From Liolophura sinensis (Eukaryota > Mollusca > Polyplacophora > Chitonida > Chitonidae): a stretch of DNA of 64,000 bases. Made by a program: the position numbers and the translations under genes. The notes beneath the pieces are model-generated. The model saw nothing but the letters and a program-made list of their open reading frames with translations. It had not been told where the DNA came from and did no database searches. The DNA lies in assembly GCF_032854445.1 (NCBI RefSeq), contig NC_088303.1:19227501-19291500 (forward strand). The letters are read 5' to 3'. The number at the start of each line of letters is the position of its first letter. The stretch's first letter is position 1. Positions 1 to 64,000 of the stretch are shown here, in pieces.

Positions 1-2758
1 TCAAGTATTTCCTGATTTTCTTTCTGATGAATTTCACCAATGCCTACAGCAGGCAGGCCGAGAACTCCCCTGCCAGCATACATCAGTTTTACTCCCACGA
101 TGTTCTGAAAGCGAGGATTGATAAATGACCAGGCACCCATGTTGCGCTGTTCCTCTTGACTCCACATGAACTCTGAAGCTTTAGGGTATTTACTGACCTC
201 TTTCTGCAGGGCAGCAGCAGGGAAGGGACACAGTGACTCCAGTCTGACAAAGGCAATGTCTTCCCTTCCTCGTGCCTCTCGCTCCTTGAGTAAGGTGTAA
301 TAGTGCTTCCCTGAGCAGAAGATGAGACGTTTGACCTGACTGGGAGTCACATGAGGGTCTCCTAGAACATGTGAGAAGGAGGTGCCAGGAGACATGTCGG
401 CCAGTGTGGAGACAGCGGCAGGATAACGTAGCAGAATCTTCGGGGCGACCATCACCAAAGGCTTTCTGTAATTTCGTACAACTTGCTGACGAAGGAGGTG
501 GAAGTACTGGGCTGGAGTGGATGGATTAGCTACCTGGAAATTCACATTATCTCCATCTACCCCGTCCTCTTCACTATCTGTCATCTGTAAAAACCTCTCC
601 ATACGGCAGGATGTGTGTTCTGGCCCTGCACCATCATAACCATGTGGCAGCAACATCACGATCCCACTCTGTAGCAGCCATTTGTTCTCACCTGACGTTA
701 TAAAGGTGTCTATCATGATCTGGGCACCATTGAAGAAATCCCCAAACTGAGCTTCCCAGATAACAAGGTTGTTGGGGCTTTCTAAACTCATCCCATACTC
801 AAAGCCCAACACAGCTTCCTCTGAGAGAACACTGTTTGCCATTTCCAAGAAACCCTTCTGGTCTGGAATTGTGTTGTTGAGAGGAATGCATATTTCATCA
901 GTGGACTGATCAACGAGCATGGTATGCCTCTGACTGAAGGTGCCCCTCCCCACATCCTGGCCGCTGATACGCACATTGAACCCTTGACAGAGCAGAGAGC
1001 CAATAGCCAGTGCTTCCCCTGTTGACCAGTCAAGGTTTGCCCCTTCTTCAAGTTTCTGGCGTCTCCTATCTATATGAGTCTTCTGAATAGTTGGGTGCAC
1101 GCTAAAGGATGGAGGAAGCTCTACAGACTTGGCACCGATGTACTTAAGCAGGGATTCATCTACCCCAGTGTCCCATGTCGTCAACTGGTCAGAGGCCTGA
1201 ACACAATCTGACCACTGACCAAGGAGGTGATACTGTTTTACTGGGTTTCCAAGCTGGCTGAACTCATGTACCAGCATATTGTTCCACTCACTTACATTTT
1301 TCAGCAGGTCTTCCTTAGAACACAATCCTTCAGGAGACTAGTTGATCTGCATACAAATCAGGCACACTTTTCCTGCCTCTTATAGCACCGTACATAAGTG
1401 GCTGTGTGAATGATGGTTCATCCATTTCGTTGTGACCAGATTTTCTGTAGCACACCAGTTCAATGATCACGTCCTTTTTAAATCTCAGCCGGTAAGCCAT
1501 AGCTATAGATGTGGCCTTGAGCACATCCTCTGGAGATTCTCCATTTACATGAAGCACGGGGCAGGGCATTCTTTTAGCCACATCCGAGCAGTACAAAGAT
1601 GATCTGCCATAGTGTTCCTCTGTGGTATATCCCAGCTGATTATTCACAATTAGATGCACGCTACCATTCACGGAGAAATGTGGACAGTTAGCAAAACTAA
1701 ATGTCTCAGCGATAACTCCTTGGCCAGAGAATGAGCCATCCCATGGACTTGTACGCAGACGGCCTTGTCAGACGGAGAAGAGGGATCCTCGCTATACTCT
1801 CCAGTCCTCACGGTCTGCTGTTTGGCCCTGGCTTTGCCCACAGCTACAGGTGAGACTGCATCCAGGTGGGATGGATTGGGTAGGAAAGACACATGTAGAC
1901 TGCAGCCATGGTAATCCAAGTTCACCGAGTTGTACAGGTGGCTTAGAACATCGCCAGTTCCTTGAACACCCGGTGGAAATTCACTTAGTCCCTTTGATCT
2001 TCCTAAACATGGTTGCCACCGGATAGTTCAACATTACAGCCAAGAAGCTTAGACGCCCGCGATGCGGCATTCCAATTACAACATTTGTAACACCCTCTTC
2101 ACAGCTTTTGTTGAAGACTTCATCAAAGAACCCCATCATGCCCTCCGCACCTTCTCCCCCATAGCGCTTCAGTTGTTGTGAATTTTGATGCCAGAAAATT
2201 GTCGAACGCTAACGTTTTCAGTAATAAATTGCCGACTTTAATCTTTCTTTCTGGTGCAAATTCCAGCTGATTTTTTGTCTCAAACATCTGCGCAAACCAT
2301 TCCCTTTCATTTTCACTTGATAAATGCTCAAACTCTGCTGTAAGAGATCCACAATATTCCTTTTGTAATGATTGGTATAAATTCCCGAGAAGAGACAGGG
2401 CCCTGATACACCAGAGAAGATGCCACTGGCATCAATCGTTTTATCAGCATCTGAGTTTTCTCAACCCATATCTCTCAGCATTTAATACAACCACAGTTTT
2501 TCCCTGTTTCAATCCCAATGGATCAAGTACAGCCATTTTTGTGACCATGTTGACGGTAAGCCTGAACGAATCTATAAATATTACACAGCTCTTGACGTTG
2601 TTTTATTGCCGATTCTTCAAGGCTGTCCAGTGTATCTCCAGTTCGGGGCATGTAACCATACACTCCGCTTTTTGAATGATACGTCACCTTACTAATCCGA
2701 TGTCACCTCGCCAATAAGGATATCGTTGGGGGAAGAAATGCCGAAGTTTGAAAATCAT
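1..2758 (-). CDS. DHTKD1: 2-oxoadipate dehydrogenase E1 (DHTKD1-like), intronless, 3' end off window, frameshifted in 5' half
   Basis: Thiamine-diphosphate E1 subunit that decarboxylates 2-oxoadipate to feed glutaryl-CoA formation in mitochondrial lysine and tryptophan breakdown (family knowledge). Reading the minus strand from ATG 2758-2756 gives an Arg-rich, presequence-like N-terminus, then [19 protein letters not shown] (about 2070-2045), [10 protein letters not shown], a GQGV-type loop, [46 protein letters not shown] and, at the edge, [14 protein letters not shown]. That is nearly the full length of DHTKD1 (about 920 residues in vertebrates); only a few residues and the stop lie outside. 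No intron interrupts it, although animal DHTKD1 genes normally have many, so a retrogene is likely. About 1-1335 is one open frame. Further upstream the frame changes by one base near 1335, 1741, 1994, 2172, 2400, 2460, 2536 and 2688. I saw no nonsense substitutions. Either assembly indels or a young pseudogene; the family call is firm, the coding status is not. Confidence 0.88.
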
Positions 2759-3081
2759 GTTAGCAGGTGTAAATGAAATAAACCTTTCCGAAACCGAAAG
2801 TGTAGAGTTACCAGAGGTAAAACTTGTTAATGATCTTGTACACAGCACAAACGCATGTCATCTTCTCGGAATAAACGGATGCAGTTACATCCTCTTTTGC
2901 TGTTTTTAGTCCAAAGTTTGCCATGTCAAGCTGGCACCTGAACACACCTCCAAATGATAAGTTAACTCCCTTGATTTGAAAGCTGTGCGAGATCGCATGC
3001 GCAGCGGAAACGCCGCCATACGCGAAAAGCCAAAGTCATCACACGTTTTTGAGTTTGCATATTTGTTTACAAGGTTTCAAG
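2759..3081. promoter_or_regulatory. Divergent DHTKD1/PSMD7 intergenic region, probable shared promoter
   Basis: About 320 bp separates the two start codons, which face away from each other. The part nearest PSMD7 is locally CpG-rich. It carries GCATGCGC (around 2995-3003), which resembles an NRF1 half-palindrome, and GCCGCCAT (around 3012-3020), which resembles a YY1 site on the opposite strand; both are common at housekeeping promoters. I see no TATA box at a sensible distance. Promoter function is inferred from position and motifs only. Confidence 0.5.
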
Positions 3082-6000
3082 ATGCCACCCACAGAACAGG
3101 CAGAAACAAAACCTATTCCAAAGGTGGACACTAAGATTTCCAAGGTTGTGGTCCATCCTTTGGTGCTTTTAAGTGTGGTAGATCATTTTAATCGTATGGG
3201 AAAAGTCGGAAATGTCAAAAGAGTCGTCGGTGTGCTGCTTGGTTCTAACAGACAAGGCGTCTTGGATGTGTCAAATAGTTTTGCAGGTAATACTCGATGA
3301 TAGATCTCTGTGTCATTAACTCTGAACTTAATCTGTCTCTGTCACATTCCTCGTCTGGGCCTCTCGGGCTATATGTGAAAGACTACGGCCCTGAAGAGAT
3401 GAGCCGCAACTGCTGTGAAGGTTACTGAACGTTAAGGCAAGTATCAGATATTTTGGAGAAATTAACAAAACGTTTAATTTAACTGACCATTAGGCTACAC
3501 AAGATTATCCCTTCACAACCGCAACTGTTCCGACGGTTACTGAACTACCTGGTTTAAAGCCCGAAACCTGCTCCATTCAAAAGGGGGCGGGCTTCCTCAG
3601 TGTTTCTCCTTCACGCAGAGCGCAGTTGTAGGGACGCCTGGCCTAAATTGAACTGTGCAGGGACGAACTTCAGGCTTTGAACCGGGTAGTATTTGCAATG
3701 ATGGCACATATGTAACCGTCGGAACATTTGCGGCTATAAAGGGATAATCTTATGTAATGGTAAGTTGAATTAAACATTTACGTAATTTCTCCAAAATATC
3801 AGATACTTGCCTTAACATTTAATTGTTGAACAGAAAAATAAGGTTGGTCCATTCCTCAAAGTTTTTAGCCTTAATAGTCCTGCCTTGTCTTCTTGTTTCA
3901 CATTCATCCAAAGGCTTAGTCATTCTCTCCTTGTTCTTGTTAGCTCCTTGTTAGCTTTTTCCTGGTAAGTTCATTTTGAACAATAAATTGATGATCTGCT
4001 TACTTCACGCGCATCATGAACTAGGATGTACATTTGTGACTAAAACCTGGTCAATATTAAAAACCAATAGTCTGCATGTGTAAAAATGTGATCTTATTTT
4101 CATTTCTCTTTAGATTCACATTGTGTAACCATAAATTTGGGTTAATCTTTGTCAAATCTGCTTTTTTTCGGTGCACTGGCAGCCTGTCATAGTAAGGAAG
4201 TCGAACATACTAAAGTGAGGTTCTCATACCTAGCCTTGTGGAAATGTGCCACATTATTTGGCCCCATTGAAAAAAAATGTCTTGCTTCTCACAGAATGTG
4301 AATACCTCTATGTCGGATCTAACTACAACAAAAACAGTCTTTTGTAAAGTAAGTAACTTTCTGAGAAAGTGGCTTGGGGGATAGAAAATTATTTTTCTTA
4401 CCGTTGATCGGAACCCTGTTTGTCATAACCCAGGAGTGGTTACAGATTAAATTGCAAAAAAAAGATCAGATCAGATTTACGCTGCTGTTGCAGAACCTTA
4501 CACAAGATAATTCTATTATGAATGATCCTAGCGATGTGTTTCGAGAGAAATAAACAATAATTTGTAATGGGTTTTGAGAGTGTTTACCTGGTTTACCATT
4601 ACATAACCAGCGACAACAGAGTAAAAGATCACTTGGTCAGGTACAGATAGAGCCTTTGGCACCTGACCTCAGATGGGGCTAGAACAGATAGGGTGGATAA
4701 GCTATTGAAACTCTTAATGATATTAATTTGAGCAACTTCTGACTGCAACTGCATGCCTATCACTCAGTATATTCTGCAAGTCAGAAAATTCAGACTATTA
4801 GCGGAATGAAGTAGGTGTTAATATTCACTCTAAAATGGCAACATATGCTAGTCCTCTACAATATGACTGTCTATATCTTTGACTTGACACTGAGTCATAC
4901 AAACACATTACATATTCCTGTTGGAAAGGCATGTAAATGTGCCACTTTGGTCTTCATTACAACAACATGCCTCCCATAATATTGCCCAAAATACCTATAA
5001 ATTTGGTACCGGGGTAAAGCCAAACTGCTGCTGTTCCAAGGCTTTTTGTTGATAAACCCAAATATGTGCTCAGATTTTGATTGCACATCCCACTGGTTGT
5101 CCAAGATACTGCCTAGATCCATGCGTGCACAGGTCAATGTCGTGTTTATAACCCCCAGCTTGACAAGAGACCTTTGGTAAATAACCACCAGTCGCCACTG
5201 ATCAAACATGGACGTCAAGGAAATATAGATGGGGCTTATCGAGATGCACTTATCAGCAATGTTTGTACAAAATTTTCTAGTGACTTTGCCCTGCTTTGGT
5301 TTTAAACTTGATATTCTGAGTTTGGGATAGAATTTTTGCTTCAATGCCCATGTCATTCAGTACTGACTACTGATTGTTGTGACATTATCTTATGGGATAG
5401 TAATTGCTGTGATTTGCACGAGAAGTGTTTTGGCAGTATGAGGTACGTGATGTATACTTAGATCTAAGTAAACATAAGCAAGGATTATTGTGGGAGGATC
5501 ATGCATGGTTAGTACTCAGTACCATGTTATTGCTCTCTGTTTCAGTTCCATTTGATGAAGATGACAAAGACAAAACAGTGTGGTTTTTGGATCATGATTA
5601 TTTGGAAAACATGTATGCCATGTTTAAAAAAGTCAATGGTAAGATATCAGTCCTGCAAGAGGCTTTCAGATAATGCTGCTCATGTGCTTAGATTGTAACA
5701 TGACGTAAGACTTAGAGCTTAAGCAATAAACAACGAAGGAAGTTGTTGACAGGAGGAGATACATGAATCAACTAATGGATTCATGATCATACATTCAAAC
5801 AATCTACAATAGACAGAAAGTGAAAACCTTCTGTTGGCCCTCTCTATTTGTGTCTGTTAATGAAGTCTTCCTTAAAGGAAATGCTAATTTTTTGAGTTGG
5901 TTCAGCAAAATGGAAAAATGAGTTACCATTTGAAAGCGAATTCACTAAACCAAATACAAGTTTACTTTCTATCGACTATGTATTATAAAATGTTTGTAAT

Positions 6001-9000
6001 TTGCCAGGATCTATACCGCCGAACTGAAATTACATGGGAGGCTTTATAATGACATTACAGTGCCGTGTAATTTTGCTAAGTATCATATCTCCCATTGTCT
6101 GTACTACGCAAATGGGGGTAGGGGGTGGGCAGAGGTCCGTAACCTTGTCATAAAAGTCAGTTTGAGCCATGCTTCCAAATATTGCGGCTGGAGTGAGTGG
6201 TTGGTCGAAGGGAAACTCCGCTTAAAACTATACATTCAATTGTCCACTGAAAGTTAGACAGGTCAGTAAGTCCTTAACTTGACGTTTAAAATAGCAGCAA
6301 ATATTTTTTGCCATTGGCAATATGTCTCTTTAAAGTTTATTTTGATCATGAAATTGAGGTGCCTCCATGCCAAGGAGGATAGCTTACCCAGGAGCCTCCC
6401 ACCAATGCGGTCGGTGTGAGTTCAAGTCCTCTCCTTTGGTACTTGAGGATGTCTGCCAGCAACCTGCGGATGGTCGTGGGTTTCCATTGGGGTCTGCATG
6501 GTGTCCTCGCACCATAATACTGGCCGAAAAATATTATTGAGTATGGTGTAAAACACGAATGAAATACTAGTAAATCAATGAATAAATTATGAAATTGGAA
6601 AAAGCATTACTCGCATGTAATTCTTGTTTTTACAAGTGATACACAGATTTATCTGGTCATTGACACTTTTTAAATTCCAATGAAATTTCATCTCAAAGAC
6701 TGTTTTGAAGAACAAGGCAAAAACAAATGCATAAAACTGATATTTTGCAATAGATACAATATTTATGAGTATCATTGTTCTTGACAATTGCCACATGGTT
6801 GTCTTTTCAGCAAGAGAAAAAGTGTTGGTTGGTATCACACTGGACCAAAGCTAAATCAGAATGACATTGCCATCAATGAACTGATGCGGCGGTACTGTCC
6901 TAACTCAGTAAGTCATTTTCATCGTTTTTTGGCCTTCATAAGCTTTCATATCTTGAAACATTTGAGAAAAAGTTTTTTTTTTAAGGTATTGAAAAAAAAA
7001 AGACATGACCCAGTGGTAAATGTGAAACTGTAGAAGTATATAACTTTTCATAAATTTTTTAACATGTATAGAAGGCATTAAATTTGATGAACTATGTGTA
7101 TAGTTATATGGTGATACCATATTGTGTAAAAGTGAAGTTCTGAAATGAAAATTAGGGTATCACTCACTTGTAACAAGCGAAAATCTCTTTCGCTATAGAT
7201 GGCAATTAAGTAATACTGTAATCACAATCTTGAATTCTCCTGCCATGATGCTGGTCGCCGTCGTATAAGTGAAATATTCTTGAGTACAGCATAACAACAC
7301 CGATCAGAGTAATAAATCAGTGAATTGTTACGTGTGGCTGACTACAGCATTTTGTTTGAATTTTTACAGCTCCTGTCCCTGAGCAGCTGTTACCCTAACC
7401 TTCACATGTCCTAAATAAAATTTGTCTGGGTCAGAAAGGCAGATAAGTGTTTGCGTTTATAATATTTATATAATGTGAATGCTATTATCAGGTTTAATAT
7501 CTTACAGGTACTGGTTGTAATAGATGCGAAACCAAAGGACCTAGGACTCCCTACAGAAGCATACTATTCTGTTGAAGAAGTTCATGACGTAAGACATTGG
7601 CTTACATCACAGGAGTTCACCCCTTTTCTAAGAATAACATCATGAATATTGATTTTGAAAAGTTGGTAAATTTTGTTAAAAAAAAGGGTGGATATTAAAG
7701 TACATTTTGGAATGAGTAAATAAAGAACAGTTCCAATAAAATTTGCATCTGAAGCATTGAAAATACAATGGCTGGAAATGGAAGTTTCTATTTCTAAGTG
7801 CTATCAGTTTGTGGACAGATTTCAAAGTGGAGCCAATTTCTGGTTGCAACAGGAAACAACCTGAAAGATTTAATGTCAGACTTAAACATTGTAGAAGTTG
7901 CACTTCCTATGTTCATCCCAAAGAGATTGTGTGTGTGTGTGTGTGTGTGTCTCACTTGCTTCTTGTTATTAAAATGCTGCACTTAGTTTATATGAAATGG
8001 CGGAGCTTGTGAATGTTTGTTGTGCAGGATGGAACACCAACTTCCAAAACCTTTGAGCACATTCCCAGTGAGATTGGAGCAGAAGAGGCAGAAGAAGTTG
8101 GAGTTGAGCATTTATTAAGGTTTGTCATTCATGCCTTTCTGCAATATTCAAGTAAATTACATTGTCAGGAGAAATGATCTTGACTGGTGTCTTGTTTCAC
8201 ACAGCCATTGGAAGCTAACTTGAATCCACCATAATGTCTGGAATACCAGCAATATTTCTTGAATTATAGGCTTTTTGGTAAGTAAGGGAATAGCATATAT
8301 GTAATTTAATAAGTAATTATCAAACCAGATTTTTGGCAATAAATCATTCTGCACAAATAAGATTTTTGCTGTTTTAGTATAGTTCTAATAATTACTTTAT
8401 GCAAAATATCAGCCTTGTGTGTGCATGTGTTATGTGACCAAGTTGGTTAGAGTACCAGTGGGGCTCAATGGCCCAGGAGACTCTCTGCAATGTGGTGGCT
8501 GTGAGTTCAAGTCCAGCTCATGCTGGCTTTCTCTGTGGCTTTACATGGGAAGGCCTGTCAGCAACCTGTGTATGGTCGTGGGTACCCCCAGAGTCTGTCT
8601 GCTATTCTCTTTCCATAATGCAGGCCGCTGAGTACAGCGTACAACACCAATAAATAAATAAATGAAGAAGGCCGTTGTTTTTTTCTGAGCACTCTATTTG
8701 ATTCAACATGTAGACCTGATCACCATCATGGACTTTAAAGAATTACAACAGTCGAATCCTTTAAGAGATAATCACTACGGCTGTGTTTTCCGGTTGCAGG
8801 GACATTAAGGACACAACAGTGGGCACATTATCACAGCGTGTTACAAGCCAGCTTATGGGTCTTAAGGGTCTGAACCTTCACATTAATGACATTGGATCAT
8901 ACCTGGAGAAAGTGGCATCAGGACAGCTGCCAATCAACCACCAAATCATATACCAGCTACAGGACGTGTTCAACCTCCTACCAGATGTCAACCTGCAGCA

Positions 9001-9301
9001 GTTTGTCAAGGCAGTGTATGTGAAAACCAATGATCAGATGTTGGTTGTATACGTGGCCTCCCTTATCAGATCTGTCATAGCCCTACATAACCTGATCAAC
9101 AACAAACTACAGAACCGTGACGCCGAGAAAAGTGAAGGAAAGGATTCAAACAAGGACAAAAAGAAAGACAAGGAAGAAAAGGGAGATGGTGATAAGAAGA
9201 AAGATGGAGACAAAGATAAGAAAAAGGATGATGACAAGAAAGACACTGACAAAAAAGACGCAAAGAAGGAATCATCTAGTAGTAAAGGAGCAAAGAAGTG
9301 A
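3082..9301 (+). CDS. PSMD7: 26S proteasome non-ATPase regulatory subunit 7 (Rpn8), six coding exons
   Basis: Lid subunit of the 19S regulatory particle; its MPN domain pairs with the deubiquitinase Rpn11 but lacks the full metal-binding motif (family knowledge). Coding exons: 3082-3286, 5546-5638, 6811-6907, 7508-7588, 8028-8119 and 8800-9301 (stop TGA), all with GT-AG borders. The protein opens with about 18 extra residues, then [73 protein letters not shown] and the helical [14 protein letters not shown] to [15 protein letters not shown] region. It ends in a long K/D/E-rich tail. Exon lengths sum to 1070 nt, one short of a multiple of three: the break lies in exon 3 at the A5 run 6817-6821, where a sixth A would restore [12 protein letters not shown]. 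Restored length is 356 residues against 324 in human. An AATAAA signal lies at 9549-9554. Confidence 0.96.
3436..3811. mobile_element. Miniature inverted-repeat element flanked by TTAA, PSMD7 intron 1
   Basis: The 376-bp element sits between two TTAA tetranucleotides (3432-3435 and 3812-3815). Its ends are inverted copies beginning GGCAAGTATC, and the match continues with few changes for more than 30 bp, then more loosely for over 100 bp per arm (for example GATTATCCCTT on the left and its complement on the right). It has no coding capacity. TTAA target duplication is the hallmark of piggyBac-type transposition, so this is probably a non-autonomous piggyBac-like MITE. Confidence 0.75.
6369..6583 (+). 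mobile_element. SINE family A copy, PSMD7 intron 2, degraded head
   Basis: It contains the family A body (GAGCCTCCCACCAATGCGG, GTGAGTTCAAGTCC, CAGCAACCTGCGGATGGTCG, GTGTAAAACAC) with a poor 5' head. GAGTTCAAGTCC resembles a Pol III B box (GGTTCGANTCC), so the family is tRNA-derived. Confidence 0.7.
7231..7323 (+). mobile_element. SINE family A 3' fragment, PSMD7 intron 3
   Basis: Only the last part of the family A unit remains: the CCATGATGCTGG block, GTCGTATAAGTGAAATATTC and an AATAAAT-type tail. Confidence 0.65.
7928..7951. repeat. (GT)n microsatellite, PSMD7 intron 4
   Basis: About eleven uninterrupted GT dinucleotides about 80 bases upstream of PSMD7 exon 5. Confidence 0.9.
8438..8664 (+). 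mobile_element. SINE family A copy, PSMD7 intron 5
   Basis: It has an A-box-like GTTGGTTAGAG, the GTGAGTTCAAGTCC B box, GTGGCTTTACATGGGAAGG, CAGCAACCTG and an AATAAATAAATAAAT tail. Short open frames across it are part of the repeat, not genes. Confidence 0.75.
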
Positions 9302-12300
9302 AATTGATCAATTCGGACAAAGACGATTTGTACTGGAGAGTGCTCTCTGGTTACTCTGGACAAACTCATTATTTGGAAGGCAATGTTTGAGTGCAAAGAA
9401 TGAAATGTGACAGCTTTGTTGTGAATGTAATTTACTTTACTCCACCGGATTCCAGAGTTGAGTGTTCAGCTGAAAGTTTACGGAGTGCTGAAAATGAGTT
9501 CCTTACTATAAGGGTCACATCTGAGACCGGTACCTGACAAGGGTGAGAAATAAACTTTCTAACAGACTGGACACAACAGTTTCCCGTTATTTGAAATGAT
9601 GCAGATAAAGAAAAGACATTAAGACTTGCATATCCTACAGTGACCCAAATCTGTTTTGGCAGTAAAATTCATTGATCACTAACTGCACGTTGAGTAATAA
9701 CCAGTTCCAACTCATTTACTTGATTTCTGAAAGATTCTCAACATAAAAGACAAAAGCAAATTATGTAATATTCCAACTGTTTATTATAAACTTTATATGC
9801 AACAGAAATAAAACATCTGAAAAACCATTTCACTGGTACATAAAACTGATATTTCCGACTAATAATATTGCGTAGACATTAAGTTATTAACGACTTTGCT
9901 TGGAATCAACGGTCCAGGAGATAGCAGTGTAACATTTTCTGTTCAGCACAGCAATTATTTAATCTGCTGACCATATGGATATCAAGAGTGCAGTAGTCAA
10001 TGTTTACCATGTATATTTATGGAAGGTGTACAGTTGGAGTATCTGAAAGTCGCATATAAATGTAACTTGGTACTAGATGTTAAATATGTCCGTTAGAGAC
10101 TGGATCAACCAGTATATATGACTAATGTTGAACATGGAGAAGCAAGGCAGCTTTTCCTACAACTGACTTTCACAGAAAAAAAAAGACAAATGTGTCAAAT
10201 TGGGGTTAGTACCACATTTGTAGTACTTTACTCTGGCATACTGTGGCAAGATCACGCTAGAACCAGCACACAGTTATGGCTTTTGACAAGAGAAAGAAGG
10301 ACTCATTTCAAATTGATTATCAATCCTCAAATCCAAATGTTTTCATCAACCCACTGGTTAATACATACTGAGGAAGAATATGGTGAATGTCCTAAATTAG
10401 TACTTTCGGCTTACAGTTTTCAGCAGAATACCATCGTACCTTCTAATGAAACACCTTAATAAGATCCACAGAAATCTCAGAATGTGGCAAGATTTGCAAC
10501 TTGGTCTTAGGTGAAATTTTGGGTTTTCTTTTTATTGTAAGTAAATTTTTGCTCAGAAACCAATATTTAGATACATGTACATATAGAGGCAACTATGGCA
10601 CTTCTCAGATCAATGTTTTACCAGTACTCCAGTCTGAGTGGCGGCTGAGAGCTTACAGGCGAGATCAAATCTGCATAGGAAACAAAGCACTTTTGCACTA
10701 CAAATACAATTGGTACATATAGACATGGTGAAATTGCAATACAAGCTATGTGTATTAGCTTTACACGAAACCAACCACTCAATGCACCCAGGACCTGTGT
10801 TACAGAATTTCACCATGTTTTACTTAATGCCGTGTGTGCTATGACTGACAGGATATATTGTAACACTGGCATGGACATGTGGTTAAACCAGCGGTATTGT
10901 AGAATGGAAATGCCATATCACAACTGATTCATCACTGCGTAATACTGTAGTCTGAAACTAGGTGTAGAAAACACTGCCCTACACAACAAGGGAGAAATCG
11001 TTAAAATTTGCTCGGTTAAGTAGGCATTAGGAAATATTTCACCCATATAATCTGAAATGTTCAAATAAACTGATTTAAGACCATACATTGTTTAATCACG
11101 GCATCAGTTATAATGATGATGTAGAATATCACTGAAATATAATCATTTCCTATCTTCCACGTATCACAAAGTTACATGATGTGCATGTACATATACGTAA
11201 AGTTAGTACTTTTTTTTATGTATTATATAAAGGGAATAAGAAATGCAATTCTCTCCCTTGATTGACTTAAAATAGAGCTTTGAACTGTAAAGTGAAGTCA
11301 AAAAATGACACCTTGAATGAAGAAACTTGCAACAAAAGTTTTCAATTGTAAACTTGAATCCACCAGTAATGACTTTCTAAAGTGTATGTTAATAAAATGA
11401 CAAAGATGAAAGGCGGTTCTGCTGGTGGTGGCCAAGCAGATGGCTGTCTTGGCAGTACATTACACAGAAGAGAAAGATGATGTTAAGGTGACAATGAAGC
11501 CATCTCTTTGATGATCACTATCCCTGCTGCTGCTTTAATTAACAGCTTCATTTGGTGGCATATGGCTTTTCTAAGTCTTCAAAGAAATTACGAACTTCTA
11601 CAGTATCAACACTATTACTTAACAACATAACACAGGAGTGTGTGCTGTAGGACTTTCACATCACATTCAGAGTTAACTACAAGCAAGAACAAAGCACTTT
11701 GAATATTCTGATCAGACAAAATGGCAGCCTATCTGGCTAGAATCTCTGAATGACAGGATTTGACCCTAAGTAACTGCATTGAATAAATTGCAACAAAAAG
11801 CTGTTCCCTCAACCTTGATTTCATTGGCCATTTCATTTGCTAACAAAAATGATATTCAGACAAGTAATGAAATTTCAAAATGACAAACTTCTATTCAAAC
11901 AACACCTTGCATGAACATTTGATGAACAGCATTGTAAATGCATGTATACATAAAAATCTCCAATTTTTAATTCCCCTAGATGCGCTCATACAACATACAC
12001 TGGTGCTAAAACACAGCATGATATCATCAATTGATTTTGCAGAAAAAAACAACACTAACAGATTAAAGCATCATTATCACTTGACAGTGTTATTGTAAGT
12101 TATACATTTTGGTAAACAAGCAAACCTGCCTTAACTGTTTTTTTCTCTTAAATCTCTCTCCCAAAAATATACAACAATTTTAACAAGGTCTAATTCCAGA
12201 TGTGAATATATCACACAAACAATTGCTTTGTAAGTTTTGCATAACTGCCTATGAAATATAATTCACGTTGACTAGATAATTTTATAACACAGCAAATTCA

Positions 12301-13084
12301 TACAAAACGTGATATTTCTTACAAGCATACATGTTTCTAGGGGGAACGAAATACTAGTTGACCAAAATGAAAATTCATCTCAAAATCTCAAAAATCGGTA
12401 ACAGATTAAAACAATGTTGCCATAAAGATGTATAGTGGATGACATTAAGGCACTGCAAATGTACATGTACATATATGTGCACGAGTCATCAACCATTAAG
12501 AACAACAGACAAGAGTACAAAAACAAAAGATGCGAAACAAGTTAGCATGTTCATGTACATTGCAGGTAAAGAAATGATTGACGCTATATACCAAAAATAT
12601 CTCACACAGAAAAGTACCACAGTAAGAAAGTGAGAAAAAAACAATACTAGATGAAGATGAAATCATCTTGCATGTAAACAGTTGTTTTCATAAAGAGCAT
12701 TACCATCTATCTCTGCAAACTCAATCACATGTCAGAACGTTTGCAGAAGTCACATCCAAAATCTGTCTGCTGACAAAAGATGCTGCCATTCAATAACAAA
12801 GTTTTTAAACAAACCATAAGAAAATGAAAACATGGGAGTGAAACCCTTGCTGCAATGTTAAAAAACATGTCCTACAGTGGACTCAATCTCTCAATGGCCA
12901 CTCAAGAATCTAAACATAACAGCTTAAGGAATTGGGCATATAAGATGTGTAAAAGTAATACTGAAAGCATCACCTGGCAGCATTCGAAAGTCACCTGGAT
13001 AAAATTCTTGAATATGAAAATAAAGATGACTGAGTCCTGAATGACAGAAAGTCTCCATTCACCAATCTTTGTACTTGATCGTCA
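9302..13084. other. Convergent intergenic stretch; PSMD7 3' UTR and probable POGLUT2 3' UTR
   Basis: PSMD7's 3' UTR probably ends just past AATAAA at 9549-9554. From there to the POGLUT2 stop at 13085 the sequence is AT-rich, with no supported coding segment and no recognised SINE. A minus-strand AATAAA (TTTATT at 9780-9785) could end a 3.3-kb POGLUT2 3' UTR about 220 bp from PSMD7's own end. That extent is a guess; RNA reads would settle it. Confidence 0.4.
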
Positions 13085-16000
13085 TTATAACTCTTCTTTC
13101 CTCTGAAAAAGATGAGAATTACATGTAGTTAGCCTCTTTATCTTCTAGAAGATTTACACTTCTGATTCATTTGACTTGTTTAACTCTGTACTCTAGAATT
13201 TTAAGGTCTTGATCATCCTGCTCTTGATCCTGGGGTGTATTTTTATAAATTCAATGCAGATATTGATATTTTCAATATATATATATATATATATTAATTT
13301 ATTTATTTATTTGAATGGTGTTTTATGCCACTTTCAATATATAAGATAGTAATCAGTTTTGTAAGTGTAGCAATCTGAAGTGTTTCTGGTAAACCACCAA
13401 CCTTTGGCAAGTTACTGGCTAACTTTCAACAGTGTGAGGCACACCATATCAGCATAAGTCAAATTGTCTTCAACAACTGATAAACTGTGCAAATGGCTTC
13501 ATCAGCACTGTCAACTGCTTATTACACACACAGCCTTATGAACAACAGAAGTAAACATTCTTGTCCAGGGCGAGGTAAGAATCCACTGCCAGGGTTGGGT
13601 GTCACTCACCTTACCATTAAGCCACATGATATTTGAATTTAAGACCTACAATCTATACAGGACGAAATACAGCTATTTATTATAAAAATTAGTTTATTTA
13701 TTTATTTATTTGATTGGTGTTTTAAGCCATACTTAAGAATATTACACTAATGCAATAGCGGCTAGCATTATGGTGGGAGGAAATTGGACAGAGCCCAGGG
13801 AAAACCCACGACCATCCGCTGGCAGACCTTTCTATGGACTAGAACTCACAGCGGCCGCATTGGTAAGAGGCTCCTGGTCATTGCTCTGAAATGATGCTTT
13901 GACTCACCTTTTTCTTGCGCCTGGTGCAGTCACAGTAAGCATCATGGCCATCTGGCTGTGGCACTAGCTCAAATCCATCAGCTGATTGTGGTGCAGACTT
14001 CTGAAGCTTGGCAAACTTCTGCAAAACAAAAACCATTTTATAAATGAAAATATTGTAACTTATGAAAATTAAGACTGACAGTAGGCTGCTTCTTAAGGTT
14101 ATTAATATTAAGACTTAAATCCACCCTATTATATTTAAGGCATTCAATTTATTTTTAGAACTTAGGAAAGCAACTAGAAGCTACATAAATTCTTATCATT
14201 TAACCTTGCTTTGAAGATCTGCCGAATTTATGACCTCCACTCCCTCCCCGCCAACCCCAATCCACAACCACCCTTAGCATGTTGGGTGAGCCCTGAATCA
14301 ACTATGATAATAACTGGACCACTATGTCCAACAACCTTGAAGTGCTACTTCATTTTCAACAGAAACTGGGTTGAAATATTAAAAGAATTCACTGTATAAA
14401 GGAAACCCTAAGGAAAAAGATTTCGAATGAATGATCCTATTTAATCCCCTTAAATCAAGAGTCCCCAAAAAACAAAATCTTCAGCAGTTTCCATACAATT
14501 TTCCTCATGAGATGTGATAATAATCCTTACATGACCTGAATCAAGCAGCTATTAAACTGAATAAGGCACTTTATGCTGGAAGGGTGCAAAGAGCTTTGAA
14601 AGTACAGCATGATTTGTGGCTAAACGTCCGCATGAGCGATGCCATGAGTTCTTGAGTAACATCATGTTAGGCAAACATAGAAATTTGAAACAAACCAGTT
14701 TCGCTTCTGTAGGATGAGATGAAACCTTGAATATACGTTTTAATACACTGTAATTTTTTTTCTACAATTTAGCACAACTCTATCCTTATTATTTAACCTT
14801 ACGTTTAAAAACACAGAGGTTTTGACACAAGTGTAGCTCTTTAATATGATTGGAGTGGACAACGCGTCAACACAATTTATATGCATCAAATCTGCTAACA
14901 TTACATCTCCTCCTAGGGTGTAATATGTTGACTGTACACAAAGTTTGACAATTGTAAGCCGAGCAGATCAGAGTTAAAATGGATCTTAGCATGGACAGAC
15001 TTGAAAGATGCTAGATCCCCTGATACTGCTTGGCAACAGGAGAATAAATACATCTACACCTTGTCACACATCCTGAATATGTACTGCATTCCCTGTTTTC
15101 AGTCTTACCTGGAACAGTATCACATGGTAGCAAAATATACTAGAAGGTTGGAGATTCTGGCGGACAAACTCCTGGCCGTTTTTCGCAATTTCTTTGGCCT
15201 GAAATGATGATCAGAAAGTTAAATTGTGAAACAGTGATGGTTAATCATCATAGCCTGAAAGTCCATCACATTTTTGCTGCTGTTCAGTTGCACTGTAATG
15301 CTTCCTTAGAAACATCCAAGATGAGGCATGCCGTACAAATGTATCTGCATTTACACCTTAAAGTGAAAGACAGTACCTTACCTATGTTTATATCCACTAA
15401 AAGACTACCATTCAGGACCATAGAGGAAGACCAGTCAAATAAGAATATTGTGCTGACAGATTAAGTCTTCATCACTCACAAATGTTATGTTTTATTGCTT
15501 CAATTACATACAAATTTTACCAACTTTTATGCATTGTACTTTCAATGTGTGTCAGTATATAGGCTGGTCAAAATACAACCAGTGCATGTAGGTAGTGCAG
15601 TATGTACCTTATGAACGAAAGACCAGTGTCAATTAACAGACTTACCTCATCGTCATGGTCCTTGGCCCATTTCAACTTGTCTAATAAGTTACTGAGATCC
15701 CGCTTAAAAGGAACATAATGTACATCTGGTACCAAATCTCTGTAGAAAAACTCGTAGTAGGATGACTCTTGTTTCAAGACTAGTGAGTCTCCTGCTAAAA
15801 GATAAGGCAACCGATATGCTGCCACTGTCCCATCAATGTTGACCTGGTATTTGTACTGGAACAATAAAGCATGCACAAAAACATATGTGATAATAGCATT
15901 TTAAAACCATTATGTAATGGGGGATTGGGGGGATCCTCAGTGTTGTTAACTGTTTACTGTCACCAAGATCCCACAAGCCGTGAAAGCCGGGGGATTTACA

Positions 16001-19000
16001 AATTCCCACACCAATGCTGGGTTTGAACCCACACCTCTGGTGTTCAAGCAATTGAAAAGCAATCACCTCCGGTCATTAGACCAAAGCCTGTTCCCACAAG
16101 ATTATGGGCTAACCCACAACTGTACTTTCCCTCTTCAGTTGTAAATGATTATCACTTGCAGTGTAAAGTTGTTTGATCACTGGTTCAAATGTGAACAGGG
16201 CCTCTTCTGTAATAAAACAATAAGGGTCTTCCCACTCTTTATGAACATCTGTAACTGTGTGACTTAAGGGAGCTTCTGACAGAGTTTCTAACACTTTCAA
16301 ATCATTATACCAGGAAACTTGTTTGAACACAAATTATGTATCTTCAGAAAATGTCACAAACAGAGATGTAAGATGTGCGCAGTTAAGGTACACATGCAAA
16401 TGTACAATTGCAACACATTAATATGATAAAATACTAAAATACGCACCTTAAAAAAATCAAAGAATGATACAGATTTGACAAGTTTTCCATATTTTTCTTC
16501 ATTTTTGGGAAAGAAGAACATGTGTGTGAGAGCAGCATCTATAAGGTCCGGGTGTTTCCTGGCCATGACTGTCAGTTGCAGCCTTTCTTCTCTACTATCA
16601 CGACCTCGCCAAAATGCCTTCTGTGTCTTCTCCTCCCACTTTGGTCCTGTGTTAGCTTGCACAGCGAAGAGGTCCAGGGTGGTTCTGAAAGGTGCAGAAA
16701 CAAATTGGCAATATGTGACATGGCGACCTTGGTGGGGTTTGAATCAACGACTCTGAGGCCTGGGCTTACTTGCCAATGCATTAATTCCATCATATTGTAT
16801 GGAGGAGTCTCTGATATCATTTTTTGATAGGTCGAATTAATACAAATCTTCCCAACTTTTCAAGCACTCACTCTGTTACACAGTAAGCTGGCATCACAAT
16901 ACAGTGTAGATCTGATGGGTCACACAAGTACAAACCTTCCCAGCATTTCAAGTGTTGACTCCGTCACATCATAAGTAGGCATGGCAATATCTCTGATGGG
17001 TCATACAAGTACAAACCTTCCCCGTATTTCAAGTACTGACTCCATCACATCGTATGTAGGCACTACAACATCTCTTGTATCATTTGATAAGTCATACAAG
17101 TACAAACCTTCCCAGCATTTCAAGTGTTGACTCCATCACACAGTAAGCTGGCATTACAATATCTCTGACGAGTCATACAAGTACAAACCTTCCCAGCATT
17201 TCAAGTGTTGACTCCATCACACAGTAAGCTGGCATTACAATATCTCTGATAGGTCATACGAGTACAAACCTTCCCAACATTTCAAGTGTTGACTCCATCA
17301 CACAGTAAGCTGGCCTGACAATATCTCTGATAGGTCATACGAGTACAAACCTTCCCAGCATTTCAAGTGTTGACTCCATCACACAGTAAGTTGGCATTAC
17401 AATATCTCTGATGGGTCACACAAGTACAAACCTTCCCAGCATTTCAAGTGTTGACTCCGTCACATCATAAGTAGGCATTACAATATCTCTGATAGGTCAT
17501 ACGAGTACAAACCTTCCCAGGATTTCAAGTGTTTACTCCATCACACAGTAAGGTGGCCTGACAATATCTCTGATAGGTCATACGAGTACAAACCTTCCCA
17601 GCATTTCAACTACTGACTCCATCACACAGTAAGTTGGCATTACAATATCTCTGATGGGTCACACAAGTACAAACCTTCCCAGCATTTCAAGTGTTGACTC
17701 CGTCACATCATAAGTAGGCATTACAATATCTCTGATAGGTCATACGAGTAAAAACCTTCCCAGCATTTCAAGTATTGATTCCATCACATCGTATGTAGGC
17801 ACTACAACATCTCTTGTATCATTTGATAAGTCATACGAGTACAAACCTTCCTAGCATTTCAAGTGTTGACTCCATCACACAGTAAGCTGGCATTACAATA
17901 TCTCTGGTGGGTCAAATGAGTACAAACCTTCCCAACATTTCAAGTGCTCACTCCGTTACACAATAAGCTGGCATTACAATATCTCTGATGGCTCAAATGA
18001 GTACAAACCTTCCCAGCATTTCAAGCGTTGACTCCGTCACATCGTATGTAGGCATGACAATATCTCTAGTATCATTTGAGCCACACCAGGAAAACAAAGG
18101 TATAGGACTCTCACTAATCTTCCTCTTCTCCAATGGCCAGTCACCTAGATTTGTGAAAAATTCCATGTTGGGCAGAGTCACCTGTAAAAGACATACAAAA
18201 TTTTCTAATTAAATGATTAAGGCAAATTAAAGAGAATTTCTGAAGCAAAACATACAAGTTTCACTTAAACTTACTCTGGTAAAATGAGAGTTGCAAGTGA
18301 ATTTAAAACCTCACATGTAAAAAAAAAAAGCAGTTTTAGGGACAAATTAAGGTTATAAAATATTCCTTTTGGGACGTAACTCACGTTTTTACAGGAGGAT
18401 ATTATCTGTTGAAATGAGTAATGGTGACGTTTGAAAATTTAGCTCAAATACTACTTGTATGTGTTCCTTTACAGTATTTATAATGTACTAAAGTCTGCAT
18501 TTCCTGGGATTTGCAAAAGGACAATCAATGATAGAATCACATTTTGTAGTCTGTGCAGAATACCCTGCCATCTCAGAGACAACCTGTGGATTACACATCA
18601 GGTCACATACACTTCAACCATCCTTACCTTTCTGGTAATAGACAAAAGGATGTTATCCATAAACATCTTGAAACCTACATGCTGACCATATGTTTTTCTG
18701 TAAATCTGAAATTTAATGAACAGGTTGAAATATGTTATGGTTCAGTTGATAGGTCTAACATCATCTGTAAGATTTTCAAAAAACCAGAGTGCCAGAGAAA
18801 ACCAGCATGCCAGGAAGAAACCAGAGTAACCAGAGTGCCAGGAGAAAACCAGCATGCCAGGAAGAAACCAGAGTAACCAGAGTGCCAGGAGAAAACCATA
18901 GCATCAGGAAGAAACCACTGAACTCTGACAGATATACTGACAGAGACACTGCTGAAACAGTGAAAACTGGCATGGAAAATGCTACCTCAATGAACAAGGT

Positions 19001-22000
19001 CCTGACATTTGCAACAATAAAGAGCTTTAACCATCTGAGCCACCCACTAGCTACCTATCTCCTCAACCTTTCCTTCCCAATTGAAAAAGCAACTTTCAGC
19101 TCACTTTTGCATGTTCTTAATATGCCTTCGGAGATAAAACTATATCAGTTTTTTTGGCCAGTTTAGGGTCTTCACAAAAACGTATAACTTTATGAAACTG
19201 CATGGACTAATGCTCTGAAAATATGTTTGAATCACAAAGGTATGTATACAAGGAGGAACAACTCAAGCTCTTCAAAGTGCTCAATGTGCGATACCGTCAC
19301 AGCAGGACTCGGGATTTGATTTACCAGTGGATTAGCCAGTCTGCCTTGTGCCAGGTCTTCACGCATGCGTTCTAGAGACTATAGCAGCTTGTGATGCCTG
19401 GGGCAAAAAGAATGCACCCAGTCATGTGTCGCTTGCTCACAACAGACGACATTCCCGTCTGGTGGGAGTTGGAATTGCCCACATTCCATTTCAATGCACG
19501 AAAGTTTATTATCCCCTGCCACGATGGTACACTATAGAATGCTGCCCTTGCAAATGTCTCCATAAGCAATGGTTCACGGATTATACAGACAAACATTAGC
19601 AGGAAGCTTATAAACATTCAGCAGAGGCGTGTATTCACAGCAGGTAATCCTCTTCAGAGAGTTATTTTTTTAAGATCAGTGGGACTGAAATAATAAATAA
19701 CTTCAAGAAATATGGGAATGTAGTGTCTACAAAAACTTGGTAAGCAACCGCTCATGGGGTGCTAAATTGCCACATGTGCACATTCAATTAAGTATTTCCC
19801 CGATCTTGTTTTTCTAAACTATAGACTGTTAGTTGTGCGGAAATGTGCGTTTATGAAACTCAAACATGACCAGTTTTGGATATTTTTGAAAAAGGTCCAC
19901 ATATATCAAATGATCAGTTTTCTCAATTTTCAGTCATCTTTAAAAAAAATTGAGCTCCCGAGACCATAACCTGTCAGCCACTTGTAAAACATAATTTTAC
20001 CACACTATGTACACCATAAAATAGTGAAAAAATAAAAGATTTTCCCGACAGATCAATAAATATGCCTGTCCTTTACATACTATGTTGTCCGATACAATAG
20101 TCCTATAGATGTGATTAAAATGCTCACTTAGACGCACAAATAAGACCTTACTACATCTACATGTTGTGCGCAGAATTTGGAGTTCACGCTTTTTACTCAA
20201 AGTAAGTGTGCATGACAGGATCCCTTTCGAGGCAGTTCACCCTAAGCCCCGCTCGCAGACGCCATGTGAGGCGCAGTATCATACATTGGACATCAAAGGC
20301 TGCCTGACCGCGCGAGCGACCAAACTGCAATGCAAAAGAGTTTTAAGTTCAAACTCCTTTGACGTTATATGGTATAAAAAAAAAAGTCGTACTGTATCAT
20401 GTGGTTTGAAAATGTCAGACAACCTTTGTTGACATTAATTTACCAATCACTTATCTCACTGTGTTCCAGAGGGACAACAGACCTCTCTTTGTGTTAGAAT
20501 CTTCTCAAGTTCAAAAATGTTCAGTCCTTGATTTTCTCCATCATTCGACAACTCTAAATAATGTTTGTGAAACTTTCTTCAGTCGCCCATGTTATAGCAC
20601 ATGCGGTCAATAATAGTTGCCTAACATTCTTCACAGCTTACATAGTACAGTAGGACCTCTTTACCTTTCGCTATAAAAGAGTTCTAACTTGAAAGGGAGC
20701 ACACATCTCAAATATTCAACTCAGGGCTCTTTTTAACCCCCTGCCTGTTAAATCCCATGGCTTATTCACAATCTCTTACCTTGTTGTCAATAATTCTGTA
20801 CTGACACAAACTATGCATTCCAGCCTTGTTGAACCTATTAATAGCACTGTTGGCCACTGCATCTGTATCAACAGTTGTAAAGGGAGATAAATCTTCCTCA
20901 ATCTGACTGTAGGTCTTTGGGCAGTTCATCGTCTTGAGCCACTTGGTTATATCTTTAGCAGGGCAATAACATTTCTCATGGTACACCATGCCTGAAAAGT
21001 ACAAAAAACAGATCATAATCTAAATGGATTCCCACAGATTAACTCTTAACACATTTTTAATCTCTGTTACCATAGTCAATAACTGTGGTGAAGCCATACA
21101 AGTGAATACTTGACTGGTAACATACCAGACATATCATGAATATTATAATTACACGAGTCCAGTAAGTTTGATGGATGGATGATCACAGAACACAGGGACA
21201 GGCACCCCTGGGCTCAAGCTCTTGACAAAGGAGTTGGATTTCTAACAGCTATCTATCCTGATCTGACAAGGGTTCCGGAGCCCACTAATGGTGGGGACGT
21301 ATTATGTTTCTGTGTCTTTATTATTTAACTACCTATAAGGTGAAGCTCAGGTGACTATCTTTTTGTGTGTGACTATCAGCAAGGTGCCTGCGACTGTCTT
21401 CACAGACAAAGGACATACATTGACCATGAACTCTAAACTCAGCTATATATACCTACATGTAGCCCAAATATTGAGTGTTTTTGTACTGGCATGCCTTAAT
21501 ATAATTTTCAGCATCTTCAAAGTTTAAAGCTGTAAATGGGTGCACTGAACTGGAATGCTGTGTCACAGTTTTACAAATAAACAAATCTAAAATCTACCTA
21601 ACTGAAAACTTCAGGATATCATTAAGGCAGTAGGGGACTAACAATATAATAATAATATTAACGTATTTATTTTCTGTATTACTGATCTTTCCTGAAGCCC
21701 TTGTTAAACCTTTAGACAACCATACACCCACATTTACAAAACATACATGTATATGTAGCCTACAACCAAAACTTAACTTGTGTTTTTCAGGCATCACAGG
21801 CAGGAAATGTAGGGCAATCATAACCTGAAGTTCTCTTCTAACCCAAGGTCCAAAGTGCAATGATAACCTTAAAATTAAGAGCTGAATGCTGCTTGTTTCA
21901 GTCATATTTTAAAACTCCGATGGTTATTTTAAAGCAATGGTTTGCTGCGACTATCAAGCCAATTGGGTCACATTTTAGGACCTTGGCTGCAGCATAAACT

Positions 22001-25000
22001 CAAGTTATTTATCAGGTGGTTTTACTCCAAGCACTCTAGATTCCTCCACACATAAACCTAACTACTAATGCATAAATTATATATATATGTAAATGTATAA
22101 ATGTATACTAAAGATCTCAGTTAGTAAAGTATTGTAAGGGCTGGATCACTGTTCCTTTTTTTTTTGTTTTTTTGTTTTTTTTGTTTGGAGTGTATTCTAC
22201 TGGGTAAGATTCAAGTTAGTACTATTTTGTCCCTAAAAGTAAAGTAAGTCCTACTGTATCATGTGATTTGTAAAACATGTTAGGCAACTTTGATCATATT
22301 CATTTATCGATCACCTGTCTCATCATGTTCTGGTGACACAAATGAGGCTTCCTTAAGAGATTTTTTACGTCCACAAAAGCTTAAATCCTAAATTTTTTCA
22401 CCTGCACTAAACAGCTGTTTTGTGAACTGATCAAATCAAAAATACATGCCGAACATTTCTGACAGGTCACATCGCAGAGTACAACTTTTTTTCTCTTTAA
22501 AGGATAAAGGAGTTTGAACTCAAAACTCCCCTATTGATTACAACACTTTAAAGGTACAATATGTCATCTCTCATGTTACTCAAGTTTTCTTAGCGTCAGA
22601 TGCGGGAGAGAAAACAAAAAGAGCAACTCTCCAGGTGTCCATCAGTTCTTTAATCTCCCTAACTTATTGACAACATTTTTCACGTCAATATACCCCCCGC
22701 GGCTGAGACTGCCTTCATGTCAGATGTATCAATTGTACACACGTACTTCATCTTGTGGAATCGGGATCTTCTCACCACAGCCAACTCTTTATACCTTAGA
22801 TAAAGCTCTGTCTTTCAGCAAATCCCCACCCAGATGTGACAGGGAAAGATTAGCAACTGTGACATGACTTATTAAAGAGAGCTGAGTCTCCATTACCTCC
22901 TTCTATGTGACTGCAGTTAGGAAACAAAAGGACAACCAAACCCAGCTGTTTACGGAGAATCAATAAGTGAGGCACACAAGAAGTTTCATATGGACTGGTT
23001 ACTGTAATTTCCATGTATTATATACCCACACATACATGTAACTGTATCTTAAAGCAGCTGTGTGTTATAATACATGTACATTATGATCATATATATGGTA
23101 TATACTCTAATTCATAAACCTTTTCGCATATGAAAAAGCAAACTTTCAGTGTAATTTATGCACATTTTAATTTAATTTAAGAAGCAAAACTACAATCTTT
23201 GAATTGGCCCATTTCAGGGCTTCACAAAAAGTATAATTTTATCAGTGAACAGAGACTAATGCCTTCAGAATATGCTTGAAGAAATACCTTGCAAACATGC
23301 AGAAAGGTTGAAGAATTTCAGAAATAAATGTTCAAACCATATACATTGTTATCAATACAAGGCCTAATTTCTTAAAATCTTCTTCATTAATACCCTTTGA
23401 GTATGATAACTTGAACTAAGATGTAGAAAGTGTTGAAAACTATATGGCTTGCTTGCTTGACGTTTTACCTTCTACTTCACAATTTTTTAGTCATATGACA
23501 ACATTTGTACATATTCTGTGTCTTCGTATGGAAGGGCAAGTTCATGCCGTCAAAGTGCTACCCCCACTAAAGTATCATGCCTAAGACACCGGACATGATA
23601 TCCTCACCCAGTCACATTATATGGACACCGAGCCAACCAGTCTTGTTTCCTTGCTCTAACCTCTCAGTGCTGAACGCCAAGCGAAGCAGCAGAATGCACC
23701 ATTTTTTCAGTCTTCGGTATGACCTGATCCGGATTTGATGTGGGATCTCCCGACTTCGAGGCGGAAGCTCTAACCATTAGGCTCCTGAAGAAGTCTTAAT
23801 TACTGGACTAAATATACAATTTAGTAGCGAAGAAATGATTATATTATATCACACATTTTCATACATTACGATATATTGTAAAATGACTAGTTCAAGCTTT
23901 CCTCAAATAATTAGAGATATAGGTCACAGTCAAGATATTCATCACCAAATGTTACTGCCAATATTTACTATTCACATACTACCCTTGTGTTGCATGCAGA
24001 TGACAAAACATGTTAAACTATGAGAACATGTGGCAAAGTCCTTATGTGTCCATGAAGAAGGCAGTCCATGGCCCAGCAGGTACATGTAGGTAATGTAATC
24101 TTAACAAGAAGTATACAGATGCGCAGATAACATCAATTAAGATTAATGATTGATGACATCCTTTGTCATTCTGATACAATCAGCTCAAAGCCTTTCTCTC
24201 AGGTAACACAGAGATAATCAGTCAGGAAGCTCTAGATAGCAAGCAAGACAGTGTACTTTCAGAATTACATAACCTACATATATTAGGTGGAGTTATTTAT
24301 TTATTTGACACTGTGAGTTTGTCCAGCTCATGCTGGTTTCCTCTCTGGCCGTGGCACTGTATCTCAGGAGCCTCGCACCTATGCAGTCGTTGAGAGCTGA
24401 AGCTGACTTCCTCTCTGGTTATACATATACGTGGGAAGGTCTGCCAGCAACCTGTGGATGGTTGTGGGTTTCCCCCGGGCTCTGCCCTGTGTCCTCCCAC
24501 GAGAACACTGGCTACCGTCGTATAAGTGAAATATTCTTAAGTACAACAACAAAAATCAAATAAATAAACTTATTTATTTAATTGCATGGTGTTTTATGCC
24601 GTACTCAATAATATTTCACCTATACCATGGTGGCCAGCATTATGCTGGTAGTAAACCGGGCAGAGTCCAGGGGAAACCCACAACCATATGCAGGTTGCTG
24701 GCAGGCCTTCCCACGTACATGTATAGCCAGAGAGGAAGTCAGCTTCAGCTCACAACGACTACATAGGTTGGAGGCTCCTGAGATACAATGCCACGCTGGC
24801 AAGCTAAACGCTCGGCCATGGAAGCATTGTTGGTATCTGGATACCACCCAGTTACGATAATGTCTCAGCAAACAAAGACAATATAAGAGAACAAGGCGGG
24901 GGGGGGGGGGGGGGGGTAAAATTCTTGTTGATACACCCTGTACCTCACACCCTTCTAGCACACTGACGTAATTATGCTGCCACACTAAATGACTACTGTA

Positions 25001-28000
25001 ATTTTTCAACCTTTTTGCATGTTTGCAAGGTGTTTATTCAAGCATACTAAAGGCATCATTCTGTGTTGACTAATAAGATTATACTTTTGCAAAGCCCTGA
25101 AATTATCCAATCCAACCAATGCAGTTTTGTTAAATTATAAATGTGCATAAATTGCAAGTTGCTATTTCATATGCGAAAAGGTACAGGAATTACAGTATAT
25201 GTAAATGGATGCTGAACACACCAAACACGAAAACTTCAGCCTGTTGGTTTCGTCAAACTGTTAGGCAACAAACGAAGTTGGACAATTTGGGCTTATGTTG
25301 CTTATTTTTGAAACATTTTTGTTTCTCTTTTTGGGAGGTGCAGTTTTTTCCAACCAACACACAAGGGTTCAACCTAAAATCTGCTGAAAACCTATATGTT
25401 ACATATAGGTACATGAACATCTGCCTGTATGTCATATGATGTCTGTCATACGGTCTGTCTATATGTCATATGATGTCTGTATGGCATACGGTCTGTCTGT
25501 ATGTCATACAATGTCTGTCTGTATGGCATACAACGTCTGTCTGTATGTCATACTAGTACTGAAGGAACAATAGCTGGTATACAACCAGTTCAGTAACGCA
25601 CAATGAGTGAAGAATCAATAGTGTCAAGTGCTGGGAATTCTACAGTAACTTCTTGTAAAGACACATGAAGTTAGACAGAGGCTCCTGTTACTCGCTCACA
25701 GTAGATATTAGGCTAAGCGTCTCTTAACAAAAGTAAGCCCTGCATGTTTTCAATATAGCCTGTTAAATGATGCAAGTCACATTAAATATTTAAAGGATAC
25801 ATGAATAGGGACTATATAGTAAAGAGTATGGTTTTAAGGAAAATGAAAAGAGATGAGACAATTTTTTTCATATAAGAGCCATATTTATATTTCCTAAAAG
25901 CCACTCTGTTCTTTTCATATTTTTCATCAGTGATTGGGAATATTTGGAAATGACTTCATCAATGTACATACTGGTAATGCGTGATCAGCTTAGTGCTCCC
26001 AATTCGGGCTCTCCCCTCGACGAAGTTGTTTTGACAGCTATCACCATTGACATCGCCACAACACCAATATGAAAGCTGAGAAGCTTTTTCATACATGTAC
26101 TTCAATATGTTTGGCCATATCCTATACTCATATGAAGAAGTGTGAAGCAAGCGTTTCATGTATCCTTTAACTAGCATGATACACATTAACCTCCAAAAAC
26201 CTTTGCCTGGTATTTCAGTGACATTTCATTGTGTGGATGATTTGCAAGCTGACATAGCCCGATTTATGTTCTGATCAATTTCCAATGCATTTCCAGCTCA
26301 TTTCGCCACAAGAAGATTGATTACAGTTTTTCTCCACAGAGGCTGCAGAGTCATTAGATTAACGATACTTGTTATTCAGATTATTCAGCAGTGCTCGATG
26401 GCCCAGCCATTATGCGGCTGCAGCACAATACCATGTAATCAATAAGCATTCAATGCTACAAAATGCCCACAGGGAGTGAATATCTTAGAACAGACAAACT
26501 GTTCTCACACAGTCTCATCTTACAAACCCTCTCCCAGCCTGATAATGGTCGTGTCAGTTTCATCTGTCACTCCATATCATTGGTGGAAAATAATAGCATA
26601 ACTTCAGGCAGTGCAACATGTCATCAATGCTTTCTCTACCTCAGACTGTCAGCACGTGCACACTCCTTAATACATGTAGCTCAATGACTAACAGAAGGGT
26701 TTGTAAGAATATTTCACATTAAAATGGAGTAAAACAGAATAAACCAAGAGCCTGTGTGTGTCATAAGCTCACAGGTGGAAAACAAACAAAATTCATGTAA
26801 GACCGCGTAAACAGCCTTATTGCACCATTGTACACTTTTTGCTCCTGTTCATATCAAGAGAGTCCTTTAAATCTTCCTTTTCTTTAAATACATTATACCA
26901 ATATGCTCTTTAAGATTGAGTGTAATTTTCAGTCTGCATCCACATCAGTAAAATTAGTCTGAGGTTTTGTAACGTATATAAATTGTTTAATAGGTTATCA
27001 AAATGCTTGTGGAAAAACCTGTGAAATTTTCCCTTTCCTCACTGTTGCTCTCATGATACAGTGGGTGCATTTACACCAGCAGTAATGAGCAAGCTTTTAC
27101 ATTTTTACCCTTAATACAAATGGCTAATCAATCGGTACACACCTGTAAAACTCAGGAAGATCTTTAATAGTATGCTGTACTCTTCATTAATACGCCGGCG
27201 GCCAGTATTACCTGGAGTTCAACACACAGTCACTGCATTGCTAAGAGACCGCCAGCATTAATATATAAATAAATTTATAATAAATTTATATATTTATTGT
27301 CAAAATCGCTCACATCCAAGTTTTGAGTGAGTACACATGCAAGGCCATATCAAGAGCCATTTTAGTTCAGAAAAAACTAGTCACTGGAAAGTTATATTAA
27401 AACTAACAAGTAAACTGAACAAAACTACGATGGCTTACCAACATAAAGTGCAGTTTTCACATGCATTTCATTCACTCACAGACTTCAACGTTCTCAGAAT
27501 GCATCATTTTGAGCTGCATGTTATAAAATTTCTCTATGCACTGTCACAATGTCACCTTTAAAGGGATTTAGACGACTGATTGGCTATTGATGGTGTTTTC
27601 AGCCAATCACAGGCTTTAATTCCAAAGTACTTATTGATGAAGAAAACGTCTTTTCATAAGGACCTCTATCCTATACAAAGAATCGACGCTGACAACTGAC
27701 ATAGTGTTCCCTGTGTTAAATCTTGCAACCTTGGTCACGTTTGAATAAATGTACCGTACCTTACACTCAGCTTAGGCAGGGCATATAGCCTATCTTGGAC
27801 ACCAGCCCAACAGAATCAATTCTGTACCTCATTGAAGTTTGTAATACGAGCCATCAATTATTGTTTCTAGATATGACCTGGACATGTCCATCAAAATGAG
27901 GATTATAAATATAGTTTGCCAAAAAAGTAATAACAGACAAAGTTGTTCATTACCTCACCTATGACTTACCATTCAGACTGTATGGAGATTGGGCCACGTG

Positions 28001-31000
28001 CTTGCTGTTGTACATTATGCTGACCTTCATGTCCTTTGTGGACTCGTACAGTCTGTACCGAACAATGTATGACCCGTCATGGCGGTCCAGGACCTGTATC
28101 CATGCTCGCACGCCTGCGCCTGTCTGTGAGTTGTACAGGTTGACACTAAACGCCTTGTCCCCGACTGAATCTGTCAGGCTGAGGATACAACATAATAATC
28201 TATCAGTTAAAGGATACAATGTTCAACAAAATACATGTATATATACAAGAACATGTTCACAAAACTGGTCCAGTTATTACAAAGCCCTCTTATGTTAGCA
28301 TAATCTTCAGTGTGACATCACTTAATGAAAAGTAGAAAATTCATCTCTACTGTTCAATGATGCAAAGAGAAAAACAAAATAAAAAAACTGTATGTCACAG
28401 TTGTATGCTGTAGAATGGTAGAATGAATGATGGAAAGAAAAAAGAAGCACATTTAATTCTCAGTTGGGACTCTTAGAAGTGAACTTAGAAGGGAAAAAAG
28501 ATGGCCACAGGACAACATGTTAGAGTAATTGGCATCTCAATCAAGACAGCAATAAGGCTGATTCCTGTTTCAATAACATGTCTCTGATATTGGTGTAAAA
28601 ATAGGTCATGCAAAGGAAGTATGTACACCTTTACATGTATCTACCACAACAGCCAGTCACTGTATGCATGTCTGCTGGCAAACTAAAGGAGCAGCCAAAC
28701 AAATGTCAACCAATGACAAGTGAACAGATCTGCTACCTGAGAGGCAAATTTAGCCTTGAATTTCACAAATCATATGTTGTTCATAGCACAATGCAAAGTC
28801 ATGTGATACTTGTAAGGTTTCACACAAGCATGTGGAAGTAATGTGTTCACTTGTGCCCTTGACATACATTTTCATATACCTGTATAAGTGGACAGCAGAC
28901 AATGGTGTCTTCGGTCACAAAATGTACTTTAAAGGATACATGAAACACATGGTTTGTATTTCTTAATACACAGTATATAATGTGGCCTAACCTAGAAAAG
29001 TACAAAAAAGCTTCTCAGCTCTCTTCTTCCCAGAATGAAAATGGCTTTAAACTACAGTTTTCCTAAGGTCCTGGCAGTGGTCAGTCTGGAAATTAAGCAG
29101 CATACTGTAGTGATGTCAACAGTGATAGCTGTCAAAACAACTTTTTGGGGGCAAGGGCCCCACATGGGCCTGTGTTGAGAGCTGGGTTTGCATTCCCAGT
29201 ATGTTCGCTGATGACGTTTTATTTCCAACCACTTACCGCAAATATGCGTAAAATAGTGAGTTATTAAGAAACATAAAATATGCCTCAAAAATGAAATTTT
29301 TTTTCTATTTTTTTTTTGCCAAATCTGCTTCATTTTTCTCAAAACCATGCATACTCTTCATTTTATAGTACCTTTTGATGTATCCTGTTAAGACCTACCC
29401 TCCTTCTGAGAAAAATTAGACTGAATACTTAGGAAGCCTAACAGAACGAATATGTCAATGTGGTGCATAAAGGGTTATGTCGAATGAGACTGTAGTATAG
29501 GTGTAATTGAAGTGTTTTCAGAACTAAAACCTTTGATAGTTTCTGCCTGATGTGATGTGAAAATATTGCTGAATGTGACGTTAAATCAGCCAGATAGGAC
29601 ATTAAGGCAATTTGGCTGAAATGACATGGAGAATATAGAAATAGATGAGGTTATGTCAGCAATGACTGATGTGTTGGCCTTCATACTGGTACAGTACTGG
29701 TATTGTAATAATTAGCTATAATTTTAAGAAAGCAGTCTTCATTTTCTTGACTCTTTAATTACCATTTAACCTTTACTTTTAAAAATACACGTACATGTGA
29801 AGGCTTTAGAACTGGAGTAGCTCTTAAACCACTAATTCGTATCTGCAATACCTTTTTTTTCAGACTTTTGTAATTATTGAATAAGTATTACATTTTAAAT
29901 TCCAACCCAAACAACTAGGTATTATTTCATAGGGCGAAATAAAATTCATTCTATCATTTCTTTGCAAAAAAGTACATGTAGGATATCAGGGCAGTGATAT
30001 ACATAATGTATTCAAATTGAAAACTTTTAGGCTTACACCTTAATAGGAGAGAAAAATGAATTCAGTAGGAAGGCTGTCAATGAACATAATTAATTATTCA
30101 TTGATTCTACCCATATCACATCAGTAGGCATCTGCGCAGACAAGAAGGCCTTGTTAGAAAGTTTTATGCTTGTAAATACCTACTGTACATATATCATTCT
30201 ACATGTACAGTATTTGCATGTATTTTTCCGTTGTGACTCAAGGTGCAGAAGCACACGGCAGTGTTACAAGCACAGTGCATTAGAAGGTTGGGATGCACAC
30301 TAACAGTGTTGGAAGAATGGTGCATCTGCAGGTGGGGGATTCTTAGCACACCGTGATGTTAGAAGAATGGTGCATCTGAATATGGGGATTCTTAGCACAC
30401 AGTGGTGTTAGAAGAATGGTGCATCTGCAGGTGGGGGATTCTTAGCACACAGTGGTGTTAGAAGACTGATGCATCTGCAGGTGGGGGATTCTTAGCACAC
30501 AGTGGTGTTAGAAGAATGGTGCATCTGAAGGTGAGGATTCTTAGCACACAGTGGTGTTAGAAGACTAGTGCATCTGCAGGTGGGGGATTCTTAGCACACA
30601 GTGGTGTTAGAAGACTGATGCATCTGCAGGTGGGGGATTCTTAGCACACAGTGGTGTTAGAAGAATGGTGCTTCTGAATATGGGGATTCTTAGCACACTG
30701 TGGTGTTAGAAGAGTGGCGCATCTGCAGGTGGGGGATTCTTAGTACACAGTGGTGTTAGAAGAATGGTACATCTGAAGGTGAGGATTCTTAGCACACAGT
30801 GGTGTTAGAAGACTGGTGCATCTGGGTGTGGGGGATTCTTAGCACACAGTGGTGTAAGAAGACTGGTGCATCTGGATGTGGGGGTTCTTAGCACACCGTG
30901 GTGTTAGGAGAATGATGCATCTGAAGGTGAGGATTCTTAGCACACAGTGATGTTAGAAGAGTGGCGCATCTGCAGGTGGGGGATTCTTAGCACACAGTGG

Positions 31001-33214
31001 TGTTAGAAGAATGGTGCATCTGCAGGTGGGGGATTCTTAGCACACTGTGGTGTTAGGAGAATGGCGTATCCGAAGGTGGGGATCATTAGCACACAGTGGA
31101 GTTAAAAGAATGGTGCATCTGAAGGTGGTGATTCTTGCCACACAGTGGTGTTAGAAGAATGGTGCATCTGCAGGTGGGGGATTCTTAGCACACTGTGGTG
31201 TTAGGAGAATGGCGTATCCGAAGGTGGGGATCATTAGCACACAGTGGTGTTAGAAGAATGGTGCATCTGAAGGTGGGGATCATTAGCACACAGTGGTGTT
31301 AGAAGAATGGTGCTTCTGAAGGTGGTGATTCTTGCCACACAGTTTTTTTTAGAAAAAGAGTGCACACTGTGGAGTTTGAATTTGAGTTTCTTAACAATTT
31401 TTCAGTCATATGAAAACAAAGGTGGTTTTACCACAATAGTGCATCTGACTGAAAAATGGGGATTTTTAGCACAGTGGTCTTGGAAAAATGGTGCATCTGA
31501 AGGGAGTCACACTACTTTGTTAGAAGAAAGGTAAATGTATGTTGTAAGTACATGTACCGCAAAAAAACTTTTCCAAGCTGACCTTCAAGTCAATCAGCAT
31601 AGCCCCAGGTATACGGAAACATTTAAATCATTAAACGTCTGGTATGTTTCAGGAAGCTGATTGTTAAGCTATATATAACACACTTACCCATATGCTCATT
31701 AGTGTCAATTTATGCATCAGCTTCCCTGTTGTATTAACATACGTACATATCACAACTTATCAATGAGAGAGGGGGAAGAAATCCCAGGGTTTTACACTGA
31801 CCGTTGACATTCCTCTTTGCACAGTACCTTCACATAACATTGTTAACAGTGCTCAGTTCATTAAATTACCACCCACTTGTTGTGCATGATTACTCTAATG
31901 TCTGCCCACTTAATTGTATATTTAATACACATGATGACAAAAATTTCAAAAAAGACAAAAATGTATCATTCACTAAACAGTAAATCCACCCTGGCCACCA
32001 CTGTACAAACTTTCGTCTGTTAATTAATTTATATACTATAATTTCTGACTGTTATTCATCATAAGATTAAGGCGTACATACAATTTTACAAATGTCCACC
32101 AAATTTCAAAATATACCTTTTCATTATTAATTGTATGATACACTTTGCAGTACAATTGTCTGTTATAGGCTGTTCTGCTTGATTAACTCTCAGGTCATGT
32201 CCCAAATGGTAAATCAAACAATTAATTCAAGACATGCGAATCAGTCAAGCATAACAGCCTGTAGCCGACCACAAGGTGGATATCATGTTACCATTGTTAC
32301 TTGGTGCAGAATACCAGTTTGGAGAATTGCATACAAGGAAATAATAAACCAAGTATATAGTATATTGATAATAACAGATGCATGTATACTTACGTAAATT
32401 TGACATATAAAATGTTTAAAAAAGAAATATGACGGTTTGAACAATTAGTACCAAGATTTCTGGTACATTAACAGATCTTAATTTAAAATGTGAATTGCAA
32501 CACTTTCAAATTTTGCAAAAATGTCAAGTCTTCACCTGTTATTGTGTAAGATTGTGCAGGTTTTCTTCATGAAGACATTTTAGTGTAAATCTCCATAATA
32601 GTCAGATATATAATTTATTAGAAATTTTCAAGTTGAGGTCTTCATACATGTGGTAGAGTGATGTCAATTCATTGAAGAACCAGCCTTTCACAAAATAGAA
32701 CATCTGAGAAGTGGCTAATCCCCTAACAAAAGGATCAATCAATGTGGTTTCCAACTGCCAGTTTATTTACTTTATTTGACTGGGGGCTTCAGACATATAA
32801 TATACAGAAAATATATGTAGATCTACATGTAGGTTGAATGTCTTACAGAAAACTGTAACACAATCATCAGCAAGTAATTACTGATCATTTCCAGTTTCAA
32901 CTTTCAGATCCAAAAGGTTAGACTTGCATTTTGGTTCTACAAAAGTATTAAACTTTCTTGCATTAAAAACTCATAAAGTGTACACAGTTTCAACACAAGA
33001 CAAAATCTCACTTTTGGTTATCACTGTCCACAGCCTGGATGAAGAAGTACCGGACTGGCAGAACGACACGGGCAATCAGACCCGGTCCCCAGATGAGGCA
33101 TTTATCAGCATCCACATCCCTCTGTTGCTCACTTGCACTCAAACTGGGACAAGACGACAGCAAGAAAACTCCTACTCCTACTGTCAAAACAACTTTCCAA
33201 GGTGTTTTCATCAT
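13085..33214 (-). CDS. POGLUT2: Protein O-glucosyltransferase 2 (KDELC1 type), ten exons, ER lumen
   Basis: ER glucosyltransferase that adds glucose to serines of EGF repeats such as Notch (family knowledge). Exons in transcript order: 33012-33214, 27970-28178, 20780-20991, 18628-18705, 18009-18181, 16447-16684, 15646-15855, 15109-15198, 13908-14018 and 13085-13102. They total 1542 nt, 513 residues, with every junction in phase. Residues 1 to about 26 form a signal peptide ([15 protein letters not shown] core). IWGPGL and [10 protein letters not shown] open a filamin-like domain (about 40-136) that includes [18 protein letters not shown]. The CAP10/GT90 domain carries NLGDWPLE (245-252), [18 protein letters not shown] (264-281), [51 protein letters not shown] and [11 protein letters not shown]. 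The C-terminus KKKRKEEL ends in KEEL, a KDEL-type retention signal. POGLUT3 is the close alternative; one invertebrate gene may represent both. Confidence 0.93.
13288..13342 (-). mobile_element. SINE family A 3'-end fragment next to an (AT)n run, POGLUT2 intron 9
   Basis: An (AT)n stretch is followed by ATTTATTTATTTATTTGAATGG and GTGTTTTATGCC, the complement of the family A tail. The rest of the unit is missing. Confidence 0.55.
13690..13892 (-). mobile_element. SINE family A copy, POGLUT2 intron 9
   Basis: The reverse complement carries the complete body: GAGCCTCTTACCAATGCGG, GTGAGTTC, CCAGCGGATGGTCGTGGG, ACCATAATGCTAG and a long TTTATTTATT-type (plus strand) tail. It lies about 15 bp from exon 9. 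Confidence 0.75.
15928..16092 (-). mobile_element. tRNA-derived SINE head, POGLUT2 intron 6
   Basis: On the minus strand it reads GGTCTAATGACCGGAGGTGA and then GTGGGTTCAAACCCAGC, a near-perfect Pol III B box. It lacks the acceptor-stem pairing and 3' end of a functional tRNA, so it is a SINE head rather than a tRNA gene. Confidence 0.55.
16715..16795 (-). mobile_element. tRNA-like SINE fragment, POGLUT2 intron 5
   Basis: Minus-strand CATTGGCAAGTAAGCCC and GATTCAAACCCCACC resemble A and B boxes of a tRNA-derived head. It lies between exon 6 and the 81-bp exon-tail array. Confidence 0.45.
16843..18084 (-). repeat. Tandem array of POGLUT2 exon 5 3' end plus splice donor (about 14 intronic copies, 81/91-bp period)
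   Basis: The anchor CAAACCTTCC (the donor region on the plus strand) or a close variant recurs at 16843, 16931, 17012, 17103, 17184, 17265, 17346, 17427, 17508, 17589, 17670, 17751, 17842, 17923 and 18004. The last is the real end of exon 5. Spacing is 81 bp except 88 once and 91 twice. On the gene's strand each unit holds the last 57 or so coding bases of exon 5, the GGAAG/GTTTGT donor and a short intron stub. Some units (for example the one donor-anchored at 17427) encode exactly the exon's [19 protein letters not shown]; most encode an AYCVMES variant. The array is in register with the exon, so it grew by tandem duplication from the exon's end. Confidence 0.92.
18779..18910. repeat. 47-bp minisatellite, POGLUT2 intron 3
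   Basis: CCAGAGTGCC recurs at 18784, 18830 and 18877, with CCAGCATGCCAGGAAGAAACC between, giving just under three copies of 46-47 bp. It lies about 75 bp upstream of exon 4 on the gene's strand. Confidence 0.85.
19075..19240 (+). mobile_element. Diverged copy of the GCATATGAAA element family, POGLUT2 intron 3
   Basis: TTGAAAAAGCAACTTTCAG, then GGTCTTCACAAAAACGTATAA and ACTAATGCTCTGAAAATATG match in order the copies at 23105-23335 and, inverted, 24990-25200. The terminal repeats are eroded. Confidence 0.5.
20385..20690 (+). repeat. Dispersed repeat, copy 1 of 2, POGLUT2 intron 3 into exon 3 flank
   Basis: GTACTGTATCATGTGGTTTG, then CCAATCACTTATCTCA and TGTTCCAGAGGGACA, match in order the segment 22245-22520 (CTACTGTATCATGTGATTTG and so on). 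The two copies are clearly diverged. Family unknown; no terminal repeats seen. Confidence 0.5.
22245..22520 (+). repeat. Dispersed repeat, copy 2 of 2, POGLUT2 intron 2
   Basis: Counterpart of 20385-20690, with the same order of short matching blocks. It is preceded by a T-rich run at 22158-22186. Confidence 0.5.
23105..23335 (+). mobile_element. MITE-like element (ACCTTTTCGCATATGAAA end), POGLUT2 intron 2
   Basis: It starts near AACCTTTTCGCATATGAAA and ends near CTTGCAAACATGCAGAAAGGTT, which is a loose inverted match to its start. An inverted copy lies at 24990-25200 and a degraded one at 19075-19240. No coding capacity. Confidence 0.55.
23447..23788 (-). mobile_element. tRNA-derived SINE family B copy, POGLUT2 intron 2
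   Basis: On the minus strand the head reads CCTAATGGTTAGAGCTTCCG with an A box (TGGTTAGAGC). The 3' end reads CATATGACTAAAAAATTGTG and then GTAAAACGTCAAGC, the tail also seen at about 43000-43038 and 44360-44413. Confidence 0.65.
24294..24566 (+). mobile_element. SINE family A copy, left arm of an inverted pair, POGLUT2 intron 2
   Basis: It contains GAGCCTCGCACCTATGCAG, GTGGGAAGGTCTGCCAGCAA, GGTTGTGGGTTTCCCC, GTCGTATAAGTGAAATATTC and a tail AATCAAATAAATAAAC. It abuts the minus-strand copy 24567-24815 tail to tail. Confidence 0.75.
24567..24815 (-). mobile_element. SINE family A copy, right arm of an inverted pair, POGLUT2 intron 2
   Basis: Reverse-complement partner of 24294-24566. It shares atypical blocks with it (TATCTCAGGAGCCTC and GAGCTGAAGCTGACTTCC) that other family A copies here lack. 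Confidence 0.75.
24899..24916. repeat. Poly-G run
   Basis: About 18 consecutive G, length-unstable and error-prone; no other feature attached. Confidence 0.8.
24990..25200 (-). mobile_element. MITE-like element, inverted copy of 23105-23335
   Basis: Its reverse complement runs from ACCTTTTCGCATATGAAA through TTTCAGGGCTTTGCAAAAG to CCTTGCAAACATGC, parallel to 23105-23335. Its own ends are inverted relatives: TACTGTAATTTTTCAACC on the left and, complemented, TATACTGTAATTCCTGTACC on the right. Confidence 0.6.
25425..25555. repeat. Short tandem repeat of TATGTCATA/GTCTGTC blocks
   Basis: Blocks such as GTCTGTCTATATGTCATATG and GTCTGTATGGCATACG recur every 29-32 bp for about four to five copies in POGLUT2 intron 2. 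Confidence 0.8.
25789..26172. mobile_element. MITE with AAAGGATACATGAA ends, POGLUT2 intron 2
   Basis: The left end reads TTTAAAGGATACATGAA and the right end reads GTTTCATGTATCCTTTAA, an inverted match of about 15 bp. The internal sequence (AAAAGCTTCTCAGCTTTC, GGTGATAGCTGTCAAAACAA on the complement) matches the copy at 28928-29388. Non-coding. Confidence 0.7.
28928..29388 (+). mobile_element. MITE with AAAGGATACATGAA ends, POGLUT2 intron 1
   Basis: It begins AAAGGATACATGAAAC and ends GATGTATCCTGTTA, an imperfect inverted end. Internal blocks AAAAGCTTCTCAGCTCTC, GAAATTAAGCAGC and GTGATAGCTGTCAAAACAAC link it to 25789-26172 and 61731-62035. Confidence 0.65.
30244..31345. repeat. 49-50-bp minisatellite, about 22 copies, POGLUT2 intron 1
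   Basis: The unit reads GTGTTAGAAGAATGGTGCAT, then CTGCAGGTGGGGGATTC or CTGAAGGTGAGGATTC, then TTAGCACACAGTG. Copies differ by point changes and 1-2 bp length changes. The array fades into weaker copies to about 31500. No sustained open frame. Confidence 0.93.
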
Positions 33215-34303
33215 TAAAGTTGTCCCTCACAGACCGGTTAAAGGTCTTTCTTCAACTGTGCGTTATTCCAGCGTTAGTTCTCTGCATACATTTGAGAACT
33301 TCGACGCCCACTGCTCACACCACGGGCACGGATGTGGGAATGTACTGCACATAAACACGCGCCAGTGTTGTTCCACATGTACTTCAGATTGACCATGGTC
33401 GCATAGCCCTCCATGTTAACCATGGCGAACAACGGGTCGCTATTAAATCTCTCTATAACGGGAACTTGTTGAATATAAGTTCGGCACTGAGCTCATGCAT
33501 CTAAGGTTTAAGAAGGGAAAACGTGAACCAATGAAGTGTCAAACACTGAATGTCGTCAAAATTTTGCTGTTACATTTTACGAGCACACCGCCACTCAAAA
33601 CACGGAGACATCTCCAAATATTCGCTACCATGCCATTATGTTCAAATAATCATGAAAATCATGAGTGTAAAAAATATATTTTATCACGATCAAATCACTA
33701 TACATTGCGGGCCAATGCATCTTCCGACAGTCTTCATTCCATAACTGTAGTTATCCGTCGCCAAGTTCGACAGGACATTACGCGGTACATGCGCACTATC
33801 GTTCTTTCTCGCATTTTATCGTCGTAGACGCCATTATCGTTTCTCGAGAAGAAGACGTGATTTCGTTGTAAATTTCAAGTCAGGAGCGCCAAAGTGGTAA
33901 AGTATTGCTGTGACATATCTGCATTCTGTTGGGATGACGAGGATATGTGAATTTCCAAACGGTCTGAAAAGTTCTAGAAGAGGTTTTCATCACTAACTTT
34001 TTCACTAAATTCACACAAAAAAGAGACAGGCGCTTATCTTCGCAGATGTGAGTAGTAGAAAATTATCGTCTGCTATTTTTCAGTGCTGTATTGGTGTAAG
34101 AGGCGCTGTCAAGCAGAAGCTGCGCTTTGTTTTTCTTGAAATATTGCAAAATTAAACAGTTGTTGCACATCACTTTTCAAAAATAAAGAAATATGTAATG
34201 CGAATATACTTTTGTGTAAATGTGAGCTGTACGTCCTACGACAGTAACACATGCCTCGAAATCTAATACAAGCCTCACACCATGTGTATCTTACACAAAT
34301 ATG

Positions 34304-34880
34304 AGCTGGACGTTCCTACCATAACGCCTAGTTTTTTTTCATATAGACTTCCACGTGGACAATTTCACTAAAAGAAAAATACGGGTCAAACCCTACCTTA
34401 CTTTTGCAATCCACTGATTCCCTTAAATACCGGAAATGTAATATGTCAAACCAGCATTGGTAAACCATCTTTCAACAGTAATCCAGCCATTTAAAGTTTT
34501 GAATTGGACAACTCAAACCAACGTCTGCCATGTTTAGAATTCAACTTCAGACAGGGTGAGGCTGCAAAAATAATGTCCTACCCAACATTCTCTTTAAGAA
34601 TTGCATGCCCTGTAAACAGAATGTTGGGTGGAATAAATTCCAAACATGGCAGATGTTGGTTTGAATTGTCCGATTCAAAAGTTTAAACGGCTGGATTACT
34701 GTTGAAAGATGGTTTATAAATGCTGGTTTGACATACCACATTTCTAGTGTTTTAGGGAGTCGGTGGATAACTAAAAAAAGCTACTAGGGTTCAAGGCCTT
34801 TTTTGTTTCTTTTTTAGTGAAATTTTCAGCGTGGAAGTCTATATGAGAGAACTTGGGTGTTACGATAGGAACGTCCAGCT
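34304..34880. mobile_element. Large foldback (palindromic) element upstream of BANP coding start
   Basis: Two arms of about 270 bp are inverted copies of each other nearly to the centre. The outer ends read AGCTGGACGTTCCTAC and its complement GTAGGAACGTCCAGCT with one change. Further in, CATATAGACTTCCACG, ATGTCAAACCAGCATT, CATCTTTCAACAGTAATCCA and CCCAACATTC each have complements in reverse order on the right. No open frame of note. It looks like a foldback DNA transposon or MITE. I could not identify a clear target duplication. Confidence 0.85.
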
Positions 34881-34939
34881 TAGCTTTGGGCCACATGGAG
34901 GTAAGACTGTGTCAAGTCAGAACTATAAAACACAGTCAT

Positions 34940-35022
34940 ATTGTTTAGAACTGTAGTTGTTGTATGTGAGGGAATATTTTTTGTGTAACTTGGATGTTAA
35001 ACATTAATCAAATAAATAAATA
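34940..35022 (+). mobile_element. SINE 3' tail fragment upstream of BANP exon
   Basis: GTGTAACTTGGATGTTAAAC followed by ATTAATCAAATAAATAAATA is the family A-type terminal segment. The upstream body is missing. Confidence 0.45.
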
Positions 35023-35108
35023 TATCCTACAAAAGATGCAAAAATTTTTTGTGCTAAACAAAGCGGTCATGTCAAGTATCATCTGCTGTTTTTGTGTTCT
35101 TTCAGAGG

Positions 35109-38100
35109 ATGAGTGGTGGTGATAACTGTGAGGCAGTTAATGTGAGTATGTCTCCATCTCAGTTGGTGGACTCAGTTCAGCTCTCAGTCGTAGATCTTCA
35201 GGCAGCTCAGGAGATGGGTGAAGGCGATGTGCGGCAGATAATTGTACAAGGTAGTGGCATATAACATGTTTTATAATGTTTCCTTCGCATCCAAATGTCA
35301 AAGTGTTGTTTTTAAATCATCTGTTATTTGACATTGTGTGGAGGATAAATTGTAACACTCACCTTTAAACACTTTTCTCAGGGTCCATTTAGTTATTATT
35401 GGAAAGTAAATAGTGGACATATTTTTCCAATACACAACAGTGCACAGACTTTGTAATTTTCTGTGTACTCATGTTGTGTTATGAAATCTCAAAGATAGCA
35501 AGACGGAGATTTTTAACTGATAGCCATTGCACAGGGTGAAACAAATTGAGACATCTGGGAAGCCGTGAACTTGCACATTTTAGTTTAAGTACACTTACTG
35601 TTACAGCTGGACAAGGTATGGATGACCGGGATGAAGATTCAGAACCATCAGCAAAACGACAGAAAATTCAGGACGTCAACAACAGTTTTATGAAGGAAAT
35701 GTCTGTGAAGGTAAATTAGACAAAATGTCAACTTTACTAATCAGATCTTGTCAATTTAATATGGGGCCAAAAGAAAATACTGTTAACACACCCATGGTAA
35801 CTTTTAGAAAAAAATAGTCCAGGTCTGTTTAATGAGAAAACACAATTATTTGTAATAAAAAAATTCACATAGCAATCTTTTCATCTTTTTTGTTCTTGAA
35901 TTTTAATAATCTGGCTTGTATTACAATAGTGTCTTAAATAAGCATAAAGAGTAGTCTTCAGATAAGACTGTGTCATAAAAGTACTTGTAGAACTCTATAT
36001 ACATGCTTCGTTGTATCTCTCATTTACAGCAAATTTTGTTCAACATAAACAAAGCGATTTGCCTGAGACTAGATGGCATAGAACACAAAATAGAAAATGC
36101 CTGTGCTAGGTTGAGAGATGTAGAAGACAAACTTGAAACGTTTTTAACCACAGCACGTCAGAATGGAAGTACAGTCTTTCTGAATAATTCACAGAAAAAG
36201 GGGTAAGCAATACGCATGTGTTCATTTTGTTTTCATACTGGAAGTACATCTTAATCACATTTAGTACTCATTTATTGGTTATGCTTGTGACAGAATTTAG
36301 CCTTATCCCAACATAAGGACCTAGTTTTTTATTCCAAGGGCTCGTTTTTCCTTCACCCAAAAGCTGTTTGCCTTCATATAACTAAAAACTTCTTCAATAC
36401 ATCAGTAAACACCAAACAGATAAATGTCACAAGTATGTATACAGAGAGACTTATGGATTAATCATTTGCCTGGTATATTATGAGCTAACAAATGAAACGT
36501 GAACAGATTGTAGTAACTGTCTTTGCATACTAAATCATACATAGTGATAGAGGCATAAACGCTCTGATTTTATTGGGATTTTACTGTTTGTCAGAACACC
36601 TCCTTATTCTCGTCGGAACAGTGCTGTGATTGTTGGCCTTCCTCAAGAGCGGTTCTCCACTCGTAAGTTATCTCCCCTTTCATATACTACTGTGCAAATT
36701 GTTGCCAATTTGGAAATATACAGACATGTTAATAACTTCAAGCTAATCCAGTGCAATCAATTTAAGATTGTTTTAGTCGGGTATTATGGCCTAGTTATTT
36801 TCTTAGTTGGTGCACATCTCACCCAACATACAAACAAGGAGGATATCATAGTTGAAAACTGTGAATTACAAGCATATTAATTACCATAACAAAGTAATAA
36901 CATCTAATACATAAGGCCAATTTGTGTGGATTGATTATAAGGAGTGAGATTGAATATTTCAGATTTTGAGGCCTGCTACTGTATAAATAATTTATAACTG
37001 TGAAACTATATCTTTTATGCTTTCTCTTTTACAGCTGCTCCTGGTCAAGATAATTCGTTTCAAAACCTGGGTCCGAATGTGACACTTATAACCCTTAACA
37101 CAGAAGGTGAGCTGCTGCCTTATCAGTATCTGTCCTTATGTCTCAGCGTCAACCAGGGGCCTCTGTGGCTCAATTGGTTAGCTCACTAGCACAGCGTAAT
37201 GAACCAGGAGTTTCTCACCAATGCGGTTGCTTTGAGTTCAAGTCCAGTTCCTCTACGGTTGTACATGGGAAGGTCTGTCAGCAACCTGAGGATGGTGGTG
37301 GGTTTCCCCTAGACTCTGCCCGGTTTCCACCCACCATAATGCTGGCTGCCATCGTATAAGTGAAACATTGTTGAGTACGGTGTAAAACACCAATCAAATG
37401 AATAAATAAATAAACAATATCAACCATTGCAAAAGATGAAAAGGAGTTTGATGTAGCTGCAGATTTGCGGAATTCATGGTGGTTCTTATATTTACAGATG
37501 ATTATCCAAATGGGTGCTGGTTGGGGGATGATACAAATCCAGAGATGCGAGTAAGGGTTCCAATCACACAGAGGTAAATAGTATTTTTTAGAACTATACG
37601 AAAAGAAATAATATAAACTTAGTTATTTTGGATGAGGGTTGAAAACAGACCTGAGGCCTCAGTTAACGGTAACTGCCTTGGGAACATACGTGGTTTTAAC
37701 ATGTATCACACGTGTTCTAGTAACAGTCAGTGTAGCATACGATCACTTGGTTCAATCAGCCCCAGAAGAGCCACAGCCTTTAGTCTGGAATTCTTATGAA
37801 ACTATGCGGTACGCCATATTATAGCAACTAGAAACTAAGGCATGTCACTTTTATGCCGTGGTTTTCAGTTTATGGGGAAAAGCCAACAAATCATCTTATG
37901 ACACAACAGAAAACTAATGGTTTTTTCGGGGGGAGGAGGGGTGGTTGAGTCATACAATAAAAGTAAACAGTTGTGAACTCAACTGTGAATTGTGAGAAAT
38001 GGTATGAATTTAAGTTACTATCTTTTATTGATATTGGACCGTTAAAGATTTTTTATATTTTCAGTGACTTACTCCACATTCACTCGAACTGTCGCACAGC

Positions 38101-40857
38101 AGAAAAGATGGCTCTGACTTTACTGGACTACTTGTTCGATCGAGAAACACAAGCAAATTCGAATGTCTCTGGATTAGGCAAACATGGGAAAAAACAGCTG
38201 GATCCCCTTATGATTTACGGTATCAGATGTAAGTATTCAGATTATAGATAGATGTATATGAGCGATAATACGTAACACATTCACAAGTACATGTATAGGT
38301 GACGCGTTTTTGTATGTGTCGCACTCATAATATGAATTATAGAAAAATCTATTTGGTTGAGTTGGGAGGGTTTAGCTTTCCTTTTGTCCAGTTGGTTATT
38401 TTCTCACACCCAGTGTCCTTAACTTCATAGGTGTCAATACCATAAGTCACAGTTGGCATACCAGAAAATAATATAACATGCTGTGGTTTCATTTATAATT
38501 GGTTTTCTTTGAAAAATTGACATGGCCTGTCACAAACACATCGTTTTACAAGTCGATCTTCCTGGACTATGGATGCTGTATTTTGTTCTTGGAGGACATC
38601 ACAGACTGAACTTAATACTTATTTATTTACATCATTGGTCATTTATGCAGTACTCAGGAATATTTCTCAAGCAGACCTTCCCACATACAGCTGGAGAGAT
38701 TCTTATAACCCTGTGATCTGGAGTTAACAGTTCAAAAACTTAATGGAGAATTCATGTACCTTTGCACTAGCACAGGCCTTTCTAGTGCTTGAAAATAATG
38801 AGAAAAGGTGCCCCAGCTACACATTCTAATACAGTGCATCTCATCACATAGTGCCCCAATCTTTTGTCAAGTATATATGAAAACAGGAGACATTTTGTTG
38901 GCCAAATTACTAGAGCATGTAAACAGCCTAATAAATTTTACGTCAAAAGGTTTGTTGAATTTTTCATAATTTGAAAGGCCTGTGGATGTGTGAAGATATT
39001 TTTAACAAGCTTTTCCATGTCTGATCTTGTGTAATTGACCTATCTCATCTAAATTGTGAATAATTATTTTTCAGGTCACTTGATACACAGATTTGCTATC
39101 ACAGAAAATGATTGGCATCGCATAAAACAGAATATTGACTCAAAATGCAGAACAGCTTTTCGCCGTAAGCAGAAGGGAATGCCATTGACTGTGAAAGGGT
39201 TTCGTGGAAAAGCTGCCACAATGGTGGACGGAATGGCCAATGATACATTGAGTGATGAAGATTCTTTTCAGGATGGAGACCTAAGAATTGCACATGTGAG
39301 TGTAAGAGCATTTTTTGTTGGTATTTTATTTATTTTGTTCGCTAATTCCAAACCTGTCATAGAGGTTTTACATACCTGCTTCCTGAAATTTATTTCATAT
39401 AGTGGCATTGAATAGAAGCTAGCAAAAGGTCATGGTCAGCAGTACTCAGAAAACATCGTATAATAGAAATTGATGTGGATAAGGTGATAAACAGACATTT
39501 GAACGCGTTTTACGTGATGATAGTCTCAAGTCGAGTTTGATGGAAAGATAGTGTGAAGTCTTGTTTTCTCCTCAAGATTGCAAATAAGCTGGCACACAAG
39601 GTTGTGCCTGACAAACTTCAAATGTAAATAACATTAGGAATCTTCCAAACAGCTGTTGGATTTAATAGATTTTGAGATTTCCCAGAAATACCTGAAGAAT
39701 TTATTTGCAGGCTTGCACGTGACTTTATTTTAAATAAATGCTTAATATTCAGCCAACATGTTCATCTACTGATAGACTACCCATTCTGTGTTCCATATTT
39801 ACCTTAGCTTTATTGTGCTTAAAGCTTATACCAGCACTATAGTTTATATAGTACTGTTGATAGTGTAAGGTCAGCCTAACAAGTAACGTTATTCACCAGC
39901 CTTAGGCCCTCATAGATCATTCATTTAGGATGTGGAGAGTTTGAGTTTGCCTCTATATGAGTTTGTGTGTCCTCTTAAAAGTTAAAGGTGAAAAAGGTAT
40001 CAAAACATTGTTTTGATGGAGCAAAACTGATGGATAATTCACCTAAGTACATCTTAGATTTTCGCGAAATGAAATTTACAGAATTATTCATGAATGCTCA
40101 TTGTGTAATCGTGAGTGTCTTTGTTTTGTCTATCTCGGTTGTTTGTGATTTGTGCTGGCAGGGTGGTGTGGACCTGCAGCATGCTGTTACTATGCAGACA
40201 CCAGGTTTATCAGGAGGAGAGATACAGATTTTACATGCCACCCCTGAGCAGATATCCCAGCTACAGCATGCTCAGCACATCCAGATATTGCAAGGAGATG
40301 GGGTAATACAGGTAAGAGTGCCTTAGTAATGCCACAAACACTTAGTACAAGTAAACCTGTGTGCCAAAAATATTCCTGAGTGTTACACCTTTAGCTACAC
40401 CTTTTTTCATCGCGGTAAAGGGTGTGCCCAGAATACCAAGCACCCAAATTTTATAACTGAAAGGACCAACATTTTTCACTGCATTTACATGGGAAGGGAA
40501 TACATTAATTTAAATGAGGAAATATGTACCTGTAGATTTTGGACATGTCCAAATTATGGCCAATAATTTGATCATTGATCAAATAAATACACTAAAACGC
40601 TGTTTTCAGATGTATGCTATTTGAATATGTAGAGACACATTTATAACTGAGCTGTCATCTTTCCCTATGTCTTTATGGTCACCTTTGATTTATTTCAGCA
40701 AATACAGGGAGGAGAGAGTGGAGGAAACATGCATGTGGCAGTATCCTTGCCTAATGAGACAATACAGGTGGCCCAGGTGACAACAGAGACGGGGGAAGTG
40801 TTACAGATACATCAACAATCTGGGGAAGGTGTAGATGATGAGACACTGGCTCAGTAA
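35109..40857 (+). CDS. BANP: BANP (SMAR1) BEN-domain transcription factor, ten coding exons
   Basis: Nuclear BEN-domain protein that binds CGCG-containing promoter elements and nuclear-matrix-type DNA (family knowledge). Coding exons: 35109-35250, 35607-35710, 36030-36202, 36595-36662, 37035-37106, 37498-37573, 38065-38228, 39075-39295, 40162-40311 and 40699-40857. They total 1329 nt, 442 residues, with all GT-AG borders in phase. An acidic, Gln-containing N-terminus is followed by AKRQK (basic) and a predicted coiled coil (about 85-125: RLDGIEHKIENACARLRDVE). The BEN domain spans about 200-310: NGCWLGDD, RVPITQSDLLHIHSNCRTAE, KMALTLLDYLFDRE, GKHGKKQLDPLMIYGIRCH, AITENDWHRIKQNIDSKCRT and AFRRKQKG. 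The C-terminus is Gln-rich (QISQLQHAQHIQILQ) and ends after DDETLAQ. Human BANP is about 519 residues, so this is shorter, mainly C-terminally. A polyadenylation signal candidate is at 41467-41472. Confidence 0.95.
37147..37415 (+). mobile_element. SINE family A, full-length copy, BANP intron 6
   Basis: The best copy in the window. GGGGCCTCTGTGGCTCAATT leads into an A box (TGGCTCAATTGG), then GCTTTGAGTTCAAGTCC supplies the B box. The body runs to GTACGGTGTAAAACACCAAT and an AATAAATAAATAAAC tail. It identifies the family as tRNA-derived. Confidence 0.85.
38612..38712 (-). mobile_element. SINE family A fragment, BANP intron 8
   Basis: ACTTATTTATTTAC, TTATGCAGTACTCAGGAATA and GACCTTCCCACATAC are the complement of the family A tail and body. 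The head is missing. Confidence 0.55.
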
Positions 40858-42709
40858 CACACTACCCACAGCTCCCTGCACACCCCCCACAGCTCCCTGC
40901 ACACCCCCACATCCTTCATCTTTTACAGCTGGGTGAAGAGGTTTCCAATCAGTTGTCCATCACCGCAAATGACTTAGCCATAAAGCTTATGACAGGCATT
41001 AGGTGATTGTGTAATCGTCTTATTGTAGGAGTTCATAGAAACTCTAGTTTCACAAAACATTGTACTGTAACACATAACCTGGCACCCAGTGAAAGTCAGT
41101 TAACAGAATATTCTAAAACTTTAATATTCCAACAAACTGAGCATCAAGGCAATTACCTTCATAGAACTTTTATTGGCTTGCAGCCAATTTAAAGGCTCTC
41201 AGAAATCCACATTGTAAACAAGTTCAAACATGGAATCCCATAAGCCAATCAGAATTCACTATGTTTCGTTGGTTCTCCTACCAAACTGTACACTCAACAC
41301 TGTGTAACCCACGGCAGATTAGGGTATTTCAACACTTCAAAAATCTGAGCTATACATGTACCTCTGAAATGGTCATTACCCTCTAACCTACCCTTTATGC
41401 TAGGAGTGTTGTTTTTCACACTGTGGCAGCTGAGTGGAACGCTCTTCATCCTCGTACTCATACAGTAATAAAGTGCTACTCTTGATCTAAATTTTGAGGT
41501 TTGTTACTCTGTATTATTTATTAAGCAGTGATTTTCTTGTATGCTGTTGTTGGCTATTCAAGTTGAGTTACTTAAAAATTCTGTAGTTTTGTGGAGCATT
41601 GCTTTATGTATATGTCTTTCAAAATCAAGAGTTTCGTTGGGTCATATAAGCTTGTTAATACTGTCTCTTAAATGTTAATGGATAATTTATTGTTAAGTTG
41701 TTTTCTTTATTTGTGAGAAGCAGTTTGATGGTTGAAGATTATGAGTTCTCAAATACATGAAATTGAAGAAAATTTTGTCAAGTAACTCAGCGTGAAGCAC
41801 ATGAACATTGGTTTTTCAACTTAAGTATTATATAATGATCCTTTTTGAATGAATTAAGTTTGTCCTGTTCTGTCTCAGTGATATTTTGCTTCATAGATCA
41901 TTCTGTGTTAATTACCTTACTATTTTGAGATGCTGTTGTTAAGTATGGTTTCAGAATGGAGATAGGACAGAAAAAGTCTCCAATCCAAGCTGTAAAGTGA
42001 TCTTAACATCCTTGGGGTTTTATTGTTACCATACATGGTATGAATAATGGGCAAACATTCATTTGGAGTAAAACAATTTGGTTGCTTCAGTTAAACTGGT
42101 TTATGTTACAATATTTGGTTCTAATTTAATATTGTGGTGTACATGGAGTGTAATGTACACCTTTGGCTGTTAAATCAAACCCACATCTGAATATTGCATG
42201 TGTGGTTTGGTTTAATGCTCTTTATCAATATAGCCAATAACAATATATTCCAAAAATAGTCTTGTCAACTTCATGAACAGAAAATAGTTTTGTTACGCTT
42301 CAAATACAGGACATTTTCAAGCCTGTTTATTTGAATTATTGGATTGTGTTTGTACAAATATTAATTTGAACAGTGTTTTGACTAAATACTGAAATATTCT
42401 CTATAGTGTATTACACATTTTTGCATAATTGTAAGGTTTTACATTAAATTCCAAATAACAGAATGTGATCTGTTGATTTTTTCAGTAACATTGTAGTGGT
42501 GTTAACTCACTACCAGATGCCCTTGAACAAGGTGTCTTGTACTTCCTGACAGAGGCACAGTGGATGGGTGCGATAATCATATGTCTTGTGGCAGCAGAAG
42601 TAGTGTAGTTTTCTCTTTCTGAAAGAAAATTGTTAGCCTCCCACGTAGACTAGCAGATCAACAAACTTGACTCTAGTCTCACTGCAAAAAAAGTGCCATC
42701 ACATTCACA

Positions 42710-43038
42710 CAAACCGCTTCAGTTGCTTAATTGTAAGAGCATCCACCTTAAAGTCAGAGGACAGGAGGGTTGGGTCATACCAAAAACTTTAAAAATGGTG
42801 CTTGTTACTGACTTGCATGGCCTCAGCACTGAGAAGTTAGAGCAAGGAAACCTGACTGGTTGGCCCGGTGTCAGAGTAATGTGTGGTGTTGTGTCTGGTG
42901 TCTTCAGCATGATACTTCAGTGCTTTTAGCACTTCGGCCAGAATGGACTCGCCCTGCCACAAGAAAACACAGTATATACACACACATAGTGACTCCTCGT
43001 CATATGACTGAAAAATTGTTAAGTACCACGTAAAATTA
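42710..43038 (+). mobile_element. tRNA-derived SINE family B copy
   Basis: The head CAGTTGCTTAATTGTAAGAG plus GGGTTGGGTCATACC resembles A and B boxes. The 3' end CATATGACTGAAAAATTGTT then AAGTACCACGTAAAA is shared with 44103-44413 and 23447-23788. Confidence 0.65.
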
Positions 43039-43522
43039 CAATTCAACACAGTCAGGAATGAATTTCAAAGTCTAACCGACTTTGGCCCAAATTATTTTAA
43101 GCAGTAATGGTTCTTGGCAGGTAGATAGGTAAATACAGCTCTAGATCAGCTTTTTGAAGAAAGTTTTATCATCTCTGCCAGTACATTGATTGATGCAAGG
43201 TATATTTCATGTGTAAGTGAATAGCAATGAATGTTCATCATTATCATCACTGACAAAGTGTTGTGTAGATGAACATTTTGATACGGCATTATAATATACA
43301 ATGTAATCTGTAACAGTTATTACTATGTGCCACAATGTGACTTGTTGAAAAAATTAAGGCATATAGGCAAAAATGGTTTTCTCTGTGGCATAAAGGTTAG
43401 TGTGCTAACCCAGGAGCCTCTTTTTTTTTTTTTCTTTTTTGTTTTTTTTTTTTTTCTGTTTTTTTTTTTTTATACGTATCTGCATTGGATTGATATGTAC
43501 ATCATATTGCTGCAGAGCGGTA

Positions 43523-43775
43523 TCGGAGGCCTCCGTGGTTAGCGTGCCAGTGCAGTGATAATCCAGAATCCTCTCACCAGTGAGTTCAAGTCTAGCTAAT
43601 GCTGGCTGCTTCCTGACCGTTAGTACATGGGAAGATATGCCAGTAACCTGCGGATGGTCATAGGTTTCCTCTGGGCTGTAGCTGCCTGGTTCCTTCTCAT
43701 CATAATGGTGGCTGTCCTTTAAGTGAAATATTCATGAGTATCAATACGGCGGAAAGTACCAATTAATAAGTATCA
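43523..43775 (+). mobile_element. SINE family A copy, intergenic
   Basis: GGAGGCCTCCGTGGTTAGCG, CAGTGAGTTCAAGTC, GTACATGGGAAGATATGCCA and the AAGTGAAATATTCATGAGTA block are all present, with a short tail. Confidence 0.7.
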
Positions 43776-44102
43776 TTAAGTATCTAACTCTCTCCCCTTG
43801 TAAATTTATTTATTTGATTTTTTAAATCAGTACTCACTCATTCAAATTTTTCACTAATTCAATGATGTTTGGAAAATTGCTAACGGGCCTTCCCAAGCGT
43901 GGAAGATAAGTGGCCTTCAAAGAACTGTATATTGATAAAAGAGCAGTAGGCCTATTAACCACTTTTTGCCACCAAGGTCCAAAGAGCAGTGGGGAATCTG
44001 CACATTCTGTGCCCAAGGTCAAGATTGAACCCTACCTTATATGTCCTTGAATTTGAGAGACAAGAGTCTTTACAACTTGCTTGCTCCTCGATTGAGTTTT
44101 AC

Positions 44103-44413
44103 CGACCCCGATAGCGCAGTTAGTAAGGCATCCGCTTCGGGAGCAGTAGATCCAGGGTCAGTCTGGGGTCGAGTCACACCTAAGACCTTAAAAGAGGAAG
44201 TTGTAACTTCCTCACTTGATGTTCAGCATGAAGGGAATAGTGCGGATTACTTGCCTTCGGTAAGGCATCTCAGTGAAGCAGCACTTGATAAAAGAGCGGT
44301 GGAAATCTATCCTGCAGCAAGGAGGCACATTACATGCAGTCTAAGGATTCCTTCTTTGTTATGTGAGTGAAAAATTGTTAAGTACAACGTTAAACCCCAG
44401 GCACTCACTCACT
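44103..44413 (+). mobile_element. tRNA-derived SINE family B, full-length copy
   Basis: The head CGATAGCGCAGTTAGTAAGG, then CGCTTCGGGAGCAGTAGATC and a B box in GGGGTCGAGTCAC, look tRNA-like. The body is about 200 bp and the tail reads GAGTGAAAAATTGTTAAG then TACAACGTTAAACCCCAGG and (CACT)n. It is too long and has the wrong 3' end for a tRNA gene. Confidence 0.8.
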
Positions 44414-47406
44414 CGATTGAGTTTTAAGATTTGCTCAAGAATATTTTCACTCTATGACAGATATTAGGCATGGCCTTCAAAGGAAACAGATGTACACAAA
44501 GAGCTAAGGCAAACTTACAAATTCCCATACAGTTTGTGACCTTGTATTTCACCTTAACCACTCCGTCATGGCCCGCCTTCCTTCTACATATTTAACTGAC
44601 CACCATAATCGTTAAACATCAGTCAGTGAAACAAAATGAAGAGTCACATTCACATTCTGTGTCAACATATTTACTGAACATATTTCGATAGGGTTGAGTA
44701 CAACCACAATCTCCTCATTCATATCCCTGCCATAAGGTAACGTAATTAATATCCATGCGGGCACACATATGCATTTCTTGGCTTATCTCCAATAAGATGA
44801 CCTGTCAGTCCATGATAAACAAAAACAAATCTTCTTTACAATTTCTCCTTCACGGTTTAGTAACTAGTTCTAAAGTAGTTCTAAGTAGTTCTGTCCAGAA
44901 CGTAATACATAGGCCTATGCCTAAGTATTGGGTCACCTATAGTGTAAGTACACACATTGTTTATATTTCCAACATCCTCATTCTGGGCTAATTGGACAGT
45001 TCAAAGATAAATAAATGTGGTTAAAGTCTTACAACCGAGAATAATAAAAAAAAATTTGTGTGAGTTGTTAAATTATTTTATGGCATAAAATGAATATATT
45101 GGAGTATTCGTTCCGTATAGCGGTGCATTTTTTGCCGTCAACCGACATCATTATTACGACAATGAAGACCAGTTTTTGGCTATATATAGCGCCAAATCCA
45201 AATTTCAAGTTTAGGGGTTTGTTTACTCGTGTGAAAAACAGGTGAAAAAGACACCATTTTAGGTGAGTTCTTTAACAAAAATGAATACACAGCTACGGGA
45301 AGGCTGTAATTATGAGATGCCATGAAATACCATGCACTCGAACGCGCCTTACCGCTGTGATCCAGCAGGAAGACGTTCGATGAAGACCTTATAATAAACC
45401 AGATCGTCACTTTTTGAAGTTTTATTTTCTGTCTGTTCCTAGGTCAACGCCGGACACCAGTTCAAACCTTAAACCTTAAACCTTCGTTTTTAAATTCTAG
45501 TTAAATTGTTTTAGTGTCAACTATCCCAGGTAGTATGCGATTACCCATGAATGTAGATGCAAATGATGTAGCTTATTTGATGTATTTTAATTAATTGCTA
45601 CCATTTTACATTTAGCTATCTACATATAGCATAGCCTTACTGGTTTTCGTGGCTCATACACTTTGAGCACAAGAGCAGAAGAAGCGACGCCTTTCATAGT
45701 AAAAAATACTGCTGAACATACTACCGTCTACAGCATAAGTAGTTGCGCAATGTAACTTTAGGTGTCGACCAACTCAAAATGTTGGGACTGTTACGGAGAA
45801 TAACATCTTCTAATATGTTGGATCGACGGGAAGCCACATTTACTGCATCTTCACACGCATATTAAGTCTTCCCTAGTGTAAATCGACATCAACCGAGTGG
45901 TCCCCATAATCAACTAACCTGTTCTGAGTCTCGCCGAACCAAAAACGATCCATGATAGGAGCACAAATTCAGAAAAATAAATACATTTTCAGTCACTACT
46001 CCCACTGTAGCTGTAAGCTGCCTATATCCATTCTGATCACTTGCGAGAACAAAGGAGACTGAAGTGTCAGCTGATGACAAGGGGAGTGAACCAAGAAAAT
46101 AGAGGACTAGACTTGCCTAGTATTACTATAATGATTGATATGGTATTATCTCCCTTGAACGACCTTATTTTTATCTGGGCTCGATCACGTGACTTGCATG
46201 TACGACTATCAGAATGAGATAAAGAAGTAAAGCATTTCTCCGTAAGTTTTATACTCATCTGCATAGTTTCATGTTGCCCTGTGTGTGTCATGCAGCCAGT
46301 AGTTTATCAAAAATATCCGAGAACAGAATCCATCAAAACGTCAATATGTAGATCAATGATTTATCTGGACACTTAGCAGGTCACATAGGTTTTCAACCAC
46401 AGATTGTTAGTTGAGCATCACTGAGAAATATAGTGGTATGTGTTTGCTGTTTAGTGGAAAGGCTTGTTTTGACCAGCTCTCCGTCCATCGGTATACTAAT
46501 AGGAGAGCTGCTGTTGTGTATCTAATGAAAGATCTGAATGATGACCTTAAACTGTGCACAATTTTTTCCACCAAGCCAGACATGAGTGGATCTGTACAAT
46601 TTTAAACTGCCTCTGTGTGATATAAAACGAGTGGTGAGCTAAACATGCTGAGTTTTGGTCCCATCCTCTGCAAGAACCTCAGCTTGTCTTTACCGATTAC
46701 CAAACTAGGGCCCTAGAGAACCCTAGTGAAGTTTGGTGTTCAGGACTGGGCATAACCATGCATTAACCATTTTACCTGCGTTGATAGGCATCACGTGCAG
46801 ATCAACATCAAACTGATGATTTTGTCTAAATAAGATAAAAGTTAATACAAAACACTGCTTAAGTGTGACATACGTGCAAATCCAAAACTACACTCTGTTG
46901 CCTGAAATATTATTATTTCAAGTTATTTATCAGGCTTAATCCTCAGAATATCTTCCATTGTTGTTGATTTCTGTCACCTTGTTGTCTGCTTGCCACTGCA
47001 ACATGGATTTGGAAAGTCTCAATTATCGGCCTGGTTAAATTAAATGATTATGAGGAAACTGTGGATTCCTGTTAAAAGATGTACATGCATCTGGATGCTA
47101 TGTATTTTCTGATTTGCTGGGCTTTATAGAGACAAGAAGTTGGCAATAAAGCAAGTTCAGCTTCACAAAAACACCTTGATCAGCCAGTTAGAAGTCGAGT
47201 AATTAATTGTATGTCTTTTTCAGTTTTGTAGGCTAAGATTCTTTTCTCAAATCTCACCCTGTGGCCAGTTTTATTCTCTGAGAACTTTTTTCAGTTTTAT
47301 ATCAGAAAAACATTCAAATCACATGCTTGATACAAGTATATAATTTGCAGATCTTTGGAGTTACGACTGAAGACAATTTCCCCATTTCTACAAGATTAGA
47401 TGGTCG

Positions 47407-50400
47407 ATGGAGCAGGTATCCGAACTAGGCGATGCCCTCCCATGTACATTTGAACCAGCTATTCACATTGAAGTCTGCCAGAATCCCTGCAGGTGTGTCA
47501 TGTGACATTATACTCATTACCATTAGTAGTGTTAAATATTTATTACATGTACTTGATTGATCAAAGGCATTATATTACAGTATATCCCAGCATTCTGTTA
47601 TGGAAGCTTTTACGTGTATTTAACAAACCAAATTTAATACATATACATGTAAGAAAGCTAGTACTATATGTTTACTGGCATTAGTGCATACGCAATACAC
47701 TACTGTAAATGGGAAGTAAATAATGTCCATGCATTTGTTTTCTTATTGAAATTAGACATTTAGGTTGGTTGATTTTTTTTTTTTTGGTATTACGATATGA
47801 GTTATTTTTTCAAGAATATTTCACTTCTACAATGGCGGCCAGTATTATGGTGGGAGGAAACCGGGCAGAGTCTGGGGGACACCCATGACATTGTAGGTTC
47901 CTGGCAAACCTTCCCTTGTATGACTGGAAAGGCCAGCCTAAGCTCACAGCATTCGCATTGATGAGAGGCTCCTGGGTGATTACTATATTATGGTTGTCAA
48001 CTAGAAAACAGGAGACGTCATACATCCTCCTTACAGTGCCGTTTTCTTTGATTCTTTGATTGGAATCATGTTACCCATAATTTTAATATTAGATTGGTTG
48101 AGACAGAGTGTTTGTGTTTTCTGGGGCCTCATCACCATGATCTAGGCATTCAGTAAGATTTCTTTAAAAATTTTACTAGTGATGACAGTAATGTGAAGTG
48201 AATTGAATGTAGAGAGCGACAAATGCATTGTAAGGAGTATGGACATGATATGCTGCAGGGCCTACTTTGAGTCATTATTTTACTCTGACTCTGTTTATAT
48301 TTCTTGCAGCACTGCTAGATCAGGAGTTTTGAAAGAACATGTGCTGCCATTCATAAGAAGGAGAAAAACTGCCTATGGTGATGTAGCTTTTCGAGAATTT
48401 GATGATCCCTTTCTACAAGAACATGTTCAGTCAATTTCAATTACAGACACTGACATAAGTCAGCCTGACAGAAAGGTAAACCTTGCCATCTTTCATACCT
48501 GTGTTGTTTTTGAAAGTTAATTATTAACAATGCCTTGTAGAATTTCACGCATGTAGCAACCAAAGATTTCATTAATATAGGCTCACAATACCATAGGTCA
48601 CCATTGTAATCAACTTTATAGTTTACAGCCTAGATATAAGCTCAGGCTTTTTTTATGCAGATTTATCGCATATTTTTTTTTAGCAGAAGCTGTGTATATG
48701 TATAAAGGGTAACTTCTATTGGCAGATCACCAGAGTAGAATATTTGAATTTCACACGTTCACCTTGAACTACTATTGTGTGTTTATTGTGTGAGGGTCTG
48801 TGCTTGTCTCAGTTAGAGGTCAATGTTGTTTATTACAGGCTTAAAGCTCTCACTGACTTGCACAGTTTAAACACTAGATCACTGTCACTGCCACTCAAGG
48901 CATCTTTTCACTAATAAGACTTAAGTCGTAAATCTTAGGCATAAGTCGTAAATTTCACCAGTCAGTATACAATGTGGCATAGGTATTACTGTTTTGTGAA
49001 AGGGTGGTATATTGTAAGCTTTAACTTAGACCTTAACTTGTGAAATGGAGGCCAGACTCCAGGATCATGACGCAGTCATACATTTAAGTCAAAATTTCAA
49101 TCATTAAACCGGGTATGTTCCTTTCTGATTTTTTAGCTAAAATTTATTTTACTGTAACTTACCCAGAATTTATGTTGTCAAGCAAGATTTTGACAATATT
49201 TCATAAGAAATAACAATTTTATCGATTATTAATTTTTGATTTGAAATTTTGACTAAAGTCCAAGATCGCTTCCCGATCCTGGAGCCTGGCCCAGAACTAA
49301 TGAGGTTATGTGTCCAAATCCAGCTGTCACTTTTTCCACTTTCTGCCCCCATAAGCTTGACTGCTGTCTTATTTAAGAGGGAAATTCTTTAGTACACCAA
49401 TAAATAAATAAGTGTTACAGGTTTAATTCTGTCTGAATGGCTTTATATGTGGTCATACATGTATGTGTTAACTGTAGGCAATAGACCTGGGTGTGGCTCA
49501 GCTGGAAATCCATGTTGTCCTGCTACATGAGGATGGTCCTGGATCAGAGGAGCTTGAGGAGGAGGACTTATCAGCTGCCACACACTGGCTCCTCCCCGCT
49601 AAGGAGTTCTACAACCTCTGGGACTCCTTAGTGTTTGATGAGAATATCAAGGGACAGGTAACAGTCACATATGTTTTCTTGCCCATGGACATGTATTTTC
49701 TGCATTTCTGTTATAAGGGCCTTGTTATCAGTGTGTGAAACTGAATATTTCTGTGTAATTTTCGACCTCTAAAGCACTTTTGTAGTGGAATTTATGTGTA
49801 TACTTTTTTTAATTAAAATGACCCTACAATGATTTATTCGTGTCACTAAAGAAGCAAGCTCCATAAAACAGTTCCAAGTTATTTTTCTGCACCCCATAGT
49901 TCTCTCAGAATGTTTCAAATATAGGTCACAGAGGTGGCTGAAAGGTTGAAGAATTAGGGGATGTTTACCAGTGTAAGGATTTCTGAAAAGTCCTACATGT
50001 AGCTTTTAATTATTTGCTCTTGTACAAGTATATGATTTTCTAAAGCAATGTCATACCAGTTATTTGTACGTCAAGTGAGAGATTTTCTACTTGAAAATGG
50101 ATATTTTAAAGTTTATAAAGTTTACACAAATATGTCGAAACTGTCATTCTAGTACATGTGCACCAGGAGAGTCGATTATCATATGTCTGAACTAACACTC
50201 ATTTCTTCGATTAGCATAAATGCATGGAATGCTTATTTGGGGTTAATGAACGTACTATTTTTCTTGGGCACATGTTTCAGCTGTTACAGTATGCCATGAC
50301 TACATTGCTCTTCTCAGACAAGGCTGTCAATACTGACGTGATATCATGGAATAGAGTGGTCCTACTTCATGGTAAACGACATATGTATACTCTTACAAAA

Positions 50401-53400
50401 TGTTTTGAAACTCTTTTTCAGCACTGAACTTGGGTAAAACATACATTATGACTTAAAAATTATTTAATTCACATATGATGCAAGTTCCATAGCTTTTTAC
50501 CTTCAAGAGAGTCAAGCATTTTTTTTTATGAGCATATCAGAAAAAGCAGTCTGTGTAATTAATAAACCAAGGGCCTTACTGGCGGAGATGGTTATGGCAC
50601 TGGTTTACCACGACTGGCAGGTCAGTGACATCAAATATTCATATCCAGCTCTGGCTGTTTAATCTGCGGCTTTAAGTCAGGAGGTGTTGTCAGGCGTCTG
50701 GAGAAGGGCTTTCCTCTACCCATAACCAAGGGCCTCACTGGCAGATATGGTTATGGCACTGGTTTACCACGACTGGCGGGTCAATGAGATCAAATGTTCA
50801 TATCTAGCTCTGGCTGTTTAATCTGTGGCTTTAAGTAAGGAGGTGTTGTCAGGCGTCTGGAGAAGGGCTTTCCTCTACCCGTAACCAAGGGCCTCACTGG
50901 CAGATATGGTTATGGCACTGGTTTACCACGACTGGGGGGTCATTGACATCAAATATTCATATCCAGCTCTGGCTGTTTAATCTGCGGCTTTAAGTCAGGA
51001 GGTGTTGTCAGGTATCTAGAGAAGGGCTTTCCTCTATCCACAACGCTTAATGCTGTCATAAATGAAAAATTCTGCATTAAACACCAACCATGTCCATAAA
51101 ATGAACATTTTCTTTAACATGGTACCAGAAAAATTGTTTATTAAAGTGAAAGAAATTATAGCAAACCGTAATTATGATTATTGAATTTGGATACCAGCAA
51201 TATGAAACGTCATTTTCTCAGCTGTTATTTTCACTTTTGGGAGATATTCTTTTGAAGTTGACTGGTGTAATATCTGTTTTTCAATGATTGTCCCACTTAA
51301 TTTTTCATTGTCTTTTTCTTAATTTCCTCATGCTTGTTCATGTAGTACATAAAATGTAGATACTGTTCACCAGCATGTCCTCGGTGACATCACGTACATA
51401 TAAAATGTTGATTTCCCCTGACAGGTCCCCCAGGCACAGGGAAGACGTCTCTGTGTAAGGCCCTGGCTAACAAGCTGTGCGTGCGGCTGTCTGACAGATA
51501 CACCTACGGTCAGCTGATAGAGATCAACAGTCACAGCCTCTTCTCGAAATGGTTCTCTGAGGTTTGTCTATTACAAAACACTAAAACTAAATACAAGTTG
51601 GAAATAATTTTTACTTTGGTCTAGGATGTAGTGACAGCTATTCGCATTACGATGGATAATATAACATTTCACCCAAAAAAAAATGCATATTTACAGGCAA
51701 ATAAATGTCATAAAATATTACTTTTTGAGCTGAAACTTGCATTTGTCCAGGAGTATGTCACCTTGCCTTCCAATTAAACCTCAAAATACCATTATGAGAT
51801 GAAAAGGACCCCCAGAATCAGCCAAAATATGTAACGGTATAGTGATCATGGGCAAAATTTTACTTAATTTACCTTTACCAAAGGCAGTCGTTTACCAAAC
51901 AAGTCGGCCCCTGTCAGAATGCTGTTTGATGCAGGACACTGTCCTTGTCCTACTGCTTGCTTCCACATTTGCCAATATGTACAAAAGTTACGTCAGAAAG
52001 TCAAAATGCAGAATCCTTAAGTAGCTATTCCAGCGTCCGTGTACATCTTAAAAGCAAGGTTAACTGATAGAGAACAAGATATTTTGAATGGTTTGTGTGA
52101 ATTGTAACAAAATGCTGTTGTATTAAAACTGCCATGGTATGTTTCGGAGGACAGTACAGAAACAAAAGCTTCCCGTACTTTCCCATTTTGCCTGATGGGA
52201 TGACATGCAAGAACACTTGGCATCACCCATTGCTGACGTACAGCCGCAAATGGCGACGCATTCAATCCCATGACATCATTCCAGCATAACAACTTTAATC
52301 GTATCTGCCTGGTTTGTTGTCACATGGGGAATATTATCATGTCACATAAGGAAAACTTTTGGTTTTTGATAACTCTTCATTTGTATAGGGTTAAGTAGTG
52401 TTATTTACCATAAATCCTGTTGAACCTGTTACCATGGTGTTAGCTCTGTTACATAGGGCATCCTTCATATATTAATATTTCTGCCTAGTTTCCTTTGGGA
52501 CTGATGTAGCACTTTAATTTGACGAGGAGCAGGCCAGACTTGTGTCCCTTCTGTGTCAACATGACTAAGCTGGAAAGAGAAAAAAAATGGAATGTTTTGT
52601 TCAGGTTCACAAGTTTGGTTTATTCAGCATTTTGGGTTTGCCCTTAATTTGCTGTCTTACCAAGATATCACATCTATCTGCTCATGAGAAAAGCTGTTTT
52701 ACTGCTTCTGTCAATTGCCTGTCAAGTCTTTTCATTGTTTAATCATAGGGTGTGGTGGGGTAGTGGATAGAGTGTTAGAGTGTCCACCTTGCAAGCAGTA
52801 CTTGTAGATCCAAGGCTCAATTCCAAGTCAAGTCATATGACTAAGATTTCAACTAGATACTACAGTACCTCGCTTGGTGCTCAGTATAACAGGAGTAGAC
52901 TATGTAATGGTCAGTATAATTTGACTGGGTCGAGCGTCTTAACTGGTATCCTCGGCTACAAGGTAACACTGTCATATGACTCATATGTTGTTGAAAGCGA
53001 CATAAACTTCAATCGGTGAAACAAAATACATTATTTAATCAACCTGATTGTTAATAAATTTGGATTGATGGTATGTAAATTCCATGATGTATTGACCTTG
53101 CAGGATGTTATACAGATAAGCTATTCCCTCTAAAAAAAAGTCACCCTGGCCCTGATTGAATATCTAAGACAAAGCATGTTTTGCCTTCAGGCCAAGTCTT
53201 TAATTGGCTGAAATCCATCAGTTCTGCTTTCTTGTCCACAGAGTGGCAAGCTGGTGATGAAGATGTTCCAGAAAATCCAGGAGTTAATAGATGACCCAGA
53301 AGCTTTAGTCTGTGTTCTGATAGATGAGGTAACAGCAAGCAATAAATAAAATTTGGGTAGCTTTGACCTAGGCAGCTATACATGTCAAAATCCAGCAGCC

Positions 53401-56400
53401 AATGACTAATGAAGTTGCAGGTTCAAATCCAGCTCTATGTCTTCAGGTCTAGAAATTGTCATGAGGTGTGTTATTTCCTCTCAGTCTGTGCCCAGTTTCC
53501 TTCATCTTTCACCTGTAATGCCTGTCATATAAGTGTTCTTTATACAGATTAATTCCATGTCGTTCAATGGAACAAGTGTTTTAAGCTGCTCTCAGGACTG
53601 TACAAATTATTATTTGAACCTCAGAGGTGAATCAATGAACATCATAAAGAATTACAAGCTGTATAGTTACTTTACTTTTTCTAGAGTATGTTGGTGAAAC
53701 GTGACTACGTTCAGTTTTTCTAGAATGTCTTGTCCTACAATCTATCCTATCTATGTAGGAAGAATTTTATTCACTTAGTGTGAAATACAAATATGTCAGA
53801 GCTAAACAAGTAGTAGATAAACCAGGCTATTATTGTTGTTTTTTTACCGCAATCTAAATTAATGCCCTTAGACTGGCTTTAAAGGACTCACCAGAATCTA
53901 GCTCTAATGTAGTACCACAAGTCTATTACTCCAACTGAAAGTTTTCATACATATAAAAGAGAACAGTTTTGGGGATTCCATGTTCACAGTTTTAAAAGAT
54001 CTGAAACAATGTATACTCTATTGTAATCAGATATGAGTTTGAAGGGGTTTTTTTTACAGGGATCCATGTAGATTCCTGTTTTGGTTTTGTTGGAGTCACA
54101 ATGAAAATCAGATTCCTGACGAAAGTAAAATCCTTTAAACATTTACCTGTATTTATGCCAGGTGGAGAGTTTGACAGCAGCCAGGAAGAGTGCTATGGCA
54201 GGTACAGAGCCCTCTGATGCTATACGTGTGGTCAATGCGCTCCTTACACAGCTAGATCAGATCAAAAGGTAACAACACTGTTATTTTTCTACACCTTTTG
54301 AAGATACAAAATCTGTGTTTTCATTTGGTTAACATCTCATATGTTTTTGAAGGTTTCTTTTGAGAAATATTCCATCAGTTGAGAGAAATCTTCCATGAGT
54401 CAAGAATAGCGAAGCAAAAAGGTTCAATATACTGCCAAAGAATATATCCCTTGAATAAAATTGCTGCTCCAAATTAACCTCGTATGTGGGAAGGTCTTTC
54501 AGCAACCTGCGGATAGTTGTGGGTTTCCCCCGGCTCTGCCTGGTTTCCCCCCACCATAATGCTGGCCGCCGTCGTATAAGTGAAATATTCTTGAGCACAG
54601 AGTAAAACACCAATCAAATAAATAAATAACAAAATAAATAAATAAATTAACCTTGTGTTTTGAAAATGATAATTACGTTTTCTAATGGGACATTAATCAG
54701 ATGGCAAGGTGGCTGAATCACTCTGAATCAAGCAAAATGTGTAATTTTAAAAAATGCTAAACTTTAGGTGAAATACAATAACAACAATAAAATTAATGAA
54801 CTCAAACTGTAAAATATACAATCTTTTTGATGCATTCCGTGTTGCAGGTTCTCAAATGTGATCATCCTGACCACGTCTAACATAACTGGTGCTATAGACC
54901 TGGCCTTTGTTGACAGAGCTGACATCAAGCAGTACATAGGTCTGCCTTCAGCTCCTGCTATCTACAGGATCTACCTCTCTTGTATCAATGAACTCATGCG
55001 GGTAGGCACTTAGTTATACCTCATTACTTTTTTTTACACTAACCACTAAAGTCAGGTAAACTAAACAGAAAACTCATTTAGATTTCAAAATCAGGATAAC
55101 TGTATTTTTTGGCTAAATAACACAGAATCTATTACATTATATGACAAGTTCTCACACGATTCAGAGTTTGACGCTAGAAATTTTGCACCTGTTATTACAT
55201 CAATTTTATGGTCAGTTTTCATCATAATGGCCGGCCTACGTGACCTAGAGATTAACATGCTGGCCAAGCACTATGAGAGAGGAGCCTCTCACTAGTGCGG
55301 CTGTTGTGACATGAAGTTTAGCTCATGCTGGCTTCCTCTCCAGTCATACGTGGTCTGGCAACAACCTTCGAATGGTCGTGGATTTCTCAACATTCTGCTC
55401 GGTTTTCTCCATCATATAAGTTAAATATTCTTGAGTACGACGTAAAACTCCAGTTGAATAAATAATTAACTTGATGAGAATGACGTTGTTGTTGCAGACA
55501 GGGATCATCAGCCCCAGCCAACAGCTGTTAGACCTGAGAGCGCTGGAGCTAATGAGGTTTGTGGAGAATGCAGTCACCAAATTCAGCCTCCAGCTCAGGG
55601 ATGTGGCCATGTAAGTTCACAAGGATGTTATGTAGTGAGTAGTAGTGTAAGGGATCAATATATCACTTCTAGGAAGTGAAAGTCTGGTTACTGGACTGTA
55701 CATAGTAAATCACATCTAATTTCAGAGAATTTTTAAAAATTTGATTGTTGTATGAAAACTGCATTACAGAGGTCATGGTTATGACACGTGAGCATGTCCA
55801 TGTTGTGTAACAAAAGGACATCTGAGTACAGAAATGTTGGCAGTCCAGTCCAGTCAAGTCAGAATTTAACAAGTCCCATACCTTCTCTGTACTGTCCATT
55901 CTGTTTCCATTCTGCATTTTAATTCAAGACCATCCACTGCCTACCAGGTAGTGTCATGCAAGACTGTTGCAGCTTTTGGCAGATGAGGGAGGCCTTCATT
56001 TGCAGAATTGAGTATGATTGATTGCATCAGTCTGTTAAGACTCTACCAATGAAGTTAGGTATTGAGTCTGCTGGTGTGGCTCTTGATATGTTGGGTAGTA
56101 TTCAGGAATTTCCTCAGCTTTTTGGGGCTTCAACTGTGCTTGTTACACTATATATCTGACAACTTTCAGGAATTAACTGTGTTGAGAAGTTTGTTTGGCA
56201 CTGTGCTTGGTGAGTTTCAGAAATTTCCTCTGCTGGTGTGGCTCTAGTGCTGTCAAGAAGGTTTGTCTGATACTGTGTTTGGTGTGTTTCAGGAGCTTCC
56301 TCTGCTGGTGTAGCTCTAGCTCTGTCAGGGAGGTTTGTCTGGTACTGTGTTGGGTGAGTTTCAGGAATTCCCCCTGCTGGTGTAGCTCTAGCTCTGTCAG

Positions 56401-59400
56401 GGAGGTTTGTCTGGTACTAAGTTTGGTGTGTTTCAGGAGCTTCCTCTGCTGGTGTGGCTCTAGCTATGTCAGGGAGGTTTGTCTGGTACTAAGTTTGGTG
56501 TATTTCAGGAGCTTCCTCTGCTGGTGTGGCCCTAGCTGTGTCAGGGAGGTTTGTCTGGTACTAAGTTTGGTGTGTTTCAGGAGCTTCCTCTGCTGGTTGT
56601 AGCTCTAGCTATGTCAGGGAGGTTTGTCTGGTACTAAGTTTGGTGTGTTTCAGGAGCTTCCTCTGCTGGTGTGGCCCTAGCTGTGTCAGGGAGGTTTGTC
56701 TGGTACTGTGTTTGGTGAGTTTCAGGAATTCCCCCTGCTGGTGTAGCTCTAGCTATGGTCAGGAAGGTTTGTCTGGTACTGTGCTTGGTGAGTTTCAGGA
56801 ATTCCCCCTGCTGGTGTGGCTCTAGCTCTGTCAGGTTTGTCTGGTACTGTGCTTGGTGTGTTTCAGGAATTCCCTCTGCTGGTGTGGCTCTAGCTATGTC
56901 AGGAAGGTTTGTCTGGTACTGTGTTTTGGTGAGTTTCAGGAATTCCCCCTGCTGGTGTAGCTCTAGCTCTGTCAGGAAGGTTTGTCTGATACTGTGTTTG
57001 GTGTGTTTCAGGAACTTTCCTCTGCTGGTGTGGCCCTAGCTATGTCAGGAAGGTTTGTCTAGTACTGTGTTTGGTGAGTTTCAGGAACTTCCTCTGCTGG
57101 TGTGGCTCTAGCTCTGCCAGGAAGGTTTGTCTAGTACTGTGTTTGGTGAGTTTCAGGAACTTCCTCTGCTGGTGTGGCCCTATCTCTGTCAGGAAGGTTT
57201 GTCTAGTACTGTGTTTGGTGAGTTTCAGGAACTTCCTCTGCTGGTGTGGCCCTAGCTATGTCAGGAAGGTTTGTCTAGTACTGTGTTTGGTGAGTTTCAG
57301 GAATTCCCTCTGCTGGTGTGGCTCTAGCACTGTCAGGGAGGTTTGTCTGGTACTGTGTTTGGTGTGTTTCAGGAACTTCCTCTGCTGGTGTGGCTCTAGC
57401 TATGCCAGGAAGGTTTGTTTGGTACTGTGTTTGGTGAGTTTCAGGAACTTTCCTCTGCTGGTGTGGCCCTAGCTCTGTCAGGAAGGTTTGTCTAGTACTG
57501 TGTTTGGTGAGTTTCAGGAACTTCCTCTGCTGGTGTGGCTCTAGCTATGCCAGGAAGGTTTGTCTGGTACTGTGTTTGGTGAGTTTCAGGAATTCCCTCT
57601 GCTGGTGTGGCTCTAGCTGTGTCAGGAAGGTTTGTCTGGTGCTGTGTTTGGTGAGTTTCAGGAACTTCCTCTGCTGGTGTGACTGTAGCTATGTCAGGAA
57701 GGTTTGTCTAGTACTGTGTTTGATGAGTTTCAGGAACTTCCTCTGCTGGTGTGGCTCTAGCTATGTCAGGAAGGTTTGTCTGGTACTGTGTTTGGTGAGT
57801 TTCAGGAACTTGCTCTGCTGGTGTGGCTCTAGCTATGTCAGGGAGGTTTGTCTGGTACTGTGCTTGGGATGTTTCAGGAATTCCTCTGCTGGTGTAGCTC
57901 TAGCTCTGTCAGGTTTGTCTGGTACTGTGCTTGGTGAGTTTCAGGAATTCCCCCTGCTGGTGTAGCTCTAGCTCTGTCAGGGAGGTTTGTCTGGTACTGT
58001 GCTTGGTGAGTTTCAGGAACTTCCTCTGCTGGTGTGGCTCTAGCGCTGTCAGGTTTGTCTGGTACTGTGCTTGGTGTGTTTCAGGAATTCCCTCTGCTGG
58101 TGTGGCTCTAGCACTGTCAGATTTGTCTGGTACTGTGTTTGGTGTGTTTCAGGAACTTCCTCTGCTGGTGTGGCTCTAGCTCTGTCAGGAAGGTTTGTCT
58201 GGTACTGTGCTTAGTGAGTTTCAGGAATTCCCTCTGCTGGTGTGGCCCTAGCTATGTCAGGGAGGTTTGTCTGGTACTGTGTTTGGTGAGTTTCAGGAAT
58301 TCCCCCTGCTGGTGTGGCTCTAGCTATGCCAGGAAGGTTTGTCTGGTACTGTGTTTGGTGAGTTTCAGGAATTCCCTCTGCTGGTGTGGCCCTAGCTATG
58401 TCAGGAAGGTTTGTCTAGTACTGTGTTTGATGAGTTTCAGGAGCTTCCTCTGCTGGTGTGGCTCTAGCACTGTCAGGGAGGTTTGTCTGATACTGTGTTT
58501 GGTGTGTTTCAGGAACTTTCCTCTGCTGGTGTGGCCCTAGCTATGTCAGGAAGGTTTGTCTAGTACTGTGTTTGATGAGTTTCAGGAACTTCCTCTGCTG
58601 GTGTGGCCCTAACTATGTCAGGAAGGTTTGTCTAGCTCTGTGTTTGGTGAGGTTCAGGAATTCCCTCTGCTGGTATGGCTCTAGCTCTGTCAGGAAGGTT
58701 TGTCTGGTGCTGTGTTTGGTGAGTTTCAGGAACTTCCTCTGCTGGTGTGGCTCTAGCTCTGTCACGTTTGTCTGGTACTGTGTTTGGTGAGTTTCAGGAA
58801 TTCCCCCAGCTGGTGTGGCTCTAGCTCTGTCAGGGAGGTTTGTCTGGTACTAAGTTTGGTGTGTTTCAGGAGCTTCCTCTGCTGGTGTAGCTCTAGCTCT
58901 GTCAGGGAGGTTTGTCTGGTACTGTGTTGGGTGAGTTTCAGGAATTCCCCCTGCTGGTGTAGCTCTAGCTCTGTCAGGGAGGTTTGTCTGGTACTAAGTT
59001 TGGTGTGTTTCAGGAGCTTCCTCTGCTGGTGTGGCTCTAGCTATGTCAGGGAGGTTTGTCTGGTACTAAGTTTGGTGTATTTCAGGAGCTTCCTCTGCTG
59101 GTGTGGCCCTAGCTGTGTCAGGGAGGTTTGTCTGGTACTAAGTTTGGTGTGTTTCAGGAGCTTCCTCTGCTGGTGTAGCTCTAGCTATGTCAGGGAGGTT
59201 TGTCTGGTACTAAGTTTGGTGTGTTTCAGGAGCTTCCTCTGCTGGTGTGGCCCTAGCTGTGTCAGGGAGGTTTGTCTGGTACTGTGTTTGGTGAGTTTCA
59301 GGAATTCCCCCTGCTGGTGTAGCTCTAGCTATGTCAGGAAGGTTTGTCCGGTACTGTGCTTGGTGAGTTTCAGGAATTCCCCCTGCTGGTGTAGCTCTAG

Positions 59401-60984
59401 CTCTGTCAGGTTTGTCTGGTACTGTGCTTGGTGTGTTTCAGGAATTCCCTCTGCTGGTGTGGCTCTAGCTATGTCAGGAAGGTTTGTCTGGTACTGTGTT
59501 TGGTGAGTTTCAGGAATTCCCCCTGCTGGTGTAGCTCTAGCTCTGTCAGGTTTGTCTAGTACTGTGCTTGGTGAGTTTCAGGAACTTCCTCTGCTGGTGT
59601 GGCTCTAGCGCTGTCAGATTTGTCTGGTACTGTGTTTGATGAGTTTCAGGAACTTCCTCTGCTGGTGTGGCTCTAGCTCTGTCAGGAAGGTTTGTCTGGT
59701 ACTGTGCTTGGTGAGTTTCAGGAATTTCCTTTGCTGGTGTGGCCCTAGCTATGTCAGGGAGGTTTGACTGGTACTGTGTTTGGTGAATTTCAGGAATTCC
59801 CTCTGCTGGTGTGGCCCTAGCTCTGTCAGGAAGGTTTGTCTGGTACTGTGCTTGGTGAGTTTCAGGAATTCCCTCTGCTGGTGTGGCCCTAGCTCTGTCA
59901 GGAAGGTTTGTCTGGTACTGTGCTTGGTGAGTTTCAGGAATTCCCTCTGCTGGTGTGGCCCTAGCTATGTCAGGAAGGTTTGTCTGGTACTAAGTTTGGT
60001 GTGTTTCAGGAACTTCCTCTGCTGGTGTGGCTCTAGCGCTGTCAGGTTTGTCTGGTACTGTGCTTGGTGTGTTTCAGGAATTCCCTCTGCTGGTGTGGCT
60101 CTAGCGCTATCAGATTTGTCTGGTACTGTGTTTGATGAGTTTCAGGAACTTCCTCTGCTGGTGTGGCTCTAGCTATGTCAGGGAGGTTTGTCTGGTACTG
60201 TGTTTGGTGAGTTTCAGGAATTCCCTCTGCTGGTGTGGCCCTAGCTATGTCATGGAGGTTTGTCTGATACTGTGTTTGGTGAGTTTCAGGAACTTTCTCT
60301 GCTGGTGTGGCTCTAGCGCTGTCAGGGAGGTTTGTCTGATACTGTGTTTGGTGAGTTTCAGGAACTTTCCTCTGCTGGTGTGGCTCTAGCTCTGTCAGGA
60401 AGGTTTGTCTGGTACTGTGCTTGGTGAGTTTCAGGAATTCCCTCTGCTGGTGTGGCCCTAGCTATGTCAGGGAGGTTTGTCTGATACTGTGTTTGGTGAG
60501 TTTCAGGAACTTTCTCTGCTGGTGTGGCTCTAGCGCTGTCAGGGAGGTTTGTCTGGTATTGTGTTTGGGGAGTTTGAGGAATTTCTCCATATTTACTCAA
60601 TTTCTGGTTTCAGACGAAGTCAAGGATTAAGTGGGCGGTCGTTACGAAAGTTACCCTTCATAGCACATGCAATATTTGTTCAGGTGAGAGGTTACAGTTT
60701 GTTTCACAATCTTACCTATGAACTTCACTTTGCCATGCTAATTAACTATTAATTTTTTTTTTTTTTCGGTCATTTACATGATGCACAATTTATAAGTAAA
60801 AATCATCTGGCTATTATGGCTTTCATGGCTTTCCAGCTGTCAGTTTCACTCCGTTTTTTAATTACAATTCTTCTTTTTTTTTTTGTTGCAGACACCAACA
60901 GTACCATTAGAAAAGTTCATCTCAGCTTTGGGCTACGCTGTGGAAAGACAGTTCAAAGAATGTCAGGATCTTTGTAAAGAATAA
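47407..60984 (+). CDS. TRIP13: Pachytene checkpoint protein 2 (TRIP13), AAA+ ATPase, eleven exons
   Basis: Hexameric AAA+ remodeller that opens HORMA-domain proteins (MAD2, HORMADs) in the spindle checkpoint and meiosis (family knowledge). Exons: 47407-47492, 48310-48475, 49478-49657, 50281-50371, 51425-51561, 53242-53328, 54162-54268, 54848-55001, 55498-55610, 60614-60683 and 60892-60984. They total 1284 nt, 427 residues (human 432), with no frame break. Start 47407 is preferred over ATG 47400 because only it continues into the family's N-terminus ([14 protein letters not shown]). Seen: [20 protein letters not shown], Walker A GPPGTGKT (175-182), [19 protein letters not shown], Walker B VLIDE (245-249), sensor-1 TTSN (293-296), [13 protein letters not shown] and sensor-2 [11 protein letters not shown] (378-388). 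Polyadenylation candidates are at 61089-61094 and 61484-61489. Intron 9 is 5 kb, mostly a 72-bp array. Confidence 0.97.
47808..47975 (-). mobile_element. SINE family A copy, TRIP13 intron 1
   Basis: The complement shows GAGCCTCTCATCAATGCG, CCTCCCACCATAATACTGGC and GTAGAAGTGAAATATTC, lacking the far 5' head. Confidence 0.7.
50571..51075 (+). repeat. Three tandem 159-bp SINE-like units, TRIP13 intron 4
   Basis: GGGCCT(C/T)ACTGGC begins units at 50571, 50730 and 50889, exactly 159 bp apart. Each holds GATGGTTATGGCACTGG-type head sequence, ATCCAGCTCTGGCTGTTTAA and CTGGAGAAGGGCTTTCCTCT. Only the last is followed by a SINE-like 3' end (AATGAAAAATTCTGCATTAA ACACC). The upper two lack a tail, so the array arose by tandem duplication of one insertion. 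Confidence 0.85.
52751..53022 (+). mobile_element. tRNA-derived SINE family B-like copy, TRIP13 intron 5
   Basis: The head GGGTAGTGGATAGAGTGTTA and AAGGCTCAATTCC resemble A and B boxes. The tail reads GTCATATGACTCATATGTTG then AAAGCGACATAAAC. Diverged. Confidence 0.55.
54484..54650 (+). mobile_element. SINE family A 3' half, TRIP13 intron 7
   Basis: GTGGGAAGGTCTTTCAGCAA, CCACCATAATGCTGGCCGCC, GTCGTATAAGTGAAATATTC and a doubled AATAAATAAATAA tail. One of the least diverged copies, lacking the 5' half. Confidence 0.75.
55230..55470 (+). mobile_element. SINE family A copy, TRIP13 intron 8
   Basis: GCCGGCCTACGTGACCTAGA head, GAGGAGCCTCTCACTAGTGC, GCTGGCTTCCTCTCCAGTC and GAGTACGACGTAAAACTCCA tail block. 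It ends about 30 bp before exon 9. Confidence 0.7.
56180..60570 (+). repeat. 72-bp tandem array, about 60 units, TRIP13 intron 9
   Basis: Typical unit: AAGGTTTGTCTGGTACTGTG, then TTTGGTGAGTTTCAGGAA, TTCCCTCTGCTGGTGTGGCT and CTAGCTATGTCAGG. Spacing checked at 57121, 57193 and 57265 is 72 bp; shortened (68 bp, missing AAGG) and lengthened (73 bp) units are scattered. Since 72 is 24 codons, long open frames appear on both strands (plus-strand motif [13 protein letters not shown], minus-strand motif [20 protein letters not shown]). They are broken wherever a 68 or 73-bp unit occurs, so I treat them as by-products. Every unit carries GGTGAGT and TTTCAG/GA, resembling splice sites. The array ends about 45 bp before exon 10. 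Confidence 0.95.
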
Positions 60985-61129
60985 GATTGATCTCCGAATT
61001 ATAAAGTTCTTGTACATTTATCAGAAACTTTTGTATATTTTAAAATTGTAAATCTGTTAGTAGATGAAAGCCTGTGTAAGCCCCCCTAAATAAACACTTC
61101 TTAGCCATGGTAGGGGCTAAAATTCCGTA

Positions 61130-61275
61130 GGCTAAGTCAGCTGTTGTTGGCTGTTTCCTTTGGGCTCTGCCCACTTTCGCTCACTGATTAATGTGAGGCT
61201 GCCATGGTATAAGTGAAAGATTCGTGAGTATGACATAAAACCCCAGTCCTGTCAAATATCAGATAAATAATAACC
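61130..61275 (+). mobile_element. SINE family A 3' fragment
   Basis: GGGCTCTGCCCACTTTC, GGTATAAGTGAAAGATTCGT, GACATAAAACCCCAGTC and AGATAAATAATAA match the 3' half of family A. Confidence 0.6.
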
Positions 61276-61730
61276 GAATCATTATTATGTTCTACCTGTG
61301 ATAAACTGTACGAGACTTGTATGATGAATTGATGTAAGAGTCATCCAATAATGAATCTAACAGTAATCTTGAGTTGAGTGGATGTACACAAGTAGATGTA
61401 TCTCTTCTTACCAGTGTGATGACACCAGCCCTATCATCTCGATGTGTTCTTTACATTAAAACATGTAAACAAGCAGTGATTGGAATAAAGTGCCATTGTA
61501 CATTTAGTTGATATGAGGGGGAAATGTTTATGGAATCTTGTTGCCAATATCAAACATTTTAAGGTCCCAGTAGTTAACACCACACCAGTCGATCCAGCCA
61601 TACCAGTTATGTTTTTATGACAACCCTTGCGTATGTAATGTTAGTTTACCAAACTGACCTGTCCGTAGCAGAAATAAGATTTTAATTTTCTGAATGAGGT
61701 TCAGTAGTGACCTTCAAAAAGCTCCATTTA

Positions 61731-62035
61731 AGGATACATGAAACGCTTTGGTTTTGCTTCTTAACAGTAAAAAGAAATTTTTCATCTTTCAGATTGGGGG
61801 TTAAAAATTGGCTTCAAAGTACAGTTTTCTTAAGGCTACAACTGTCAGTCCAGAAATTAAGTAGCTTGCAGCGGTGACATCAGTGATGATCCCTGCAAAA
61901 TATAGAGGGGTAATTAACAGGTACCCCCAAAATGAAATTTTTTTAACAAAAATTCTGGGGCATAATTTTCTTCATTTGGCATAGAAACATAATCTTAATT
62001 TTATAGTTCCTTTTCATTTATGGTGCTTAATAAGT
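61731..62035 (+). mobile_element. Diverged element of the AAAGGATACATGAA family
   Basis: AAGGATACATGAAACGC start, then TACAGTTTTCTTAAGG, CAGTCCAGAAATTAAG and GTGACATCAGTGATGATC parallel 28928-29388. The right end (GTTCCTTTTCATTTATGG) is eroded. Confidence 0.55.
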
Positions 62036-62984
62036 GAGAATGATTTACAAGGAAATTTAAGAAAAATTGATCTGTAAAAGTAGAACCATATAAGATGAAG
62101 TAAAGGTTTTGTGCACCGCATTGTACAGAGGTGCTTTAGTGTGTGACTTACAGATTGGAAATTTTCTGACATTCATGTACTAATAATTTTTTAACTCCAA
62201 AGTATGAGTGCTTGTACCCTAATTCTTCAAGCTTTTCAACTGTCTCTATGACAAATATATTTGAAACATTCTCATATAACCTTAGAGAGAGAGGAAATAA
62301 TTTGCAGTGTTATGAAGCTTACATCTTTAGTGACAAACAGATCCTTTTATCATCATTTACAAATGGTAGATATGAGCCATTACTTATTATTAAAAAAAAT
62401 GTTGACTAGGGGCCTTTGCTGGCTCATTCAGCTAAAATATTCTCAGAGCAGCTATCACAGCTTATTCGGCAGCGACAAAACCATATTATATTCCTGGCAA
62501 AGGATAGTGGTTTACTCCTGGCTTCTAAATCAAATGAAATATATAAAATGAATAAATAAACAACCTATGAAGCCTCTCCACGAGAACGTTATGTACACAA
62601 CATGTGTAGTTATCCGAGATGTAACAAACGTGACTTCCCACATAATTGATGGTCTGTTTATGCCTGGGATTTGATCCCATTGAAGTATGCTATACATGTA
62701 TACATATTCTTTTATAACTGTAAATTTTCATAAATTTTATATCTAACAATTTCTAAATCATATGTACAAGCTCATATTGAAAATGTGTACATTTTTTCCG
62801 ACAAAATAAAGGAACATGTTAAAACTTATGTGAATCTCTCTCCCACCCCTTCAGTTTCAAATATTTTACTAGTATTCAGTTATGGAACTAGCGGAATTTC
62901 ACAACCTTGGTTTTTGATACCTTCGTGAGTGCTTTCAACTCTGCTCGACATGCTCGTTGCCACTTAGGCACCAGTCCAGTTACA

Positions 62985-63620
62985 GCTTTTAAACAATTAC
63001 CACAGTCAAAGGGGCAGAAACATAGGCATCCAGCACAGTGTTCAAGGATAGACAGAAACATGGGGTCCAGCACAGTATTCAAGGATAGACAGAAACACAG
63101 GATCTAGCGTACAATCCAAGGAATGAGCAGAAACACAGGATCTAGCATACAATCCAAGGAATGAGCAGAAACATACTAGTCTAGCATACAATCCAAGGAA
63201 TGAGCAGAAACATACTAGTCTAGCACTCTCTCCATGGAATGGGCAGAAATGTAGGGGTCAAGCACACCGTCCAAGGAATGGGCAGAAACAGTGGAGTGTA
63301 GCACGCTGTTCAAGAAGTGGGCAGAAACAAGTCTAAAGAACGCACAGAGCAAATTGCTGAAGTAATGGACAAAAACATAAGGGTCTAGCCCTCTGTCCAA
63401 GGAATGGACAGAAACATAGGAGCCTAGCATGCTGATCAAGGAGTGGGCAGAAACATAAATCTAGTGTACTGCCCAAAGAATGGACAGAAATGCAGGGGTC
63501 CCACATATGGGAAGAAATGTAGGGGTCTGGGATACTGTCCGACGTATGGGAAGAAATGTACGGGTCTAGGAAACTGTCCGCAATACGGGAAGAAATTTAA
63601 GGGTCTACCAGTCTTCCCAA
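62985..63620. repeat. 38-40-bp minisatellite, about 16 copies
   Basis: The unit around CAAGGAATGAGCAGAAACAT, then ACTAGTCTAGCATACAATC, recurs with 38-bp spacing (63121 to 63159). It grows more divergent towards 63600, where it reads TATGGGAAGAAATGTA then GGGTCT. Confidence 0.88.
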
Positions 63621-64000
63621 GGAGCTTATGGATGAAGGGAGACAGGATTCCCATAGTATACCACACTCCTTTACCAGATACTTTACAAACCTTCAGACCA
63701 TTGGTGACTGAACTCAAACATGCATCCTTTGAAGAATATCATGAACAGCATTTGTCAAATGAGCCACCAAAGGGTTCAGTTGATACAAAGACAAAACACT
63801 CAGGCTATAATATATTTAGTTTATTAGTTTATACAGGAAGCTGAAATTTGATTTAATTTTAATAGTTCATATGTACATTCCACCGATGTCAGTTTTCCTC
63901 CGACTCATTATTTCACTACTCGGCATCCAAGAGTAAAAATGTCATTCTTCAGGCACGTTCTACTTGCACCTGCAAACACTGCATTTTCATGGAATTAAAT

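Follow-up and report, generated by a model that had tools for sequence, protein, structure and literature searches.

An array of exon/intron-boundary repeats in intron 5 of the Liolophura sinensis POGLUT2 gene, probably a minisatellite grown from the end of exon 5

Most of intron 5 of the POGLUT2 gene of Liolophura sinensis is taken up by a tandem array whose units join the head of the intron to a copy of the tail of exon 5. We are largely confident that this is an exon/intron-boundary minisatellite, which grew by slippage or unequal exchange and is spliced out with intron 5. The window analysed is a stretch of 64,000 nucleotides, C9:19227501-19291500 of the genome of this species (609 Mb, 632 contigs), and coordinates are given in window positions throughout.

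The gene model comprises POGLUT2 exons 2-9, without exon 1, located between 28178 and 13878 on the minus strand; the exon numbers are those of the original prediction. Exons 3-9, when joined, give a single open frame of 379 residues, whose translation scores 510 bits against PDB 9w47, 'Protein O-glucosyltransferase 2', and the joined exons match the Pfam GT90 family (E 2e-102). Exon 2 matches a filamin repeat (E 2.9e-09). By sequence similarity, the host gene is POGLUT2, as had been proposed from the sequence together with its GT90 domain, since a filamin-like domain precedes the GT90 domain and POGLUT2 is the best match. As a paralogue control, 7,001 nt were excised around a second GT90 locus (C7, 4 of 7 matches), and no TRF array was found there.

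TRF reports the array at 16911-18067 with period 81 and 14.0 copies, and also at 16911-18075 with period 243 and 4.7 copies, and its head-to-tail units of tens of bases place it among the minisatellites. Cutting from donor to donor resolves it into the end of exon 5 followed by 14 intronic units (Table 1). In each 81-nt unit, 24 nt from the intron head are joined to 57 nt from the exon 5 tail. A unit thus covers a coding exon's end together with the beginning of its intron, donor included, and the array begins with the real exon end. Both the position of the array in intron 5 and its construction from exon tail and donor, in register with exon 5, are thus as first described. The period of 27 codons that had been attributed to it applies to the 11 units of 81 nt, but units 3 and 12 have 91 nt and unit 14 has 88 nt. 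The decayed fifteenth copy was recognised by alignment to unit 3, with 50 of 75 alignment columns identical (E 2e-06). In genome searches, which can miss sites, a unit query gave 14 matches and an exon 5 query gave exon 5 itself and 13 partial copies, none of them away from this locus.

Table 1 Features of the POGLUT2 exon 5 array in window coordinates (a slash marks a splice junction)
Feature	Position	Strand	Remarks
POGLUT2 exon 5, array source	18009..18181	-	173 nt; acceptor CTTTTACAG/GTG, donor GGAAG/GTTTGT
Intron 5	16685..18008	-	1,324 nt; array = 1,161 nt (88%)
14 tandem units, intron head + exon tail	16848..18008	-	11 x 81, 2 x 91, 1 x 88 nt
Unit 3	17756..17846	-	91 nt; 10 nt more exon than 81-nt units
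Unit 7	17432..17512	-	exact 19 exon residues encoded; tail identical to unit 4 tail
Unit 12	17017..17107	-	second 91-nt unit
Unit 14	16848..16935	-	88 nt, irregular, frameshifted; tail 72% identical to exon; next donor ATTTGT, GT lost
Decayed fifteenth copy	16770..16847 (end approximate)	-	alignment to unit 3
Exon 6	16447..16684	-	acceptor CACCTTTCAG/AAC

Identity to the tail of exon 5 ranges over 72-93% among the 57-nt tails of the 14 units, and the array, shuffled 300 times, gave a best match to that tail of 54%; a resemblance no better than chance, which would have spoken against the original prediction, is therefore not what is observed. Both 91-nt units match exon 5 over its positions 103-173 (71 nt; 89% and 86%), and the 81-nt units match it mostly from position 115. 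Because the two 91-nt units retain 10 extra exon bases, the simplest reading is an ancestral unit of about 91 nt from which the 81-nt form arose by a 10-nt deletion. The 27-codon period therefore need not reflect coding, and appears to be a by-product of that deletion. Decay is greatest at the intron-side end of the array, in unit 14 and then in the fifteenth copy. The units closest to exon 5 in sequence are units 4, 7 and 13 (93%); as these are not its nearest neighbours in the array, there is no sign of ongoing conversion from the exon.

Units 4, 5 and 6 are nearly repeated as units 7, 8 and 9, with 1, 3 and 4 differences per 81 bases (distance matrices with the 91- and 88-nt units trimmed to 81 columns). 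When the order of units was permuted, similarity at lag 3, one of five lags tested, exceeded that of the permuted orders (P 0.010); lag 9 gave P 0.035, and lags 1, 2 and 6 were not significant. The expansion that had been suggested for the array is borne out by this pattern, which fits a block expansion of units by slippage or unequal exchange, or else conversion between units.

The sequence GAAG/GTTTGT is exact in 13 of the 15 donors, the real exon donor included; unit 3 is followed by GTTTTT instead and unit 14 by ATTTGT, so that GT itself is retained in 14 of 15. Retention of the donor in nearly all copies thus holds as a description, but not as a sign of selection: among the 11 units of 81 nt (the 91- and 88-nt units are excluded from this test) 1 of the 9 donor columns is variable, the count for all columns being 26 of 81 (P 0.15), and among the 81 nine-column windows 14 are as invariant as the donor window. 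Conservation of the donor columns is therefore not significant, and the retained donors need no special explanation.

A similar distinction applies to the coding sense of the units. Of the two classes of units described originally, one, encoding the exact 19 residues of exon 5, is represented by 2 of 14 units (4 and 7) and the other, with PAYCVMES, by 4 of 14 (2, 9, 10 and 11); both exist, but the remaining units are mixtures. Human POGLUT2 has DIVMPTYD at the matching site, and its PTYD indicates that the ancestral state is kept in the exon-like class, the PAYC class being derived and strongly changed. Preservation of coding sense had been taken as a possible sign of selection, and this is not supported by most comparisons of the aligned units. 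In units 1-13 (unit 14, being frameshifted, was excluded from the codon counts) the variable columns are spread as 7, 7 and 8 over codon positions 1, 2 and 3, each with 19 columns. The 25 distinct variants, each counted once, comprise 8 synonymous, 15 nonsynonymous and 2 nonsense changes, and 8 of 25 does not differ significantly from the neutral expectation of 24% synonymous (P 0.35). Stops are borne by 2 of 13 units, against a mean of 1.87 in 5,000 neutral simulations, and unit 14 has a further stop in addition to its frameshift. Values of omega of 0.1 (P 2e-5) and 0.2 (P 0.006) are rejected, and values of 0.3 (P 0.066) and 0.5 (P 0.39) are compatible with the variants.

Two observations run counter to this. 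A minimum spanning tree linking the 13 units has 36 changes, of which 14 are synonymous, an excess over neutrality (P 0.049) that counts against a reading of pure drift, and the 4 differences between exon 5 and unit 4 are all synonymous (0.005 if neutral). The latter may be explained if some of these differences arose in the constrained exon 5; at the final site of the four one base is common to all 13 units and absent from exon 5. Judged from the variants among the units, strong exon-like coding constraint is rejected, and mild constraint is compatible with them.

These results bear on other explanations of the array. Its units could be alternative cassette exons of the form CAG/57 nt/GTTTGT, phase 2 at both ends, each adding 19 residues to the GT90 domain in frame. 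Of the 14 units, 13 have an AG directly ahead of the 57-nt tail (11 CAG, 2 AAG), 11 are free of stops and frameshifts, and GT is present at all but one of the donors. However, in the 17 bases ahead of the pseudo-acceptors the fraction of T (0.29-0.41) is below that at every one of the gene's 8 real acceptors (0.47-0.71), although pyrimidine content overlaps (0.47-0.65 for the pseudo-acceptors, 0.59-0.82 for the real ones); among the 7 donors of the gene, that of exon 5 already stands alone in having T at +3; and the candidate cassettes lack the strong coding constraint represented by omega 0.1 and 0.2. The units, if cassettes, would be spaced by 24 or 34 nt, and gaps of 24-34 nt are probably too short for unit-to-unit splicing. 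We consider the cassette explanation highly improbable, and give just as little credence to the related proposal that intron 5 is a reservoir of up to eleven phase-matched 57-nt cassettes supplying variant 19-residue GT90 inserts at a low level or in some tissues.

That the repeated donors act as decoys tuning POGLUT2 splicing or intron retention is, in our estimation, very unlikely. Such a role would agree with fifteen near-identical donor contexts, 13 of them exact, and with a real donor, GTTTGT, that is weak by consensus, but the donor columns are no less variable than chance allows (the 1 of 9 against 26 of 81 given above, P 0.15) and 14 of 81 windows are equally low. The copy number could instead be an artefact of assembly, through collapse or expansion of a longer or shorter array. 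The identical tails of units 4 and 7 and the near-identity of some blocks would agree with this, but most units are mutually distinct in the distance matrices and unique gene sequence lies on both flanks, so that an array of some length must exist; we hold an artefactual copy number to be very unlikely.

The minisatellite is consistent with the following course of events. A segment running from about 71 nt before the end of exon 5 to 20 nt into the intron would have been duplicated in tandem within the intron, and loss of 10 nt from the resulting 91-nt unit would have produced the 81-nt form, as the two units that retain those bases suggest. Replication slippage or unequal exchange would then have enlarged the array, in its latest phase by blocks of three units; the block structure is visible in the array, and the process is a probable one. 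The units would have drifted free of strong coding constraint, in agreement with the variant counts, while the copy in exon 5 stayed intact as part of the gene. Splicing presumably uses the first donor, which lies closest to the acceptor of exon 5, and joins it to exon 6, removing all copies. The frame of exon 5 continues past its donor as LGRFVLI and then reaches a TGA in the first intron head, so that a truncated product is to be expected from any later donor.

Copies of the repeat at an exon/intron boundary of human CBS can be used as splice donors. This 31-bp VNTR, c.1444_1467+7(16_21), comprises the last 24 coding nt and the first 7 intron nt in 16-21 copies of constant-length units with single-base differences, and varies between people, according to the cited part of PMC2630376. 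The POGLUT2 array resembles it, as there described, in that each unit holds an exon end and an intron start, with a donor in every copy, and on this shared architecture we file it with the exon/intron-boundary VNTRs. It differs in that the CBS repeat, on the same partial account (PMC2630376), is shorter and more uniform, whereas the POGLUT2 units are 81-91 bp, more diverged and arranged in a three-unit higher-order repeat; and copy number in CBS varies between people, whereas the POGLUT2 array is known from one assembly. A second CBS variant mentioned in that source, 844_845ins68, is a duplicated intron 7/exon 8 junction (PMC2630376); there too a splice junction is duplicated and one of the sites is used by the cell, but the opposite end of an intron is involved and a single copy has been added. 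In intron gain by tandem genomic duplication (PMC3443670), exonic sequence carrying a splice-like AG/GT is likewise duplicated, but the POGLUT2 duplication lengthens an already existing intron. Tandem exon duplications and mutually exclusive exons, as presented in the parts of PMC9013439 and PMC6071210 drawn on here, also place exon copies with splice sites beside the parent exon, whereas the POGLUT2 units are partial exons with acceptors that look weak, 24-34 nt apart and under no strong coding constraint. As far as a limited search of the open-licence literature shows, the POGLUT2 exon-tail array is unreported.

To obtain a base rate, arrays were collected in the window and 200 kb of flanking DNA (264 kb in all) with period at least 30, copies at least 2.8 and score at least 150, and merged. 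Only the POGLUT2 array among the 16 merged arrays overlaps a recognised coding exon (1/16), in a scan that exons without a Pfam match would escape. The open frames crossing array edges number 25, 2 of them from the POGLUT2 array, and the Pfam scan covered the other 23 and one of those 2; a sub-threshold FlxA match lies within repeat sequence. Exon-overlapping arrays are uncommon locally (1 in 16 over 264 kb), which does not imply that this one is unique.

The same window contains several other features. A TRIP13 gene (48197-61000, plus strand) has the Pfam TRIP13_N and TRIP13 C-terminal lid domains, and one of its introns carries a 72-bp array of ~61 copies (56189-60585), strongly G+T-rich on the plus strand; the adjoining TRIP13 exon falls outside the end of the array. 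The consensus of the 72-bp array has an 11-mer and a 12-mer in common with POGLUT2 exon 5 (CTGGTGTGGCTC and GGAAGGTTTGT). A comparable pair of words occurred in 1.8% of 3,000 shuffles and the idea of a kinship was post hoc, so that we regard the match as probably due to chance. Two further arrays lie at 30306-31343 (period ~49-50 (149)) and 50565-51044 (159 bp), and the Pfam scan of their three edge-crossing open frames found no domain. A plus-strand gene at 2980-9298 has JAB and MitMem_reg domains, and is probably the gene for the proteasome subunit PSMD7. On the minus strand, positions 1-2460 hold a 2-oxo acid dehydrogenase E1 coding stretch, presumably DHTKD1-like, with no evident introns and several overlapping frames; Pfam domains were found in 2 of its 3 scanned open frames. 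Only 4 weaker matches to it are listed elsewhere in the genome, from one C1 locus and 45-63% identical. It may be a frameshifted retrocopy, or the product of assembly indel errors.

The array indicates that an intron can be enlarged chiefly by copies of the end of its own exon, and that such growth yields in-frame candidate exons. If POGLUT2 is spliced as proposed, the first of fifteen donors is chosen although their contexts are nearly the same over 57 nt on the exon side and ~20 nt on the intron side; position, and not sequence, would then be likely to decide the choice of donor, and the array constitutes a natural test of the rules of proximity and exon definition.
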